Source: Qipengyuania algicida (lineage in GTDB: Bacteria; Pseudomonadota; Alphaproteobacteria; Sphingomonadales; Sphingomonadaceae). Taken from it: a stretch of DNA of 64,000 nt. The position numbers and the translations under genes are program-made. Position 1 is the stretch's first letter. The number at the start of each line of letters is the position of its first letter. Of the stretch, positions 1-64,000 are shown one piece after another. The notes under the pieces are model-generated. The model saw nothing but the letters and a program-made list of their open reading frames with translations, had not been told where the DNA came from and searched no databases. The DNA is taken from NCBI RefSeq assembly GCF_009828025.1, contig NZ_WTYA01000003.1, positions 124,001 through 188,000 of the forward strand. Direction: 5' to 3'.

Positions 1-885
1 CCGCTGATGATCGGCTATGACCTGCGCAAGGCGGACAAGCCGCTGCTCGATATTTTCGGCAATACCGCGATCATCGCGGTGGATCAGGACCGCGCCGGCA
101 ATCAGGCGGTGCTTGCCTTCGATTCCGACGATGTCCAGATCTTGGTCAAGACACTGGCGAGCGGAAAGAAGGCGGTCGCGATCTTCAACCGTACTGCGGC
201 ACCGCTCGAGGCGAGCCTGACCGCCTCGCAGCTCAAGTTTCGTCCCGATGCCGATGTTTCGCTTACCGATCTGTGGACGGGGGAAAAGCGGACATTCCAG
301 GACGAGACGAATTTCAAGCTCACCCCGCGCCAGACCCTTATCTTCACCGCAAGCGGGACACGCCGCCTTGCCGACGGTATCTATCTTTCCGAGGAGCCCG
401 GCAGTGTGAATCCCGCCGCCGATGGCGTCGTCGTGCCCCAAGCATCGCCGATGATCTATCGCCCGATCTTCTGGGCAGGCACTCACGGGACCGGCGAACA
501 TCCGCGGTATGGCGGCTGGGGCGGGGCCCAGGCCGATCAGACACCCTTTGGGGAGGAGATTGCGCTAGGTGGCAAGCCGTTCGATACCGGAATCGGGATT
601 CTTGCTAACTCCCGCCTCGAAGTTCGCAACGCGGGATATCGCCACTTCAGCGCGATGGTTGGCGTAGATGACAGCGCGCGCAACCGCAGCCAACCAGTCA
701 CCTTCCTTGTTTATGGCGATGGCAGGCTGCTCGCCCGGTCGCAACCACAACGCTTTGGCCAGGCGCCAACCCGGTTGACCGCCAATGTGACGGGCATCAA
801 GATCATCGAACTTGTCGCGCGCACGCCTAAGGCCGAACGGTTCCCCGACCCCGTCGCATGGGGTGATGCAGCCCTGACGCGCTGA
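1..885 (+). CDS. GH27 alpha-galactosidase / beta-L-arabinopyranosidase-like protein, C-terminal part with NPCBM domain (5' truncated by window)
   Basis: The frame is open from the first base: PLMIGYDLRK matches the block near the end of the GH27 (melibiase) TIM barrel, so the ATG at 7 is an internal Met and the gene begins outside the window. After the barrel end comes a short beta-sandwich (about residues 35-120, including VDQDRAGNQA and LWTGEKRTF). Then follows a region of about 170 residues resembling the NPCBM carbohydrate-binding module (WAGTHGTGEHPRYGGWGG ... FDTGIGILANS). GH27 enzymes remove terminal alpha-galactose or, in some members, beta-L-arabinopyranose. The arabinan/xylan context fits either, and the catalytic residues are not visible. 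It converges on the GH51 gene with a 12-base gap. Family assignment is good; substrate is open. Confidence 0.8.
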   Translation, partial: PLMIGYDLRKADKPLLDIFGNTAIIAVDQDRAGNQAVLAFDSDDVQILVKTLASGKKAVAIFNRTAAPLEASLTASQLKFRPDADVSLTDLWTGEKRTFQDETNFKLTPRQTLIFTASGTRRLADGIYLSEEPGSVNPAADGVVVPQASPMIYRPIFWAGTHGTGEHPRYGGWGGAQADQTPFGEEIALGGKPFDTGIGILANSRLEVRNAGYRHFSAMVGVDDSARNRSQPVTFLVYGDGRLLARSQPQRFGQAPTRLTANVTGIKIIELVARTPKAERFPDPVAWGDAALTR

Positions 886-897
886 GCCAGCCGGACG

Positions 898-2484
898 TCA
901 GTCGAGCCGGACCACCGCAACCGACTTTGCCGGAAGGTCGAGCGTGACACGCGATCCATCGACCTTGCCCGTAATCGCGCGCGGCACGACCGTGTTTGGC
1001 GCATCGAAGCTGTTGACCGAATTGACATTCGGCGCGGTCAGGACCTGGCCCTTGACCGATCGGGCCGAGGCGCCTTCGATCGTCGCGGCGATCGACGCTG
1101 TCCGGTTGGGATCGACATTGGTGACCGCCAGCCACAAATGGCCCGCTTTATCGCGCGCGGCAATCCCGTCGACGCGCGGCAGATCGATGTCTCCCTGCCG
1201 ATACGATCCGGCATCGAACTGGACTGGGACGAAGGTCGCATCCTGAAACGGCACATACATCTTGAAGATGTAATAGGTCGGAGTGAGGACCATCTTGGGG
1301 CCATCAGTCAGGATCATCGATTGCAGCACGTTCACCATCTGGGCGATGTTGGTCATGCGCACGCGGTCTGCATGGCGGGCAAAGATGTTGATGTTGAGCG
1401 CGGCGATGATCGCATCGCGCATGGAGTTCTGCTGGATCAGGAAGCCGGGATTGGTACCGGGCGTGGGGGCGAGCCACACACCCCATTCGTCAACCACGAG
1501 CGGGACCTGCTTCTTCGGATCATATTTGTCCATCACGGCCGAATTGTCCGAAATGAGCTTATCCATGCCCAGCGTTTCCTTTACCAGCCGGGCGTAGGCG
1601 TTCTGGTCGAAACCGGTGCTGGCATAAGACGGCGGCCACCCTCCCGTGGTGTAGGAGTGGAGCGAGAGGCCTTCGATGCTCCACGCCCAATCGTGCTTGC
1701 TCCAGCTTTTCATCACCTGATCGGTGTAATCGGCTGTTTCCGGGCCGCCCGGGCCGACCGCGATCCTTTGCATGGCGTTCTTGCCATCGGGTGCCTGGGC
1801 CGGATTGTAATTGTTCACGAACCGCGCAAACCGCTTCATCCGATCGGTATAGTAGGTCGCCGTCATGGCGCCTCCGCAAGACCAGCTCTCGTTTCCAAGT
1901 CCCACATATTTCACTGTGTAGGGCTGTGGATGGCCATTTGCGGCGCGCTCCTTGCCAGCAGTGGTGGTGGCCGGCGCAGTCATATAAGCGAGCCAGTCGG
2001 CCGCTTCCTTGACCGTTCCTGACCCGACATTGAGCGATACATAGGCATCGGCACCGATCTGGTGGATGAAGTCCATGTATTCATCGGTACCGAAGCTGTT
2101 AGGTTCGGGCGCACCACCCCAATTTGTGTTTGTGGTCTCGACCCTGCCGCTTTGCGGACCGATACCGTCGCGCCAGTGATATTCGTCCGCAAAGCAGCCG
2201 CCCGGCCAGCGCACATTGGGTACGTGGATCGCCTTCAGTGCTGAGACCACATCGGTCCGAATTCCGCGCACGTTCGGAATGGGCGAGTCCTTCCCAACCC
2301 AAACGCCGCCATAGATCCCATGTCCGAGATGTTCGGCAAATTGTCCGAAGATATTACGATCGATCGTTGCTCCGGGATGATCGGCCTCAACCTTCATTGC
2401 GATTGCTGCATCGTCGGCCAATGCAGGAGCATGGAACGCGAGCATGAATGCGACGGCCAAAGAAATGGACGATGATTTCAGCAA
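898..2484 (-). CDS. GH51 alpha-L-arabinofuranosidase, secreted
   Basis: Removes L-arabinofuranose side chains from arabinan or arabinoxylan. The sequence shows a retaining GH51 enzyme: IFGQFAEHLGHGIYGG near the N-terminus, NVRWPGGCFADEYHWRDGIGP, acid/base Glu about 199 in GLGNESW, nucleophile Glu about 333 in VVDEWGVW, then a C-terminal beta-sandwich. I chose the TTG start at 2484 because GGGGAGG lies 5 bases upstream and the product then begins with a clean signal peptide (MLKSSSISLAVAFMLAFHAP, cleavage near ALA-DD). An ATG at 2547 would add 21 residues that do not look like a leader. The signal peptide is notable because many GH51 enzymes are cytoplasmic. A TAGTCAGACA element lies about 70 bases upstream (2555-2564). 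Confidence 0.92.
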   Translation of the reverse strand: MLKSSSISLAVAFMLAFHAPALADDAAIAMKVEADHPGATIDRNIFGQFAEHLGHGIYGGVWVGKDSPIPNVRGIRTDVVSALKAIHVPNVRWPGGCFADEYHWRDGIGPQSGRVETTNTNWGGAPEPNSFGTDEYMDFIHQIGADAYVSLNVGSGTVKEAADWLAYMTAPATTTAGKERAANGHPQPYTVKYVGLGNESWSCGGAMTATYYTDRMKRFARFVNNYNPAQAPDGKNAMQRIAVGPGGPETADYTDQVMKSWSKHDWAWSIEGLSLHSYTTGGWPPSYASTGFDQNAYARLVKETLGMDKLISDNSAVMDKYDPKKQVPLVVDEWGVWLAPTPGTNPGFLIQQNSMRDAIIAALNINIFARHADRVRMTNIAQMVNVLQSMILTDGPKMVLTPTYYIFKMYVPFQDATFVPVQFDAGSYRQGDIDLPRVDGIAARDKAGHLWLAVTNVDPNRTASIAATIEGASARSVKGQVLTAPNVNSVNSFDAPNTVVPRAITGKVDGSRVTLDLPAKSVAVVRLD

Positions 2485-2554
2485 TGATACCTCCCCGACG
2501 GTACGACAAATCGTTTCTCGCCAGAATTTCAACCGCAGCGAGTTCAAATGCTTT

Positions 2555-2564
2555 TAGTCAGACA
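2555..2564 (-). promoter_or_regulatory. Putative regulator half-site shared with the arabinose-cluster palindrome
   Basis: Read on the minus strand this is TGTCTGACTA, which is identical to the core of the perfect palindrome at 54079-54106 between the FucP-like symporter and mutarotase genes. It lies about 70 bases upstream of the chosen GH51 start. The identity is directly visible; binding by the GntR-type regulator at 57210-57917 is inference. The surrounding 210 bases (2485-2696) hold no other gene. Confidence 0.35.
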
Positions 2565-2696
2565 AATAACCACGTCAAGTTTTTGGTGAGCTTCGCCTCG
2601 CCTGCTAATGCGATGACAAGAACAAGATGCTCACCGGAGGAGCAGTGTCGAATCTATTGCCCCGACAACCGCTCACTCAATGGCCGGCCCCTTCAT

Positions 2697-4262
2697 CTAA
2701 CCCCAGGTGCCGTCCACTCGGCGCGGAATCGACAGCGGATTGTCGCTCTTGAGCGCATCAGGAAGCAGCGCGTCGGGCAGATCCTGATAGCACACCGGCC
2801 TCAAGAACCGCTTCATCGCCAAAGTGCCGACCGAGGTAGTCCTGCTGTCCGTGGTTGCCGGGTAAGGTCCGCCATGGACCATAGCGTGACACACCTCCAC
2901 CCCTGTAGGCCAACCGTTAGCGAGAACCCTCCCCGCCTTCTCCTGAAGGATCGGCACGAGCTTTCCGGCTAGGTCATGATCGTCTTCAACCATGTGGATG
3001 GTCACGGTCAACTGACCTTCCATGGCTTCCAGAACCCGTGCCATCTCACTTTCGTCGGCGCAGCTGACCACCACTGACGAGCTTCCAAACACCTCGGCCG
3101 CCAAATCGTCGTCCTTGAGAAAGCTTTCCGCATCAGTCCGGAAGAGCGCTGACTGGCACGCGTTCCCCTCGGCAGGCGTTCCGCGCCCCGCCAGTGCGAT
3201 GCCATCCTTCGCCTCCAGCCGCTGGACCCCATCACAATAGGCCTTGTTGATGCCGGAGGTCAGCATCACCGGGGCGGGTATCTCGCCCAACGCCCCGACC
3301 GCCGTATCGACGAATTCATCCAGTTCGGCGCCCGCAATAGCGATGACCACCCCGGGATTGGTACAGAACTGCCCCGCCCCCATGGTCAGCGACGTCGCGA
3401 AGCCCTTTGCCAGACCGGCCGCATTGCCCTTGAGCGCACCGGGTAAGATGACAACCGGGTTCACCGCACTCATTTCCGCATAGACCGGAATCGGCTCGTG
3501 ACGCTGCTGCGCGATCCGCGACAGCGCCAGTCCGCCCGCGCGCGATCCGGTAAATCCGACTGCCGCAATACGCGGATCGGAAACCAGAGCAGCGCCAAGG
3601 TCGTTCGATGTGCCCGGCAGATAGGAAAAGACGCCTTCGGCCAATGCGCATTGCTTGACCGCTTTCTGGATTGCACGCGCAACCAGCTCACCTGTCCCAG
3701 GATGGGCGGGATGGCCCTTGACCACCACCGGGCATCCGGCTGCAAAAGCGCTGGCCGTGTCGCCGCCGGCGACCGAGAAGGCGAGCGGGAAGTTCGATGC
3801 GCCGAAAACGGCAACCGGTCCGATGGCAACGTTGCGGCGCCGCAGATCTGGGCGCGGAAGCGGTTGACGATCCGGCATGGCCGGGTCGATCGTCGCCTCC
3901 AGCCAATAGCCTTGGCGCACTTCCTGAGCGAACAGGCGCAGCTGACCGCACGTCCGTCCCCGCTCTCCTTCGAGCCGCGGGCGCGGGAGGCCGGTTTCCT
4001 GCATCGCGGTTTCAATCAGGATATCGCCGATTGCTTCGATTTCCTTGGCACATGTCTCGAGGAACTGCGCCCGGTCTTCAGGCGAGGTTTCCGAAAATAC
4101 TTCCGATGCAGATTTTGCCAGTGCGCAAGCCTTGTCCACATGGGTAGCATCCGCTTCCGCATAATGGCTTTCAAGCGCTTCGTTCTTCGATGGGTCGAAG
4201 GCGACAAAGCTCTTATCGCTCGTCGCTTCGCCCGATCCGATTAGAATGCTGCCGTTTGTCAC
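2697..4262 (-). CDS. 2,5-dioxopentanoate (alpha-ketoglutarate semialdehyde) dehydrogenase
   Basis: Last enzyme of the oxidative pentose (Weimberg) pathway: oxidises 2,5-dioxopentanoate to 2-oxoglutarate with NAD(P)+ in the cytoplasm. It is an aldehyde dehydrogenase of about 521 residues. The sequence shows GPVAVFGASNFPLAFSVAGGDTASA and VVKGHPAHPGTGEL (cofactor fold), GFTGSRAGG, a catalytic Glu in VYAEMSAVNPV and a nucleophilic Cys in GAGQFCTNPG, all typical of the type III enzymes. The likely start is GTG at 4262 (AGAGGTGG just upstream). A longer ATG start at 4295 would place the LacI-type operator 4281-4294 inside the coding region. It is shared by the xylose and arabinose branches encoded elsewhere in the window. 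Confidence 0.93.
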   Translation of the reverse strand: MTNGSILIGSGEATSDKSFVAFDPSKNEALESHYAEADATHVDKACALAKSASEVFSETSPEDRAQFLETCAKEIEAIGDILIETAMQETGLPRPRLEGERGRTCGQLRLFAQEVRQGYWLEATIDPAMPDRQPLPRPDLRRRNVAIGPVAVFGASNFPLAFSVAGGDTASAFAAGCPVVVKGHPAHPGTGELVARAIQKAVKQCALAEGVFSYLPGTSNDLGAALVSDPRIAAVGFTGSRAGGLALSRIAQQRHEPIPVYAEMSAVNPVVILPGALKGNAAGLAKGFATSLTMGAGQFCTNPGVVIAIAGAELDEFVDTAVGALGEIPAPVMLTSGINKAYCDGVQRLEAKDGIALAGRGTPAEGNACQSALFRTDAESFLKDDDLAAEVFGSSSVVVSCADESEMARVLEAMEGQLTVTIHMVEDDHDLAGKLVPILQEKAGRVLANGWPTGVEVCHAMVHGGPYPATTDSRTTSVGTLAMKRFLRPVCYQDLPDALLPDALKSDNPLSIPRRVDGTWG

Positions 4263-4280
4263 TTCGCCACCTCTTAAATT

Positions 4281-4294
4281 TGTTAGCGCTATCA
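4281..4294 (-). promoter_or_regulatory. Putative LacI-type (XylR-like) operator upstream of the dioxopentanoate dehydrogenase
   Basis: TGTTAGCGCTATCA is one of six near-identical palindromes centred on AGCGCT in the window. It ends 18 bases before the preferred GTG start of the dehydrogenase, which suits repression of this gene. The rest of the 4296-4435 gap shows no gene. Confidence 0.7.
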
Positions 4295-4435
4295 TTCCCT
4301 GATCATCTAAGTGGTTCGCGCCTGTTGTTCAACCCGGGCGACCATACCGAACCGGCCCGAGCAGTGCGGGATCCCCCATCACACACTCCGGCTCGTGAAA
4401 GACAGTCGCTGGAATGTGGCGTCATTGTCAGTTGA

Positions 4436-7261
4436 CTACAGCGTAACCGACACCGGCTTTCCATCATAGGATATCGTCTTGCCATGCTGGCTGTCGAACA
4501 CAGGGCCTTCTTCGCTCCCGTTATGTAGCACGATGGTTATCCTGCGACTGACGGGCATGGCGGGAAAACGGCCCTGCCGCGCGTCGATGGTCAACAGCCG
4601 CAATCGATCGTTCCAGCGCAGAGGAATGCGCGCAGTCTCGCCCCTAGTATAGCCCATGTCGCTCCCCTGATCATCATATAAGGTGAACGCACCGTCGGCC
4701 CCGGCGAACACGTGAACCGTCAACGGCCCATGCGGATCCTGATCGCTCCACTCGACCTGTGGCCCCAGCGGCACGATTGCACCCGCGCGCACGAACAGCG
4801 GCATTTTCTCGCGTGGGGCTTTGGCTGTCACCGACTGCCCGCCTTGCAGAGGCTTTCCGCTGGCGCTGTCGTACCACGATGTTCCGGCAGGCAGGTAAAC
4901 CTGCCTCGAACGGGCGCGGAACTCGGTAACCGGCGCCACGAGCAAGGCAGGGCCGAACATATATTCGTCATCAATGTGCCAGCCACGTCGATCCTGCGGA
5001 AAATCCATCACCAGTGGACGCATCATCGTGCCGTCATCGAAATAAGTGCCAGCCGCGAGCGTATAGATATAGGGCAACATGCGGTATCGCAGGCGGTCGT
5101 AATAGATCAGCGCATTGCGCATCGCCGGATCGCCTGCCGACACTTGCGGGATTTCGCGAAACGGAAACTCGCCGTGGCTGCGGAACAGTGGGGTGAACGC
5201 GCCGAACTGGAACCAGCGGAGATAGAGCTCGCGCCATTCCGGCAGTGCCTCGGGCAATTGCTTCGAATAGCGATCCTCGACCGCGAAGCCGCCTATGTCG
5301 TGGGTCCAGTTGGGGACCCCGGAAATCGAAAGGTTCGCGCCCGCGCTGATCTGATCGCGCAGATTGCTCCACCGCGCCGCGACGTCGCCCGACCACAGTG
5401 CAGCCGAGGCGCGTTGTATCCCGCCAAACCCGCTGCGCGTCAGGATGAACGGCCGGCGGTCGGGCTGTGCAGCACGCAGTCCGTCCGCCACACCTTCGGC
5501 GTGAACCAGCGGATAGGTATTGAAGATCGCGGCGCCCGGCGTGTCGGTTGCGGCGGAATACATCTGGTAGGCACGCTTTGAAACCGACAGGTTGGAATGC
5601 CAATCCGGCTCAGTCGCGTCCATCCACCAAGCATCGAAGCCTGTCGGCAGCAATGTATCGGCTATTTGACGGAAATAGAGCGATCGCGCTTCGTCTGTAT
5701 AGGGATCGTAGAACGTGTTGGCATAACCCGGTCCGACCCAATCCTTCTGACCGGCTTCCAACGGTCGGCGGTACAGGAAACCCTTTGCGCTCAATTCCTC
5801 GGCATGTCTGGTCCATGGATAGAATTTGGGCCAGACCGAGATCATGATCCTTCCGTGGAGATCATGCACCTTATCGACCATCGCCTTCGCATCGGGAAAG
5901 CGACTGGTATCGAAACAATGGCAGCCCCACTGCTTTTCAGGCCAATAAAACCAGTCCTGTACCACTGTATCGAGCGGTATATGCTGGGCGCGATATTCGC
6001 GCATGACATCGAGTAACTGATCCTGCGTCTCATAGCGCTGGCGCGACTGCCAGAACCCATAGGCCCAACGCGGCATCATCGGCGCCTTGCCCGTCAAGCG
6101 GCGATAACCTGCGACCAGCGCGTCCATCGTCTTTCCGGCAACCACATAGTAGTCGATAGTTTTGCCGGCGTCTGAAGCGAAACTGACGGAATGCCGATCC
6201 AACTCAGGCAAGGCGTCGGAATGTTCGAGCGCGATATACCCCTGGTTCGGCTCCCATTCGACCCGCAACTGGACCGGCTTGCCTTTCGTCAGCGCCAACG
6301 TGAAATTGTGATACCAAGGATTCCAGTTCTGCCGCCAGCGTGACAGCACGAGCTTGCCGTCAGCGTAAACCTTTACATAGCTTGATGAGTACAGCCGGAA
6401 CTTGTGGATGCCGTCACTGTCGGGCGTATATGAACCGGTCCACACCACTTTCTGCGACTGCACGGCATCGCCCTGCGTGTTCTGACCCGAAGTTGCGGCG
6501 ACGGTTCTTGCCTTGGCGGCCTCAGGCCACTCAGCTTGATCGGACAAATATTGATAGTCGATCATCGGCTCGGCCCGGCTCACCGCGAGGCGATCGCGAA
6601 GGAAATAGTCGGCGCGCCAGTTGAGCTTCAACTTCTCGTAGGGCTTAGGGTCGCCAATGCGCGTGACCGAATTGTTGTCCCACAGGATACCATAGCCGCG
6701 GGTCGACAGAAGATAGGGAATCGCGATCGACATGTTGTGCTGAGCTAGCTCGACGTCCTCGCCGTTGTAGTTCATCTGTCGGTTCTGATGCTGACCAAGA
6801 CCGAACAGTCCTTCATCCGTGCCGCGGTTGAACTGGACGCGTGTCGCATACCAGCGCTGTCCCTCAAGCTTGACGGGCGCGATCCGGCGAGCCGGTGAAT
6901 ATTCGTCAAGCAGGAGCTTGCCCACAGCGTTGAAGACCCGCAATCTGCCGTCCGAAAGCCTGACCTGCGCACGCGATACTTCTGAGGACAGTTCAGCCTC
7001 GCCATTTGCAACAGCAAGGCGCGGATTGCCGTCAGGCTCCTTCACGACCATGAAGGAAGTCCGTGCCGCATCGGCGTCCCGCGCGACGGTGATCCGGTAA
7101 GTGCCGTCTCGGTAACCGAGCACGCGAACCTGCTGACCGGAATCGGTAGTTACCACCATCCCATGCGCGACCGCTCGAACCGTCCCGGCCATAGCAGATA
7201 CCGGCAGCGTCGAAACCACCATTGCGCAGATCAACCACAACCCTTGAACGTAGCGCTTCAT
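4436..7261 (-). CDS. GH31 alpha-xylosidase-like glycosidase with PA14 insert, secreted
   Basis: Probable alpha-xylosidase acting on the non-reducing end of xyloglucan oligosaccharides. After a signal peptide (cleaved near SAMA-GT) come the N-terminal beta-sandwich, a PA14-like insert (about residues 230-355: SYTPDSDGIHKFRLYSSSYV, then VEWEPNQGYIALEH) and the GH31 barrel. The nucleophile Asp is about 548 in WWMDATEPD and the acid/base Asp about 626 in WSGDVAARW. A PA14 insert of this kind is known from bacterial xyloglucan-specific GH31 alpha-xylosidases. ATG 7261 was chosen (GAAGGGGA upstream) over ATG 7285, which lacks an evident RBS. It is divergent from the ExoP-like GH3 gene, and the operator at 7317-7330 lies between them. 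Confidence 0.9.
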   Translation of the reverse strand: MKRYVQGLWLICAMVVSTLPVSAMAGTVRAVAHGMVVTTDSGQQVRVLGYRDGTYRITVARDADAARTSFMVVKEPDGNPRLAVANGEAELSSEVSRAQVRLSDGRLRVFNAVGKLLLDEYSPARRIAPVKLEGQRWYATRVQFNRGTDEGLFGLGQHQNRQMNYNGEDVELAQHNMSIAIPYLLSTRGYGILWDNNSVTRIGDPKPYEKLKLNWRADYFLRDRLAVSRAEPMIDYQYLSDQAEWPEAAKARTVAATSGQNTQGDAVQSQKVVWTGSYTPDSDGIHKFRLYSSSYVKVYADGKLVLSRWRQNWNPWYHNFTLALTKGKPVQLRVEWEPNQGYIALEHSDALPELDRHSVSFASDAGKTIDYYVVAGKTMDALVAGYRRLTGKAPMMPRWAYGFWQSRQRYETQDQLLDVMREYRAQHIPLDTVVQDWFYWPEKQWGCHCFDTSRFPDAKAMVDKVHDLHGRIMISVWPKFYPWTRHAEELSAKGFLYRRPLEAGQKDWVGPGYANTFYDPYTDEARSLYFRQIADTLLPTGFDAWWMDATEPDWHSNLSVSKRAYQMYSAATDTPGAAIFNTYPLVHAEGVADGLRAAQPDRRPFILTRSGFGGIQRASAALWSGDVAARWSNLRDQISAGANLSISGVPNWTHDIGGFAVEDRYSKQLPEALPEWRELYLRWFQFGAFTPLFRSHGEFPFREIPQVSAGDPAMRNALIYYDRLRYRMLPYIYTLAAGTYFDDGTMMRPLVMDFPQDRRGWHIDDEYMFGPALLVAPVTEFRARSRQVYLPAGTSWYDSASGKPLQGGQSVTAKAPREKMPLFVRAGAIVPLGPQVEWSDQDPHGPLTVHVFAGADGAFTLYDDQGSDMGYTRGETARIPLRWNDRLRLLTIDARQGRFPAMPVSRRITIVLHNGSEEGPVFDSQHGKTISYDGKPVSVTL

Positions 7262-7316
7262 CGCATCCCCTTCCCATGCCGCCATCTTTTGCTTGCACTC
7301 GACGCAGCATCCGGCA

Positions 7317-7330
7317 TGTTAGCGCTCACA
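7317..7330. promoter_or_regulatory. Putative LacI-type operator between divergent GH31 and GH3 genes
   Basis: TGTTAGCGCTCACA lies 56 bases upstream of the GH31 start and 41 bases upstream of the GH3 start, so it could serve both directions. It is the weakest match of the six because the right arm has one change from the palindrome. Confidence 0.6.
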
Positions 7331-7370
7331 CAAGGGCGCGACAACAGGCGCTGGGATTGGGGAGGATGTT

Positions 7371-9893
7371 GTGAAACTTGTCGGCTTGATGGGGCAATTT
7401 GCTGTTTTTGGCGGGATACTCGCAGGCGTCACGACGCTCGCCGGGGCGCAAACTACTACAGACGCGACTGCATCGACTGACACTTTGAGTGAGCGCGGTG
7501 TCGCTCATCCCGAGCTTTGGCCAAAATACCACTACCCAGTGGTGACACCCATGGACGAGGAGCGCCACGTGGAAGACCTCCTGGCGCGCATGACGCTGGA
7601 AGAGAAAATCGGCCAATTGGTCCAAGCCGATATTTGTTGTGCCACACCCGATGACATTCGGAAATATCACATAGGGTCCATTCTTGTAGGTGGCAGCGAT
7701 GGCCCCAACGGCAATGACTTCGCGCCAGCTCCGGAGTGGCTCAAAACGGCCGACGCTTACTATCTGGCTTCTGTCGACAAACGCGATGGCGGCGTCGGCA
7801 TCCCGGTAATCTGGGGGATCGACGCCGTTCACGGCAATTCGAACATTATCGGGGCGACGATCTTTCCGCACAATATTGGCCTTGGCGCAGCTCGCAATCC
7901 CGAACTGATCGAGAAAATCGGCGCCGCAACAGCGCAGGAAATTCGTGTCACCGGGCAGGAATGGACATTCGCGCCAACCGTTACCGTGCCCCAGGATTAT
8001 CGCTGGGGACGTGCCTATGAGGGCTATTCATCGGATCCCAAGCTGGTCGCATCCTACGTCGGCGCAATGGTACGCGGTCTGCAAGGACCGCCGGGTCAAC
8101 GCGACCTGCTGGCCCGGGACAAAGTGATTGCCTCGACCAAACATTTCCTTGCCGATGGTGGGACCAAAAATGGCGTCGACCAAGGTGACGCCGATATCAG
8201 CGAGCAGGAATTGCGAGACATCCACGGACTGCCTTACGGCCCCGCAATCGAAAACGGCGTCGCAACAGTCATGACCAGCTTTTCCAGCTGGCAGGGCGTC
8301 AAGATGGCCGGCAACAAGAGCCTCGTCACCGGCGTACTCAAGGGACAGATGGACTTCGGCGGCTTCGTCGTGACGGACTGGAACGCGCATGGCCAGATAA
8401 AGGGCTGCACCAATGATTCCTGTCCCAAGGCGCTGGAGGACGGAATCGACATGTACATGGCTCCAAATACGTGGAAGCCGATTTACGAGGATCTGCTGAA
8501 GCGTGCGAAGGCAGGCGAAATACCGATGAGCCGCATCGATGATGCCGTCCTGCGCATTTTGCGCGTTAAATCGCGCCTCGGCGTCTTCACAGCGGGCAAG
8601 CCATCTTCGCGGCCGCTATCTGGCAAATGGGATATTCTCGGCTCCCCTGCACACCGCGCTATCGCCCGTGAGGCAGTCCGCGAATCTTTGGTCTTGCTGA
8701 AGAACCAAGGTGTCCTTCCACTCAAGCCGGGCGGTCGCCTGCTGGTGGCTGGCGAGGGCACCGACGACATAGCCCGGCAGTCGGGCGGCTGGACGATCTC
8801 ATGGCAGGGCACCGGGCTCGACAATTCCATGTTTCCCGGAGCAACGTCGCTATGGACAGGACTCAAGCATGCGGTCGAAGCAGGCGGCGGAACCGCACAA
8901 CTTTCTCCCGATGGCAGCTTCACCCAGCGGCCCGATGCAGCCATCGTGGTGTTCGGCGAAAAGCCTTATGCCGAATTTCAGGGTGACCGCGCGACGCTGG
9001 CACTCGATGCGGACTTGACCGGCCCCTACAAAACCATGGCCGAACTCAAGGCGCAGGGCATCCCGGTGGTCGCAGTCATGATTACGGGACGCCCGCTCTA
9101 TGTAAACCAAGCGCTGAATGCCGCCGATGCGTTCGTAGTCGCATGGCTGCCGGGATCGGAAGGCGAAGGACTCGCAGATGTCTTGATCGGCGACGCTCAA
9201 GGCCATGCTCGTTATGATTTCAAAGGCAAACTGCCTACCGCTTGGCCCAAGACTCCTTCGATGGCCGATGGTGCGCTTTACCCCTACGGCTATGGGCTGA
9301 ATTATGAATCACCGCCGCAGGCGTGGAAACCGCTTCCCGAAGTCAAAACCGCCATAACGAACGACAACCATGTTTGGTTTACCGCAGGGCAACCGGCATC
9401 GAGCTGGTCGCTGCTGGTGAATGATGGTAACGGAACCGCCAACGAAACACGCATCACAACCGTTCCTGCCACCGCACTGGGAGGGCGAGTCACAATCTCG
9501 GCAACAGACTACAAGGTTCAGGAGGGCGCGCGTCGCTTCAGCGTATCGAACGGCTTGGTGGCCGTCGCGTTACGCAATTTCAATGCGATCGATCTGCGTC
9601 GCGAAACGAATGCCAAAGTCATGCTCCTTCTGACCGCACGCGTGTGGCAAGCCCCGGAAAGTGCTGAAATCAGTAGTGTTGGCACAGGCGGCACAGGGGC
9701 GATCCAGATCCCACTTGATGCGACAGATCATTTCGTACGATATGGCATTCCACTGGAATGCCTCGCCCAGAAAGGCGCGGACATACAGGCTTTGACCGAA
9801 CCCTTTGTGCTGACCACAACTGGCAAGACGGACTTTGCCATCGGCGAAATTCGTCTCGGTACCGATGCAGAAAAGGTTCTGCCCTGCAAATGA
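7371..9893 (+). CDS. GH3 exo-beta-glucosidase / beta-xylosidase, ExoP-like, secreted
   Basis: Exo-acting beta-glycosidase of GH3 (840 residues). The GTG start has GGAGG 5 bases upstream and gives a signal peptide ending near LAGAQ. Visible features are RMTLEEKIGQLVQAD, the barrel strand VIWGIDAVHGN, APTVTVPQDYRWGR, KHFLADGGT, and nucleophile Asp 336 in FVVTDWN. These are followed by the alpha/beta sandwich domain and an extra C-terminal domain (about 660-840), as in glucan 1,4-beta-glucosidases of the ExoP type. Placement opposite the GH31 alpha-xylosidase suggests it removes backbone glucose from xyloglucan oligosaccharides after de-xylosylation. That is inference; cello- or xylo-oligosaccharides are alternatives. 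Confidence 0.9.
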   Translation: MKLVGLMGQFAVFGGILAGVTTLAGAQTTTDATASTDTLSERGVAHPELWPKYHYPVVTPMDEERHVEDLLARMTLEEKIGQLVQADICCATPDDIRKYHIGSILVGGSDGPNGNDFAPAPEWLKTADAYYLASVDKRDGGVGIPVIWGIDAVHGNSNIIGATIFPHNIGLGAARNPELIEKIGAATAQEIRVTGQEWTFAPTVTVPQDYRWGRAYEGYSSDPKLVASYVGAMVRGLQGPPGQRDLLARDKVIASTKHFLADGGTKNGVDQGDADISEQELRDIHGLPYGPAIENGVATVMTSFSSWQGVKMAGNKSLVTGVLKGQMDFGGFVVTDWNAHGQIKGCTNDSCPKALEDGIDMYMAPNTWKPIYEDLLKRAKAGEIPMSRIDDAVLRILRVKSRLGVFTAGKPSSRPLSGKWDILGSPAHRAIAREAVRESLVLLKNQGVLPLKPGGRLLVAGEGTDDIARQSGGWTISWQGTGLDNSMFPGATSLWTGLKHAVEAGGGTAQLSPDGSFTQRPDAAIVVFGEKPYAEFQGDRATLALDADLTGPYKTMAELKAQGIPVVAVMITGRPLYVNQALNAADAFVVAWLPGSEGEGLADVLIGDAQGHARYDFKGKLPTAWPKTPSMADGALYPYGYGLNYESPPQAWKPLPEVKTAITNDNHVWFTAGQPASSWSLLVNDGNGTANETRITTVPATALGGRVTISATDYKVQEGARRFSVSNGLVAVALRNFNAIDLRRETNAKVMLLLTARVWQAPESAEISSVGTGGTGAIQIPLDATDHFVRYGIPLECLAQKGADIQALTEPFVLTTTGKTDFAIGEIRLGTDAEKVLPCK

Positions 9894-9912
9894 AGCGCCC
9901 GAGCCAGAAATC

Positions 9913-10917
9913 GTGACTCCGGTCGAGGAGATCTCTGCCCCAAGTCCGGAGGTCTTCGAGCGCGATCATCGCTCGCGTTATCGCCCGCTGGTCATTCGTG
10001 ACCTGGCGTCCGACTGGCCTATTGTGGCCTCCGCCCGCAACGGAACGGGCGATGTGCTGAGGTCTGTCGAAGCGATGGATAGCGGCGTGGCAGCAGATCT
10101 GATGGTTGCGCCGCCTGACGCACACGGGCGTTTCTTTTACAGTTCTGATATGCGCGGGTTCAATTTCCGGCGTGAACGAGTCACCCTTTCGCAATTGACT
10201 GGGCACTTGCGGCAAATTGCGGATCAGCCAAGCCCGTTAGCGATCTATGCAGGTGCGGTGGAGGCGCAATCCAGCCTTCCTGGCTTCACCGCCACTCACC
10301 CCCTGCCGCTTGCCGAAGCGGCTCAGGCGACTTGCCGGATATGGCTGGGCAACGCCAGTCAGGTTGCAACGCATTTCGACCTATCAGACAATTTTGCAGT
10401 GGTGGTGCTCGGCTCGCGGCGGTTCACCCTGTTCCCACCCGAATGTGTCGGCGATCTCTATGTTGGACCTCTCGATCGAACCCTGGCCGGGCAACCCGTC
10501 AGCATGGTCGATCCGCTTGCACCCGATCTTGCGCGCTACCCACGATACGAGCGCGCCCTTGCCCATGCACAATTTGCTGAGCTTGAACCGGGCGATGCCA
10601 TCTACATCCCCACTTTATGGTGGCATCACGTCCAAGCGCGGGCACCGATCAACATGCTCGTCAATTACTGGCACAACGACGCATTGCATGGCGGAGGTTT
10701 CCTTGCGCTGGTGCATGCGATTTTGTCCATTCGCGATGCCCCCGAGCCGCAGCGGCAAGCATGGCAGGCATGGTTCGAGCATATGGTTTTCAGCACCGAT
10801 GCTTCTGAAAGTGCGGCGCATTTGCCTGATCATGCGCGCGGTGTGACGGGACCACCTTCGCCCGCCCGTGATGAGATGATGCGACGCTTCATCGCCCAAG
10901 TGCTGATGGGGCGCTGA
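9913..10917 (+). CDS. Cupin-8/JmjC-like Fe(II)/2-oxoglutarate-dependent protein
   Basis: Probable non-haem iron, 2-oxoglutarate-dependent oxygenase of the cupin_8 (JmjC-like) family; its target is unknown. The motif THFDLSDN supplies the HxD pair and PTLWWHHV the distal His, between which the beta-helix block RRFTLFPPE is conserved. GTG 9913 gives 334 residues and matches the start of its paralogue at 36900. ATG 9865 and TTG 9835 are upstream options that would overlap the GH3 gene. It follows the GH3 gene by about 20 bases and precedes a GH5. Genes of this family often accompany TonB receptors and halogenase-like genes in sphingomonads and caulobacters, as around 33841-37928 here. Confidence 0.8.
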   Translation: MTPVEEISAPSPEVFERDHRSRYRPLVIRDLASDWPIVASARNGTGDVLRSVEAMDSGVAADLMVAPPDAHGRFFYSSDMRGFNFRRERVTLSQLTGHLRQIADQPSPLAIYAGAVEAQSSLPGFTATHPLPLAEAAQATCRIWLGNASQVATHFDLSDNFAVVVLGSRRFTLFPPECVGDLYVGPLDRTLAGQPVSMVDPLAPDLARYPRYERALAHAQFAELEPGDAIYIPTLWWHHVQARAPINMLVNYWHNDALHGGGFLALVHAILSIRDAPEPQRQAWQAWFEHMVFSTDASESAAHLPDHARGVTGPPSPARDEMMRRFIAQVLMGR

Positions 10918-10991
10918 GCGATGCGTGACAATGGGATCACTGGCCTGAATTCTCAACTCAGCTCGATGCTGCGAACCACCAGGAGAAGTCT

Positions 10992-11990
10992 ATGAAAATC
11001 TGGCATATGGCGCTTGTTGGCGCAGCACTCCTGTCGACCAGCCCAGCTTGGGCGGAAGCGCGCAAGCTGCCGATCGGCGCCTGTATCAACATCGGGAATA
11101 CACTTGAGATCGGCAAAGCACGAAACCCTTATCACCCGGTAACCGCTGCAGACTTCAAACGGATCAAAGCTGCGGGATTCCAAACCGTGCGCATTCCCGT
11201 AAGGTGGGACGACCGCAGCCTTTCAAAGCCTCCGTACACAGTCGACCCGAAATGGATGGACCATGTCCAGTCCGTGGTGGACGAAGCGCTTACTGCGGGC
11301 CTCAATGTCATTTTGAACAGTCACCATTTCCAGCCGATCTATGAAACGCCGTTGAAGGTCGAACCGTGGCACACGGCAGTCTGGCGGCAGATCGCACACC
11401 GCTTCAAGGATTACCCGGACGCTCGTCTCTGGTTTGAGCTGGAAAACGAGCCACACAAGAACTTCAACGACAGCAATCTTCGCGCCGTGCTGGACCCCGC
11501 CTTGGCTGTTGTGCGAAAATCCAATCCAGATCGGCCAGTCATTTACGGCGGTCAGAACTGGAGCGGTATCGACTCGCTGACGACGTTGACCCTTCCGGAC
11601 GATCCTAACGTTTATCCTACCTTCCACTACTACGAACCATTCGATTTCACCCATCAGGGCGCGCAATGGGTCGCTCCCGATGTTCCGCCGGTAGGGCGCG
11701 AATATGGCACGGCTGCCGACAAGAAACGGCTAGCTGCCGATGTAGCCAAGATCGCAGCATTCGAAAAACGTACCGGACTGATTCCGTTCATGGGCGAAAG
11801 CGGAGCCTACGAGAAATACATCCCCACGGCACAAAGGGTCGCATACACCCGCGCGGTGCATGACGCCTTCGCCCCGATTGGAGTCGATATCTGCCAATGG
11901 GCCTATGCCAATACCTTTCCCTTGTATGACGAGAAGGCGGGCCATTGGGTACCGGGCATGCTCGAAGCGTTGGATTTGCAGAAACGTTAG
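10992..11990 (+). CDS. GH5 endo-beta-glucanase-like enzyme, secreted
   Basis: Retaining endo-beta-1,4-glycanase of GH5 (332 residues), compact and without a carbohydrate-binding module. Signal peptide is MKIWHMALVGAALLSTSPAWA. The barrel shows INIGNTLE, RIPVRW, LNSHHF, acid/base Glu 153 in WFELENEP, YPTFHYY and nucleophile Glu 269 in PFMGESGAY. AGGAGA precedes the ATG. Given the neighbouring GH31 and GH3, an endo-xyloglucanase or endoglucanase role in opening the backbone is plausible, but the subfamily cannot be fixed by eye. A perfect palindrome (12057-12068) lies about 66 bases after its stop. Confidence 0.88.
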   Translation: MKIWHMALVGAALLSTSPAWAEARKLPIGACINIGNTLEIGKARNPYHPVTAADFKRIKAAGFQTVRIPVRWDDRSLSKPPYTVDPKWMDHVQSVVDEALTAGLNVILNSHHFQPIYETPLKVEPWHTAVWRQIAHRFKDYPDARLWFELENEPHKNFNDSNLRAVLDPALAVVRKSNPDRPVIYGGQNWSGIDSLTTLTLPDDPNVYPTFHYYEPFDFTHQGAQWVAPDVPPVGREYGTAADKKRLAADVAKIAAFEKRTGLIPFMGESGAYEKYIPTAQRVAYTRAVHDAFAPIGVDICQWAYANTFPLYDEKAGHWVPGMLEALDLQKR

Positions 11991-12056
11991 ATCAGAATAG
12001 GCCAATCTTTCGCTGAGCCTCGTCGCAGCCAATGCAAACGGGGCCGATCACTCGTT

Positions 12057-12068
12057 CCGCTTAAGCGG
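12057..12068. terminator. Palindrome CCGCTTAAGCGG after the GH5 gene (possible weak terminator or regulator site)
   Basis: A perfect 12-base palindrome, partly extended by CGTT upstream and AACG downstream, lies between the GH5 stop and the xylX operon. No T-run follows it, so an intrinsic terminator is uncertain. Confidence 0.3.
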
Positions 12069-12125
12069 GTAACGTTCAACAGACTAAGCCACCTTTGCCC
12101 TTGCCCGCCTTATGGTTCACCTATA

Positions 12126-12139
12126 TGGTAGCGCTATCA
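12126..12139 (+). promoter_or_regulatory. Putative LacI-type operator of the xylX operon
   Basis: TGGTAGCGCTATCA ends 17 bases before the preferred xylX start (12157). It would let the repressor block the whole 12157-19057 operon. Confidence 0.7.
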
Positions 12140-12156
12140 CGGGAGAGAAAAGCGGC

Positions 12157-13284
12157 ATGTCAGCCGATAATTTAATCGAAATCCTGCCCCAGGATCACGC
12201 CAGCGGTTGGTTCATCGGGCGCGCTTTGACGCCGGATGGACCGAGTGTCATCGCAATTCGCGATGGGCTGCTGTTCGACCTGACCGACGAGGTTGCAAGC
12301 GTGTCGGGCGCGGTTGCGCGTCGCACCTTCAGTGGAGGTCGAAAAATCGGACCGGTCGATGGCGGGCTGCCGGTAGGCTGGAGCCTGCTTTCGCCGATCG
12401 ACCTGCAATGTATCAAGGCGAGCGGTGTGACTTTCGCGCTTTCCGCGATCGAACGCGTGATCGAGGAACGGGCGCGCGGCGATGCTGCCAAGGCATCGGA
12501 AATCCGATCGCAGCTAGAGGACAAAGTTGGATCCGGCATTCGTTCGGTGGTTCCCGGCAGTGAAGCCGCGTCCGAGCTCAAGGCCGCATTGATCGATGCA
12601 GGCATGTGGTCGCAATATCTCGAAGTCGCCATCGGCCCTGATGCCGAGATCTTTTCGAAGTCTCCGGTCCTTTCATCGGTCGGCTCGGGCGCGAAGATCG
12701 GCGTCCGATCCGATTCCAGCTGGAACAATCCGGAACCCGAGATCGTGCTCGTCTGCGACAGTCGTGGAGAGGTGGTTGGAGCGACGCTTGGCAACGATGT
12801 CAATCTGCGCGACTTTGAAGGCCGTTCCGCGTTGCTCCTTTCGAAGGCCAAGGACAACACGGCAAGCTGCTCGATCGGGCCGTTTGTTCGCCTGTTCGAC
12901 GAGGACTTTACGATCGACCATGTTCGAGAGGCGGTTGTCGAGCTCGTCATTGAAGGGCGCGACGGTTATCGCCTTGAGGGCACCAACCGAATGTCCGAGA
13001 TCAGTCGTGACCCTCTCGACCTTGCCGGTCAGTGCCTTTCGGAGCACCACTATCCCGATGGTTTCGTGCTGTTTTGCGGCACTCTGTTTGCACCGACTCA
13101 GGATCGCGACGAGCCGGGCGCGGGTTTCACCCACAAAATGGGCGATCGGGTGACGATACGCTCTGCAAAGCTGGGCAGCCTGGTCAACACCGTGACAACA
13201 TCTCGCGACGCGCCACCATGGGAAATGGGCTTTGCGGAATTTGCAAGAAACTTGGCCAGCCGTGGCCTCATCGACAAGATTTAG
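12157..13284 (+). CDS. xylX: 2-keto-3-deoxy-pentonate dehydratase, FAH family (XylX-like)
   Basis: Fourth step of the Weimberg pathway: dehydrates 2-keto-3-deoxy-D-xylonate (and possibly the arabonate isomer) to 2,5-dioxopentanoate. The C-terminal half has the fumarylacetoacetate-hydrolase fold with metal ligands in NNPEPEIVLV (ExE) and an Asp in GNDVNLRD, as in Caulobacter XylX. Length is 375 residues. ATG 12157 is preferred because the operator (12126-12139) lies just upstream; an earlier in-frame start at 12112 would put the operator inside the gene. It is the first gene of an operon, with a 23-base gap to xylB. The paired xylB and xylC support the assignment. Confidence 0.88.
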   Translation: MSADNLIEILPQDHASGWFIGRALTPDGPSVIAIRDGLLFDLTDEVASVSGAVARRTFSGGRKIGPVDGGLPVGWSLLSPIDLQCIKASGVTFALSAIERVIEERARGDAAKASEIRSQLEDKVGSGIRSVVPGSEAASELKAALIDAGMWSQYLEVAIGPDAEIFSKSPVLSSVGSGAKIGVRSDSSWNNPEPEIVLVCDSRGEVVGATLGNDVNLRDFEGRSALLLSKAKDNTASCSIGPFVRLFDEDFTIDHVREAVVELVIEGRDGYRLEGTNRMSEISRDPLDLAGQCLSEHHYPDGFVLFCGTLFAPTQDRDEPGAGFTHKMGDRVTIRSAKLGSLVNTVTTSRDAPPWEMGFAEFARNLASRGLIDKI

Positions 13285-13307
13285 AGTATTACAGGAGATC
13301 GAGCCGA

Positions 13308-14093
13308 ATGGCTGAAGGGGCTTCTCATCCAACAGCGGGATCGGCCGTATATCCGAGCTTGGCTGGCAAACGCGTCATCATCAGTGGCGGCGGATCCGGT
13401 ATCGGAGCAGGAATCGTAACCGGATTCGTATCTCAGGGCGCGCATGTGGCCTTCGTCGACGTGCAGGACGACGAGAGCAATGCTCTTGCGGATCGTCTCG
13501 CCGCCAACGGGATCAAGCCGATCTATCGCCACTGCGATATCACCGACACGCAAAGTTATATCGACTGCCTGCACGAACTCACGCAAACCCTTGGCGGCTG
13601 CGACGTGCTGATCAACAATGCGGCCAACGATGATCGCCACAAGACGGCTGAAGTGACTCCCGACTATTGGGATGAACGCATGGCAGTGAACCTGAAGCAC
13701 CAGTTCTTCGCTGCAAAAGCCGTTGTTCCAACTATGCGCGAAGCTGGTGGCGGAAGCATCATCAATCTCGGGTCAATCAGCTGGCACCTTGGGCTGGAGG
13801 ATCTGACACTCTACCAGACTGCGAAGGCGGCGATTGAAGGACTGACGCGGAGTCTGGCCCGAGATTTCGGGCGCGACAATATCCGTGTCAACGCGATCAT
13901 CCCGGGCAATGTAAAGACGCCGCGACAGATGAAATGGTATTCCCCCGAAGGCGAAGCTGAAATTGTTTCAGCGCAGTGCCTCGATGGTCGCATCCAGCCA
14001 AGCGACATTGCCGCAATGGCGATGTTTCTGGCGTCGGACGATGCCCGTTTCTGCACTGCGCATAATTATTGGGTCGATGCCGGATGGAGATAG
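13308..14093 (+). CDS. xylB: D-xylose 1-dehydrogenase, SDR family (XylB-like)
   Basis: Oxidises D-xylose to D-xylono-1,4-lactone with NAD+, the entry step of the Weimberg pathway. It is a classical short-chain dehydrogenase of 261 residues: GGGSGIGAG (cofactor loop), DVQDDE (acidic residue after beta-2, favouring NAD), INNAAND, catalytic Ser in NLGSISW and YQTAK (Tyr-x-x-x-Lys). ATG 13308 has AGGAGA upstream; longer in-frame starts run back into xylX. It overlaps the lactonase gene by 10 bases, which suggests coupled translation. SDR specificity is hard to read from sequence, but the xylX-xylB-xylC order makes xylose the best guess. Confidence 0.9.
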   Translation: MAEGASHPTAGSAVYPSLAGKRVIISGGGSGIGAGIVTGFVSQGAHVAFVDVQDDESNALADRLAANGIKPIYRHCDITDTQSYIDCLHELTQTLGGCDVLINNAANDDRHKTAEVTPDYWDERMAVNLKHQFFAAKAVVPTMREAGGGSIINLGSISWHLGLEDLTLYQTAKAAIEGLTRSLARDFGRDNIRVNAIIPGNVKTPRQMKWYSPEGEAEIVSAQCLDGRIQPSDIAAMAMFLASDDARFCTAHNYWVDAGWR

Positions 14094-14968
14094 CAGCCGC
14101 CGTGCAGCAGGTTTTGCCCTTGGACGCCAAGCTCGGAGAAGGCGTGTTCTGGGATGCCCAACGCAAGGTCGTCTGGTTCGTCGATATCAAACGCCATCAG
14201 TTGTGGCATTTCGATCCGGCCAGCGGCAGCAATTCTCATGCAGAGGCGCCGGGACAGATCGGGTGGGTGGTGCCAGCAGAAGGCGGCCTCCTACTCTGCG
14301 GCGTGCAAGACGGTCTGTACACATTCGATCCTGAAAACTGCCAGTTTGCCAAGCTGATGGACGTTCCAGGAGAACCAAGAGGCAATCGTCTCAACGATGC
14401 CTGCACTGATCCCAAGGGACGCGTTTGGTTCGGTTCGATGCACGACGGCGAAGCGGACCAGTCGGGTTATTTTTACCTGTTTGACCGTAACTCGGTCAAG
14501 CGCGTCGGGCCGGGTGGAATCGCTATCACCAACGGGCCGGCGGTGAACCCGGCGGGTGATCGCATCTATTTCACCGATACGCTTGGCAAACGCATTCTCG
14601 CCGCTCCTATCGAAGGCGATGATGTCGGTGAGGCGCAGCTATTCATCGATACTACGATATCAATTCCGGATGCTTATCCAGATGGCCCTGTTGTGGATGC
14701 CGAAGGATATCTGTGGAGCGCCTTTTACGGCGGAGGCTGTGTCGCGCGCTTTTCTCCGGATGGAAAGCTGGTCGCCAAAGTTCCGATACCGGCTCGCGAC
14801 GTTACCAAGATGGGCTTTGGTGGCAGAGATTTCAGCACCGTTTACGTTACGACGGCGACCAAGAATATGGAGCCAAAGGATATGAAGAGTTACCCGATGG
14901 CGGGCAGTCTGTTCGCGTTCGAATCCAAGGTCAAAGGTTTCGCGCAAGCTCCGGCAAAGCTGTCATGA
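14084..14968 (+). CDS. xylC: Xylono-1,4-lactonase, SMP-30/gluconolactonase family (XylC-like)
   Basis: Hydrolyses the sugar lactone formed by XylB. It is a six-bladed propeller of the SMP-30 family (294 residues) with the expected divalent-metal ligands: Glu 19 in KLGEGVFWD, Asn 150 in IAITNGPA and Asp 200 in AYPDGPVVD. No signal peptide, so cytoplasmic. ATG 14084 overlaps the end of xylB. No lactonase gene is present in the arabinose block at 49157-57162, so this enzyme may also serve arabinonolactone (inference). Confidence 0.88.
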   Translation: MEIAAAVQQVLPLDAKLGEGVFWDAQRKVVWFVDIKRHQLWHFDPASGSNSHAEAPGQIGWVVPAEGGLLLCGVQDGLYTFDPENCQFAKLMDVPGEPRGNRLNDACTDPKGRVWFGSMHDGEADQSGYFYLFDRNSVKRVGPGGIAITNGPAVNPAGDRIYFTDTLGKRILAAPIEGDDVGEAQLFIDTTISIPDAYPDGPVVDAEGYLWSAFYGGGCVARFSPDGKLVAKVPIPARDVTKMGFGGRDFSTVYVTTATKNMEPKDMKSYPMAGSLFAFESKVKGFAQAPAKLS

Positions 14969-16869
14969 TGCGCAAGTCAATCTGGTTTCTCAGTGGCATC
15001 GCGATTGCCTTCTCGACGACAGCGCTGGCAACTCCGTCGCTCGACGCATCCTATGGCGACCACATGGTGCTTCAGCGCGGACAACCGATACTCATTGGCG
15101 GCACGGCCGCCCCTGGCGCGAAGATCAGCGGAACGCTCGGCTCCGTAACGGCGACATCGACCGCCGATAACGCGGGAAATTTTACTCTAACATTTCCGGC
15201 GCGTGACGCGAGCGCTGTGCCGATCACGCTCAGCGTGACCGACGGGTCGGGCACCATTACCGCCAGCGACATCCTGATCGGAGACGTTTGGTTATGCTCC
15301 GGTCAGTCCAACATGGAATATACACTCGAGCGGTCGGATGGGGGGGCGCTTGCCGTCCAGAATTCCGCCGATCCGCAGCTGCGTATTCTGGCGGTGCCCA
15401 AGAGTTCGATTCCGGAGCCGAGCCGAAATTTCGGCAAACCCGCATCATGGGCAGCAGCAAGCCCGGCGACCGTACCCGATTTCTCGGCCGCCTGTTTTTA
15501 TATGACGCAGCAGCTTCGCGCCAAGCTCGGTATCCCTATCGGGGCGGTAGGATCCTATTGGGGCGGCTCGCAGATCCGCGCCTGGATGTCATCCCCTTCA
15601 GCGACTAAACTCTACGGTGCCGACCAGATGGCACTGCTTCACCGGTACGCCAAGAATCCACTAGATGCGGTTACGGCATTCGCGCCGGAATGGGAAAAGT
15701 GGTGGAAGGGCAAAACCGGTGGCGAGCCTTGGCGCAATCCTGCCAGCATCGACTGGCAGCCGGTTCCGAAAATCTCCCCGTGGGGCGAGTGGGCAGGTAC
15801 TCCGCTCGCCAAGAACACTGTGGGCAATGTGCTGTTGCGCCATACAGTCGATCTGACCAAGCAAGAGGCATCGGCTGACGGCACACTGTCTATCGGCATC
15901 ATCGACGACGGCGATATGACATTCGTCAACGGCCACCCGGTCGGCGATACCTTCAGCTGGGACAGCGAACGGCATTATCGGGTTCCGGCAAGCTACCTTC
16001 ATGCCGGAACCAATGAGATACTGGTGGTCGCCAGCAACAGTTGGGGCGAAGGTGGATTCCAGAGTCCGGCGGATCATCTCAATTTCGTCATCGAAGGCGG
16101 AAAGACGATACCCCTATCATCCGGCTGGCAGTTTGCCGTGGCAAAGACCAGCGAAATGCCACCTCACTCACCCTGGGACCAGATCGCCGGAATCGGGGTG
16201 ATGCATAATGGCATGATCGCACCGCTTGGGCCGATGCGGTTCAAGGGCGGTGCTTGGTATCAGGGCGAAAGCGATGCCGGAATTCCTGGTTACGCCGGGA
16301 AGCTCAGTGAACTCTTTGCAGGCTGGCGACGCCAGTTCGGCAATCAGATGAAAATGCTGGTGGTCCAGCTGCCGAATTACGGCGAGCGCAGCGATCATCC
16401 GGTCGCATCCGGATGGGCGCAAATCCGTGATGATGAACGCACCGCCGTCGCTGCGGACGACAATGCAGCGCTGGTCAGTGTCATCGATATCGGTCGCTTT
16501 GACGAGCTTCATCCACCAGACAAGCTCGATGTCGGCAAGCGTCTGGCCTTGGCAGCTGAAGGCGAAGCGATGCCAATGCCGACAGCGGTCCGCAGCGGTG
16601 AGGGAAAGATTGTCATCACCTTCGATGGCATCGAGGGCGGACTACACGCGTTCAGCGGGGATCACCCGCTCGCGGTGGAGTTGTGTGGCTTGGATCAGCC
16701 AAGTTGCCGCTATGCGACAGCCACGATCAATGGTGACAGCTTGCAAATTGCAGATGACGGCAAGCCCGCAACCCGCGTCCGTTACGCGTGGTCAGATGCG
16801 CCAATCGTCAATTTGTATGACGGGCGTGGACTGCCTGTGCCTGGCTTTGAGATGAAGATCTCACGGTGA
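14965..16869 (+). CDS. Sialate O-acetylesterase-family (SGNH) esterase, probable hemicellulose acetylesterase, secreted
   Basis: Carbohydrate O-acetylesterase of the SGNH hydrolase superfamily (634 residues). The signal peptide is cleaved near TTALA-TP. The catalytic Ser is about 115 in WLCSGQSNMEY, with the later blocks GGAWYQGESDAG and DELHPPDK carrying the Asp and His. A beta-sandwich domain (roughly residues 280-400, including the DDGDMTFVNGHPVGD region) is inserted between the halves. Although the family is named for sialate, members in plant-polysaccharide loci act on acetylated xylan or mannan, which fits this operon. The ATG overlaps the xylC stop (ATGA), so translation is probably coupled. 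Confidence 0.85.
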   Translation: MMRKSIWFLSGIAIAFSTTALATPSLDASYGDHMVLQRGQPILIGGTAAPGAKISGTLGSVTATSTADNAGNFTLTFPARDASAVPITLSVTDGSGTITASDILIGDVWLCSGQSNMEYTLERSDGGALAVQNSADPQLRILAVPKSSIPEPSRNFGKPASWAAASPATVPDFSAACFYMTQQLRAKLGIPIGAVGSYWGGSQIRAWMSSPSATKLYGADQMALLHRYAKNPLDAVTAFAPEWEKWWKGKTGGEPWRNPASIDWQPVPKISPWGEWAGTPLAKNTVGNVLLRHTVDLTKQEASADGTLSIGIIDDGDMTFVNGHPVGDTFSWDSERHYRVPASYLHAGTNEILVVASNSWGEGGFQSPADHLNFVIEGGKTIPLSSGWQFAVAKTSEMPPHSPWDQIAGIGVMHNGMIAPLGPMRFKGGAWYQGESDAGIPGYAGKLSELFAGWRRQFGNQMKMLVVQLPNYGERSDHPVASGWAQIRDDERTAVAADDNAALVSVIDIGRFDELHPPDKLDVGKRLALAAEGEAMPMPTAVRSGEGKIVITFDGIEGGLHAFSGDHPLAVELCGLDQPSCRYATATINGDSLQIADDGKPATRVRYAWSDAPIVNLYDGRGLPVPGFEMKISR

Positions 16870-18212
16870 AACTGGGGCGGCGTCAGTTCCTCGCGACCGG
16901 CGCCGCCCTCAGCTCTCTTTCTGCCTACGCCAAGTTCGAGCAGCACAAACCTTCGAGCGGGATTGCGAAGCGCGATCGGTCGAGATTTCTTCGCAATGGC
17001 CAACCATTCCGCATAATCGGTGCGAACATGTGGTATGCGGCTTGGCTGGGCGCGGATACCCAATTCGGCGACCGGGAGAGGCTTGGCCGTGAACTCGACC
17101 GCTTGAAGGCGCTAGGGATCAACAATCTGCGGATTATGGCGAGCGCCGAGGAAGGGCCGCTTAAGCACTCCATCCGGCCCGGCTTCACGCGAGAGGACGG
17201 ATCGCCGAACCCGGCGCTGTTCCAGGGGCTCGACTATGCCATGGCGGAGATCGGCCGGCGCGGCATGACCGCCGTATTGGTCCTGTCCAATTTCTGGGAA
17301 TGGTCCGGCGGGCTGCAAACGCTTCTGTGGCGCGCGACCGGCAGCTATATCAACGCCAATGACCCGGCCCATCCGTGGCCTCAATTCGCCGATTCCACCG
17401 CTCGTTTCTATTCGAATGCGAAAGCTCGGGGCTTTTATGACGCCCACCTAAGGCGGACCGTCACCAGAGTGAACTCGATCACCGGAAGTGCCTATGCAAC
17501 GGACCCGGCAGTTTTCAGCTGGCAACTTGCCAATGAACCGCGCCCTGGCGGCAGCGATGGCGCAATCACGCGCAACGCCAGCGCTTACTATGACTGGATC
17601 GACAGCACTGCTGAGACCATTCGCGCGCTAGACCCCAATCATCTGGTCAGCCTAGGGCAGGAAGGCACACAGGCGGCCAATAGCAGCCAAGCGATCGTGC
17701 TGCGCGCGCACCGGAATATCGATTATCTGACCGCTCATATCTGGCCGCTCAACTGGTCATGGGCCAAGGGCGACGATCTGGACGGGACGTGGCCTACGGT
17801 AGAAAAGAATACCCTCGCATACATTGCCGCTCATCAAAGCATTGCAACCACTATGCGAAAACCGCTGGTGATCGAAGAATTCGGTTTTCCGCGCGATGGA
17901 GAGAGCTATTCGCCATCGTCCTCGACAGCGTTTCGCCAACGCTTCTATCGCCTTATTTATGCAGAGGTTGAAAAGAGTTGGCGCAACGGCGGCGCGCTTG
18001 TCGGCAGCAATTTCTGGGCTTGGAACGGCGAGGCGCGCGCTGGGCATCGCGACTTTCGGTTTCAGCCCGGCGATCACGCCTACATGGGCGATCCGCCGCA
18101 TGAGCCGCAAGGCTGGTACGGTAATTTCGACAGCGATGCCGCCATGCTGGACCTTATACGCGCGCATGTAGCCGAACGCTGCCTGGGCCTTGCCGCAGCC
18201 TGCACGGCGTGA
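16866..18212 (+). CDS. GH5 endo-beta-1,4-mannanase-like enzyme (GH5_7 type), Tat-type leader
   Basis: Probable endo-beta-mannanase (448 residues). The N-terminus GRRQFLATGAALSS looks like a twin-arginine leader. The barrel contains FRIIGANMWYAAWLGA, GINNLRIMAS, NFWEWSGG, acid/base Glu 224 in WQLANEPR, HIWPLNW and nucleophile Glu 338 in LVIEEFGFPRDG, a pattern typical of GH5_7 mannanases. The GTG start at 16866 overlaps the esterase stop (GTGA). A mannanase next to an acetylesterase suggests acetylated mannan is also attacked. The subfamily was judged by eye only. Confidence 0.82.
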   Translation: MKLGRRQFLATGAALSSLSAYAKFEQHKPSSGIAKRDRSRFLRNGQPFRIIGANMWYAAWLGADTQFGDRERLGRELDRLKALGINNLRIMASAEEGPLKHSIRPGFTREDGSPNPALFQGLDYAMAEIGRRGMTAVLVLSNFWEWSGGLQTLLWRATGSYINANDPAHPWPQFADSTARFYSNAKARGFYDAHLRRTVTRVNSITGSAYATDPAVFSWQLANEPRPGGSDGAITRNASAYYDWIDSTAETIRALDPNHLVSLGQEGTQAANSSQAIVLRAHRNIDYLTAHIWPLNWSWAKGDDLDGTWPTVEKNTLAYIAAHQSIATTMRKPLVIEEFGFPRDGESYSPSSSTAFRQRFYRLIYAEVEKSWRNGGALVGSNFWAWNGEARAGHRDFRFQPGDHAYMGDPPHEPQGWYGNFDSDAAMLDLIRAHVAERCLGLAAACTA

Positions 18213-19057
18213 TCGAACTGGCAGCGGGCAGATGGCGTGCATCGCTGCGACCGGAGGTCGGAGGCTGCATCGCATCGCTGGATCGCAACGGTATACCGGT
18301 GCTGCGAACCATGCCGGAAAGCTCGGACGATGTCCTGCAATCCGCCTGCTTTGCCCTTCTCCCTTACTGTAACAGGATCGAGCACGGGACGTTCACCTTC
18401 GCTGGACGCACTGTGACCATCGCACCCAACATGAAGCCGCAACGCCACCCGCTTCACGGCACGGCGTGGAAACGTAGCTGGAAAGTCGTGAGGTGCGACA
18501 TCCGGAGCGCTCTGCTGGAAGATGACTACGCCGCCGGCGAGTGGCCGTGGGCCTATCGCGCGCATCAGCACATCGCGCTCAATGAAGGGGGATGTACGGT
18601 CCGCCTGATGGTCGAAAATCGTGCGTCTGAAGCTGCGCCCATCGGTCTGGGCCTGCACCCCTATTTCCGGCGATCGGGAGACAGCAACGTCGCGTTTGAG
18701 GCCACCACCATGCTTGGGATCGATGACGAATTCCTGCCCGACGGTTCACGCTGGCCCGCAAATATCCTCGCGTCATGGGATAGCGGGGCAACGCTGCCGG
18801 ACACGTTGGTCGACCACTGTTTCACCGACTGGAATGGCAATGCGACCATATCAGACAGCCGTGGCAGTATCCGCGTTCAAAGCTTTGGAGCCCCCGTATG
18901 CCATGTATTCGCTCCACCACAAGGTGAGGAACTGTGTATCGAACCCGTCAGCCATACGCCTGACGCGCTCAACCGCAAACCGTGGGAAATGACGTTGCTA
19001 CCTCCCGGAGCAGCCGCAGGGATTGCGCTGAGGATCGAAGCCGGGCCGCCCGCCTGA
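18209..19057 (+). CDS. Aldose 1-epimerase family protein, cytoplasmic
   Basis: Interconverts alpha and beta anomers of free aldoses, supplying the anomer used by the sugar dehydrogenase. Conserved residues are a catalytic His in LGLHPYF and a Glu in LCIEPVSHTPDALN, with LPYCNRIEHGTF corresponding to the NRI block. At 282 residues without a leader it is shorter than the secreted mutarotase at 54201. It starts with GTG 18209 overlapping the stop of the GH5 gene (GTGA) and closes the operon. It converges on xylD with a 9-base gap. Confidence 0.87.
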   Translation: MIELAAGRWRASLRPEVGGCIASLDRNGIPVLRTMPESSDDVLQSACFALLPYCNRIEHGTFTFAGRTVTIAPNMKPQRHPLHGTAWKRSWKVVRCDIRSALLEDDYAAGEWPWAYRAHQHIALNEGGCTVRLMVENRASEAAPIGLGLHPYFRRSGDSNVAFEATTMLGIDDEFLPDGSRWPANILASWDSGATLPDTLVDHCFTDWNGNATISDSRGSIRVQSFGAPVCHVFAPPQGEELCIEPVSHTPDALNRKPWEMTLLPPGAAAGIALRIEAGPPA

Positions 19058-19066
19058 GGGCCAGCG

Positions 19067-20854
19067 CTAGTGATTGTGGCGTGGTAGCTTCTTCGATGTC
19101 CCGCGATACTTCAGCGCAAAATCCATCACCCCGCCAGATCCCAATTGCCCGGTCTTCTCGCGAAACAACTCTTCCCAAGGCGTGTTACTTTGCGGAATCG
19201 GAGGTGCAGGCTCGTGCTCGAGGCGACGCGCTATTTCATCGCCTTCGACGAGAGCGTTGCAGGTACCTTCGTTGAGATCGACCCGAATGACATCTCCGGT
19301 ACGTAGCCACGCCAATCCGCCGCCTACCGCGCTTTCAGGCGAGGTATTGAGTATCGACGGGCTGTCGCTGGTTCCCGACTGGCGCCCATCACCAAGGGTA
19401 GGCAACCACTGCGTTCCCGCGCGGATCAATGCGTCTGGGGGCTGCATGTTGACCACCTCTGCACTGCCCGGCCAGCCGATCACGCCCGCACCGCGCACAA
19501 CGAGGATACAATTGTCGTCAATCTGTAGAGCGGGATCGTTGATCCGGTGATGGTAGTCGTCCGAGCCGTCGAACACGATCGCGCGGGCTTCAAACACGTT
19601 TTCCGCGCCTGGACGCGAAAGATAGCGCTGACGAAACTCCTCGGAGATAACCGAGGTCTTGAGGATGCCGAAATCGAACAGATTGCCGGTCATCACGAGA
19701 TAACCTGCCTTTTCCATCAGTGGATCGGCAAAGGGTCGGATCATCTCGCGGTCACGGCTTTCCCGGCCTTTCAGATTTTCCGCCATAGTGTGGCCGGTGC
19801 AGGTTAGACAATCGCCGTAAAGCTTGCCCGCCTGCAGCAATTCCCACAGCGCAGCGGGGACCCCGCCGGCGCGATGGAAGCGCTCGCCAAGATAGGCACC
19901 GGCTGGCTGCATATTGACCAGCAGCGGCAGGTCGTAGCCATGCTCCTGCCAAACGTCGGGTTCCAGCGGCACTCCAGCATGAGCGGCCATTGCCTGGATA
20001 TGGGGTTGAGCGTTGGACGATCCGCCAAGCACGCTGACCGCAGCAATCGCATTGAGGAAAGCTTCGCGAGTAAGAATGCGGCTGGGGCATAGGTTTTCTT
20101 CGACCATCTCGACGATGCGCCTGCCAGTACGATAGGCGTATTGACCCCGCTCGCGATAAGGTGCGGGAATCGCCGCACAGCCGGTGAGGCTCATACCCAA
20201 CGCCTCGGCGACTGCATTCATCGTGCTCGCAGTCCCCATGGAGTTGCAATGCCCTGCGCTGGGCGCGCTATCCGTGGCGCGGTCGAGGAATTCCTCCTCG
20301 CTGATTTCGCCAGCGGCAAGCTTGCGTCGACTGCGCCAGATCACCGTTCCCGAGCCAACCAGTTCGCCTTCGTGCCAACCGTCCAGCATCGGCCCACCGG
20401 ACAGGACAATCGCCGGAATGTCGACCGTGCTTGCCGCCATGATCTGGCTCGGTGTGGTCTTGTCGCAACCTGTGGTCAGAACGACGCCGTCGAGTGGATA
20501 GCCGTTGAGCAGTTCTACCAGCCCCAGATAAAGCAGATTGCGGTCGAGCGCCGCGGTTGGACGCCGACAATTCTCGAAAATCGGGTGGACCGGAAATTCA
20601 ATCGGAATGCCGCCAGAATCGCGAATTCCGTCGCGCACCCGCTTGGCGAGTTCGACATGGATGCGGTTGCATGGACTGAGATCGCTACCCGATTGGGCAA
20701 TTCCGATAATCGGCTTGCCGCTGCGCAGTTCCTCTGGCGTGACGCCATAATTCATGAACCGCTCGAGGTAGAGCGCGGTCATGTCCATTCGTTCGGTGTT
20801 GGCGAACCAGTCCCGCGAGCGCAAGCGCTGTTGCGGCTTCGATTTATCAGTCAA
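19067..20854 (-). CDS. xylD: D-xylonate dehydratase, IlvD/Edd family (XylD-like)
   Basis: Dehydrates D-xylonate to 2-keto-3-deoxy-D-xylonate; an Fe-S, Mg-dependent IlvD/Edd enzyme of 595 residues. Cluster-ligand cysteines are visible in [17 protein letters not shown] and AGHCNSMGT, and the C-terminal swivelling domain carries [13 protein letters not shown]. The TTG start at 20854 aligns exactly with the N-terminus of its paralogue at 55363 (MTDKSKPQQRLRSRDWFAN versus [18 protein letters not shown]). It overlaps the stop of the LacI-type gene, so the two are translationally linked. The longer ATG start (20902) would overlap the regulator by 56 bases. Xylonate versus arabonate preference is inferred from the operon. 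Confidence 0.9.
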   Translation of the reverse strand: MTDKSKPQQRLRSRDWFANTERMDMTALYLERFMNYGVTPEELRSGKPIIGIAQSGSDLSPCNRIHVELAKRVRDGIRDSGGIPIEFPVHPIFENCRRPTAALDRNLLYLGLVELLNGYPLDGVVLTTGCDKTTPSQIMAASTVDIPAIVLSGGPMLDGWHEGELVGSGTVIWRSRRKLAAGEISEEEFLDRATDSAPSAGHCNSMGTASTMNAVAEALGMSLTGCAAIPAPYRERGQYAYRTGRRIVEMVEENLCPSRILTREAFLNAIAAVSVLGGSSNAQPHIQAMAAHAGVPLEPDVWQEHGYDLPLLVNMQPAGAYLGERFHRAGGVPAALWELLQAGKLYGDCLTCTGHTMAENLKGRESRDREMIRPFADPLMEKAGYLVMTGNLFDFGILKTSVISEEFRQRYLSRPGAENVFEARAIVFDGSDDYHHRINDPALQIDDNCILVVRGAGVIGWPGSAEVVNMQPPDALIRAGTQWLPTLGDGRQSGTSDSPSILNTSPESAVGGGLAWLRTGDVIRVDLNEGTCNALVEGDEIARRLEHEPAPPIPQSNTPWEELFREKTGQLGSGGVMDFALKYRGTSKKLPRHNH

Positions 20855-21953
20855 CTTTTGCAGACTTTCTCGACGCCAAACTTGGCGCCGCATCAGATTC
20901 ACGCCGAATGAGCGTATATGGCAAGGTTACAGTTTCCGGCTTCAGCCGCTCCCCGGAACGACGCGCGCCTGCAATGCGGACGATAGCGGCGACCGCCCAT
21001 GCGGTCATTTCCCGGATCGGTTGCCGGATAGTGGTAAGTTCCGGCCAGATCGTGCTCGCCATCGCAGTATCGTCGAAACCGCAAACGGTGATGTCGCTCG
21101 GGACATCCAGATGCAAGCGATGCGCGACTGCGACAGTTGCGGCAGCCATATCGTCATTGGAAGCAAAGATTGCGGACGGTCTTGGATTTGCTGCCAACAG
21201 TCGCTGCGCACCGTCCATACCGGAACGATAAGTGAAGCGTCCCTGGACGATCAGAGCGTCGTCACGCTCAATTCCTGCATCCTCAAGCGCGGCAAGATAG
21301 CCGTTGAGCCGCCGGCCGCTGGCAACCTGTTCCGGGTTGCCGATAATAAAACCAATCCGCTTGTGCCCTAGATCGCTGATATGCTTGGTCATGTCATAAG
21401 CGGCCTGAAAATCGTCGATCAGAACCGCGCCATGTGTACCCGTCGCCTTGCCCGGCCCCACGGCAATCGCCACTGCGTCAAGCTCGCTCACCAGATCGAG
21501 TATGCTTTGATCATCGCAAAGCGGGGGCGGTAGGATGAAGCCGGTAATGCCGCCTTCCGCAAGATGACGAATTACAACTTTGGCGGTGGGAATATTCTCG
21601 CAGCTTTCGACCACGAGATGGGCATCGCTGCCACTCGCTTCCTGAAGCGCGCCCATCAGGAATTCGCTCAGATACGCGGCTGAAGGATTATCGAACAGCA
21701 GCGCAATCCGCAGCTGACCGCCCCCCGCCAAACTGCGCGCAGCACGATTGGGAGAATAGTTGAGCTTGCGGATCGCTTCGAGAACCTGCTCGCGCGTCTT
21801 TTCGCGAACCTTGCCCTCACCGTTGATGACTCTGCTGACCGTCATGGGAGAGCAGCGCGCTTCTTGCGCAACATCGGCAATCGTCGGCGCACCGTTGCTA
21901 CGTCGCGACGATCGCTTTTCTCGGCGGGAATGGGAGGGCGGCTGGGCGTTCAC
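20847..21953 (-). CDS. LacI-family transcriptional repressor, probable XylR of the xylose regulon
   Basis: DNA-binding repressor of the LacI/GalR family (368 residues from GTG 21953). The helix-turn-helix PTIADVAQEARCSPMTVSRV and hinge NYSPNRAARSLAGG are followed by a periplasmic-binding-protein-like effector domain (TGFILPPPLCDD ... VCGFDDTAMAS). An arginine/serine-rich stretch of about 20 residues precedes the HTH. It lies between GH67 and xylD on the same strand, so it is probably transcribed from the GH67 promoter, whose operator (24099-24112) would give autoregulation. It is the only LacI-type gene here and so the best candidate for the six AGCGCT-centred palindromes. Xylose or a xylo-oligosaccharide as inducer is inference. 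Confidence 0.9.
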   Translation of the reverse strand: MNAQPPSHSRREKRSSRRSNGAPTIADVAQEARCSPMTVSRVINGEGKVREKTREQVLEAIRKLNYSPNRAARSLAGGGQLRIALLFDNPSAAYLSEFLMGALQEASGSDAHLVVESCENIPTAKVVIRHLAEGGITGFILPPPLCDDQSILDLVSELDAVAIAVGPGKATGTHGAVLIDDFQAAYDMTKHISDLGHKRIGFIIGNPEQVASGRRLNGYLAALEDAGIERDDALIVQGRFTYRSGMDGAQRLLAANPRPSAIFASNDDMAAATVAVAHRLHLDVPSDITVCGFDDTAMASTIWPELTTIRQPIREMTAWAVAAIVRIAGARRSGERLKPETVTLPYTLIRRESDAAPSLASRKSAKVD

Positions 21954-22002
21954 TATGCTTGTCCATAGACCGCGCACGCGCTTTTCAGCAAGACCAGCGT
22001 CA

Positions 22003-24099
22003 TTATCCGGGAGCATCCGGAAATTCGAGCGCCTCGTAATAGGAAAGCGAATGTTCGGGCGGGCGTTCGCCGGCGGGTAGCGGCAGATGGTTGAGCGATT
22101 GCCAGTAGGCGATCGAGGCATCGCGCCACCAGCGCGCTTCCTTGCGTTGAATGGCCAGCGACGAAGCGACATCCACAAACCGCTCGTGATCGACGTATGG
22201 TTGCAACGTTTGCCATTCACGCGCCATCGAATCGACCGCCGCGACGCCGCGATCGTAACGCGAGATCAGTTCGTCCCACAAAGACTTGCCAGATTGGGTG
22301 CGGTAGCTCCAAGGAAGGTGATGGAACCAGAGCAGATCGTTCTCGTCCATCGTTCTGGGGTCGGCCCATTGGGCGGCCACTGAAGGCGCATATTGGGCCA
22401 ACGCATCGCTGCCAGACCTGGTGCGGTCGAAACCGATACCCTCGGCATCAGCACGATTGTAATAGCACGGATTCCATTCAGGCCGATCAAGCGTACAGAC
22501 CCAAGGCGCCGGACCGTAATGGTGACCGGTTCCCATCTGGTGCGCCAGACCGAGCGGCGTCATATAGTCGACCACCGCCTGACGGCTGGAAAGCATCATC
22601 GGGACCAACTGGCGCACAAAATTCGGGTTGCGTGAAAACGTCTGCCCTACCCATTCGCGCGCAATCTGATCGCTGGAAAGCGCGGGACTCCAAGCCAAGC
22701 GCCCAAATGCGTACCAATTGGCTTGATCAAACTGGTCGCCGGTCCAGTCTCTATCCGAACCGGTGTTGGCGACACCCGCCATTCCCGTCGGCTCGATAAC
22801 CTGCGCAACCGTTGCTCCATGCCCTGTCGGGGCGTCGAGCACTTCCTTCCATAGAGGGGCAAGGTAAACGATCCCGGTCGCCTGTCCCAGATACTCACGC
22901 GTGATCTGCGCTTCGAGCATCATCCTCGTGTGAGGCATCGCTCCGAACAGAGGGTGGAATGGCTCACGCGGCTGGAAATCGAGCGGCCCGTTTTTGACCT
23001 GCAGGATGACATTCGGCGCGAACTTGCCGTCGAGCGGCTTGAACTCTTCATATGCCTGCTTGACGCGGTCGGTCTCACCTGAGCTCGCATAAACGAATGC
23101 GCGCCAGATCACCGTGCCGCGATTTCCCAGCGCGGCGGCGAGCATATTCGCGCCTTGGGCATGGGTGCGATGATAATCCTGCGGTCCGGGCTGACCTTCG
23201 GAATTGGCTTTGACCAGGAAGCCCCCAAAATCGGGAATGGCTTGGTAAAGCTTGCCCGCCTGCGCTTTCCACCAGGCCTTCACTTGGGGAGCCAACGGGT
23301 CAGCGGTCTTCAAACCGCCCACCTCGATCGGCGCACTGAAACGCACTGAAATATAAAGCCGGATACCGTAGGGACGCCAAGCGTCAGCCAGACGCTTTAG
23401 CTTTGGCAGATAGCGCTCGGTCAGGAACAGCGGGCTGGCGTTGACATTATTGACCACCACGCCGTTTATCCCGATCGAGGCATTAGCTCTCGCATAGTCG
23501 ATCATCCGTGGCGACAATTCCTCGGGCAGATGCCACCAGTCGAAGATCGAACGTCCCGCGTATCCCCGCTCGACCGTGCCGTCGGGATTGTCCCAGTGGT
23601 CCAGCATCCTGAGCGGCATCGCCGGAGCCTGCGCCAGCTCAACCGTAGCCGGATCGCGGCCGAGCGACAGCTCACGCAGCAATGCAAAGGCACCGTAAAG
23701 ACATCCAACCGAATCGGCTGCCGAGATCGCAAGGAGTGAACGCCCGTTCGCCTGCTGGTGGGCGGCCACGTTAAAATGGCCTCGCGCACCGCTCGATCCG
23801 TCGTTGCAAGCAAGAACGATCGGAGAACCGCCAGAAGAGGCAGGCACATGGCCCAGCAGACCTGTGAGTCCGCGGCGCAGTTCCTCCTCGGCAACTTTCA
23901 CGCTGGGGTCGGCTTCACCGGTTTGCACCACGACCGGATTGAATTGGTCGAGACGCTCCTTGGCCGAACCCGTGAGTGGGGCATAGCGCAGCCACAAGGC
24001 GTAGCCGTCCTCTGCTGTCGCAGCATGGCCTGCCATAAGGAGAGCCAGCGCAGCAATACTTGCAGCTATTCGGTTGACAAGCGATCTCCCTCTCATCAT
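22003..24099 (-). CDS. GH67 alpha-glucuronidase, secreted
   Basis: Removes (4-O-methyl)-glucuronic acid from the non-reducing end of glucuronoxylan oligosaccharides. It has about 698 residues with a signal peptide (cleaved near AATA-ED). Catalytic candidates are the acid Glu 301 in LVKANSEGQPGP, Asp 374 in NGPLDFQPREP and Glu 396 in MMLEAQITREY, matching the inverting GH67 mechanism. The start is one of two adjacent ATGs (24099 or 24096). The first lies within the operator palindrome and no clear Shine-Dalgarno precedes either, so a leaderless or very short leader transcript is possible. It is first in an operon with the LacI-type gene and xylD, and divergent from tandem GH3 genes. Confidence 0.92.
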   Translation of the reverse strand: MMRGRSLVNRIAASIAALALLMAGHAATAEDGYALWLRYAPLTGSAKERLDQFNPVVVQTGEADPSVKVAEEELRRGLTGLLGHVPASSGGSPIVLACNDGSSGARGHFNVAAHQQANGRSLLAISAADSVGCLYGAFALLRELSLGRDPATVELAQAPAMPLRMLDHWDNPDGTVERGYAGRSIFDWWHLPEELSPRMIDYARANASIGINGVVVNNVNASPLFLTERYLPKLKRLADAWRPYGIRLYISVRFSAPIEVGGLKTADPLAPQVKAWWKAQAGKLYQAIPDFGGFLVKANSEGQPGPQDYHRTHAQGANMLAAALGNRGTVIWRAFVYASSGETDRVKQAYEEFKPLDGKFAPNVILQVKNGPLDFQPREPFHPLFGAMPHTRMMLEAQITREYLGQATGIVYLAPLWKEVLDAPTGHGATVAQVIEPTGMAGVANTGSDRDWTGDQFDQANWYAFGRLAWSPALSSDQIAREWVGQTFSRNPNFVRQLVPMMLSSRQAVVDYMTPLGLAHQMGTGHHYGPAPWVCTLDRPEWNPCYYNRADAEGIGFDRTRSGSDALAQYAPSVAAQWADPRTMDENDLLWFHHLPWSYRTQSGKSLWDELISRYDRGVAAVDSMAREWQTLQPYVDHERFVDVASSLAIQRKEARWWRDASIAYWQSLNHLPLPAGERPPEHSLSYYEALEFPDAPG

Positions 24100-24112
24100 G
24101 GTAGCGCTACCA
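24099..24112. promoter_or_regulatory. Perfect LacI-type operator between GH67 and GH3 operons
   Basis: TGGTAGCGCTACCA is a perfect 14-base palindrome. Its first bases are part of the upstream ATG of GH67, and it lies 49 bases before the GH3 ATG at 24162. It probably controls GH67-lacI-xylD on one side and GH3-GH3-GH10 on the other. Confidence 0.78.
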
Positions 24113-24161
24113 CAAGACGCACAACAGTCAAGCGGCTGGGTGCAGGGAGAGGACTATTTAA

Positions 24162-26576
24162 ATGCAAGCGATCAAGCGTCTCGCGCTCGCCGCCAGCGCC
24201 AGTGTGATGGTGCTGGCCTGCCCTATGGCATCTGCCACGCCAAGCAACGAAGCGGCCACCGCCATTCCGCCAAAACCGATGGCGAACGCGCCCTATTGGA
24301 ACGCGAAACTCCCGGTTGCAGAACGTGTTGCAGACCTGATGAAGCGCATGACGCTGGAGGAAAAGGTCGCTCAGATGGTGTCCACTTGGGTCAACAAGAC
24401 CAAGATTCAGGATTCCGATTACAATTTCGATCCGGCAAAGGCGACAGCCCGATATCCCAATGGCTTGGGTTTCTTCACGCGTGCGTCCGACAAGGAGGGC
24501 CCGGGCAGTCCCCGCGTTTTGCCGCCGCGCTCAATCGTAGAAAGCATCGCATATGTGAACGCGGTCCAGCGCTGGTCACGTGAGCATACGCGCCTCGGCA
24601 TTCCGGTTCTCTTCCACGAGGAGTCGCTTCACGGCCTTGCCGCCCGTGATGCGACAAGTTTCCCAGTACCGATGGGGCTTGCCTCCACTTGGGATCCGAA
24701 CCTTGTCCGTACGGTCAATACACTGATCGCGGGCGAGGTCCGTTCGCGCGGCGTCTACCAGGTCCTCTCCCCTGTCGTAGACGTCGCGCGAGATCCGCGC
24801 TGGGGACGTATCGAAGAAACCTTCGGCGAAGACCCGTTTCTTGTGGGTGAAATGGGAGTGGCAGCGGTCGAAGGGCTGGAAGGACCGGGCAAGGACCCCA
24901 AGCTTGCCCCGGGCCATGTATTGGCAACGCTCAAGCACATGACCGGGCACGGAGAACCGCAAAGCGGCACCAATGTCGGGCCTGCAAACATGGGCGAGCG
25001 CGAACTGCGGTCTGTGTTTTTCCCTCCGTTCAAGCAAGTGGTCGATCGCACGGCGGTGGCCTCTGTCATGGCGAGCTATAACGAGATCGACGGCATTCCC
25101 AGCCATTCGAACAAATGGCTGCTGGCCGAAGTGCTGCGCAAGGAATGGGGATACCCGGGCGCGGTCGTATCCGATTACGAGGGCATCGAGCAACTCGACG
25201 ATCTGCACCACGTGACCAAGGATTACGCCGGCGCGGCACGCATGGCGCTCGAAGCCGGCGTGGATGTCGATTTCCCTGATGGAGAAGCCTATTCGACGCT
25301 CCTTCAGCAGGTGAAGGATGGCAAGATTCCGGAATCCGCCATCGACAATGCGGTCAGGCTGATCCTGACGATGAAATTCAATGCCGGACTGTTCGAACAT
25401 CCCTTCGTCACCGACATCAAACCAGCCCTTGCCTCCGATGGTCCGGCTGGACAGGCGCTCGCCCGCAAGGCCGCTGCCGAATCACTGATCCTGTTGAAGA
25501 ACGACGGAGCGTTGCCTTTGTCCCTGCCAACGGACGCGGAACACAAGCCGACGATCGCGGTCATCGGGCCGAATGCCAATGTCGCCCGGCTCGGCGGATA
25601 CTACGGTATTCCGCGCAGCACGGTCAGCCCGCTTGCAGGAATCCGCGCATTGGTCGGCAATCGCGCGAACATCGTTTTCTCGCCCGGTGTGGTGATTACC
25701 AAAAATGACGACTGGTGGGCGGACAAGGTCGAATTGGGCGATCCGGCGAAAAACAAGGAAATGATTGCTCAAGCGGTCCAGGCAGCGAAGAATGCCGACA
25801 CCATCCTGCTGTTCATCGGCGATACCGAGCAGACCAGCCGAGAAGGCTGGGCGACCAACCATCTGGGTGACCGCGCCAGCCTCGATCTGGTCGGTCAGCA
25901 GAACGATTTGTTCAACGCACTCAAAGCGCTCGGCAAGCCGATCGTGGCGGTACTCGTTAACGGGCGTCCGCCAAGCTACCCCACAGTTGCCGCGAACGCC
26001 GACGCGATCCTGGAAACCTGGTATGCTGGCGAACAACAGGGCAATGCGATTGCAGACGCCCTGTTCGGACAGGTAAACCCGGGCGGGAAATTGCCAGTTA
26101 CCGTCGCGCGTTCCGTCGGTCAGATACCGATTTTCTACGACCACAAGCCGAGCGCATTGCGTGGCTATCTGTTTAGCGACGCAACGCCGCTTTATCCTTT
26201 CGGCTGGGGTCTGAGCTACACCAGCTTCAAGTTCGGTGCGCCGGTCCTTTCCGCAAGTACGATCAAGCCCGGCGAGGGGGTCAGCGTGCGCGTGCCCCTG
26301 ACCAACACCGGCAAGGTCGCGGGCGACGAGGTGGTGCAGGTCTATCTGCGTGACGAAGTCTCCAGCGTGACCCGCCCGGTTAAGGAACTGGCCGGGTTCC
26401 GACGCGTGACCTTGCAACCGGGCGAGACCAAACAGGTCGATATTGCGATCCGGCCCGATGCATTCGGCCTGTGGAACCGGCAGATGAAGTTCGTTACCGA
26501 ACCGGGCGCCTTCACCATAATGGTCGGCCCCAATTCGCAAGATTTGCAAAAGGTTGAGCTTAAGGTGACGCAATAG
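24162..26576 (+). CDS. GH3 beta-xylosidase/beta-glucosidase (first of tandem pair), secreted
   Basis: Exo-acting GH3 enzyme of the BglX/Xyl3 type (804 residues). Signal peptide ends near ASA-TP. The sequence shows RMTLEEKVAQMVSTW, HEESLHGL, SPVVDVARDPRWGRIEETFGED, KHMTGHGEPQSG, nucleophile Asp 338 in AVVSDYEG, the second domain (SLILLKNDGALPL, then VLVNGRPP) and a C-terminal fibronectin-III-like domain (GDEVVQVYLRDE). RDPRWGR plus KHMTGHG fits the xylosidase/glucosidase group. With GH67 opposite and GH10 downstream, release of xylose from xylo-oligosaccharides is likely. Closely similar to the next gene, with similar blocks and nearly the same length. Confidence 0.9.
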   Translation: MQAIKRLALAASASVMVLACPMASATPSNEAATAIPPKPMANAPYWNAKLPVAERVADLMKRMTLEEKVAQMVSTWVNKTKIQDSDYNFDPAKATARYPNGLGFFTRASDKEGPGSPRVLPPRSIVESIAYVNAVQRWSREHTRLGIPVLFHEESLHGLAARDATSFPVPMGLASTWDPNLVRTVNTLIAGEVRSRGVYQVLSPVVDVARDPRWGRIEETFGEDPFLVGEMGVAAVEGLEGPGKDPKLAPGHVLATLKHMTGHGEPQSGTNVGPANMGERELRSVFFPPFKQVVDRTAVASVMASYNEIDGIPSHSNKWLLAEVLRKEWGYPGAVVSDYEGIEQLDDLHHVTKDYAGAARMALEAGVDVDFPDGEAYSTLLQQVKDGKIPESAIDNAVRLILTMKFNAGLFEHPFVTDIKPALASDGPAGQALARKAAAESLILLKNDGALPLSLPTDAEHKPTIAVIGPNANVARLGGYYGIPRSTVSPLAGIRALVGNRANIVFSPGVVITKNDDWWADKVELGDPAKNKEMIAQAVQAAKNADTILLFIGDTEQTSREGWATNHLGDRASLDLVGQQNDLFNALKALGKPIVAVLVNGRPPSYPTVAANADAILETWYAGEQQGNAIADALFGQVNPGGKLPVTVARSVGQIPIFYDHKPSALRGYLFSDATPLYPFGWGLSYTSFKFGAPVLSASTIKPGEGVSVRVPLTNTGKVAGDEVVQVYLRDEVSSVTRPVKELAGFRRVTLQPGETKQVDIAIRPDAFGLWNRQMKFVTEPGAFTIMVGPNSQDLQKVELKVTQ

Positions 26577-26578
26577 CC

Positions 26579-28960
26579 ATGCGACGACGCGCGGCACTCA
26601 AGGCATTGGTGACCGGCAGCCTGTCTGCCCTTGCTGTTGCGCAGGCGCCGCTCGCCAATGCGGCAGCGCGTCCACTCTACAAAGACCCGCGAGCACCGGT
26701 GGCCGCTCGGGTAGCTGACCTCATGGCGCGCATGACGCTGGCCGAAAAAGTCGCGCAGATCCGCGCGGCGTGGGCGGACAAGGGCAAGATGCTCGACGGG
26801 CTTGCATTCGATCCGGCTAAAGCGAGCGCCGCTTTTCCCAACGGAATTGGTCACGTCACCCGTCCATCCGACAAGCGCGGCGTTCCGGGGATCGCGGGCG
26901 CGGCCGGCGGAACCGCGGCGCGTTGGCGGACCCCAGCGCAAACCGTCGCGTTCATCAACGCTCTCCAGAAATGGGCCTTGGAGGATACCCGGCTCGGCAT
27001 CCCCGTCCTCCTGCACGAGGAAGCCCTGCATGGCTATATGGCGACCGAAGCGACAAGCTTTCCGCAAGCAATTGCAATGGCAGGAACATTCGATACCGAC
27101 CTGATGCATCGCACTCAGTCGATCATCGCCCGCGAGGTGCGCGCACGTGGGGTCCCGCTGGTGCTCTCCCCTGTGGTCGATATCGGCCGTGATCCGCGTT
27201 GGGGACGGATCGAGGAGACCTGGGGCGAGGATCCCTATCTGTGTTCGCAGATGGGCGTAGCGGCAGTCGAAGGGTTGCAGGGCGTGGGCAAATTCGAACA
27301 TCTTCCACCCGGCAAGGTCTTTGCAACGCTCAAGCACATGACTGGACATGGCGAACCGCAGGCAGGTGAGAACGTGGCACCTGCACAGACCGCGCGGCGC
27401 GATCTGCGGGAAAACTTCTTCCCGCCATTTCGCGAGGTCGTGCACCGCACATCCATCGGCGCGGTCATGCCGAGTTATAATGAAATCGACGGCATTCCAA
27501 GCCATGCGAACACATGGCTCCTCGGCGAGGTCCTGCGCGGAGAATGGCATTTCGACGGCGCGATCGTCAGTGATTATGGCGCTATCGAGGAACTCGATAC
27601 TCTGCACCATGTGGCCGTCGACCTTGAAGATGCCGCCCATCAGGCGCTCCTGGCCGGGGTCGACAGTAATCTGCCCGATGGACGCGCCTACGCCACGCTC
27701 GAAGCCGCGGTAACGGCTGGCCGTGTCCCTGAGGTACTGATCGATCGGGCCTGCGCGCGAATGCTTGCGTTGAAGATGCGCACCGGCCTGTTCGAAAATC
27801 CTTATGGCGACGCCGCGCTGACTGCCCGCCTCACCGGCAACGCAGAGGCACGTGCGGTCGCACTCGAAGCTGCTCGCAAGGCGGTTTGCCTGCTCAAGAA
27901 CGATCGCGATATCCTGCCGCTCGATCCGGAGAGCATGGGCCGCGTGGCGGTGATCGGCCCGAACCACGCCATCGCCCGGCTGGGCGGCTATTCTTCGGTG
28001 CCCAAGCAGACCATCAGCCTGATTGAAGGGTTGCGTGCTATCGCACCGCAAGCAGATTTCGTCACCGCGCAGGGCGTGTTCATCACCACCAGCGAAGACC
28101 GCTCGGTTGACGATGTCGAGCTTGCCCCCAAAGCCCGGAACCTGGAACTGATCGCCGAAGCGGTCAAAATCGCTAAGACTGCCGACATAATCGTTTTGGC
28201 GATCGGGGACACCGAACAGACCAGCCGCGAAGGTTTCGCCAAGAACCATCTTGGTGATCGCGACGAAATCGATCTCGTCGGCCAACAGAACGATCTGGTT
28301 GACGCGATGGCGGCTCTGGGCAAGCGGCTCGTCATCGTTGCCATCAACGGTCGCCCGCCAAGCTGGCCGAACGCTGTAGCGAAGGCCGATGCCATGCTCG
28401 AATGCTGGTATCTCGGCCAGGAAGGCGGCACCGCCGTGGCCGAAGCACTGCTGGGCCGCCTCAACCCAGGTGCCAAACTGCCAGTGACGGTCGTGCGCGA
28501 TGTCGGCCAGGATCCCTTCTACTACGACCACATGCCCAGCGCCCGGCGCGGCGATCTGTTTGCCGACACGTCGCCGCTGTTCCCCTTTGGCTATGGGCTG
28601 AGTTACACGAGCTTCGCGATTTCATCGCCGCACCCGGACAAAACCAGCTATGCAGTAGACCAACCCATTCTGGTGGAGGTCGACATCAGCAATACCGGGA
28701 GCAGGAGCGGTGACGAGGTAGTTCAACTCTATATCACGCGGGAAGATGTCAGCGTGACCCGGCCCGTCCTAGAATTAAAGGGGTTCCAACGCGTAACGCT
28801 GGATGCTGGGGAAAGCCGCAAGCTCAGCTTCACCATCGAACCACGCCAACTTGCCTTCTGGGATGTCGATATGCACGAAATGAACGAGCCCGGACCGGTC
28901 ACGATCTCGGTCGGTAACAGCAGCGCTACGCTCAAACATGTCAAAGTGGAGATTGTCTGA
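26579..28960 (+). CDS. GH3 beta-xylosidase/beta-glucosidase (second of tandem pair), Tat-like leader
   Basis: Tandem paralogue of the preceding GH3 (793 residues), beginning 2 bases after its stop. The leader RRRAALKALVTGS resembles a twin-arginine signal, unlike the Sec-type leader of its neighbour. Landmarks are HEEALHGY, SPVVDIGRDPRWGRIEETWGED, KHMTGHGEPQAG, nucleophile Asp 332 in AIVSDYGA and the fibronectin-III-like tail (GDEVVQLYITRED). Local duplication followed by divergence is the simplest explanation, perhaps giving different linkage preference or a different export route (inference). It overlaps the GH10 start by one base (TGATG). Confidence 0.9.
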   Translation: MRRRAALKALVTGSLSALAVAQAPLANAAARPLYKDPRAPVAARVADLMARMTLAEKVAQIRAAWADKGKMLDGLAFDPAKASAAFPNGIGHVTRPSDKRGVPGIAGAAGGTAARWRTPAQTVAFINALQKWALEDTRLGIPVLLHEEALHGYMATEATSFPQAIAMAGTFDTDLMHRTQSIIAREVRARGVPLVLSPVVDIGRDPRWGRIEETWGEDPYLCSQMGVAAVEGLQGVGKFEHLPPGKVFATLKHMTGHGEPQAGENVAPAQTARRDLRENFFPPFREVVHRTSIGAVMPSYNEIDGIPSHANTWLLGEVLRGEWHFDGAIVSDYGAIEELDTLHHVAVDLEDAAHQALLAGVDSNLPDGRAYATLEAAVTAGRVPEVLIDRACARMLALKMRTGLFENPYGDAALTARLTGNAEARAVALEAARKAVCLLKNDRDILPLDPESMGRVAVIGPNHAIARLGGYSSVPKQTISLIEGLRAIAPQADFVTAQGVFITTSEDRSVDDVELAPKARNLELIAEAVKIAKTADIIVLAIGDTEQTSREGFAKNHLGDRDEIDLVGQQNDLVDAMAALGKRLVIVAINGRPPSWPNAVAKADAMLECWYLGQEGGTAVAEALLGRLNPGAKLPVTVVRDVGQDPFYYDHMPSARRGDLFADTSPLFPFGYGLSYTSFAISSPHPDKTSYAVDQPILVEVDISNTGSRSGDEVVQLYITREDVSVTRPVLELKGFQRVTLDAGESRKLSFTIEPRQLAFWDVDMHEMNEPGPVTISVGNSSATLKHVKVEIV

Positions 28961-30159
28961 TGGATCGTGGCTTCCCGCTCAGCCGCCGCGCGGCGCTTGC
29001 CGGAATTGCAGCTCTTCCGCTGGTCGGATGCGGAATTGACGGGACGACTGGCGCTGCGCCGCTCGCATCCACCCCTCAACCGCAGAAACAGACGCTGGCC
29101 GACCGATCGCTCGATAGTCTTGCACAGCGCGGCGGCCGACGGTTCGGTAGCGCGATTGCCTCAACTCCCGGTTACACAAAAGGGGGCTCAATCCAGAACC
29201 CGCGCTATGCCGAGCTGGTCAGGGCGCAAAGCGGGATCGTGGTGCCGGAGAACGAACTGAAATGGCAGGCCCTGCGTCCCGATCCCCAGCATTTCGATTT
29301 CGCGCGCGCGGATGAGATCGTTCATTGGGCAAAAGACAATGCGCTGGCCGTTCGCGGCCACAATCTCCTGTGGTTTCGGCCACAATGGTTTCCTGAATGG
29401 TTGAACACCTACGACTTCGGCGCAAATCCACGCATGCAGGCCGAGCAATTGCTGACCACGCACATCCGTACTGTGGTCGACCGCTATCGCGGCACAATTC
29501 ATAGCTGGGATGTGGTGAACGAGGCGATCGATCACGACACGCACGGGTTGATGAAGACCAGCCTTGGAACCGCGATGGGTAGCGCCGAAGCCGCGCTCGA
29601 TCTGGCCTTCCACACCGCCCGCGAGGAACTCCCGCAAGGGCAGCTGGTGTATAACGATTACATGAGCTGGGAACCGCAACACATGGCCCATTGTGCCGAC
29701 GTCCTACGGCTGCTCGAAGGGTTCAGAAAGCGCGACGTTCCGGTCGATGCATTGGGCATCCAATCGCATATCGAAATGTTTTCGATCGATCCGGCGACCG
29801 GCGTCGGACCCTATGCCGAAAAACAGTGGCGAAGCTTTCTCGACGAAGTGGTGGGCATGGGATACCGCCTGTTAATCACCGAATTCGACGTGAAGGACAA
29901 GGCGCTGCCCGCCGACATCGCCATTCGCGATGCCAAAGTGGCCGACTATGCTAGGCGCTACTTCGATGTGATGCTTTCCTATGGGGACCATCTCGACGAT
30001 ATTCTCGCATGGGGGCTGGTCGACAAGTTCAGCTGGCTGCAGAACTTCGCGCCAGCCAAGCGCCCGGACGGATTGGAAGTTCGCGGATGCCCGTACGACG
30101 ATGCCTATCAGCCAAAGCCTCTGCGCGAGGCGATAGCAACCGCTTTCGCCACAGGCTGA
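28960..30159 (+). CDS. GH10 endo-1,4-beta-xylanase, probable Tat-exported lipoprotein
   Basis: Cuts the xylan backbone internally. The N-terminus LSRRAALAGIAALPLVGCG combines a twin-arginine-like motif with a lipobox (Cys 24), so the enzyme is probably membrane-anchored. The GH10 barrel carries VPENELKWQALRP, VRGHNLLW, acid/base Glu 188 in WDVVNEAID, GIQSHIE and nucleophile Glu 308 in LLITEFDVKD, then WGLVDKFSWL. Length 399 is normal for a single-domain GH10. Last gene of the operon; a strong hairpin at 30221-30252 follows. Confidence 0.93.
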   Translation: MDRGFPLSRRAALAGIAALPLVGCGIDGTTGAAPLASTPQPQKQTLADRSLDSLAQRGGRRFGSAIASTPGYTKGGSIQNPRYAELVRAQSGIVVPENELKWQALRPDPQHFDFARADEIVHWAKDNALAVRGHNLLWFRPQWFPEWLNTYDFGANPRMQAEQLLTTHIRTVVDRYRGTIHSWDVVNEAIDHDTHGLMKTSLGTAMGSAEAALDLAFHTAREELPQGQLVYNDYMSWEPQHMAHCADVLRLLEGFRKRDVPVDALGIQSHIEMFSIDPATGVGPYAEKQWRSFLDEVVGMGYRLLITEFDVKDKALPADIAIRDAKVADYARRYFDVMLSYGDHLDDILAWGLVDKFSWLQNFAPAKRPDGLEVRGCPYDDAYQPKPLREAIATAFATG

Positions 30160-30220
30160 TCTCGCGCAGCGGCAGACTCGAAGTGCCTGCGACGGCGATC
30201 GATCACGTCACCGCTACGAT

Positions 30221-30252
30221 AAGGCCGCCATCCCTTTTGGAATGGCGGCCTT
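30221..30252. terminator. Hairpin between convergent GH10 and TonB-receptor genes, likely bidirectional terminator
   Basis: AAGGCCGCCAT (30221-30231) pairs perfectly with ATGGCGGCCTT (30242-30252) around a 10-base loop. The loop contains TTTT, and AAGG/CCTT close the base of the stem. It sits 62 bases after the GH10 stop and 27 bases past the receptor stop on the other strand, the position expected for a shared terminator. Confidence 0.65.
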
Positions 30253-30278
30253 CGTTTGCGACCTCGATGATGGTGTCT

Positions 30279-33200
30279 TCAGAAGCTTCCGCGCAGGATG
30301 AACGAGAACCTGCGATCGTTCATGAAATACGATCTGGGTGCAAGATTGTTCGGGTCACCGCTGTAAGCCTGCAGGGTTTTGGTAACTTGATTTAACAGAT
30401 TGACGGCCTGCACACCGACTTTCACATGCTTGTTAACTGTGATGAACGCCGAGGCATCAAGCTGTCCGCCTGCGTCCTGGAAGATCGAAGTATACGGGAA
30501 TATCACGTCCGCAGCCGTCAAAAGGAACTTCGAGCGCCAGTTATAGGCGGCGCGCAAAGATACTGGGCCCTTCTCATAGAACAAGGTCGCATTGACGTTG
30601 TGCTTGGACAATCCTTCGAATGGCAAATTTCCGACAGCAGTTTGTGACGACACATTGGTCACAGGAGTCCCGCCGTTGAGGAACGAGTTCGGCAGTCCCG
30701 AACTGTCGATATAGGAATAGTTCCCGGTAAAGCCGAGACCACTCAAGATACCCGGCAGGAAGTCGAAAGTCTGCTGATAGGCGATCTCGACTCCCTTGAT
30801 CTTGCCGTGACCATCGTAGTTGGCCGGCCCTCTAGTTAGGAAGTCGAACGCAACACCATTGTTCTCGATTGGGCTCGATACGACCGACTGGTAGAAGAAT
30901 CCTTGCACGTCCTTATAAAATGCATCGATGGTCAGTGACCCAACACGCGAGAAATACCACTCCGCAGTCAAGTCGAACTGCCACGCCGTCGCAGGCTTGA
31001 GATAGGGATTGCCTACCTGGCTCTGGAAATTGCCGTTACCATCAATGCTGATCGACTGATAAGCACGCACAAGCGAAAGTTCAGGCCGCGTCAAAACCTT
31101 GGACGCAGCGAACCGGATCAGGAAGTCGTTGGAAAGTCCAAGCTTCACGTTGAGGGAGGGAAGCCAATAGGAGTAATGGTTAACCGCCTGCGTCGGAATG
31201 ACAGTTGGGCTTTGCCCTAAGAAGTTTTGCAGTTGGTTATACCCGGTTTCGCCCAAGAGACACACGCCACTGGGAGAGCTCGATACCGGAATTCCGGGTA
31301 TTGGCGTAGGTGTCGGACACCGTTCAGCGTAAGTTTGCGTAACATTGAGGTCGGCCTGACTTGGAATTCGACTATTGCCGAAACTGCTCAACCGAGTGTT
31401 GACGAACCTAACGCCTACATTGCCTGCAAGCCTCGCACCTCCAAACACATCATCAGAATTGAAACTGAGCATCGCATAGGTTGCCCAATCATCCTGCTTC
31501 ACGCGCTGGACTTCATTCGGAAGGTAATCGGTGCCGGGGATCACACCCTCCCGACCCGCGAGTGGCACCCACGTCGAAGTTCCTCCGTTTGCAGAGAACT
31601 GGTTTTCGATCTGGTTCAGGAAATCAACTGTGCCCTGATAGTTATTTATCAGATCTCCAGAATAGTAGTACGCTGCAGGAGGCGCATTCGTCGCTCCGCG
31701 GAAGAAATTCTGGAAGTCGTACAATGACGCCTGACCGGAACCGTACTGATTGATCGAGACCGGCTGAGCATTGTTCGACCAAACTTCGCTTAACATACCC
31801 CAGTTATAGGTAGAGTAACGCACCGTCTCATCGCGACCGGCATAACGGAAACCGAAGTCGAGCTTCTTCAGGAAGCTGTCGTCTTCAAAATCATAGGTCG
31901 TGTCAGCCTTGAACTGATATTCGTCACCTTCGCTGTGTTCGGCATGGTCCATCGCCGCCCGCCAGAATTGGACACGTGAGTCAGCAAAATATGCAGCATC
32001 CCCTTCAGCATTGGGGCCCTCCAAAACAGGATTCTTAGGATTGGCCCAAGTCGCGGAAATAGTGTTTGGCTTGTGCGAAATAATTGTTGGGAGACGACCC
32101 GTAGTATCAAGTTCCTGATCTGCATATGTTGAGCCGAAGACGCTGAAATCAAGCTGAGTATGCTTGGAATGAGTGTAGTCGGCATCAAGGGCGATATGCC
32201 AGCGATCGCTCGGATGAATCTCCGCATTTAAACCATAGTCGGAATTGGTATTGGTTTCATAAACCTGCCGACGCGAGAGTGAGATAGGCATTCCGCCTGT
32301 TGGAATGAACGTCGTCGATGGATTACCGCTTGCACCGGTACGATAACCCGTGCCAGGCAAAGTGATGTAACCGCTTTGGAACAGGCCGTTCGAATCGTAA
32401 GTATAGTTCGTGAAGCTTCCGACTGGACATTCAGCGCGGGTCGTGCCGGTGTTGGTGTCCGTTGGATTCACCAACGGGCCATTCGTGTTTTGCTGACAGC
32501 CGATCGGGTAAGTATTGTATTCCGAGAGGTCAGGAGCGGCCTCGAAAGTATGCTCGCCCCAAGCGTTGGTCGTATGCGAGCGAATATATTGACCGGTTAA
32601 CTTGAACGACCCATCGTTCGTTTCAAATTGTGCAGCCAGCGCAACGCCGTCACGCTTGCGATCGTAGTCCTGGCTACGGTATTGCCCACCGAGAGGAGCA
32701 TAAAGTCCCGGCTGCGTGTCGGCGAAACCGTCCGCGCCAGGCGTTTCCGCGGTCCCACAGGGTGAATGCGATGCTGGCAAGGTGGTAGTGTCAGTGTCAC
32801 CCGGCAGCGGGTTGCGGCATATGAATTGACCTCCCTGGCTTTGATAAACCGTGCCCTGATTGTCGCGCAGCTGATAATTGGTGATCTGAATGCCGTCCGC
32901 GCGACTGCGGATACGCGAATAGGAGACATCCGCCAACAGCCCAAATCGGCCGGCCCCCGTGTCCCAGGTGTCGCTGATCAGAAACGATGCCGTCGGCGAC
33001 CATTTCTTTTCGAAATCACCGTAATTGCCCTCAAGGTCATAGCCGATATGGAGCCCGCCACCGTTGTCAAAAGGCTTGCGCGTGTTGAGATTGACAGTGC
33101 CGGCAAGACCACCCTCAGTCATAGCGGCCGTGGCATTCTTGTAGACCTCCACGGAACCGAGCAATTCGGCTGGCACATCAGCAAAATTCAATGACTGCCC

Positions 33201-33695
33201 ACCAATACCTGCCGAAAACGCATCACGACCATTGAACTCGGAACGAACAAAATTGAGACCGCGAACAGTCACGCCCGATCCTTCGACCGAAAAGTGGTCT
33301 GGGTCATTTGATCCTGCGAAGCGACTGACCTGAACACCCGGCACTCGCTGAAGCGCTTCCGTTACCGAGCGATCCGGCAACGCGCCGATGTCTTCTGCCG
33401 TTATTGCATCCACAACCGTGTCGGAGTTGCGCTTGATCGCTTGAGCGTTGGCGAGACTTGCGCGAATGCCGGTCACGACAATGACATTGCTGGACGAGGG
33501 ACCACTATCGACGCCTGAGGATTGGGTGTTGGCCTGCTGAGAACTATCGACCGAGCCATCCTGTGGCGAATTTTCTTGAGCCAAGACCGGCACACTTGCA
33601 AGCAACACGCCTAATGCCAGCGCAGAAGTGCCCGCCCTCAACCAAACCGAAGGCGACCCAGAGCGCGAATAGAGTTTTGCCGACAGATCAAGCAT
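30279..33695 (-). CDS. TonB-dependent outer-membrane receptor
   Basis: Outer-membrane importer, probably for xylo- or xyloglucan-oligosaccharides. It has 1138 residues, with a signal peptide ending near VLAQ-EN and a low-complexity Ser/Gln linker. The plug domain (VIVVTGIRASLANAQAIKRNSD, ALPDRSVTEALQRVPGVQV, VYKNATAAMTEGGLAGTVNL) is followed by a long beta-barrel ending in RRFSFILRGSF, with the usual C-terminal Phe. GGGAGGG precedes the ATG. The IRASLANAQAIKRNSD-type plug belongs to the large sphingomonad/caulobacter sugar-receptor group. Divergent from the halogenase-like genes, with operator 33709-33722 between. No SusD-like partner is present, as expected outside Bacteroidetes. Confidence 0.93.
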   Translation of the reverse strand: MLDLSAKLYSRSGSPSVWLRAGTSALALGVLLASVPVLAQENSPQDGSVDSSQQANTQSSGVDSGPSSSNVIVVTGIRASLANAQAIKRNSDTVVDAITAEDIGALPDRSVTEALQRVPGVQVSRFAGSNDPDHFSVEGSGVTVRGLNFVRSEFNGRDAFSAGIGGQSLNFADVPAELLGSVEVYKNATAAMTEGGLAGTVNLNTRKPFDNGGGLHIGYDLEGNYGDFEKKWSPTASFLISDTWDTGAGRFGLLADVSYSRIRSRADGIQITNYQLRDNQGTVYQSQGGQFICRNPLPGDTDTTTLPASHSPCGTAETPGADGFADTQPGLYAPLGGQYRSQDYDRKRDGVALAAQFETNDGSFKLTGQYIRSHTTNAWGEHTFEAAPDLSEYNTYPIGCQQNTNGPLVNPTDTNTGTTRAECPVGSFTNYTYDSNGLFQSGYITLPGTGYRTGASGNPSTTFIPTGGMPISLSRRQVYETNTNSDYGLNAEIHPSDRWHIALDADYTHSKHTQLDFSVFGSTYADQELDTTGRLPTIISHKPNTISATWANPKNPVLEGPNAEGDAAYFADSRVQFWRAAMDHAEHSEGDEYQFKADTTYDFEDDSFLKKLDFGFRYAGRDETVRYSTYNWGMLSEVWSNNAQPVSINQYGSGQASLYDFQNFFRGATNAPPAAYYYSGDLINNYQGTVDFLNQIENQFSANGGTSTWVPLAGREGVIPGTDYLPNEVQRVKQDDWATYAMLSFNSDDVFGGARLAGNVGVRFVNTRLSSFGNSRIPSQADLNVTQTYAERCPTPTPIPGIPVSSSPSGVCLLGETGYNQLQNFLGQSPTVIPTQAVNHYSYWLPSLNVKLGLSNDFLIRFAASKVLTRPELSLVRAYQSISIDGNGNFQSQVGNPYLKPATAWQFDLTAEWYFSRVGSLTIDAFYKDVQGFFYQSVVSSPIENNGVAFDFLTRGPANYDGHGKIKGVEIAYQQTFDFLPGILSGLGFTGNYSYIDSSGLPNSFLNGGTPVTNVSSQTAVGNLPFEGLSKHNVNATLFYEKGPVSLRAAYNWRSKFLLTAADVIFPYTSIFQDAGGQLDASAFITVNKHVKVGVQAVNLLNQVTKTLQAYSGDPNNLAPRSYFMNDRRFSFILRGSF

Positions 33696-33708
33696 GTTCC
33701 CTCCCTGA

Positions 33709-33722
33709 TGTTAGCGCTACCA
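33709..33722. promoter_or_regulatory. Putative LacI-type operator between TonB receptor and halogenase-like operon
   Basis: TGTTAGCGCTACCA lies 13 bases upstream of the receptor ATG, a classic repressor position. It is 118 bases before the divergent halogenase-like gene. Confidence 0.7.
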
Positions 33723-33840
33723 CTTTTGAATGTCGCTGGATGCGCTTTATGACTTATCTGACTATCTCGTGCTGGGGCAGTTGGCAAGCATCCAATACGC
33801 AGGCATAAAAAGAGCCGACAGTGGTGGCAGGTTTGCAACA

Positions 33841-35373
33841 ATGCACGATAGCGGTAACAAAATTGAGCGAGTGATCATTGTAGGGGGGGGCACGGCTGGC
33901 TGGATGGCAGCGGCTGCATTATCGCGCTTTCTTAATGACGGTCGACGAAAAATCATCCTTGTCGAATCCGATGACATCGGGACGGTCGGAGTGGGAGAAG
34001 CGACCATCCCGCCGATCATCAACTTCAATCAGATGCTGGAGATCAACGAGAACGAGTTTCTTCGCGCTACGCGCGGGACGTTCAAGTTGGGGATCGAGTT
34101 CGTCAATTGGGGACGCGTCAGCGACCGCTACTTCCATCCATTCGGGACGTTCGGTCACGATCTGCATGGGATTTCATTTCACCAATTATGGCTGCGAGCG
34201 CACCGCCGTGGTGAGTCCGGCGATCTTGGTAAGCACTCGATAAGCACCGTTGCTGCCACGATGGGCCGCTTTGCCAGGCCTGGTCCCGAAGCCAAGCCCC
34301 CGCTTCGCGAGATCTTCTACGCCTTTCATCTCGACGCTAGCCTCTACGCCCGGCTGCTGCGGAGTGTAGCTGAAAAACATGGTGCCCAGCGCTGCGAGGG
34401 CAAGATCGTCAAGGTGCGCCGCCACGCAGAAAGTGGCGACGTCGAGGCGGTCGAGCTTGAAGGCGGTCGACTGATCGCCGGGGACATCTTCCTCGACTGC
34501 TCCGGTTTTCGCGGGCTGCTGATGGGGAAAACCCTCAACGTCGACTACGAAGACTGGTCGCATTGGCTGCCCACCGATCGGGCAATCGCCGTACAGACGG
34601 CCAATGTCGCCCCACCTGTGCCTTACACGCGCGCCACCGCACACGGGGCAGGTTGGCAGTGGCGCATTCCGCTGCAGCACCGGACAGGAAATGGCCATGT
34701 CTTTTCGAGCCGCTATATGGAAGAAGATGCCGCGCACAGGATACTGCTCGACAACCTCGACGGTGAGCCAATCACGGAGCCGCGTACCCTGTCCTTCAGA
34801 ACCGGCATGAGAAGCCAAGCGTGGAGCCATAACGTCGTGGCGCTGGGCCTGTCTTCAGGCTTTCTCGAGCCGCTCGAATCGACCAGCATCCATCTGATTC
34901 AGAACGGCATCCAGCGCCTTCTCGCACTGTTCCCGGACAAACCGATCAGTCCGCTGGAACGCGATGAATACAATCGCGGGATGCGCGAACTTTATGAGGA
35001 TGTGCGCGATTTCGTCATTCTGCATTACAAGGCAACCCAGCGCGATGACACTGAATTCTGGCGTTATGTTCGCGACATGGATGTGCCTGAAACACTAGCG
35101 CGTAAAATGGAACTGTGGCGGCTTCACGCGCGCGTTTTCAGGGAAAATGCAGAATTGTTCTCGCTGCCGAGTTGGGTCGCGGTGATGCTGGGTCAGAACA
35201 TCTGGCCCGAAAACTACGACCCTATGGCGGATTCGCTAGACGGGGCGAAAGTGGCAGAGGCCATGCGCGACATGCGCAACCGCTATGCCGATGTAGCAGC
35301 CAGATTGCCGACCCACGCAGAATTTCTCAGGATGTCCCGCGCCTGGGCCGATCCGGTCGCATCGGCAATCTGA
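33841..35373 (+). CDS. Tryptophan-halogenase-like FAD protein (copy 1)
   Basis: Flavoprotein of the tryptophan halogenase family (510 residues from ATG 33841); the real substrate is unknown. Visible motifs are the FAD loop VGGGTAGWM, VGVGEATIP, a Lys in TFKLGIEFVNW at the place of the halogenase catalytic Lys, the family signature GWQWRIPLQHR and GFLEPLEST. Such proteins are recurrent companions of TonB receptors in sphingomonads and caulobacters, and none there is known to me to halogenate free tryptophan. First of a three-gene set with a second halogenase-like gene (9-base gap) and a cupin-8 gene. Possibly regulated by the operator at 33709. Confidence 0.85.
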   Translation: MHDSGNKIERVIIVGGGTAGWMAAAALSRFLNDGRRKIILVESDDIGTVGVGEATIPPIINFNQMLEINENEFLRATRGTFKLGIEFVNWGRVSDRYFHPFGTFGHDLHGISFHQLWLRAHRRGESGDLGKHSISTVAATMGRFARPGPEAKPPLREIFYAFHLDASLYARLLRSVAEKHGAQRCEGKIVKVRRHAESGDVEAVELEGGRLIAGDIFLDCSGFRGLLMGKTLNVDYEDWSHWLPTDRAIAVQTANVAPPVPYTRATAHGAGWQWRIPLQHRTGNGHVFSSRYMEEDAAHRILLDNLDGEPITEPRTLSFRTGMRSQAWSHNVVALGLSSGFLEPLESTSIHLIQNGIQRLLALFPDKPISPLERDEYNRGMRELYEDVRDFVILHYKATQRDDTEFWRYVRDMDVPETLARKMELWRLHARVFRENAELFSLPSWVAVMLGQNIWPENYDPMADSLDGAKVAEAMRDMRNRYADVAARLPTHAEFLRMSRAWADPVASAI

Positions 35374-35382
35374 GAGCGAACG

Positions 35383-36903
35383 ATGATCGAACACCGCATC
35401 CGCAAGATCGTTATCGTCGGTGGCGGGACCGCCGGATGGATGGCCGCCGCTGCATTGGCTCGGGTACTGGGCTCGGCACCCGGATTGGAAATTGTCCTGA
35501 TCGAATCCGATGAAATCGGAACGGTCGGCGTGGGAGAATCAACCATCCCGCAAATCCAGCTGTTCAACAGCATGTTGGGGATCGACGAAGGTGACTTCGT
35601 TCGTGAAACCAACGCGACTTACAAGCTAGGCATCGAATTTGTCGACTGGACCCGGCTTGGCGAACGGTTCGTTCATCCTTTCGGCTTCTACGGGCTCGAC
35701 ATGATGGGGATCGAATTCCACCACTTCTGGCTGAAGGGCCGCCAACTCGGTGATGCCACGCCGCTAAATGACTATTCGCTGGCGATTGTCGCTGGCCTTG
35801 CCGGGCGCTTCGCCCACCCCCGGCCCGACTTGCCAAACTCTCCGCTGTCCAAGATCAGCTATGCCTTCCAGTTCGACGCCGGGCTTTATGCCCGGATGTT
35901 GCGCCGTCGGGCTGAAGCGGCAGGAGTTGCCCGGATTGAAGGCCGGATCGTTGCAGTTAAAAAGAGCAGCGAACCGGAGAGGATCGATAGCGTCGAACTG
36001 CGCTCAGCCGAGCAGGTTCAGGGCGACCTATTCATCGACTGCTCGGGCTTTCGCGGCCTGCTGATCGAACAGGAGATGCAATCCGGCTACGAAGACTGGA
36101 CCCATTGGCTGCCATGCGATCGCGCGGTCGCGGTGGGGTGCGAAAATGGTGGCGACCGCCTTCCCCTTACCCGTGCCACAGCACGCGAAGCAGGTTGGCA
36201 ATGGCGCATCCCGCTCCAGCACCGGATCGGCAATGGATACGTCTATTCGAGCGAATATGTCTCCGATGACGAGGCTAGCGCAGTCTTGCTGAGCCGCCTC
36301 GACGGTGCACCGCTAGGTGAACCCCGAATGTTGCGCTTCACAGCCGGGCATCGCAAGCGGCAGTGGATCGGCAACGTTGTTTCGATTGGCCTTGCCGCAG
36401 GGTTTCTCGAACCGCTTGAGTCGACAAGTATTCACCTCGTGCAGGTGGCGATCGCAAAGCTGCTTGCCTATTTTCCGACGCTACGCTTCGACGAGGGCGA
36501 GATCGGCCGGTTCAACGCAGAAATGGCGCAGGAGTTCGTCGATATCCGGGATTTTCTTGTCCTGCATTACATCGCGACACAGCGGACCGACACGCCGTTC
36601 TGGCAACGTTGCCGAACTCTCACCCCTCCGCCCGGTGTGCAACAGAAGCTCGACATGTTCAGGACCAACGGACGCATCTTCCGTGAACACAACGAGATTT
36701 TCACCGAAACCAGCTGGCTGGCGGTGTTGACCGGCAAAGGGATTGAACCACGCGGATATCACCCTGTGGCCGATCTGCTCTCCGATCAGGAAACGCTCGA
36801 ACGGCTGCAGAACATCCGTTCCGTGGTTCGCGACACTGCCGACGCGATGTTGCCTCAGGATGAGTGGCTGGATCAAATTCGCGCGCAAGGACGAACTGCG
36901 TGA
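35383..36903 (+). CDS. Tryptophan-halogenase-like FAD protein (copy 2)
   Basis: Second flavin-dependent halogenase-like protein (506 residues), clearly paralogous to the one before it. It shows VGGGTAGWM, VGVGESTIP, Lys in TYKLGIEFVDW, IDCSGFRGLL, GWQWRIPLQHR and GFLEPLESTSIHL. All the residues expected for FAD binding and HOCl handling are kept, so it is probably an active flavoenzyme. No flavin reductase gene is adjacent, so reduced FAD would have to come from elsewhere. Its TGA overlaps the GTG start of the downstream cupin-8 gene. Confidence 0.87.
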   Translation: MIEHRIRKIVIVGGGTAGWMAAAALARVLGSAPGLEIVLIESDEIGTVGVGESTIPQIQLFNSMLGIDEGDFVRETNATYKLGIEFVDWTRLGERFVHPFGFYGLDMMGIEFHHFWLKGRQLGDATPLNDYSLAIVAGLAGRFAHPRPDLPNSPLSKISYAFQFDAGLYARMLRRRAEAAGVARIEGRIVAVKKSSEPERIDSVELRSAEQVQGDLFIDCSGFRGLLIEQEMQSGYEDWTHWLPCDRAVAVGCENGGDRLPLTRATAREAGWQWRIPLQHRIGNGYVYSSEYVSDDEASAVLLSRLDGAPLGEPRMLRFTAGHRKRQWIGNVVSIGLAAGFLEPLESTSIHLVQVAIAKLLAYFPTLRFDEGEIGRFNAEMAQEFVDIRDFLVLHYIATQRTDTPFWQRCRTLTPPPGVQQKLDMFRTNGRIFREHNEIFTETSWLAVLTGKGIEPRGYHPVADLLSDQETLERLQNIRSVVRDTADAMLPQDEWLDQIRAQGRTA

Positions 36904-37928
36904 GCGATGCGGTTGCCAGGCTTCGAACCGCATCTGAAATCCAAGAGATCGATGCGGCGGACCTGACCGATTTCGACAACGACGTTCGCGGACTTGGAGC
37001 CCCTGCGGTTCTGCGTGGCCTGGTGAAAGCATGGCCGCTGGTCGCGGCGGCAAACGATGGCGACGCTGCGGTGGTCGGCTACCTTTCGCAGCGTTACAAC
37101 GGCCAGGGGATCACTGGGATTATCGGCGACACAGTTGGTAACCGGCGACTGTTCTATAATGACGACGTGACCCGGTTCAACTTCGAGCGGGTGTCGGGCC
37201 GCCTCGATTCCTTTCTCCGTCAATTGCTGCAGGAGAACAAGCAGAGCGAAGTCTTTGCAATGGCCCTGCAATCGACATTGATCGATGAAATCCTGCCGAC
37301 GGTTGCCGCAGAAAATGCGCTCGCGCTGCTGCCCGGTATCCGGCCGCGGATCTGGATCGGCAACCGGATCGAGGTTGCACCGCATTACGACCTGAAAGAG
37401 AACATCGCCTGCTGCGCTGCCGGACGGCGCCGGTTCACGCTGTTCCCACCCGATCAGTTGGCGAACCTGTACCCCGGACCTCTGGAACTCACGCCTGCGG
37501 GAACGCCGGTGAGCATGGTCAATCCAAAGAATCCCGATCTCGCCCGTTATCCTAGGTTTGCCGAAGCGTGGGCCGCGGCGAGCCAAGCCACTCTAGAGCC
37601 GGGAGATGCACTCTATATTCCCTTTGGCTGGTGGCACGGGGTGGATTCGCTCGAACCCATCAGCATCCTGGTCAATTACTGGTGGACTGCCGCAAGAACC
37701 GATGACGTCGGCAATGGCTACGATGCCATGCTCCACGCGCTGATGTCCTATCGTCACCTGCCCCCCGAACAGCGCGGGATTTGGCGTAGTATGCTGGACT
37801 TTTATGTTTTCGAACAGGCGGGTGACCCTGTGAGCCATTTACCATCGCACGCCAAGGGGGTGCTCGGTCCGCCGTCTGCAAAGCTCTTCGCGATGATGCG
37901 CGCCACTCTCAAGCGCGCGCTAGGTTAG
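36900..37928 (+). CDS. Cupin-8/JmjC-like Fe(II)/2-oxoglutarate-dependent protein (second copy)
   Basis: Probable iron/2-oxoglutarate oxygenase of unknown target, paralogous to the protein at 9913. Iron ligands are suggested by PHYDLKEN (HxD) and PFGWWHGV (distal His), with RRRFTLFPPD and the shared block TPVSMVNPKNPDLARYPRF. GTG 36900 overlaps the halogenase-like stop (GTGA) and gives 342 residues, so it is the third coupled gene of this set. Its 3' end overlaps the convergent degenerate halogenase-like gene by 20 bases. Confidence 0.82.
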   Translation: MSDAVARLRTASEIQEIDAADLTDFDNDVRGLGAPAVLRGLVKAWPLVAAANDGDAAVVGYLSQRYNGQGITGIIGDTVGNRRLFYNDDVTRFNFERVSGRLDSFLRQLLQENKQSEVFAMALQSTLIDEILPTVAAENALALLPGIRPRIWIGNRIEVAPHYDLKENIACCAAGRRRFTLFPPDQLANLYPGPLELTPAGTPVSMVNPKNPDLARYPRFAEAWAAASQATLEPGDALYIPFGWWHGVDSLEPISILVNYWWTAARTDDVGNGYDAMLHALMSYRHLPPEQRGIWRSMLDFYVFEQAGDPVSHLPSHAKGVLGPPSAKLFAMMRATLKRALG

Positions 37929-39369
37929 CCAGCACCCCCTCCAACCAGCTGGTGTACTGTGGCGCGAACGCGAGCGCCGATTGCACCTTGGCATTCAAAG
38001 CTGAAACCGCGGCCTGCGTGTTCTGCGTCTTTTCCTGAGGCGGTACTCCAGGACAAAATCCTAACGCTATCAACAGATTGGTCATAACCGAATTGGAGAA
38101 GGGAGCCTCTTCCCGAAAGATCGTCCGCCCGCGCCGTTCATATTGGTCACGTAACCGTTCCACGTCATCGGATAACGCAATCGGTCCGAACTGCACAGCT
38201 GCGGCAGGGGCGATGTAATGGAGCGCAAGCGTATCTCGAACCGCATCCATCATGAGGCTGGCGCGGCGATTGTATTCGATCCGTTCGAGCGGCTCGATCC
38301 GGCGACCGGGAAGCATCTCGATCAACAGATCGAGCTGTCTGTGCGCAAGGTCGAGATTGAGCGCGGCCACCGGTTCGAACCTGGCGGAAGCATCGCCCAG
38401 TGCGAGGACATTTCCGATCCACGGATCGATGCAGCGGCCCGGTTCCAGGTCGAACGCTATGAGCGGAGGTGCACCGAGCGCACGCAGCGCTACTTCTTCG
38501 GCTGCGCCGGGCGCAATGCCGAGAGTGACCTGCAGCCCATCCCTGCCGGCCAGTTCGTACCGCCATCCCTCCGGCAGAAGAGTCACACGATCCTCCAGCG
38601 CTACCAACGGTCGTCCGGGACGGGATAGGATGAGCTTGCGGACCGGCAGATTGTTCGACCAGTCCAAGGTTTCGAAATCGGGCAAGGTCGACAGCAGTGC
38701 TGCGCTCGGGCCGCTGCAATCGACGAAGAGATCGGCCGCAATGGGTTCCGTCCCGGTGAGCGAGACCGATGCGATACCGCCGTGACCGTCCGGTTCCACA
38801 CCAAGAAGGTTTCCGGGAAGATAGGACACCCCCAACTGCTGGGCTATGGCGATCAGCAGGTCGCGATAGGCTTGCGGGTTCCAGCGCAAAGCGTAATCGA
38901 TTTCAGCAAGCGGCCCCGCCTCGCCTGGAGGAATTACGGCAAATCGACCAGCTTCCGCGAGCGCTTGCGCCGGCGAAGTGGGGGATGCGACCATGCTAGC
39001 GCCCTGACGCCCCCCGCCCCATTCGCGAGCGAAACGCGATGCCATCGCAGGCTCTGTCCCGGTAGAATAAGGCACCGCGGCTTGCTGCCCCGGTCCACCC
39101 CACCCCACGTATCGGGTGATCAGGCGATGGCTGGCCCCGGCCTTCGCAACGAGCGCCAATTCATCGATGCCAAGGCGATCGTGCAGGCGGTTGGTAAAGG
39201 GCAGAGCCGTTGCCGCGCGGTCGGCCAATGCTCCGGGGTCGATCGGAATACCCAGCACAACGACCTCGGCCGACGGCAGCGCGCGTTTAAGCGCAATCGC
39301 AGCGAGAACGCCCAGCTGACCAGCTCCCGCGATAACGATGCGTCGCAAGGCTTCGCGCGGTTCGGTCAT
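37909..39369 (-). CDS. Degenerate halogenase-like flavoprotein homologue
   Basis: Divergent member of the same family (486 residues). The fold can be followed (IVIAGAGQLGVLAAIAL, DLFVDCSGPSAALL, ALGDASARFEPVAALNLDLAH, the RDTLALHYI segment). However, the GGGTAGW loop has become GAGQLGV, the catalytic-Lys segment reads HRLITRYVGWG with no Lys at the expected place, and the GWxWxIP signature has become GWRYELAG. It is therefore unlikely to halogenate and may be a partner or regulatory subunit of its neighbours. The frame is intact over its full length, so it is not an obvious pseudogene. ATG overlaps the stop of the upstream halogenase-like gene (ATGA). Confidence 0.75.
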   Translation of the reverse strand: MTEPREALRRIVIAGAGQLGVLAAIALKRALPSAEVVVLGIPIDPGALADRAATALPFTNRLHDRLGIDELALVAKAGASHRLITRYVGWGGPGQQAAVPYSTGTEPAMASRFAREWGGGRQGASMVASPTSPAQALAEAGRFAVIPPGEAGPLAEIDYALRWNPQAYRDLLIAIAQQLGVSYLPGNLLGVEPDGHGGIASVSLTGTEPIAADLFVDCSGPSAALLSTLPDFETLDWSNNLPVRKLILSRPGRPLVALEDRVTLLPEGWRYELAGRDGLQVTLGIAPGAAEEVALRALGAPPLIAFDLEPGRCIDPWIGNVLALGDASARFEPVAALNLDLAHRQLDLLIEMLPGRRIEPLERIEYNRRASLMMDAVRDTLALHYIAPAAAVQFGPIALSDDVERLRDQYERRGRTIFREEAPFSNSVMTNLLIALGFCPGVPPQEKTQNTQAAVSALNAKVQSALAFAPQYTSWLEGVLANLARA

Positions 39370-40892
39370 GCAGCCTCGGCCAACCGTGCAGCTTCGCTTT
39401 CGAGGAATTGGCGGTGATCCGGCATCGCCAAGACCTGTTGGGTGATTGCTTCCCGCAACCGATCCAGTGCACGCTTGATCTGCTCGGGTGGTGGTATCGC
39501 CGCGCGAGAGTCATGCGTTTCCGGGACCCAGCCCTGCCCCAGATACACTGCAATCCAGCTGGCGTCATAGAACAGCCCATCGGCGTATTTCTCGACCCGC
39601 CCGGTCCGGCGCCAAAGGTCCATCTTTGCCGCGAGGCTGTCCGGTACTTTCATGGTCCGGACGTGGTTCCAGAATTCCGAATCGTCGCGCGTGGTCGCAT
39701 GGTAGTGCAGGATAAGGAAGTCGCGCACGCGGTCGTATTCCATGTCGACCAGCCGGTTGAATTCGTCCCTGTCGCGCGCATCGATCCCACCATCGGTAGG
39801 GAATAGTTCGATCAGATAGGTGATTGCCATCTGAGCGAGGTAGATTGAGGTGGATTCGAGCGGTTCGAGAAAGCCGCTCGACAAGCCAACGCCGATAACA
39901 TTATGCGACCACGAACGACGGCGGCGCCCTGTGCGAAAGCGCAATATCCGCGGATCGGCGAGCGGCTCTCCACACGCATTGGCCTCAATCTCCGCGCACG
40001 CGGCATCTTCGTCGAGGAAGCGGCTCGAAAAGACGTAACCATTGCCCATGCGGTGTTGCAGCGGGATTTCCCAGCGCCATCCAGCAGGCATGGCGCTAGC
40101 CGTGGTATAGGGTTTGAGAGGCATACCCTTCTTGTGCGAACAGGGCATCACTGCGGCGCGGTCACACGGCAGCCACTGCGACCAGTCTTCCCAGTCTTCC
40201 TCCAGTTCCTGCCCCAGCAGCAGCGAACGAAAGCCCGAGCAGTCGATGAATAGATCGCCATCCAGCCGCCGCCCGTCGCTCAACAACAGCGCCGTGACGT
40301 TCCCGTTTTCAACATCTCGCTCGACTGCGGTCACCAGCCCCTCGTGCCGGGTAACGCCCAGCTTCACGCCATGATCGCGCATAAACGGGCCGAACAATGT
40401 CGCATCGAACTGGTAGGCGTAGCCATAGGTTGAGGCGAGGCTGCTGTCGTGGAGCGGCGGAGTGAAGCGATTGGCCTGCGCAGCGGCCACGGCCAGCGAA
40501 TAATCGCCGATCGGTCCGGCCAGCCCCTGACGCGCAAGCTCCAGCCAGTAGTGGTGGAAGCCGAGCCCGGCAACGCTCTCGCCGAAACTTCCGAAAGGAT
40601 GAATATAGCTGGTGCCGATGCTGCCGAAATCCCGGAAGTCGATACCCAGCTTGTACGTCGCGTGAGTAGCTTTCATGAACGCCGCTTCGTCGATGCCCAA
40701 CCGCTCGACGTATCCGCGGATATGCGGCAGTGTCGCCTCGCCCACGCCTACGATGCCGATGTCCTCGCTCTCGACGAGATCGACTGTCGCAAGGCCCGGT
40801 AGCAGGGCGGCGATGCCTGCGGCGGACATCCAGCCTGCCGTGCCGCCGCCGAGGACGACGACACGGACAGGTTTGATTTCATGTTCCCCCAT
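39366..40892 (-). CDS. Tryptophan-halogenase-like FAD protein (copy 3)
   Basis: Third intact halogenase-like flavoprotein (508 residues from ATG 40892). Motifs are VLGGGTAGWM, VGVGEATLP, Lys in TYKLGIDFRDF, IDCSGFRSLLL, GWRWEIPLQHR and GFLEPLESTSIYL. A TTG at 40928 would add 12 residues and has GGAGGG about 11 bases upstream. I prefer the ATG because paralogues begin a few residues before the FAD loop, though both are possible. It lies directly after the XylE-like symporter on the same strand and overlaps the degenerate homologue, so it is probably co-transcribed from the promoter carrying operator 42396-42409. Confidence 0.86.
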   Translation of the reverse strand: MGEHEIKPVRVVVLGGGTAGWMSAAGIAALLPGLATVDLVESEDIGIVGVGEATLPHIRGYVERLGIDEAAFMKATHATYKLGIDFRDFGSIGTSYIHPFGSFGESVAGLGFHHYWLELARQGLAGPIGDYSLAVAAAQANRFTPPLHDSSLASTYGYAYQFDATLFGPFMRDHGVKLGVTRHEGLVTAVERDVENGNVTALLLSDGRRLDGDLFIDCSGFRSLLLGQELEEDWEDWSQWLPCDRAAVMPCSHKKGMPLKPYTTASAMPAGWRWEIPLQHRMGNGYVFSSRFLDEDAACAEIEANACGEPLADPRILRFRTGRRRRSWSHNVIGVGLSSGFLEPLESTSIYLAQMAITYLIELFPTDGGIDARDRDEFNRLVDMEYDRVRDFLILHYHATTRDDSEFWNHVRTMKVPDSLAAKMDLWRRTGRVEKYADGLFYDASWIAVYLGQGWVPETHDSRAAIPPPEQIKRALDRLREAITQQVLAMPDHRQFLESEAARLAEAA

Positions 40893-40934
40893 AGACTGGA
40901 TGCTAGTGCCGGAGTGGCTGACGCTCAATCCTGA

Positions 40935-42356
40935 TCAGCCCTCCATCTCCTCCAGTTCCTTGCCCTTCGTCTCCTCGATGAAGCGACCAACCAGGAAAAA
41001 GCTGATGACAGCGCAGACAGCGTAGAAGGTGTAACTGATCGTCAGCCCCAGGCTGGTCGCCATGATCGGGAAACTGACCGTTATGCCGAAGTTGGCGACC
41101 CATTGAAAAAGACCGGCCACTGCCAGCGCCGATCCGCGGATCTGGTTGGGAAACATCTCCCCCAGCATCACCCACATCACCGGCCCCCAGCTGACATTGA
41201 AGAAAATCACGTAAAGATTTGCCGCGATCACAGCGACGAGTCCCATTGACTTCGTCAGCTGCAAATTGCCGGCCAGGTCGAGACTGCCCTGGCTGAAGGC
41301 ATAGACCATCACGAACAATGCCACAGCCATACCAGCCGAACCGATCAGCAACAGAGGCTTGCGCCCGATCTTGTCAATCACCCCAATGGTAACCAGGCAC
41401 GCTGCAATCGAAACCAGGCCGGAAATAATGTTCCTTTCCAGGGCAGCCGATTCTGAAACGCCCGCAAGTTTCCAAAGGGTCGAGCCATAATAAAAGATAA
41501 CATTGATACCGACCAACTGCTGAAACACGGCCAGCATGATACCCACCCAGACAATCGGGCGAACACCCAGAAAACCTTTCTTCCCCGTCGGCACCAACAC
41601 ATCGCGGAGACGCGGACGATGGTCAGCAGCGAAACTTGCGCGAATTTCTTCGATCTTGGCCTTGACGACGACCTCACCAAACAGGCGGCCCAGAACACCG
41701 CCGGCTTCATCGTGACGCCCCTTCGACACCAGAAAGCGAGGGCTTTCGGGAATAAAGAACAGAGCGACGAGAAACACCGCCGCCGGTATTGCCTGAGCGA
41801 GGAACATCCACCGCCACGCTTCTAGCCCCAGCGCCAGTACCGCCGTCGAATCCTGACCAGCGGACTGCTGGAACACGTAATTGACCACGAAAGCGGCAGT
41901 GATACCGGAAATAATCATGATCTGTTGCACCGTGGTCATCCGACCGCGAATATTCGCAGGGGCGACTTCGGAGATGTAGGCAGGAGACAGCACGCTGGCC
42001 GCGCCGACCGCCAAACCACCGGCGATTCGGGCAATCAGGAATTCGAGGTGACTGTGCGCCAGGCCCTGAACGATGGCCGCGATCACAAACACGAACGCAG
42101 CAATGCGCATCACGGCGCGCCGCCCGATCCGGTCAGCCAGTGCGCCAGCCGAAAATGCGCCTATCGCGCAGCCGATCAGCAATGATGCAACGGTAAATCC
42201 CAGTCCACCCACGCTGAGATCGAAGGTCTTGGTAAGCCCGGCTTCGGTGCCATTGATGGCGCCGCTGTCGTAGCCGAATAGCAAACCGCCAATCGTCGCG
42301 ACCGCGACGATGCCGGAAATGAGCGCCATATTGGCGCGACCCTCATTGGGTTGCAT
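40935..42356 (-). CDS. Sugar/H+ symporter of the MFS sugar-porter family (XylE-like)
   Basis: Inner-membrane D-xylose (or related sugar) proton symporter, 473 residues with 12 predicted helices. It shows GGLLFGYDSGAING in TM1, DRIGRR in the first cytoplasmic loop, PESPRFLVSKGR after TM6, QQLVGINVIFYYG in TM7, DKIGRKPLL and a C-terminal EETKGKELEEME, all typical of the sugar porters that include E. coli XylE. GGAGA precedes the ATG. The operator 42396-42409 lies 40 bases upstream, supporting xylose control. It is the first gene of an operon with two halogenase-like genes. Confidence 0.9.
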   Translation of the reverse strand: MQPNEGRANMALISGIVAVATIGGLLFGYDSGAINGTEAGLTKTFDLSVGGLGFTVASLLIGCAIGAFSAGALADRIGRRAVMRIAAFVFVIAAIVQGLAHSHLEFLIARIAGGLAVGAASVLSPAYISEVAPANIRGRMTTVQQIMIISGITAAFVVNYVFQQSAGQDSTAVLALGLEAWRWMFLAQAIPAAVFLVALFFIPESPRFLVSKGRHDEAGGVLGRLFGEVVVKAKIEEIRASFAADHRPRLRDVLVPTGKKGFLGVRPIVWVGIMLAVFQQLVGINVIFYYGSTLWKLAGVSESAALERNIISGLVSIAACLVTIGVIDKIGRKPLLLIGSAGMAVALFVMVYAFSQGSLDLAGNLQLTKSMGLVAVIAANLYVIFFNVSWGPVMWVMLGEMFPNQIRGSALAVAGLFQWVANFGITVSFPIMATSLGLTISYTFYAVCAVISFFLVGRFIEETKGKELEEMEG

Positions 42357-42395
42357 TGGTCCATCTCTCCCGTTCAGCGGTCACGCCGCCCTCTG

Positions 42396-42409
42396 TGGTA
42401 GCGCTACCT
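42396..42409 (-). promoter_or_regulatory. Putative LacI-type operator of the symporter operon
   Basis: TGGTAGCGCTACCT differs from a perfect palindrome only at its last base. It lies 40 bases before the symporter ATG. A second imperfect palindrome centred on AACGTT (42446-42464) lies about 40 bases further upstream. Confidence 0.7.
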
Positions 42410-42541
42410 TATTCGTTAAATCGACCCTTAGCGCAAGCACCAACAGTTTTTAACGTTGCAAAACATTTGGTGACAAGTTGCACGCCGGTTTATCAGACGG
42501 TTTCGCACGAAAGCGCTCGCCCCGGCGGGCGGGCTGACCAG

Positions 42542-44881
42542 CTAATGAAAATCGCTGCCGGAGATCGAAATCGCCACACCGGGTTCGAGCGTAATTTCGA
42601 TTGTCCTGCCCTGCCAGCGAAGCCGCTTGCGTCCCCCAATGGCGCTGGTCAGGTGCATGTGCGTGAGCGCGCCATCGTACCACGAGAGATCGATCGTGCA
42701 GGTACCCGGCAGGCGCAGCCCACGCGCCGATCCATTAGGCCACGCGCTTGGCAACGCAGGAAGCAGCAGGATTTGATCGTCGCGTCCCTGAACCAGCATG
42801 TTCGCAATTGTCGCAGTGCCGCCGAAATTGCCGTCAATCTGGAACGGCGGATGCGCATCGAACATGTTGGGATAGGTCCGCTCGGGCCCGAACAGGAAGC
42901 GCAATATGCGATGGGCGTGATCCCCTTCGCGAAGCTCCGCCCACAGATTGGCGCGCCATGCGGTTGCCCAGCCGGTCGATTCGTCCCCGCGCATTTCCAG
43001 AGATTTGCGCGCTGCCCGGGCGAGTTCAGGCGTCTGGTCCAGATTGATCTGGTGGCTCGGGAACAGGGCATAGAGATGCGACACATGGCGATGATGCGGA
43101 TCGGGCGCCTGCGCATCCCAATCTTCCTGCCATTCCTGCAATTGCCCCTCGGCACCGATCGTGTTCGGGGCCAGCCGAGCACGGGTCTCGCGCAATTGCC
43201 GTGCGAAGGCACGATCAATTCCCAGAATATCGGCCGCACTGGCAGTCTGGTCGAACAAATCGCGCAAAATCTCTTCGTCCATCGCTGGCCCGGCGCAAAT
43301 GCTGAGATCGCCGTGATGCGCATTTTCGGGCGACAGCGATGGGTTCGTTACCAGAAAGCCGGTTCGCGGATCGGTTTGCAGCGTATCGACAAAGAACAAC
43401 GCTGCCCCGCGCATCACGGGATAGATTGATTGCAGATACGCCTGGTCCCGGCCGTAATCCCAATGCCGCCACAACACGGTGCACAGCCATGCACCGCCGG
43501 TAGGCCACAGGCCCCAGCGCGATCCGTCGATCGGTGCAGAGGCGCGCCACAAATCGGTGTTATGATGCGCCACCCATCCGCGCGCGCCGTACATCTCGCG
43601 CGCGGTCCGCTCGCCGCTGACCGCCAGTTCCCGCACCATATCGACCAGCGGTTCGACACATTCGGGCAGCGCCGTGATCTCGGCCGGCCAATAGTTCATT
43701 TCGGTGTTGATATTGATCGTGTATTTGGACTGCCACGGCGGATCGTTGCTGTCGTTCCAGATTCCCTGAAGGTTCGCCGGCTGGCTGCCCGGACGCGACG
43801 AGCAGATCAGCAGGTAACGGCCATAGTTGAAATAGAGCGCCGCCAGCCCGGGATCGTCCGCCTGCTGGTTTGCGAGGATACGTTGATCGGTCGGCAACCC
43901 CGCGCCCGGTCCGGCGTCGAGATCGAGCGCAACCCGGCGATAAAGTCGCCGGTGCTCATTGGCGGCCTGATTGTGCAATTGTTCGAAACCGACGGACGAT
44001 GCGGCGGCGATCCAGTCCCGCACCTTGCGAGCGGGATCACCGCCGACGTCCTGATAGTCGCGGTGGCTGGTCGCCATCGCCAACAGGATGGTGACCGAAT
44101 TGGCTCCGCGCAGCGCCAGCATGCCATCGCGCGGTGACATCGTGCCGCCCTGCGGCAAGACGCGCACCAGTCCAGCGACGCGCAACGCGGCCAGGATGTC
44201 CTCATGAGGCAGATTGGTCCCATCGAACGCAATGGTATCATCCTGTGCGGTGGTCACTCCCGGCTGCGCAGGCCTGAGCGCGATGTCGAGGTCGATCGCG
44301 CCACGCCGTCCGGCTGTAATGCGCAATGCGATCACCTGATGCAGCGGCGAGGCGATGACCTCGCGCCGATAGGCAACCCCGTTCAAGGTGAAGCGCGTAG
44401 TCGCGATAGCACCGTCGAGATCTAGGTCGCGCTCGTAATCGCCCGGCGCGCCCGGCTGCGCATCCGGTACGGTCAACAACAGATCGCCGAAGTTCTGATA
44501 CGGCATCTGGCCAAGCGGCACCGCCATCAGCTTTTCGTCAGCCAGCTTCTGCGCTTCGGCATAAAGCCCGGCAAACACCAGCCTGCGCACCTGCGGCAAG
44601 GCGTCATGCGCTGCGGGATTGACCGGGTTATAGGGTCCACCGGCCCACAGCGTGTCCTCGTTGAGCTGCAACCGCTCCGCACTCGTGCGGCCGAATACCA
44701 TCGCGCCGATCCGCCCGTTGCCGACCGGGAGTGCCTCGGTCCATTTCGCGGCAGGCTGGCAGTACCACAGGCGATCTTCGCGGGACGTGGTTTTCACGCC
44801 TTGTGCCAGCACGCCGGATGCAAAGGGGACGCTGCCGGCAAGCAGGGCCGCCCCTTCCATCAATTCACGCCGCGAGACCAC
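42542..44881 (-). CDS. GH95 alpha-L-fucosidase/alpha-L-galactosidase-like enzyme, Tat-type leader
   Basis: Inverting GH95 exo-glycosidase (779 residues) that removes terminal alpha-1,2-linked L-fucose or L-galactose, both found on xyloglucan side chains. The leader SRRELMEGAALLAG looks twin-arginine dependent. Landmarks are ALPVGNGRIGAMVFG, LNEDTLWAGGPYN, PANLQGIWND, NINTEMNYWPAE (Asn and Glu of the active site), GWVAHHNTD, HRHVSHLYALFP and FQIDGNFGGTATIANML with the conserved Asp. GTG 44881 is preceded by GGGGAG. Together with GH31, GH3 and GH5 it suggests fucosylated or galactosylated xyloglucan as a substrate. Confidence 0.88.
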   Translation of the reverse strand: MVSRRELMEGAALLAGSVPFASGVLAQGVKTTSREDRLWYCQPAAKWTEALPVGNGRIGAMVFGRTSAERLQLNEDTLWAGGPYNPVNPAAHDALPQVRRLVFAGLYAEAQKLADEKLMAVPLGQMPYQNFGDLLLTVPDAQPGAPGDYERDLDLDGAIATTRFTLNGVAYRREVIASPLHQVIALRITAGRRGAIDLDIALRPAQPGVTTAQDDTIAFDGTNLPHEDILAALRVAGLVRVLPQGGTMSPRDGMLALRGANSVTILLAMATSHRDYQDVGGDPARKVRDWIAAASSVGFEQLHNQAANEHRRLYRRVALDLDAGPGAGLPTDQRILANQQADDPGLAALYFNYGRYLLICSSRPGSQPANLQGIWNDSNDPPWQSKYTININTEMNYWPAEITALPECVEPLVDMVRELAVSGERTAREMYGARGWVAHHNTDLWRASAPIDGSRWGLWPTGGAWLCTVLWRHWDYGRDQAYLQSIYPVMRGAALFFVDTLQTDPRTGFLVTNPSLSPENAHHGDLSICAGPAMDEEILRDLFDQTASAADILGIDRAFARQLRETRARLAPNTIGAEGQLQEWQEDWDAQAPDPHHRHVSHLYALFPSHQINLDQTPELARAARKSLEMRGDESTGWATAWRANLWAELREGDHAHRILRFLFGPERTYPNMFDAHPPFQIDGNFGGTATIANMLVQGRDDQILLLPALPSAWPNGSARGLRLPGTCTIDLSWYDGALTHMHLTSAIGGRKRLRWQGRTIEITLEPGVAISISGSDFH

Positions 44882-44986
44882 TACGCCGCTCCCCTCAGCC
44901 TAACCAGGGTGATGATTGTGCAATGAGCGACCCCGGCGGCGCGCAGCGGACGGGACCACAGACCCAAGCCCCCTGTCTCAAAACGA

Positions 44987-46642
44987 TCAGTGCGACCACG
45001 TGTAGGGTCCAAGAACTGTGCCGGTAAAACCGCCTGCTTCATGCGTGCTCAGAAACCGCGCGTCGATGCCGGAGGCCAGCGTCCGGGTCGCTGTCTTCCC
45101 CGATCCATAATCGAAAGCCATCCGGGCGCCATCAACCTTGATGCTGAGCGTCAAGGGACCGCTTTGCGTCCACAGTGCAGAAGCGACCAGCTTCTCCGCA
45201 CCTTTATTACGCGTATATAGCGCGACCATTGGCTTGCCATCGATCCGCGTCAGACCGAAAAACAGATAGGACTGATCGCTCTGCACTGCGGCCAGGCCGG
45301 CCCGGTCGCCATCCTGTGCAGGGTTGAAACGCACCGTGGTGCCCACATTGGCGACGGCATGCTGCTGACGCCGTCCGACGAAGGCGGGAACGCCATCGGT
45401 ATCGCCCAGCGGTGCCCTGCTGCTGAGGATAAGTTCCCCCTTGGCGATCTTGTAAAACGGCTGTTTGGGGATGCGCACCCCGATCCACTGCATAGCCAGA
45501 TTGTCGCCGTTGAAGTTATCGACATAGGAAAAATTGCCGCTGGTCGGCAGCTTGGGCGGCGGTTGCTGCGGGAGGTCAGGCTTGCGCACGGCCAGAGGTA
45601 TCGATTGTCCATGAGGCAGGATCACCGGCCAGCCGTCTTTCCACGTTACGGGAAGCAGGAACGTCTCGCGTCCGGTGTTGTAATAGTCGCCTTCATAGGG
45701 CCTGACCGCAAGGAAAGTAGCCCACCACGCTCCATTCTGCGTTTGGATCAGCTTGGCGTGCCCTGCCGATGTAATGGGGTGCGGTCGTTGCGGGTCGAGG
45801 TCGCGCTGGGTCAGGATGGGATTGCCGGACCAAGGCACGAATGGCCCGCGCAAATTGCGCGAGCGAAAGATGACTTGTGAATGATTGACGCTGGTGCCGC
45901 CTTCGGCTGCGCTCAGATAATACCACCCGTCCTTCTTGAAAATATGTGGGCCTTCGATCCACACCGGCTGCTTGGTGATGTCGACGCCGCCGTTGACGAT
46001 CTGGGTACTTGGACCAATCATCTTGCCCTTGCGCCAATCGAACTGCTGTATCCAGATCGCACGGTGACCGTCATAACGCGGTGGCTCGTCAGGCGCGCGG
46101 TTGTTGACGATATAGGCCTTGTCGCCTTCCCAGTAGATCGACGGATCGATGCCCTCGAACGGCAACCATATCGGATCCGACCACGGACCGGCCGGGTTCT
46201 TGGCGGTGATGACGAAATTGCCTCTGCACCGCACGCAGGTGTTGACGATGTAAAACAGCCCATCGTGATAGGAAATGTCCGGCGCGAAAACCGCGTCGGA
46301 GACTTTGCGCCCGGTAAAGTCGAGCTGGCCGGGCCGATTGATCGCGTTGCCGACCTGGGTCCAGTGAACCAGATCCTTCGAATGGAAAATCGGCAGGCCG
46401 GGATAAAAGGCGAAGGATGACAGGACGAGATAGTAATCATCCCCAACCCGCAGAACCGAAGGATCGGGATAGAAACCGTCAAGGATCGGATTGCGATATT
46501 CGCCAGGCTTGAGCGTGACACGCTCAAGAGATTTGCCGGAATAGGTGAAATCGTCGAATTTTGCGACCTCATGCGCATGCAACTGGAGGGCTGGAGCGAG
46601 TGTCGCGGTCACAGCCAGTGTTGCGGCAAGAATCCTTTTCAT
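44987..46642 (-). CDS. GH43 beta-xylosidase/alpha-L-arabinofuranosidase, secreted
   Basis: Inverting GH43 five-bladed propeller enzyme with a C-terminal beta-sandwich (551 residues). Signal peptide 1-23. The three acidic active-site residues are visible: base Asp 60 in GFYPDPSV, the pKa-modulating Asp in FEGIDPSIYW and acid Glu in PVWIEGPHIF. The C-terminal third (from about FSYVDNFNGD) resembles the concanavalin-like domain found in xylosidase-type GH43 enzymes. It probably trims xylose or arabinose from arabinoxylan fragments; the subfamily needs a tree. It is transcribed away from the MGH1-like gene across a 471-base intergenic region. Confidence 0.9.
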   Translation of the reverse strand: MKRILAATLAVTATLAPALQLHAHEVAKFDDFTYSGKSLERVTLKPGEYRNPILDGFYPDPSVLRVGDDYYLVLSSFAFYPGLPIFHSKDLVHWTQVGNAINRPGQLDFTGRKVSDAVFAPDISYHDGLFYIVNTCVRCRGNFVITAKNPAGPWSDPIWLPFEGIDPSIYWEGDKAYIVNNRAPDEPPRYDGHRAIWIQQFDWRKGKMIGPSTQIVNGGVDITKQPVWIEGPHIFKKDGWYYLSAAEGGTSVNHSQVIFRSRNLRGPFVPWSGNPILTQRDLDPQRPHPITSAGHAKLIQTQNGAWWATFLAVRPYEGDYYNTGRETFLLPVTWKDGWPVILPHGQSIPLAVRKPDLPQQPPPKLPTSGNFSYVDNFNGDNLAMQWIGVRIPKQPFYKIAKGELILSSRAPLGDTDGVPAFVGRRQQHAVANVGTTVRFNPAQDGDRAGLAAVQSDQSYLFFGLTRIDGKPMVALYTRNKGAEKLVASALWTQSGPLTLSIKVDGARMAFDYGSGKTATRTLASGIDARFLSTHEAGGFTGTVLGPYTWSH

Positions 46643-47113
46643 GACCTATCTCACTCCCATCCGATCCGCGCTTCGCTCATCAATTTGCGCAAAGCCATTA
46701 AGGCGCCTCGTACCGCTCATGTCTTCCATCGACAGGGTGCACGCTCTCTCGATGTCCCGCAAACACGATGCCTTTTGTTCGATTAATACCATTTTGAAGA
46801 GTTATCATTCCCGGCAATAGTGGTGGACATAGCCAAATTTTTCAGGTCCTTCTCAACGGCGACACTCTCCTCCAGATCTGAAATCAGAGAGTAGGAACAT
46901 CCATCTATTACTGATTATATTGTATAATTTTCCCCAAAATGCGACGGCCCATCGTGCCTTACCGTCGGTTTGGCCGCAACGCTTTGCCTTGGGTGCGGTT
47001 GAGCATATTACTCATACATATTAAGGCCACGTTGACCGGTCAACGGGTTTGGCGAAACCGGCGCTGGCACAGATCGGCAGCTTGGCGAGACTGTAGAGAG
47101 CAAGGGGAATGCG
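46643..47113. other. 471-base intergenic region between divergent GH43 and MGH1-like genes
   Basis: No convincing gene. It contains two perfect palindromes (TCTGAAATCAGA at 46877-46888 and GTTGACCGGTCAAC at 47031-47044). A TATAAT-like hexamer at 46923-46928 lies in an AT-rich stretch that stands out from the GC-rich surroundings. No AGCGCT operator is present, so these two genes are probably outside the LacI-type regulon. Confidence 0.5.
47031..47044. promoter_or_regulatory. Perfect 14-base palindrome GTTGACCGGTCAAC, putative operator
   Basis: It lies 69 bases upstream of the MGH1-like GTG start. It is a perfect dyad without spacer, typical of repressor sites, and differs from the AGCGCT motif. 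The cognate regulator is unknown. Confidence 0.45.
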
Positions 47114-49156
47114 GTGAGGGGAACTGTAGGAAGATTGCTGTGCGGTCTGATCCTGACCTCGCTTATGGGCGCGCCCCCCGCAGCCGACGCGCAGGCTAAA
47201 GTACAACAACACCCCGCCGTGCCCGAGCCCATGGATGCCGATCGGATCGCCGTAGATCGATTCGGCAATGACGCGCCGTGGTATCGCGATCGCATTGCGT
47301 TCTTCGAATCCTCCGATGCGCTGCTCGACGACGTTTATTACTATCGTTGGAAGATCGTCCGGGCGCACCAGCGCGATCTTGGCAAGATCGGCTATATCAC
47401 CACCGAATTCGCAAATGACGTCAGCTGGCAACGCGAGCCCTACGCAAGCCTTAACGATGCGACCGGATTTCACCTCGACGAACTGCGCTGGATGCGCGAC
47501 AGGCGCTTCGCCGACGACTACATCAACTACATGTACGAAGATGGCGGCAACGATCGCCATTTCACCGACTATCTCGCCGATTCGGTCTGGCACCGTTATC
47601 TCGTCGATGGCGACACGCAGCCCGCCTTGCGGCATTTGTCCGCCATGCGTCGCCTGTATGACGCATGGTACGACCATTACGACTGGTCTAAGAATCTCTA
47701 CTGGATCGAGCCGCTGCTCGATGCGACCGAATACACCATCGCCTCGATCGATGCATCGGGTGGAAAGGACGGGTTTTGGGGCGGCGATGTCTTCCGGCCA
47801 TCGATCAACAGTTACATGTACGGCAATGCGCGTGCGATTTCCCAGCTTGCGGCGCTTGCTGGCGACAAAGCGGCCTCGGCCGATTTCGCCGCGCGCGCCG
47901 CCGATATCAAGCAGCGTGTCGAGCAAGCCTTGTGGAACCCCGAACTGGACCACTTCACCGACCGCTACAAGGTCGACAACCAATATGTCCATTACTGGGA
48001 TCGGATTCGCGGTCGCGAACTTGTCGGCTATGTCCCCTGGGCTTTCGACCTGCCCGATGACAGCGCGCGCTATGCCTCTGCCTGGCGGCACATACTATCT
48101 CCTGACCAACTGGCCGGGCCCGCGGGGCTTCGGACGGTGGAACCGAGCTATCCGCATTACATGCAGCAATACCGCTACGAAGGCACACACCCCGAATGCC
48201 AGTGGAACGGGCCGGTCTGGCCGTTCCAGACGACGCAGGTCCTGGAGGGGATGATCAATCTGCTCGATCACTACCACCAGCAGATCGTGACGCGGTCGGA
48301 TTTCCTGCGTCTGATGCGGCAGTATGCCCAGCTTCACTACAATGACGGCAAGCTCGACCTGGAGGAGGACTACGATCCCGCCACGGGCAAGCCGATCGTC
48401 GGTCTTGCGCGCAGCCATCATTATTTCCACTCAGGCTATATCGATCTGATTATGCGCGGGATCGTCGGCATCCAGCCGCGCGCCGACGATATGCTGGAAA
48501 TCAATCCGCTGCTTCCCGCCAACGGGCTGTCATGGTTTCGCGCCGAACGCATTCCCTATCACGGGCATCTGGTTTCGGTGACCTATGATGCGCATGGGGA
48601 CCATTTCGGCCAGGGTCCCGGCCTGCGCGTGTCGGTCGACGGCCATCAGATCGCCTCACGCCCCGGCCTGGCACGGATAACCGTGCCCTTAGCGCGCTTG
48701 CCCAACACCCCCATCGCGCGACCGATCGATCAGGCGGTGCAACTGGCACCGAACAACGGCCCGAAATTGAGCGCGTCGAGCAACGACGACCAAACGGCAT
48801 TGCACGAAGCCGTCGATGGACGGGTCTGGTTCTTCCCGGAACTTGTCAACGGCTGGACACCAACCGGAACGGCTTCTCAGCAGTGGTTCGAGATCGACCT
48901 TGGGCAGGCCAAGACCCTTTCGCACGCCGAACTGGCATTCTTCGCCGATGGCAAACGCTTCGCCGCACCGGCGGCCTATCATCTGGAACGGTGGGACGGG
49001 TCCCAATGGCAGACTCTTACGGCTCAGGCCGATCCTGTTTTGCCGAACGGGATCACGCACGTCCGATGGTCACCCGTAGCGCTCACCAGGATGCGTCTGG
49101 TGATGGCGCGAGCGGGTCAGGGCAATATCAGGCTGGTCGAAATCAAGCTGTTCTGA
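47114..49156 (+). CDS. MGH1-like (alpha/alpha)6 glycosidase with C-terminal discoidin (F5/8C) domain, secreted
   Basis: Secreted glycoside hydrolase of unassigned specificity (680 residues). Signal peptide ends near AADA-QA. Residues about 45-520 look like the (alpha/alpha)6 fold related to GH63 and mannosylglycerate hydrolase: YYYRWKIVRAHQRD, NLYWIEPLLDATEY, GFWGGDVFRPSINSYMYGNA, ECQWNGPVWPFQTTQ with a candidate catalytic Glu, and SHHYFHSGYIDLIMRGIVG. The last 130 residues resemble a coagulation-factor-5/8 type C domain (VNGWTPTGTASQQWFEIDLG), likely carbohydrate-binding. GTG 47114 has AAGGGGA upstream. The context suggests an arabinan, galactan or xylan side-chain activity, but no substrate can be named from sequence. 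Confidence 0.78.
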   Translation: MRGTVGRLLCGLILTSLMGAPPAADAQAKVQQHPAVPEPMDADRIAVDRFGNDAPWYRDRIAFFESSDALLDDVYYYRWKIVRAHQRDLGKIGYITTEFANDVSWQREPYASLNDATGFHLDELRWMRDRRFADDYINYMYEDGGNDRHFTDYLADSVWHRYLVDGDTQPALRHLSAMRRLYDAWYDHYDWSKNLYWIEPLLDATEYTIASIDASGGKDGFWGGDVFRPSINSYMYGNARAISQLAALAGDKAASADFAARAADIKQRVEQALWNPELDHFTDRYKVDNQYVHYWDRIRGRELVGYVPWAFDLPDDSARYASAWRHILSPDQLAGPAGLRTVEPSYPHYMQQYRYEGTHPECQWNGPVWPFQTTQVLEGMINLLDHYHQQIVTRSDFLRLMRQYAQLHYNDGKLDLEEDYDPATGKPIVGLARSHHYFHSGYIDLIMRGIVGIQPRADDMLEINPLLPANGLSWFRAERIPYHGHLVSVTYDAHGDHFGQGPGLRVSVDGHQIASRPGLARITVPLARLPNTPIARPIDQAVQLAPNNGPKLSASSNDDQTALHEAVDGRVWFFPELVNGWTPTGTASQQWFEIDLGQAKTLSHAELAFFADGKRFAAPAAYHLERWDGSQWQTLTAQADPVLPNGITHVRWSPVALTRMRLVMARAGQGNIRLVEIKLF

Positions 49157-50098
49157 CTATTCGATGAAATCGTCCACGCGTGTGATCCGGCCGCACAGGA
49201 AAGCATCGGCAACCAGGCGCAAAGGGCGGACGTCGACATCGCAGGACGAGTTGCGAACCAGCTCGGCAAACCGGCGGTAGAGCGCGGAATATTCGCCCGG
49301 CAGAACGTCGTCGCGCGGTGGCGGCGGAGCACCAGTGGTCGAGATATCCGCGCCGCCATTCGAAAGTGTCAGCGTTCCGCCCGCGGTCTCTATCACAATA
49401 TCCCAGCTCTGCTTGCCCTCCTGCCGGAAATCGAGGTCCATCGCGATAAGCGCGCCCTTGCGATCGCGAAAGCGTACCTGAGCAGCGATCGGGGCGGAGC
49501 AATTGCCCGGGAAGAACAACTCCGACTGCTCGACGAACATTGGGTCGGGCAGGATATGGGTGGCAATCGAGAGCGCGTTAATCCCCGGATCGAACACACC
49601 GAAGCCCCCCGGCTCCCAAATCCAGTGCTGCCGCGGGTGCCAGACGCGCACATCCTCGCGCCAGACGATCCGCCCGCTTTTAATCTCACGTCCTGCAAGC
49701 CATTCTCGGGCCTGATCCACACAAGGAGCGAAGCGCGAATGCCAGCTGGCCAGCAGGGCGAGCCCACGATCCTGCGCAGTTTCACGCAGTGCCACGACTT
49801 CTGCCAAAGTGGCCCCGGGAGGCTTTTCGAGCAGGACGTGCCAGCCTTGCTCAAGCGCGAACTGCGCAATGTCATGCCTGACCTGAGGGGGCGTGCAAAT
49901 CGCAACCGCATCGACCGTCAGCCCGCTTTCGGCCAGTTCTTGGATCGTGACAAAGTACGGCAGGTGCGCAAGGCACGATCCATCCCGATCGACACAGGCC
50001 ACAAGGTCGAAATCGGCATCGCTGGTCAAGGCGGGATAATGTTGATCGTTGGCGATCTTGCCCATGCCGACCAGCGCGAGACGGATCGGATCGCTCAC
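49157..50098 (-). CDS. L-arabinose/D-galactose 1-dehydrogenase, Gfo/Idh/MocA family
   Basis: Oxidises L-arabinose (and probably D-galactose) at C1 to the lactone with NAD(P)+. The sequence (313 residues) follows what I recall of the Azospirillum L-arabinose 1-dehydrogenase very closely: GMGKIANDQHYPAL (Rossmann loop), CTPPQVRH, LLEKPPGATL with the catalytic Lys, WHSRFAP, EDVRVWHPRQHWIWEPGGFGVFDPGINALS and DVDVRPLRLVADAF. It is cytoplasmic. The ATG overlaps the stop of the AraD1-like gene, placing it last in the operon dgoK-dgoA-araD1-dehydrogenase. It abuts the MGH1-like gene tail to tail with no spacer. Confidence 0.9.
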   Translation of the reverse strand: MSDPIRLALVGMGKIANDQHYPALTSDADFDLVACVDRDGSCLAHLPYFVTIQELAESGLTVDAVAICTPPQVRHDIAQFALEQGWHVLLEKPPGATLAEVVALRETAQDRGLALLASWHSRFAPCVDQAREWLAGREIKSGRIVWREDVRVWHPRQHWIWEPGGFGVFDPGINALSIATHILPDPMFVEQSELFFPGNCSAPIAAQVRFRDRKGALIAMDLDFRQEGKQSWDIVIETAGGTLTLSNGGADISTTGAPPPPRDDVLPGEYSALYRRFAELVRNSSCDVDVRPLRLVADAFLCGRITRVDDFIE

Positions 50099-51090
50099 AG
50101 TGAAAGGACTTTTGCGGCGACGTCAGAAGCGACTGCCAACCGGTTGCGGAGCGGCAGCGCAAAGGGAGCGGCAGAAATCTCGAACTCGTCTCCCGGGCGC
50201 GTCGTCACTCCGTCAGAAAAAGACAGGGTGGCGGTGCCGAAGAAATGGACATGGACATCGCCTGGTCGGCAAAAGCCTGCATATTTGAAATGGTGCGCTT
50301 CGAGGTTTGCGATGGTGTGGGACATATTTGCCTCGCCCGTGAGGAACTCCTTCTCCCACACTACATCGCCATCACGCAGAATGCGGCTGGTACCGCGAAT
50401 ATCATTGGGCGGATCGCCCAACAGCAGCTCGGCCCCGAGGGCAGCTGGCCGCAATTTGGAATGGGCCAGCCACAGATAGTTGTGCCGCTCGGTAACGTGG
50501 TCGCTGAATTCATTGGCAAGTGCCACACCCAGTCGCCATGGTGTCCCATCCTCGCCAATCAGGTAAATTCCGGCCAGCTCGGGCTCTTCCCCGCCATCCT
50601 GCGCGAATGCGGGTGAGACCAGCGCGTCGCCGGGTCCCACGAGCCCTTGTCCGTCCCCTTTATAAAACCATTCGGGCTGCTGGCCAGTTTCGCCTGGATT
50701 AGGCTTGCCCCGCGCGACCCCTTCGAGGAACATCTTCATGGAATCGGTTTGTTGATCGCTTTCGGCATAAGCGCGGTGCATCTTGTCGCGTCCTTCCGCA
50801 GATCCAAGGTGCGTCAGTCCCGTGCCAGACAACGTGACGCGCGCGCAATCGGGATGGTCAATCGCGGGGAGCAGATGCCCCGCCCCCAGTTCGGCTTCCA
50901 GATCCACTGCCTTCTCACCCCGTAAACTGCGGGCCAGTTCCAGCAAGCTACGCCCATGTCCGATCGCTTTCAGCGCAAGGTCGCGCGTCGATCCGACCTC
51001 GCGAAGGAACACCGAAGTGTCGCCTTCCGCCAGAATGACCCGCCGCGTCCCGTCCGACGAAAGGTGCTGCAGCAAGCGTGGGTTCGTCAT
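50095..51090 (-). CDS. 2-keto-3-deoxy-L-arabonate dehydratase-like protein, AraD1/GguC type FAH family
   Basis: Probably converts 2-keto-3-deoxy-L-arabonate to 2,5-dioxopentanoate, the step before the dehydrogenase at 2697. The 331-residue sequence belongs to the AraD1/GguC group: TGLTHLGSAEGRDKMH, GKPNPGETGQQPEWFYKGDG, ELAGIYLIGEDG with acidic metal ligands, LANEFSDHVTERHNYLWLAHSKLRP and DVHVHFFGTATLSF. It is only distantly related to XylX (12157), so the two pentose branches use different FAH proteins. The start overlaps the aldolase stop (ATGA). Confidence 0.83.
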   Translation of the reverse strand: MTNPRLLQHLSSDGTRRVILAEGDTSVFLREVGSTRDLALKAIGHGRSLLELARSLRGEKAVDLEAELGAGHLLPAIDHPDCARVTLSGTGLTHLGSAEGRDKMHRAYAESDQQTDSMKMFLEGVARGKPNPGETGQQPEWFYKGDGQGLVGPGDALVSPAFAQDGGEEPELAGIYLIGEDGTPWRLGVALANEFSDHVTERHNYLWLAHSKLRPAALGAELLLGDPPNDIRGTSRILRDGDVVWEKEFLTGEANMSHTIANLEAHHFKYAGFCRPGDVHVHFFGTATLSFSDGVTTRPGDEFEISAAPFALPLRNRLAVASDVAAKVLSL

Positions 51091-51722
51091 GCAATGTCCT
51101 TTATCTTGGCAATTACTGCGTCGGCATCGCGCCGCACGTCAGACGCGCTCTTGCCGGGTGCATAAAGGGCGGAGCCGATGCCGAAACCGTCGACACCGGC
51201 GGCGCGCCATTCTTGCATATTGGCAGGCGTAATTCCGCCGACCGCGACAATTGGCGTCTCACGAGGGAGAACGGCGCGATGGGCCTTGAGCATTGACGGC
51301 TGCGCGCCATCACACGGGAACAGCTTGAGCGCGTGGGCCCCGCTCGAAAGCGCCGCCAACGCCTCGGTTGCGGTGAAGTAGCCGGGCAGCGACACCAGCC
51401 CTTGCGCACATGTTGCCTCGATAACTGCAGCGTTCGTATTGGGTGAAACGATCAACGTTCCACCTGCTTCGGCCACTTGAGCGACTTCACTTGGCGCCAG
51501 TACCGTTCCTGCGCCGATCATGGCGCGATCACCGAAAAGCTCCGAAAGACGCGCAACGCTGGCCAGTGGGTCGGGCGAATTGAGCGGCACCTCGATGAGG
51601 GTGAAACCGGCATCGACCAGCATCTTGCCCACGGCAGGTGCCTCGACCGGCGTGATCCCTCGCAGGATCGCGACGAGCGGGCATTTTCGCATGGCTTCGG
51701 CAAATTTCCGGGCGCTGGTCAT
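51087..51722 (-). CDS. dgoA: 2-dehydro-3-deoxy-6-phosphogalactonate aldolase
   Basis: Class I aldolase cleaving 2-keto-3-deoxy-6-phosphogalactonate to pyruvate and glyceraldehyde 3-phosphate in the De Ley-Doudoroff galactose pathway. The 211-residue KDPG-aldolase fold shows LVAILRGITPVEA, catalytic Glu in TLIEVPLNSP, GAGTVLAPSEV and the Schiff-base Lys in ALKLFPCDGAQP, followed by VGGITPANM. ATG 51722 overlaps the kinase stop (ATGA) and is better than the upstream ATG at 51743. The LNSPDP variant after the Glu is typical of the galactonate rather than gluconate enzyme. Confidence 0.9.
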   Translation of the reverse strand: MTSARKFAEAMRKCPLVAILRGITPVEAPAVGKMLVDAGFTLIEVPLNSPDPLASVARLSELFGDRAMIGAGTVLAPSEVAQVAEAGGTLIVSPNTNAAVIEATCAQGLVSLPGYFTATEALAALSSGAHALKLFPCDGAQPSMLKAHRAVLPRETPIVAVGGITPANMQEWRAAGVDGFGIGSALYAPGKSASDVRRDADAVIAKIKDIA

Positions 51723-52600
51723 CGCAGCATACTCCGCAGACAATGCATTCCGGCGGCAAACGACGCTTCGCTGTCGAGCGGACGAACGATCCCCCCAAGC
51801 GCGCTAATCGCAACCCCGTAAAGCTCTGCCAATGCTCCCGATGCCAGCACATACACCGCGCGCGCCGCCAGATCGGTCCGCGCACCGATGTCAGCCCCGA
51901 TCAGCAAGCCGCTCGCATAGGCGGCAGATTGTCCCGGATCGCGCTGCCCCAGCAAGGCCGCCGCCCGGATTTCAAACAGCGCATTCAAAAGATCGGTAGC
52001 GGCGGCACCCCGCTTCAATCCCTCGCGAAATGCAAGGCAATCCCGTACTTCGCTCTTCAGCATGTCAGCCAACAGCGATTGCGTTCGCAGCAGAGCAAAT
52101 ATCTCGCCAGTAATGGCGGTTGAAAAGCCCATTATTCGCCCATCGACGATATCGATCCACTTGTTGTGCGTGCCGGGTTGGCAGAACAGCCCACTAGGCG
52201 GAGCAAGACCGGCAGCGATCGCGCCAAACGCCTGAATTTCCTCGCCGCGCATGACGTCCGCCCGTCCAGGCAAACGCTGTGCCAACCCCGGCACCAGCGT
52301 GACATCGCTGTCACGCAAAGTGATGCAGCCCTTGGCAACAGCCTCAAGATTTGCAGGAATATCGCAATAGGGCACCTCGACCCATCCCCGGCTCGACGTC
52401 ACCATGCCCGCAGCAATGGCTGGCAGATCTCCGTGCGTATTGCGCAGCTCGCGCAGTTCGTCGGCGAAGTTTTCCCTGTCCACTGCCAGCACCCCGCGAT
52501 CGTCGCGCCCGGACCAACGAACCTGCCCGTCCTCGCCAAGCACGAGGACAAGCCGGTTGGTACTGCCCCAATCGATCGCAATGCAATCACCGCCGCTCAC
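51719..52600 (-). CDS. dgoK: 2-dehydro-3-deoxygalactonokinase
   Basis: Phosphorylates 2-keto-3-deoxygalactonate with ATP, feeding the adjacent aldolase. From GTG 52600 the protein has 293 residues, the normal family length, and begins with CIAIDWGSTNRLVLVLGEDG, the phosphate-binding segment of the ASKHA fold. Other landmarks are AAGMVTSSRGW, CQPGTHNKWIDI and ITGEIFALLR. Longer in-frame starts extend back to 52786 into the symporter gene and add an unrelated Pro/Arg-rich stretch. A 106-base gap separates it from the symporter upstream. Confidence 0.88.
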   Translation of the reverse strand: MSGGDCIAIDWGSTNRLVLVLGEDGQVRWSGRDDRGVLAVDRENFADELRELRNTHGDLPAIAAGMVTSSRGWVEVPYCDIPANLEAVAKGCITLRDSDVTLVPGLAQRLPGRADVMRGEEIQAFGAIAAGLAPPSGLFCQPGTHNKWIDIVDGRIMGFSTAITGEIFALLRTQSLLADMLKSEVRDCLAFREGLKRGAAATDLLNALFEIRAAALLGQRDPGQSAAYASGLLIGADIGARTDLAARAVYVLASGALAELYGVAISALGGIVRPLDSEASFAAGMHCLRSMLR

Positions 52601-52706
52601 CCGCTCAACCTGTGACCGGCGGGGAGACAAACGCTTGGGGTCGCATAGTGGCACGACGAGGTTCGACCAATTGGCCCAAAAATTCCCAAGCTGGCTTGCT
52701 GCATGG

Positions 52707-54026
52707 TCACTGCGCGGCGGGAACAACCGGTTCATCTGGCAGGGGGTTGGTCGGCCGCGAGCCATAAATTGCATACCACAGCACATAGATCTCGCACGCG
52801 ACTGTCAGCCAGAAACTGTTCTGCAGGCCATAGGCATCCGCCAACCAGCCCTGGACCGCGACCAGCGCGCCGCCCGCAATGGCCGTGATCAGCAGGCCGG
52901 AGGCTTCCTCGGTCAGCGGCCCCAATCCCTTGATGCCCAAAGCGAAGATTGTCGGGAACATGATCGAATGTCCCAGACCCACAAGGATCAGGCACCACAT
53001 CGCCACCATGCCATGCAGTGTCGCTGCCCCGATCATCACGATTGTCGCAAATATGGCGAAAGCGGCCAGCACACGGCTGGCGACGAAGCGCTGCATGATA
53101 AAGCTGCCGGCAAAGCGCCCGACCATCATGCCGCCCCACAGCAGAATCAGGTAATTGGCAGCCTTTGCCGGAGTAATCCCTCCGATTTCGGGCAGGATGA
53201 CGAAACTGATGAACAGATTGGCGACGCCGATTTCAGCGATGAGATAGATGAAGATGGCGGGCACGCCGAAAACGAGGTTACGGTGCGACCATAGTGAAAG
53301 GCCCTTGCGTTCTTCGCGATTGGCTTTCTGCGTGCTTGCACCCAACCGCGGCAGGCGTGCTCGCCAGATGATGAAGGCAATAATCGCGAGCACGACCGCT
53401 ACGAGCACGTAAGGCAGTTCGGTGGCTTGTGCGTCTGCCAGGCGTTGCGCCACCGTCAGTTGCGTACCCTCCAAGGAATTGCCGCCGACCGTCCGGCTGA
53501 GGATAAGATAGCCGCCGAAATAGGGCGCGAAGAATGTTCCCATTGAATTGAACGCCTGCACCAGCGTCAGCCGCGATTCAGAGCTTTCGGGCGGACCGAT
53601 CACCGCCACGTAGGGATTGGCAGCCACCTGCAGCAATGTGATCCCGCTGGCGATCACGAACAGGGATACCAGGGTCACGCCGTAGGAAACAAGTTCTGCT
53701 GCGCCGACCATGCCGAGTGCGCCGAGCGCCATGATCGCCAGCCCGAGGATCAGAGCGTTCTTGTAGCCAATACGTTCGATAAGGAATGCAGACGGCATAC
53801 CCATCACGCCATAGGCGATGAACCAGACCGATTCGATGATCGTCGTCTGGAAATAGTTGAGCTCGAACACGCTGCGCAAATGCGGCAACAGCGTGTTGTT
53901 GATGACCGTGATGAAGCCCCACATGAAGAAGAGACTGGCCAGCAGCGCGAGCGCAGGCCTGTAACTGCCAGCCGTTGGGACAGCGTCATCGGCGGCGGCA
54001 TTTCCAGAACGCGCTGGATCAGACAT
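52707..54026 (-). CDS. FucP/GluP-type MFS sugar:H+ symporter
   Basis: Inner-membrane symporter of the FucP family (439 residues, 12 helices), which imports L-fucose, D-galactose, D-glucose or L-arabinose. The sequence shows LFFMWGFITVINNTLLPHLRSVFELNYFQ in and after TM1, FIAYGVMGMPSAFLIERIGYK, LLQVAANPYVAVIGP and LGHSIMFPTIFALGIKGLG, all typical. It heads the operon with dgoK, dgoA, the AraD1-like gene and the arabinose/galactose dehydrogenase. The secreted mutarotase is divergent, with the palindrome 54079-54106 between. Confidence 0.9.
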   Translation of the reverse strand: MSDPARSGNAAADDAVPTAGSYRPALALLASLFFMWGFITVINNTLLPHLRSVFELNYFQTTIIESVWFIAYGVMGMPSAFLIERIGYKNALILGLAIMALGALGMVGAAELVSYGVTLVSLFVIASGITLLQVAANPYVAVIGPPESSESRLTLVQAFNSMGTFFAPYFGGYLILSRTVGGNSLEGTQLTVAQRLADAQATELPYVLVAVVLAIIAFIIWRARLPRLGASTQKANREERKGLSLWSHRNLVFGVPAIFIYLIAEIGVANLFISFVILPEIGGITPAKAANYLILLWGGMMVGRFAGSFIMQRFVASRVLAAFAIFATIVMIGAATLHGMVAMWCLILVGLGHSIMFPTIFALGIKGLGPLTEEASGLLITAIAGGALVAVQGWLADAYGLQNSFWLTVACEIYVLWYAIYGSRPTNPLPDEPVVPAAQ

Positions 54027-54078
54027 CCCATATCTCCTCTACGGCACGTGTCGCGCCGCTTTTTTGGCCTCTTGCCAA

Positions 54079-54106
54079 ATTTTCATATGTCTGACTATAT
54101 GAAAAT
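54079..54106. promoter_or_regulatory. Perfect inverted repeat between divergent arabinose/galactose genes, putative GntR-type operator
   Basis: ATTTTCATAT (54079-54088) and ATATGAAAAT (54097-54106) are perfect 10-base arms around the spacer GTCTGACT. It lies 53 bases before the symporter start and 95 bases before the mutarotase start, so one bound regulator could control both directions. Its core TGTCTGACTA recurs upstream of the GH51 gene. Confidence 0.6.
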
Positions 54107-54200
54107 TCAGAACCCGGTCAACGCTGCAACCAGCAACAGAACCGGCGGTCGTTAAAACCACAAGCGCCAAGGAATGGTCGCACCGGGAGGAGGACAGCAT

Positions 54201-55349
54201 ATGACTGGCAAAAGGCAATTGGCACTGTGCGGCTGTCTGGGGCTTACCCTGTCACTCCTTGCCTCACCCGCACTTGCCGCAACGGCGCAGCGCGCGCCCT
54301 ATGGCACCTTGCCCGACGGGACGGCGATCGAGGCCGTGACCCTTAAGGGAGCCAATGGCGTCAGCGCTGTCATCACCACCTACGGCGCCACGCTCCATGA
54401 ATTCAACGCTCCTGATCGCAATGGGAAGATTGCCGATATCACGCTCGGCCAGGACACTCTGAAGCAATATGTCGATCATCCTAACTACTGGGGTCAGACA
54501 ATAGGGCGGTATGCCAATCGCATCGCCGGTGGCCGCTTTACGCTCGATGGCAAGACCTACCAATTGGCCCAGAATGACGGGACCAACTCGCTCCACGGCG
54601 GCACCGTTGGCTTCGACAAAAAGCCTTGGAAAATCGTTTCGGTCCACCAAGGCCCGACCGCCTCGGTATCAATGACGCTTACCAGCCCGGATGGTGATCA
54701 GGGATATCCCGGCACGCTGAATACGACCGTGACCTATTCACTGGACGATCACGGTTCCTTGACGATCGATTTTTCGGCGACGACGGATGCGCCCACCATC
54801 GTCAACATGACCAATCATGCGCTTTTCAACATGGCTGGAGAAGGCTCGCCAGACGGCACCTACCTGCAGCGCCTGACAATTTATGCCAGCCATTATACGC
54901 CAATCAATTCAAAGCTCATTCCGACCGGCGAGATTCGGTCGGTGGCAGGCACGGTGTTCGATTTCCGCAAGGGCCGCCTGCTGTCCGATGGCCTGCGCGA
55001 CGGGAACGATCCCCAGATCGCCGTCGCTCACGGGTGGGACCACAATTTCGTGCTCGACAAGGGCAAAACGGCCACGCCCAAACTGGCCGCTCGCCTCGAA
55101 GATCCGGCATCGGGCCGCGTGCTAGAGGTGCTGACCACCCAACCGGGTCTGCAATTCTATTCCGGAAATTTCCTCGACGGAACGATCGTCGGCAAACACG
55201 GCCACGTCTATCGCATGAGCGACGGCATCGCGCTCGAACCACAACTGTTTCCCGACACCCCCAACCAACCCAAGTTCGGCTCCGCAAGGCTTGATCCCGG
55301 CCAGGTTTACCACCACCGGATGATCTACCGCGTGTCGGTCGAAAAGTGA
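54201..55349 (+). CDS. galM: Aldose 1-epimerase (galactose mutarotase), secreted
   Basis: Interconverts anomers of galactose, arabinose or glucose, here in the periplasm because a signal peptide is present (cleaved near ASPALA-AT). Length is 382 residues. Conserved blocks are [24 protein letters not shown], catalytic His in [20 protein letters not shown] and catalytic Glu in [19 protein letters not shown] 54201 follows GGGAGGAGGA; an earlier ATG at 54174 precedes that ribosome site and is rejected. It is followed 13 bases later by the arabonate dehydratase gene. Confidence 0.92.
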
Positions 55350-55362
55350 CGAAAGCTATCGC

Positions 55363-57162
55363 GTGAACGACAGCGTAAAACCCGAAGGATTGAGAAGTCG
55401 CGCGTGGTTCGACAATCCCGACAATGCCGATATGACGGCGCTCTATCTCGAGCGTTACATGAACTTCGGCCTGTCGCTGGAAGAGTTGCAGAGCGGCAAG
55501 CCGATCATCGGCATCGCCCAGACCGGAAGCGACCTCAGCCCCTGCAACCGGCACCATATCGTCCTTGCTGAACGCGTGCGCGAAGGCATCCGTGAGGCTG
55601 GCGGCATCGCTATCGAATTCCCCGTCCACCCGATACAGGAAACGGGAAAGCGGCCAACGGCAGCGCTGGATCGCAACCTATCCTATCTCGGCCTGGTCGA
55701 GGTGCTGTATGGCTATCCACTCGACGGCGTCGTCCTGACCATCGGTTGCGACAAGACGACTCCGGCTGCCCTAATGGCAGCGGCAACGGTGAACATCCCG
55801 GCAATAGCATTGTCCGTCGGTCCGATGCTGAACGGCCATTTCAAGGGGCAGCGTACCGGGTCTGGCACGATCGTATGGAAAGCCCGCGAAATGCTGGCGG
55901 CCGGTGAGATCGACTACAAGGAATTCATCAAGCTTGTCGCCAGTTCGGCACCATCGACCGGCTATTGCAATACGATGGGCACGGCAACGACGATGAATTC
56001 GCTCACCGAGGCGCTCGGGATGAGTTTGCCCGGATCCGCGGCCATCCCTGCACCCTATCGCGACCGGCAGGAATGCGCCTATCTCACGGGCAAGCGCATC
56101 GTGGAAATGGTTGCCGAGGATCTCAAGCCATCGGATATTCTGACCCGTGAAGCTTTCGAGAACGCGATTTGCGTGAACTCGGCGATTGGCGGATCGACCA
56201 ATGCCCCGATCCACTTGGCCGCAATTGCCCGCCACATCGGGGTGGATTTGCCGATCGGCGAGTGGGAACGGCTGGGTCATGAGATCCCGCTGCTCGTCAA
56301 CTTGCAACCGGCAGGCGAATATCTAGGCGAGGATTATTACCGGGCAGGCGGCGTGCCTGCCGTGGTGGCGCAGCTGATCAGGAATGGGCTGATCCGCGAA
56401 GCCGCCATCACCGTCAACGGGAAGACGATCGGTGAAAATTGCGCGGATGTGGAGATCGAGGACGAACGAGTCATCCGGCCATATGCCGATCCGCTGATGG
56501 AGAACGCTGGCTTCATCGTCCTTTCGGGCAATCTGTTCGATTCCGCGATCATGAAAACCTGCGTGATCTCCAAGGAATTTCGTGATCGGTACTTGTCCAA
56601 CCCCGATGATCCTGGAGCCTTCGAAGGCTCCGCTGTCGTGTTCGATGGGCCGGAAGAATACCACGCCAAGATTGACAACAAATCGGTCAATATCACCGCT
56701 AACACGATCCTGTTCATCCGTGGGGCCGGGCCTATCGGATACCCCGGCTCCGCAGAGGTCGTGAATATGCGACCGCCGGCCTATCTGCTCGAGGAGGGCG
56801 TGCATGCACTGCCTTGCGTGGGCGATGGTCGCCAGTCAGGCACAAGCGGCAGTCCATCGATCCTCAATGCCAGCCCCGAAGCCGCTGCAATGGGCGGACT
56901 AGCGCTGCTGCGCACGGGCGACCGGGTCAGGATTGATCTGCGCAAGCGGACCGCCGACATCCTCATATCCGAAGACGAGCTGAGTTCCCGTCGCCAGCAG
57001 CTGGAGAATGCTGGTGGATACGCCTACCCCGACAGCCAGACGCCGTGGCAGGAAATCCAACGCAATATCGTCGGGCAGATGTCGTCAGGAGCCATTCTGG
57101 AAGGGGCAGAAAAATATCAGCGGATCGCCCAAACGCGCGGCATCCCCCGTGACAGTCATTAA
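55363..57162 (+). CDS. L-arabonate (sugar acid) dehydratase, IlvD/Edd family
   Basis: Dehydrates L-arabonate, and possibly D-galactonate, to the 2-keto-3-deoxy acid. The 599-residue protein has the Fe-S ligands in [17 protein letters not shown] and [10 protein letters not shown] and the C-terminal block [13 protein letters not shown]. It is strongly similar to XylD at 19067, so the window holds one dehydratase per sugar branch. GTG 55363 is the start; the ribosome site is weak, so coupling with the mutarotase is possible. Assignment to arabonate rests on the operon; family members are often promiscuous. Confidence 0.9.
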
Positions 57163-57209
57163 ATCAGCCAGTCTCCTTGCCGCGATACGGGCGCAGTTCC
57201 GATTGCCCT

Positions 57210-57917
57210 CTATTGTTCGAGTACGCGTTGCGTATCGCGTTCGGCCTGCTCGATCAGTTTGATCGTAACCGCACGAGCGCGCTCACCGTCACCGTCCGCG
57301 ATCGCCTCGAACAAAGCCCGATGCTCCTCGATCGGATCATGCGGCTTCTTGTTGTTGCGGAATTTGAAATAGGTCGTCCAGCGAACCGCCGCACCGATAC
57401 TCGCTGACAAGCTCACCAGCATTTCATTGTCAGTCGCTTCAAGAATGGCAGCATGAAACTCCTGGTCTGCCAACTGGCCTTCAGGTTTTGACAGGGTGTG
57501 TTTGGCCATTTCCTCAAGCGCATGGCCCATGCTTGCCAATTGCCGAGCCGTCTTCTTACGCGCGGCAAGTTCGGCAGCGGCAGGTTCCACGATCAGCCTC
57601 AGCTCGAACAGGCTTCTGACAAAGTGAGGGGGCGGCGCTGCCTCGAACATCCATTCCAGCAAGGTCGGGTCCAGCAGATTCCATAGTTCGCGCGCACGAA
57701 CGCGTGTACCGATCTTGGGTTTGCTCTCGATGAGCCCGCGCGCCGAAAGCATTCGCAGAGCTTCCCGCACCACGCTGCGAGAAACGCTATAGCTTTCGGC
57801 AATCTCGATTTCACCTGGTAGCACGCTGCCGGGTTCGAACTCTCCAGTGACGATAGCGACACCCAGCGTGCGCGAAATTGTCGTGTGGGACGGTTCACGT
57901 TTCTTTGTGTTTGCCAC
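57210..57917 (-). CDS. GntR-family (FadR subgroup) transcriptional regulator
   Basis: Probable regulator of the arabinose/galactose block. The N-terminal winged helix (TLGVAIVTGEFEPGSVLP, SVSRSVVREALRMLSARGLI) is followed by the all-helical FCD effector domain. That domain has metal/ligand residues in DQEFHAAILEATDN and EEHRALFEAI, as in DgoR-type regulators of galactonate genes. GTG 57917 has AAGGGG six bases upstream and gives 235 residues; the ATG at 57953 lacks a ribosome site. It converges on the arabonate dehydratase. A sugar-acid intermediate as effector is inferred from the family. Confidence 0.88.
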   Translation of the reverse strand: MANTKKREPSHTTISRTLGVAIVTGEFEPGSVLPGEIEIAESYSVSRSVVREALRMLSARGLIESKPKIGTRVRARELWNLLDPTLLEWMFEAAPPPHFVRSLFELRLIVEPAAAELAARKKTARQLASMGHALEEMAKHTLSKPEGQLADQEFHAAILEATDNEMLVSLSASIGAAVRWTTYFKFRNNKKPHDPIEEHRALFEAIADGDGERARAVTIKLIEQAERDTQRVLEQ

Positions 57918-58272
57918 ACTTAACCCCTTTTGCACTTTCTCAATCACCGTCATTTGACGTGAATATGGTTGCCATTTGCAATTCGCAATCTGGGCGGCAA
58001 TTTGTCCTGATACTTATATTCTCCGACAAAAAACACGCGCAAATTACCTTGGTCGATTCACGTGACATCACGAGTGGACTAAAACCGCCATCCGCGCCAG
58101 CAAGGGGATACTGAAATTCTCTAGCTGTATCCAACGCCGATCCCATTCGTTACCCATCGACGCAGCTTAGGCGAATGGCTACCAAGCTATCCGCGGTTCA
58201 TCACGATCTACTGGGAGGCGATTGGCGTGCAATTGGCGGGAATGGCAGCAAGTTGTCGTGTCCTGACAAGCA
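57918..58272. other. Intergenic region between the GntR gene and the IS110-like element
   Basis: About 355 bases with no supportable gene. It contains the GntR promoter region and lies just left of the inferred left boundary of the insertion element. No AGCGCT or TGTCTGACTA motif was seen. Confidence 0.4.
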
Positions 58273-58301
58273 GCTTTTGGACACCGCGTAATTGATTTAG
58301 C

Positions 58302-58352
58302 CACCCTCCTGGATGGTACGAAGTCGCCTTGGCGCTTCAATGCAGGAGGGTG
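58302..58352 (+). promoter_or_regulatory. Hairpin covering the transposase Shine-Dalgarno
   Basis: CACCCTCCTG (58302-58311) pairs perfectly with CAGGAGGGTG (58343-58352). The second arm contains the AGGAGG ribosome site of the transposase ATG at 58357. The loop holds a smaller imperfect stem (GAAG-T-CGCC with GGCGCTTC). When folded, translation initiation would be hidden. Confidence 0.5.
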
Positions 58353-58356
58353 ACCG

Positions 58357-59371
58357 ATGACGATATTTGCTGGTTTGGATATGAGTGACAAGACCACCCA
58401 CCTTTGCGTGGTCGATGCTGACGGCGCGGTTGTGAGGAGGGATGTTGTAGCGAGCGATCCCGAGGGACTTGCCAATTGGCTCGGCAAGTGCCTCGGGGCT
58501 GGCCCGCGTGGTGCTGGAGACCGGCCCGCTGTCGACGTTCCTGTATCATGGCCTGGTTGAGCGAGGCATCGCGGTCGAGTGCATCTGCGCGCGTCACGCC
58601 AAGGGTGTGTTGGCGGCCCGGGTTGACAAGAGCGACGTGCACGATGCCGAAGGACTTTCTCAGCTCGCTCGCACGGGCTGGTTCAAGCGCGTGCATATGA
58701 AGGCATCCGCGACGCACATCGATCGGGCGGCGCTGCGCATCCGCGCGCAACTGATCACAACGCGGGTCGCGATGGGCAATCAGCTGCGGGGGCTGCTGAA
58801 GTTGTTCGGCTTGCGCCTCGGAGCCGCCCGGACTCCAGGGAAGCGCCGCGAGCGGCTCATTGCGTTGTACCAGCAACGGCCGGATCTCGAGCCACTTTTT
58901 GATCCCCTCGTGGCATCAATCGAGGTCATCGAAGACCAACTGCGTGTATCCAATCAGCTGCTCGAAACCCGGGCGGCTGAAGATGCTGTTTGCACCCGGC
59001 TCATGAGCGTTCCCGGCGTCGGCTCGATCACCGCACTTACATTCACCGCAAGCATCGAGGATCCACATCGCTTTGCCCGAAGCGAAGATGTCGGGGCCTA
59101 TGCCGGGCTGGTCCCGCGACGTAGCCAGTCAGGCGAACGCGACGTCCGCGGCAATATTTCAAAGGCGGGCGATCCGATGCTACGGCGATCGCTCTACGAG
59201 GCGGCCAACATCATGTTGTGCCGCGTGCAGCGCCCATTTGCAATCCAGCCATGGGGCATGCGGATCGCCGAATCCAAAAGCAACAAACGCGCCAGGATCG
59301 CGGTCGCCCGCAAGCTGGCAGTGTTGCTTCATTCGCTATGGCTGAATGAGACGGAGTTTCGCTGGATATGA
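58357..59371 (+). pseudogene. IS110-family transposase, interrupted by a +1 frameshift
   Basis: DEDD-type transposase of the IS110 family. Frame 1 from ATG 58357 gives GLDMSDKTTHLCVVDADG with the first catalytic Asp, up to WLGKCLG. The protein then continues in the next frame from about 58495 as GLARVVLETGPLSTFLYHGL (catalytic Glu), DKSDVHDAEGL (Asp), MSVPGVGSITALTF and KAGDPMLRRSLYEAA of the C-terminal transposase_20 domain. One extra base in a GGGG run (about 58495-58499) explains the break, which lies just before the catalytic Glu, so the gene is probably inactive. Programmed frameshifting or a sequencing error cannot be excluded. Total about 337 residues, normal for the family. Confidence 0.85.
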
Positions 59372-59874
59372 TGCCAGCGCCTTCTTCCCGGTCAGCCATG
59401 CCAGGGCGATCTCGCCCGGACCGTAGAGGCTAAAACCTCGAGTTGGACACAGAGACGCCCACCCCTTTTCGCCCGGCCGCGATCATGAAGGCTCGGACAT
59501 AACGCTACCAAACGCCGTCCGATGACCTCGAAGACAACCATTGGCACCGGGAGAAGGAAGGCCCATGAGAAAATCAATTAGACAACAGTCCGGAAAGTCT
59601 GCTTTTGGGAGCGCGATTGGGATAGCGGACGTTTCAAGCTTTGGCTCATCGGATTTGGGTCGCGCCCTCATATCAGCCATTCAAACGGTCGCCATTTTTC
59701 CTGAAAGCTGCCGTTGGCTTTGGTCCAACGGGAAGGCATTTGCGCTGGTCGATGGCGCCTATGCGATTTGGTCTATGGAGATTCTGTAAGCCAATCTGGC
59801 ATCTTCCTGTTCGTGAGAAGTCGATATCGTCAGTTCTTCGCAACGCATGGGTCGACGAACCAATTGAGGCTAGG
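59372..59874. other. Non-coding 3' end of the IS110-like element and flank; candidate bridge-RNA region
   Basis: No convincing gene in about 500 bases; a short frame at 59565-59789 overlaps the inferred right end and has no family likeness. The part up to 59600 has small perfect stems, for example GGGCGA/TCGCCC (59404-59417) and GAGG/CCTC (59426-59439). This would suit a structured RNA from the right end of an IS1111-type element. Confidence 0.35.
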
Positions 59875-61518
59875 TCAATTTGCGGGCAAATTGTTCCACA
59901 CTTTGGCCAAAGCCGAAGCGACGATGTTGCGCGGAAGTTGCTCGCTAAACCAGTACGCCATGCGATGAGCCAGGCCGTTATAGTCCTCCAAAGTGTAATC
60001 GGGCGCGATCTCGCGCAAGCGGATGAGCGTTGCTTGGGCCTCCTTGGCTTTGCCGGCCACGGCCAGAGCCGCGGCCAAGGTCACTAGATTGAGACTATAA
60101 CCAGGATTGCGCGCCTCGCCGTCGCGGTAGGCGTCAATCGCTTGCTCCACCTGGCCAAGCCTAATGTGGCAATGGCCTCGATAGTGCGCCCAGACCGAAA
60201 ATCTGGGGTGATGCGGCGCGCGTTCCTCCGCAGTCTCGATCATCCGCAAACCCTCGACCTCGCCGGTCAGCCAGCATTGCTGCCAACCCAGCACGGCCAG
60301 CGTATGCGCATTGTTGGGATCGAGGTCGAGAGCCGCGCGCAGGTGGCGCACGGCAAGTCGCGCATTTCCCATCATCGTTGCGGTTATTCCTGCGGCCGCA
60401 AGAACGTCGGGATCATGAGGGGAAAGAGTAAGCCCGACATCGATATGCCGCTTGGCAAGCGAGAATGTCTCCAACGGCGCGTTGCAGAATTTGCTGGTGA
60501 CGTTCTGTGTGTGCTGAACCGCCAGCGCTGCATGGACTGCGCCATCTTCCGGATCGAACTCCAGCGCCTGCTCCAGCAAGGTGACGATCTGATGCGCGGT
60601 CTGGCTATTGTAATCGAGCCGCAAGGCCTCGGCTCGCTGGACGAGCTCATAGGCATTGAGCTGGAACGGCCTGCGCCCCCGAAGCGCGACCGAATGCGAC
60701 AAATGCAGTGCCGATGACAGCGAGGTCGAGACATCGAGCACGATCTTGTCCTGAACCGAGTAGAACTGGTCCAGCCGCGCATCGATCCGCTGCGCCCACA
60801 GCTGTGCATCGTCGACCCCGTCCATCAGCGCGACACGTAACTGGAAATTGTCACCCTGACGGGCCAGTGAACCCGAAACGAGATAGCGCACGCCCAGCTG
60901 ATCCGAAATGGCCGGTACGCGATCCCTTCCCTCGCGCGCAGTCTGGGCCGAGCTGTAGGCCGCCACACGCAGACGCGGCACGCGCGATAGCAGCATGGTC
61001 AGATCGCGCGTCAGACCATCGGCAAGAAAGGCATCGTCTTCTTCAGCCGACTGGCGGCGAAAGGGGAGCACGGCCACCGCGAATTCATTCTCGCGCGCGG
61101 GTATCTTCTGACGAACCCACGCGGGATGTTGCCCAGGCTCTGCCGAAGCCACTCGGGCGATCAGCGTGTAGCCCCGCTTCCATACAGTGGCGATATATTC
61201 CTTTGCGTCTGGATCATGCCGGAATATCCGTCGAAGCAGGGAGACCGCGCGGGTCAGGCTCTCATCGGCATAGGGGTTGAAGAACCAGACGTGCTCGATC
61301 AGCTCGTCGCGCGAAATCGTCTCGCCCGGCCGTTGGGCAAGGAAGCACAGCACATCCATGACCAGCGGCTCGACCGGGTGGCTAACGCCGGCATAGTCCA
61401 GTCGATTGCTTGCCGCATCGGCGATGAAGGCTCCCACGCGAAAACGGACCGGAGAAACCGGCAAAACGCGCTGAGCATCTTCGATCCCGTAAGCCCTGTC
61501 GGCCGGTGGAAAAGTCAT
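59875..61518 (-). CDS. CadC-like winged-helix transcriptional regulator with TPR domain
   Basis: DNA-binding regulator of 547 residues. Residues about 25-120 form an OmpR/PhoB-type winged helix (GETISRDELIEHVWF, DESLTRAVSLLRRIFRHD, WKRGYTLI). A middle part resembles the adenylate-cyclase-associated segment found with such regulators (FAVAVLPFRRQS ... DGLTRDLTMLLSRVPRLRV). The C-terminal half contains TPR-like helical repeats (LLEQALEFDPEDGAVHAALA, ALDLDPNNAHTLAVLGW). I see no clear transmembrane segment, unlike classical CadC. It is divergent from the small secreted protein gene; an inverted repeat (61561-61593) lies between. Signal and targets are unknown. Confidence 0.82.
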   Translation of the reverse strand: MTFPPADRAYGIEDAQRVLPVSPVRFRVGAFIADAASNRLDYAGVSHPVEPLVMDVLCFLAQRPGETISRDELIEHVWFFNPYADESLTRAVSLLRRIFRHDPDAKEYIATVWKRGYTLIARVASAEPGQHPAWVRQKIPARENEFAVAVLPFRRQSAEEDDAFLADGLTRDLTMLLSRVPRLRVAAYSSAQTAREGRDRVPAISDQLGVRYLVSGSLARQGDNFQLRVALMDGVDDAQLWAQRIDARLDQFYSVQDKIVLDVSTSLSSALHLSHSVALRGRRPFQLNAYELVQRAEALRLDYNSQTAHQIVTLLEQALEFDPEDGAVHAALAVQHTQNVTSKFCNAPLETFSLAKRHIDVGLTLSPHDPDVLAAAGITATMMGNARLAVRHLRAALDLDPNNAHTLAVLGWQQCWLTGEVEGLRMIETAEERAPHHPRFSVWAHYRGHCHIRLGQVEQAIDAYRDGEARNPGYSLNLVTLAAALAVAGKAKEAQATLIRLREIAPDYTLEDYNGLAHRMAYWFSEQLPRNIVASALAKVWNNLPAN

Positions 61519-61560
61519 CTCGACAACTGCATCTGCATCCCCCGAAACAGATGAATTTGT

Positions 61561-61593
61561 TTATTCGCTATTTTGCCTGAATATTGCGAATAA
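61561..61593. promoter_or_regulatory. Inverted repeat TTATTCGC-N17-GCGAATAA, putative operator
   Basis: Perfect 8-base arms (61561-61568 and 61586-61593) in an AT-rich stretch, 42 bases upstream of the CadC-like gene start and 132 bases upstream of the divergent secreted protein gene. It may be an autoregulatory site of the regulator. Confidence 0.4.
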
Positions 61594-61725
61594 TCAATGC
61601 AGCACCTCACAAACCCGCCGCCATCATCTTTCCATCAGGATTTCTCCCACCGCTACTGACACAACTGGTGTTGCGGCAGACCGTTGGGCGGGGCCGCGAT
61701 GAACAGGGATGAAGGGAGCATCGCG

Positions 61726-62190
61726 ATGAGATGGAAGCAACTGGTTATATCTGCGGCGGCAGCAGTATCGATGGCAGCATTTTGTGCGCCGGCATCGGCC
61801 GAAATGGAACTCTACAAGGACTACGAACCCAGTCCGCAGGTTGTCGAAATGACCACTGTGCAAGTCGATGACGGGCAGTTTGAAACCTATCTGGAAGGTC
61901 TCAAGTCGACCTGGATCGCAAGCAATGAAGTGGCCAAGAAACTCGGCATCATCAAGGATTACCACATCTACTGGAATGCCGCGCCAACGGCCGGCACCTT
62001 CGACCTTGTGTTGGAGATCGTCTATCCATCGGTCGACGATTGGGCCGGCAGCAAAGCCAACTACATGAAGTTCCTCGACGCTTACGGCAAAGCCAATATC
62101 GATCAGGGCGACGAGACGGTACGAAAACTCTACAACAAGATCCGCCAGATCAAGGGCACCTATGTGCTGCGCGAAGTGATCGTGCATTGA
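61726..62190 (+). CDS. Small secreted protein of unknown function
   Basis: 154 residues with a clear Sec signal peptide (MRWKQLVISAAAAVSMAAF, cleaved near ASA-EM) and GGGAG before the ATG. The mature part (about 129 residues) alternates predicted strands and helices (VEMTTVQVDDGQFETYLEGL, YHIYWNAAPTAGTFDLVLEI, YVLREVIVH), suggesting a ferredoxin-like alpha/beta fold similar in outline to Dabb/EthD-type proteins; that is a guess from pattern. No catalytic motif is recognisable. It may be controlled by the divergent CadC-like regulator. A strong hairpin follows its stop. Confidence 0.65.
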   Translation: MRWKQLVISAAAAVSMAAFCAPASAEMELYKDYEPSPQVVEMTTVQVDDGQFETYLEGLKSTWIASNEVAKKLGIIKDYHIYWNAAPTAGTFDLVLEIVYPSVDDWAGSKANYMKFLDAYGKANIDQGDETVRKLYNKIRQIKGTYVLREVIVH

Positions 62191-62207
62191 GGTAAAACCC
62201 GCATCGG

Positions 62208-62241
62208 CAGCGGCGGCCATAGTTCACTTTGGCCGCCGCTG
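62208..62241 (+). terminator. Strong hairpin between the secreted protein gene and the APC permease gene
   Basis: CAGCGGCGGCCA (62208-62219) pairs perfectly with TGGCCGCCGCTG (62230-62241) around a 10-base loop. No T-run follows, and it ends only 19 bases before the permease ATG. It may therefore be a terminator for the upstream gene, or an attenuator or mRNA-stability element. Confidence 0.5.
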
Positions 62242-62260
62242 TCCGCACGGTTGCCAATTC

Positions 62261-63574
62261 ATGGGCGAACTCGCAAGGCCTTTTGGGTTCTGGACCACGA
62301 TCTGCATGGTCGTCGGCTCGATGATCGGTTCGGGCATCTTTGTCTTGCCGGCAACGCTCGCGACCTCGGGCTGGACGGGAACGGTAAGCTGGTTCGTTGG
62401 AGGTATTGGCGTCGTCGCTGTCGCCATGGTCCTTGTCGGCCTGACCTCGGCACAGCCCGAGAAACCGAGCATTCTGACAATTTGCGGAGACAGTCTTGGC
62501 CTGCTGCCTGGACGGCTGATCGCATGGTCCTACTGGGTTTCTATCTGGTGCAGCGCCGCCGTGGTTGCGCTGGTTGGTGCCGGTTACCTACTGCGCGCGC
62601 TGCCTGCTCCGGTCTCGAGCAACTGGGCCAGCGCTCTTGGCGGCTCGGCGATTATTGCCATCCTTACCGCCGTGCAATTGTATGGAGTGCATTGGGCCGG
62701 TCGCGTTCAAGTCATGACAACCGGGCTCAAAATCCTGCCGCTTGCTGCAGTTATAGCCATCATTGTTTTCGTCGCCGTAACGTCACCGGCCTCATTTGTC
62801 ATATCGGACATCCCGACATTCGAAGTGGGCAAACTCACTCCTGCGCTAGCGATCGCCTTCTTTGCGCTCATCGGCTTTGATTCGGCGGGGATCATTGCCG
62901 AGCGGGTACGTGATCCGCAGCGCAACGTCGTGCGCGCCACGCTCGTCGGCCTTATCATCGTGTTGGGCGTCTATATTGTCATCAGCACGGGAATCATGCT
63001 GCTTACACCGCTCGCCGAGCTGTCGGCCAGCGACTCTCCGCTGGCGGATTTCGCGTCGCGCTTTCTCGGATCGAAAGCCGGGGTGATGATGGCGCTATTC
63101 GCCGGGATTTCAGCCGTGGGGTGCCTCAACGGAACCATTCTGGGGAGCGCCGAAGTTCCTCTGGGAATGGTACGCGACGGCCAGTTGCCAGGCTGGATGG
63201 CCCGGACGACTGCGCGTCAAGTGCCGGCTGCAGCACTGATCCTGGCGAGCACGCTGGCGATCGCCTTGATCCTGCTCGGGGTCACCGGCTTCGGTGCACG
63301 TGTGTTCGATTTCATGCTGCGGCTGACCACCGCTTCGTCTCTCTGGTTCTATGCCGGCATATGCCTTGCCGGATTGGCGAATGGCATAAGGCGCGGCTTT
63401 TCGCTGGTCGGCCTCGGGTTCTGCGCCTGGCTGCTTTACGGCACGGGAATCGAGGCCGGCGGCCTCGGCATGTTGCTAATGCTTGTCGCCGTTCCGCTCC
63501 ATTTCCTGATCGGCACCGACCGCGAGCTCGCGCTCAAGCAAGCAGATATCGGTGCGAAAGCGGTGGCACCATGA
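62261..63574 (+). CDS. APC-superfamily amino-acid permease/antiporter
   Basis: Inner-membrane amino acid/polyamine transporter (437 residues, about 12 hydrophobic segments). The first helix has MVVGSMIGSGIFVLP, the signature unwound segment of APC transporters. FFALIGFDSAGIIAERVRDPQRNVVRAT matches the TM6 region and following cytoplasmic loop of the AdiC/CadB-like antiporter group. The substrate cannot be told. The stop overlaps the ATG of the following MFS gene (ATGA), so the two are co-transcribed. It appears unrelated to the hemicellulose island. Confidence 0.85.
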   Translation: MGELARPFGFWTTICMVVGSMIGSGIFVLPATLATSGWTGTVSWFVGGIGVVAVAMVLVGLTSAQPEKPSILTICGDSLGLLPGRLIAWSYWVSIWCSAAVVALVGAGYLLRALPAPVSSNWASALGGSAIIAILTAVQLYGVHWAGRVQVMTTGLKILPLAAVIAIIVFVAVTSPASFVISDIPTFEVGKLTPALAIAFFALIGFDSAGIIAERVRDPQRNVVRATLVGLIIVLGVYIVISTGIMLLTPLAELSASDSPLADFASRFLGSKAGVMMALFAGISAVGCLNGTILGSAEVPLGMVRDGQLPGWMARTTARQVPAAALILASTLAIALILLGVTGFGARVFDFMLRLTTASSLWFYAGICLAGLANGIRRGFSLVGLGFCAWLLYGTGIEAGGLGMLLMLVAVPLHFLIGTDRELALKQADIGAKAVAP

Positions 63575-64000
63575 GCGGCACCGCTCGGACACCAGGCATG
63601 TCAGACCACCAATCCAGCTCGCCTCGGACTTTCGAGATGCGAGACGACCTCAAGCAGGCCCATGTCCAGAGCGCCATTGCCAAGGCATCCCGGCGTATCC
63701 TTCCGCTGATTGGCCTTGGCTACCTGTTTTCCTTCATGGACCGGGTGAATATCGGCTTTGCAGCTCTTGAGATGAACAGCGATCTCGGCTTCAGCGCGAC
63801 AGTTTTCGGCTTCGGCGCTGGAATTTTCTTCCTGTCGTTCGCATTGTTTGAAATCCCGTCATCCATGTTGATGTCGCGCTTCGGCGCGAGGCGCTGGCTC
63901 GCGCGCATCATGATCACGTGGGGGTTTTGCGCCACGGCGACGATGTTCGTTCAGACGCCGTTGCAATTCTACACCGTCCGCTTCCTGCTTGGCGTGGCCG
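63571..64000 (+). CDS. MFS transporter of the anion:cation symporter (ACS) type, 3' truncated by window
   Basis: The frame is open from ATG 63571 to the window end (143 codons). The segment FSFMDRVNIGFAALEMNSDLGFS after the first helix is the hallmark of ACS-family symporters for organic acids such as hexuronates, phthalate or hydroxyphenylacetate. It is followed by FGAGIFFLSFALFEIPSSMLMSRFGARRWLARIM with the loop 2-3 motif. A second in-frame ATG at 63598 is an alternative start. Transport of an organic anion is inferred; the remainder is outside the window. Confidence 0.8.
   Translation, partial: MSGTARTPGMSDHQSSSPRTFEMRDDLKQAHVQSAIAKASRRILPLIGLGYLFSFMDRVNIGFAALEMNSDLGFSATVFGFGAGIFFLSFALFEIPSSMLMSRFGARRWLARIMITWGFCATATMFVQTPLQFYTVRFLLGVA

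Follow-up and report, generated by a model that had tools for sequence, protein, structure and literature searches.

Halogenase-type flavoproteins and a conserved degenerate homologue accompany TonB-dependent receptors: a possible receptor-modifying gene set in Qipengyuania algicida

Halogenase-type flavoproteins of the PF04820 family are co-inherited with the TonB-dependent receptors that they neighbour, and one type of these proteins is paired with a homologue that is conserved despite the loss of its catalytic residues. Our best reading, put forward tentatively, is that the gene set found in Qipengyuania algicida is receptor-modifying: before the receptor is exported, its aromatic side chains would be altered by three intact halogenase-type proteins, the dead homologue and a cupin resembling the asparaginyl hydroxylase FIH (factor inhibiting HIF). 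We know of no halogenated or hydroxylated outer-membrane receptors in bacteria and, if the proposal is true, these would represent a novel kind of protein modification in bacteria.

The window analysed is a 64,000-nt stretch of Q. algicida contig NZ_WTYA01000003.1 (positions 124,001-188,000), in which the module occupies 30279..42356. Its inventory agrees with the original prediction and consists of a TIGR01782 receptor, three PF04820 flavoproteins, a degenerate fourth, a Cupin_8 protein and a sugar porter, and the coordinates confirm that the two gene sets are convergent and overlap at 37909-37928. The receptor (30279..33695, minus strand) scores 660 bits with TIGR01782 (TonB-Xanth-Caul), against a family-model cut-off of 310. 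Its AlphaFold model has a mean pLDDT of 82 and a pTM of 0.83, and all 50 best PDB matches listed in a fold search with this model are TonB-dependent receptors. The porter (40935..42356, minus strand) is an MFS sugar porter (PF00083, 381 bits; TIGR00879, 366 bits with a cut-off of 238). It reaches 374 bits with the NCBIfam equivalog model for XylE, under the cut-off of 608, so that the label 'XylE-like' that it had been given is correct, while XylE is not supported as its identity.

The plus-strand set comprises halogenase 1 (33841..35373; PF04820, 631 bits), halogenase 2 (35383..36903; 618.5 bits) and the cupin gene (36900..37928; PF13621, 207 bits), which has a GTG start overlapping the halogenase 2 stop. 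The open frame of halogenase 1 extends from 33730; a start at 33841 is likelier, because the protein then begins immediately ahead of the FAD motif. Halogenase 3, which belongs to the type found paired with the degenerate homologue, is encoded on the minus strand (39366..40928; 583 bits). All three intact proteins and the degenerate copy pass the PF04820 cut-off of 21 bits. The cupin is a Cupin_8 / JmjC-like protein of FIH type: FIH is its best PDB match, and an HYD and a later WWH stretch, which we take to be metal-site residues of FIH-type proteins, are retained in the alignment. The HxD...H metal site is thus present and hydroxylase activity is predicted, although the best stretch shared with FIH covers only 114 query residues (E 9e-18).

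A search of the window with the pattern TGNTANCGNTANCA, allowing up to one mismatch, returns nine matches against 0.72 expected, and none of 100 shuffles reaches nine. Operators had been claimed ahead of both gene sets, and near-palindromic operator-like sites are indeed found there: TGTTAGCGCTACCA (33709..33722), between the receptor and the first halogenase, and TGGTAGCGCTACCT (42396..42409; one mismatch to the pattern), which precedes the porter gene. At least three of the nine matches (14515, 33846 and 38059, one mismatch each) sit within open frames and may be chance occurrences. Near the start of 16 of 103 receptors, the window receptor included, lies a site that agrees with the pattern at each of its ten fixed positions, as a raw count without chance control. 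We take the motif to be the Caulobacter XylR site. A candidate reader of the operators is a LacI-family repressor encoded in the window (20847..22220, minus strand; PF00356 and PF13377), the frame of which starts too early, its DNA-binding domain being residues 113-158. The enrichment of operator-like sites and the presence of this gene would be compatible with a putative XylR (LacI-type) regulon.

It had been suspected that these enzyme families accompany TonB receptors, and a genome survey strongly supports this. In a close sample consisting of the Q. algicida genome and those of 25 relatives (26 genomes), 49 of 54 PF04820 genes lie within the 10 kb limit of a TIGR01782 receptor. Seen from the receptor side, 25 of 46 TIGR01782 receptors have a PF04820 gene within 1 kb and 18 have none within 10 kb. 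One PF04820 gene of the own genome (C16, locus L004) is without a TIGR01782 neighbour but adjoins a receptor of another type. Among 80 wider loci, which were selected for their resemblance to halogenase 2 and do not constitute a random sample, 71 contain a TonB receptor, within 1.5 kb in 62. A third sample covered 76 genomes of the class: in one of them, G035, all seven family genes lie no more than 4 kb from a TIGR01782 receptor. Six lower-scoring family members, in six other genomes, are not receptor-linked; five of those genomes have no TIGR01782 receptor at E 1e-80, and in the sixth, G037, the receptor is more than 500 kb distant. Five of the seven receptor-bearing genomes in this class sample lack a linked family gene at E 1e-80 and, taken with the 18 unlinked receptors of the close sample, this indicates that modification is not required for all receptors.

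Co-inheritance is also seen in sequence distances. Receptor distances and those of the nearest halogenase homologue correlate with a Mantel r of 0.78 for the 22 loci that come from the own genome and its genus, a value reached by none of 2000 permutations, and with r 0.48 over all 78 pairs; the correlation is slight, r 0.13, for same-genome paralogue pairs (17 comparisons). The same PF04820 family stands beside receptors in loci of the xylan and alpha-glucan kinds and in others, where alpha-amylase, GH97, pullulanase or GH9 genes are among the neighbours. Since the linkage recurs whatever the sugar of the locus, the family is tied to the receptor and not to xylan, and the likely target is the receptor protein; of the roles originally suggested, one tied to xylan or its aromatic decorations is not supported by this distribution. 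An alternative, which we regard as unlikely, is that the enzymes act after receptor uptake on an imported compound such as xylan aromatic groups, free indoles or phenols. The operator-like sites common to the halogenase sets and the uptake genes would suit such a role, whereas the alpha-amylase, GH97 and pullulanase loci speak against it: to our knowledge, the glucans concerned are free of aromatic decoration. Free indole and indole derivatives are in vitro substrates of two relatives, BrvH and Xcc4156 (PMC5945002, PMC7336383), yet the indole activity of BrvH is low and its authors note that the natural substrate may be something other than indole (PMC5945002).

Modification of the receptor itself would call for a modified residue, and we compared 78 linked with 25 unlinked receptors. 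Tryptophan columns enriched in the linked receptors are found at reference positions 632, 639, 709 and 1053. W632 is present in 49 of 78 linked versus none of 25 unlinked receptors; it marks one clade and is absent from alpha-glucan receptors. No tryptophan is universal in this set, and the comparison yields no modified residue: the receptor tree has six linkage changes, which give five usable independent contrasts on supported branches, too few to test the association of W632. In a single clade, receptors that have the partner type nearby were compared with those that lack it, and W379 and H134 were among the best correlates, again with five contrasts. An equivalence of W709 between xylan-type and alpha-glucan-type receptors was dropped, as it shifted between two alignments. 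With no universal tryptophan, and with 18 of 46 receptors without a nearby PF04820 gene, we treat the receptor as a candidate substrate.

In flavin-dependent halogenases a lysine and a glutamate have catalytic roles. All three intact window proteins contain GxGxxG together with both residues, on which grounds they are predicted to halogenate; in halogenase 2 the intact features are K81, E346, GGGTAGW and GWQWRIP. Among 218 homologues, 187 keep the catalytic Lys and Glu, halogenase 1 being one of them. Within this class, which is defined by presence of the two residues, GxGxxG is found in every member and GWxWx(I/V)P in 176. There is no flavin reductase in the gene set, and the sole PF01613 match of the genome is on another contig.

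The best PDB matches of halogenase 2 are 9luq, 6y1w (Xcc4156) and 6frl (BrvH), its closest solved structures, and the same motifs are found in BrvH and Xcc4156. BrvH (Brevundimonas BAL3) and Xcc4156 (Xanthomonas campestris) are PF04820 halogenases that brominate indole, BrvH weakly; both are described as having an open active site and as inactive on free tryptophan, and the catalytic role of the lysine is given for them too (PMC5945002, PMC7336383). BrvH is a dimer with a second halogenase gene adjoining its own (PMC5945002). The structure authors left the natural substrate of both enzymes open; TonB is not mentioned in the main texts, and the available passages name no dead partner (PMC5945002, PMC7336383). 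The placement of this enzyme branch next to one receptor family, irrespective of the sugar, turns this natural-substrate question into a direct mass-spectrometry question on a named protein. At the level of loci, the closest likeness is to the TonB-receptor-containing carbohydrate utilisation (CUT) loci described for Xanthomonas, some of which are shared by Caulobacter and Sphingomonas. In these loci receptor genes stand beside degradative enzymes, in xylan and maltodextrin versions, and the receptor genes respond to xylose/xylan or to maltose by induction; halogenases, in contrast, go unmentioned in the main text (PMC1790865). Another report describes tryptophan-halogenase transcripts from phages and from Colwellia and, in a separate context, a TonB receptor; it speculates on halogenases in virus-host receptor interactions, and the available part of its text describes no halogenase-receptor gene association (PMC11337851). 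TonB is absent from the available text of PMC8269204, and halogenase from that of PMC2996990 and PMC10766802. In titles and the opening parts of abstracts we found no description of an association of halogenases with TonB receptors, which is weak evidence of absence given that subscription journals fall mostly outside the coverage.

The modified partner could instead be a different protein or peptide that cooperates with the receptor, for example a surface lipoprotein, TonB or a small peptide whose gene lies elsewhere; we assign a low probability to this variant. It would explain the receptor linkage without the need for a universal receptor tryptophan, and has a precedent in the peptide halogenase MibH, which targets a tryptophan inside its substrate peptide and to which the open site of BrvH has been likened (PMC5945002). 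Xcc4156, however, is 26% identical to MibH and does not cluster closely with it (PMC7336383). Judged by inter-gene space, no precursor peptide gene of the MibH kind is seen in the gene sets of the window, and a peptide encoded inside them is unlikely because the intergenic gaps are short and the two longest are occupied by operators. The neighbourhoods also point to the receptor: across 86 loci the main receptor cluster is present in 68, while the next families, GH3 and Cupin_8, reach only 22 each.

A further and rather improbable option is that the intact members are now flavin monooxygenases or oxygen/redox sensors, and that the gene cluster adjusts uptake to redox conditions. Soil and fresh water contain little bromide, and bromination may on this account be a side reaction seen in vitro; the dead homologue, moreover, shows that the fold can be retained without the catalytic residues. 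Against this stand the motif counts for the 187 intact homologues given above and halogenation by both characterised relatives, BrvH and Xcc4156 (PMC5945002, PMC7336383).

The degenerate homologue (37909..39369, minus strand; PF04820, 166 bits) overlaps the upstream halogenase 3 gene by 4 bp. It keeps GAGQLG, has Arg in place of the catalytic Lys and Ala in place of the catalytic Glu, and has lost WxWxIP; its model (mean pLDDT 90.9) predicts a halogenase fold, and with these replacements we do not class it as a halogenase. In all, 31 of the 218 homologues have lost one or both of the catalytic residues Lys and Glu. These 31 are spread over alpha- and gammaproteobacteria and form one branch with support 99, which holds in both trees built. 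The pairing with an intact halogenase is evident from gene order: 29 of the 31 lie directly downstream of a complete, motif-intact halogenase gene, and all 29 partners fall in one 36-member FastTree clade (support 99) to which halogenase 3 belongs. The remaining two (L007 and L011) are downstream of incomplete genes, the listed best matches of which are all in the same clade. In the second tree, built with a better model on 99 rows, the partner type is not one branch, two changes being needed. The degenerate partner is kept at 36 of 38 loci carrying the partner type, the exceptions being L028 and L030; locus L023 has three homologues, none of them degenerate. In Caulobacter vibrioides, both the halogenase and the receptor family give matches in a control genome, and locus L079, on a contig from a strain of this species, has the receptor, the partner, the degenerate copy and a further homologue one after another. 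Four pairs of degenerate copies have dS below 1, and their dN/dS is 0.15-0.28. Because they form one branch, are under purifying selection and hold a fixed place downstream of one halogenase type, the degenerate copies are a conserved component and not a product of decay. The fourth homologue had first been described simply as degenerate. It is very improbable that the genes simply travel with receptor loci and act elsewhere, with the degenerate copy a slowly decaying duplicate: dN of the degenerate copies, in the four pairs that are closest, does exceed that of intact orthologues from the same loci by a factor of about two to three, but a single branch of 31 copies spanning two classes, its position and its selection all argue otherwise. 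A conserved dead halogenase paired with one intact type would add a novel sort of subunit to this class of enzymes.

Receptor modification, the reading that we prefer, could proceed as follows. A xylose-responsive repressor would induce both gene sets jointly with the receptor; the sites and the LacI gene are in place, and the switching is our conjecture. The intact-motif proteins would receive FADH2 from a flavin reductase whose gene lies elsewhere in the genome, bind it and form a hypohalous or peroxy oxidant. Their open active site may accept a tryptophan-containing stretch of the unfolded receptor while this is still cytoplasmic, leading to halogenation or hydroxylation. From the 4-bp overlap and the pairing we infer that the third halogenase and the dead homologue are translationally coupled and assemble as a heterodimer, with the substrate held by the dead subunit. 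The cupin might hydroxylate a further side chain on the same protein, and the modified loop residues could aid sugar binding or shield the receptor. A more general and doubtful extension is that proteobacteria of three classes mature outer-membrane sugar receptors by halogenation or hydroxylation of aromatic side chains, and that in two of the classes this is done by a near-obligate pair of an active and a dead, substrate-holding halogenase with the aid of an FIH-like hydroxylase; this would then be the natural job of the BrvH/Xcc4156 enzymes.

A second Cupin_8 protein, absent from the original prediction, is encoded between a GH3 gene and a GH5 gene (9835..10917, plus strand; PF13621, 214 bits) and may be a member of the same set. 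At E 1e-25, Cupin_8 proteins occur in 5 of the 26 genomes of the close sample, every one of which has PF04820 genes.

All elements of the original prediction are present in the window: the receptor, the halogenase-type genes, the cupin, the porter, the degenerate homologue and the operator-like sites. Facing the TIGR01782 TonB receptor gene (30279-33695, minus strand) are two genes for flavin-dependent halogenase-type proteins (33841-35373 and 35383-36903) and one for a Cupin_8 protein (36900-37928), with hardly any intergenic space between the three. The opposing set, which follows a second operator-like site, runs from a sugar porter to a third halogenase-type protein (39366-40928) and then to the degenerate homologue (37909-39369), in which the catalytic residues are lost; the last two genes overlap by 4 bp. 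The sole match in the genome to flavin reductase family PF01613 sits on another contig.

The Q. algicida genome encodes 10 PF04820 (halogenase-type) genes and seven TIGR01782 receptors above the cut-off. Across this genome and 25 relatives, a TIGR01782 receptor is no more than 10 kb from 49 of the 54 PF04820 genes, and no PF04820 match was obtained in the eight genomes that lack such a receptor at E 1e-60. Seen from the receptor side, 28 of 46 have a PF04820 gene within 10 kb (25 of these within 1 kb) and 18 do not. The exception in our own genome, on contig 16 (locus L004), adjoins a different type of receptor; the remaining four genes without linkage are in genomes G002 and G013. At one locus of G002, which belongs to the same genus (L104, contig 86), there is no TIGR01782 receptor within 10 kb, and the halogenase gene looks broken, since its match is split into three parts, one of which lies in another open frame. 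A class-wide survey of 76 genomes, our own among them and with gene coordinates compared by eye, found seven with the receptor at E 1e-80. Our own genome aside, PF04820 genes above 560 bits occur only in G035, where all seven are within 4 kb of a receptor; in the receptor-bearing genomes G028, G037, G040, G056 and G077 no gene is linked at E 1e-80, and none of the remaining six PF04820 genes (394-461 bits, six genomes) is near a receptor. Finally, 80 wider loci from alpha-, beta- and gammaproteobacteria hold the best public-genome relatives of the second halogenase, selected for their similarity, not randomly. Of these loci, 71 contain a TonB receptor that is either TIGR01782-like or a member of one of three other clusters, in 62 within 1.5 kb. 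In eight of the nine receptor-less loci the sequence stops, to one side or both, no more than ~5.3 kb from the halogenase genes; the ninth, L063, has no receptor within ~10 kb on either side.

Some halogenase loci have GH10, GH43, GH115 and GH3 genes as neighbours, others alpha-amylase, GH97 and pullulanase, and yet others GH9 or a glucoamylase-like protein. Since both the sugar-degrading neighbours and the palindromes differ between loci, the halogenase genes follow the receptor and not xylan: the predicted association with receptors is strongly supported by the 26 genomes and the 80 wider loci, while the proposed tie to xylan is not supported.

Distances among receptors correlate with those among their nearest homologues in the 22 loci of our own genome and genus (Mantel r 0.78, 0 of 2000 permutations as high), nearest receptor and nearest homologue being concordant in 14; for the full set of 78 pairs r falls to 0.48. 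Paralogues within the same genome show no correlation (r 0.13, 17 comparisons).

Among 218 aligned homologues (>430 residues, >150 bits), 187 keep both the catalytic Lys and Glu, all of them with GxGxxG. The other 31 have lost one or both: five keep Lys, three Glu, 17 GxGxxG and none WxWxIP. Under the same filter, none of the 69 loci that have one or two homologues includes a degenerate copy, and exactly one is present in 16 of 16 four-homologue and 15 of 22 three-homologue loci. A shorter or more diverged degenerate copy sits at the same place in L034, L049, L054, L056 and L078, four of which are among the seven three-homologue loci without a long one; no degenerate copy, shorter or diverged forms included, was found in L023, L028 or L030. 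A contig-cut homologue in L009 (3-536) has EPLEWT in place of the EPLEST of intact proteins, a variant shared with the degenerate homologues in L008 and L085; it is probably the terminal part of a further degenerate copy and was left out of the counts. The 31 degenerate homologues form one branch in two trees (support 99 each), the second built after removal of the catalytic columns, although long-branch attraction could still contribute to this grouping in part. The degenerate protein is maintained by selection, because dN/dS is 0.15-0.28 in the four pairs of degenerate genes for which dS is below 1; nine intact orthologue pairs from the same locus pairs (at least 80% identity, one non-orthologous 57% pair excluded) give 0.08-0.15. 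Its predicted model is of high confidence (pLDDT 90.9, pTM 0.90) and matches BrvH, Xcc4156 and other halogenases, with a best TM-score of ~0.84.

The degenerate copy is paired with one type of halogenase. Directly upstream of 29 of the 31 degenerate genes lies a complete, motif-intact halogenase gene, and all 29 upstream genes fall within one 36-member FastTree clade. The spacing is -49 to +12 bases in 21 of the 29; in the other eight the overlap is larger, apparently because the start was predicted too far upstream. At two loci, L007 and L011, an incomplete gene (contig end; masked stretch) lies upstream; its catalytic Lys is unreadable, and the twelve top BLAST hits of each all belong to the same clade. 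Counting these two, 36 of 38 partner-type loci retain the degenerate copy. L028 and L030, both from Caulobacteraceae (one titled Brevundimonas), have the partner halogenase without it; there, the partner gene follows one resembling a transporter. Distances among partners correlate with those among degenerate copies over 29 loci (Mantel r 0.87, 0 of 2000 permutations), a value that includes shared species history.

The intact proteins join the BrvH-type halogenases as new members. BrvH is reported to be a dimer, slow on indole, and not to accept free tryptophan (PMC5945002); for the open sites of BrvH and Xcc4156 the authors propose peptides or larger substrates (PMC5945002, PMC7336383). Given these open sites and the adjacency of receptors whatever the sugar, the receptor would be the most economical substrate. 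The usual homodimer would give way to a heterodimer of intact protein and dead twin, with the dead subunit holding the substrate chain. Counting against receptor modification are the 18 of 46 same-family receptors without these genes and the uncorrelated paralogue distances. The literature searched, with most subscription journals outside its reach, yielded no description of the dead partner or the receptor linkage, and to that extent both are undescribed.

The predicted model of the receptor comprises a plug and a barrel, and, judging by the order of the strands, residues 628-728 would form a single long extracellular loop with W632, W639, W709 and a helix. W632 is present in 49 of 78 linked receptors and in none of the 25 that count as unlinked because no homologue lies within 2.5 kb, but the 103-receptor tree shows only six changes of linkage, too few contrasts, and the alpha-glucan receptors lack both W632 and W639. 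These data therefore do not support one target residue common to all receptors.

The cupin at 36900-37928 aligns to FIH (factor inhibiting HIF) over 114 residues and retains the stretches that hold the metal ligands. At E 1e-25, 11 Cupin_8 genes occur in five of the 26 genomes, all five carrying PF04820 genes; eight have a halogenase gene or receptor no further than 1.5 kb away, and for the other three the distance along the contig is ~12-17 kb. One of these three is the window's second Cupin_8 gene (9835-10917), located between GH3 (7371-9893) and GH5 (10992-11990) genes; it may serve the same receptor. In the neighbourhood survey 22 of 86 loci have a Cupin_8 gene. A member of the DUF6445 (PF20043) cluster, which may be a further modifying enzyme along these lines, is near the halogenase genes in L004, L025, L027 and L038 (one member scanned).

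The operator-like palindrome occurs nine times in the window versus 0.72 expected, a ~12-fold excess; in Caulobacter, sites of this kind are bound by the xylose repressor. A likely candidate to read them is the LacI-family protein encoded at 20847-22220 next to an ILVD/EDD family dehydratase; its open frame begins well upstream of the DNA-binding domain. The proposed regulon may cover much of the window, since further palindromes lie at the starts of genes scanning as aldehyde dehydrogenase-like (4281), GH3 (7317, preceding 7371-9893) and FAA hydrolase (12126), and at 24099 between the frames 22003-24099 and 24162-26576. Of 103 receptors, 16 have a site close to their start that matches the pattern at all ten fixed bases (raw count); the remainder lack this palindrome or carry another in its place, for example TGTGAACGCTCACA in L110, L117 and L119. 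In these three loci it lies ~80 bases ahead of the receptor frame, the receptors are of the same clade and there is one halogenase gene; such receptor and halogenase pairs may respond to a different repressor.
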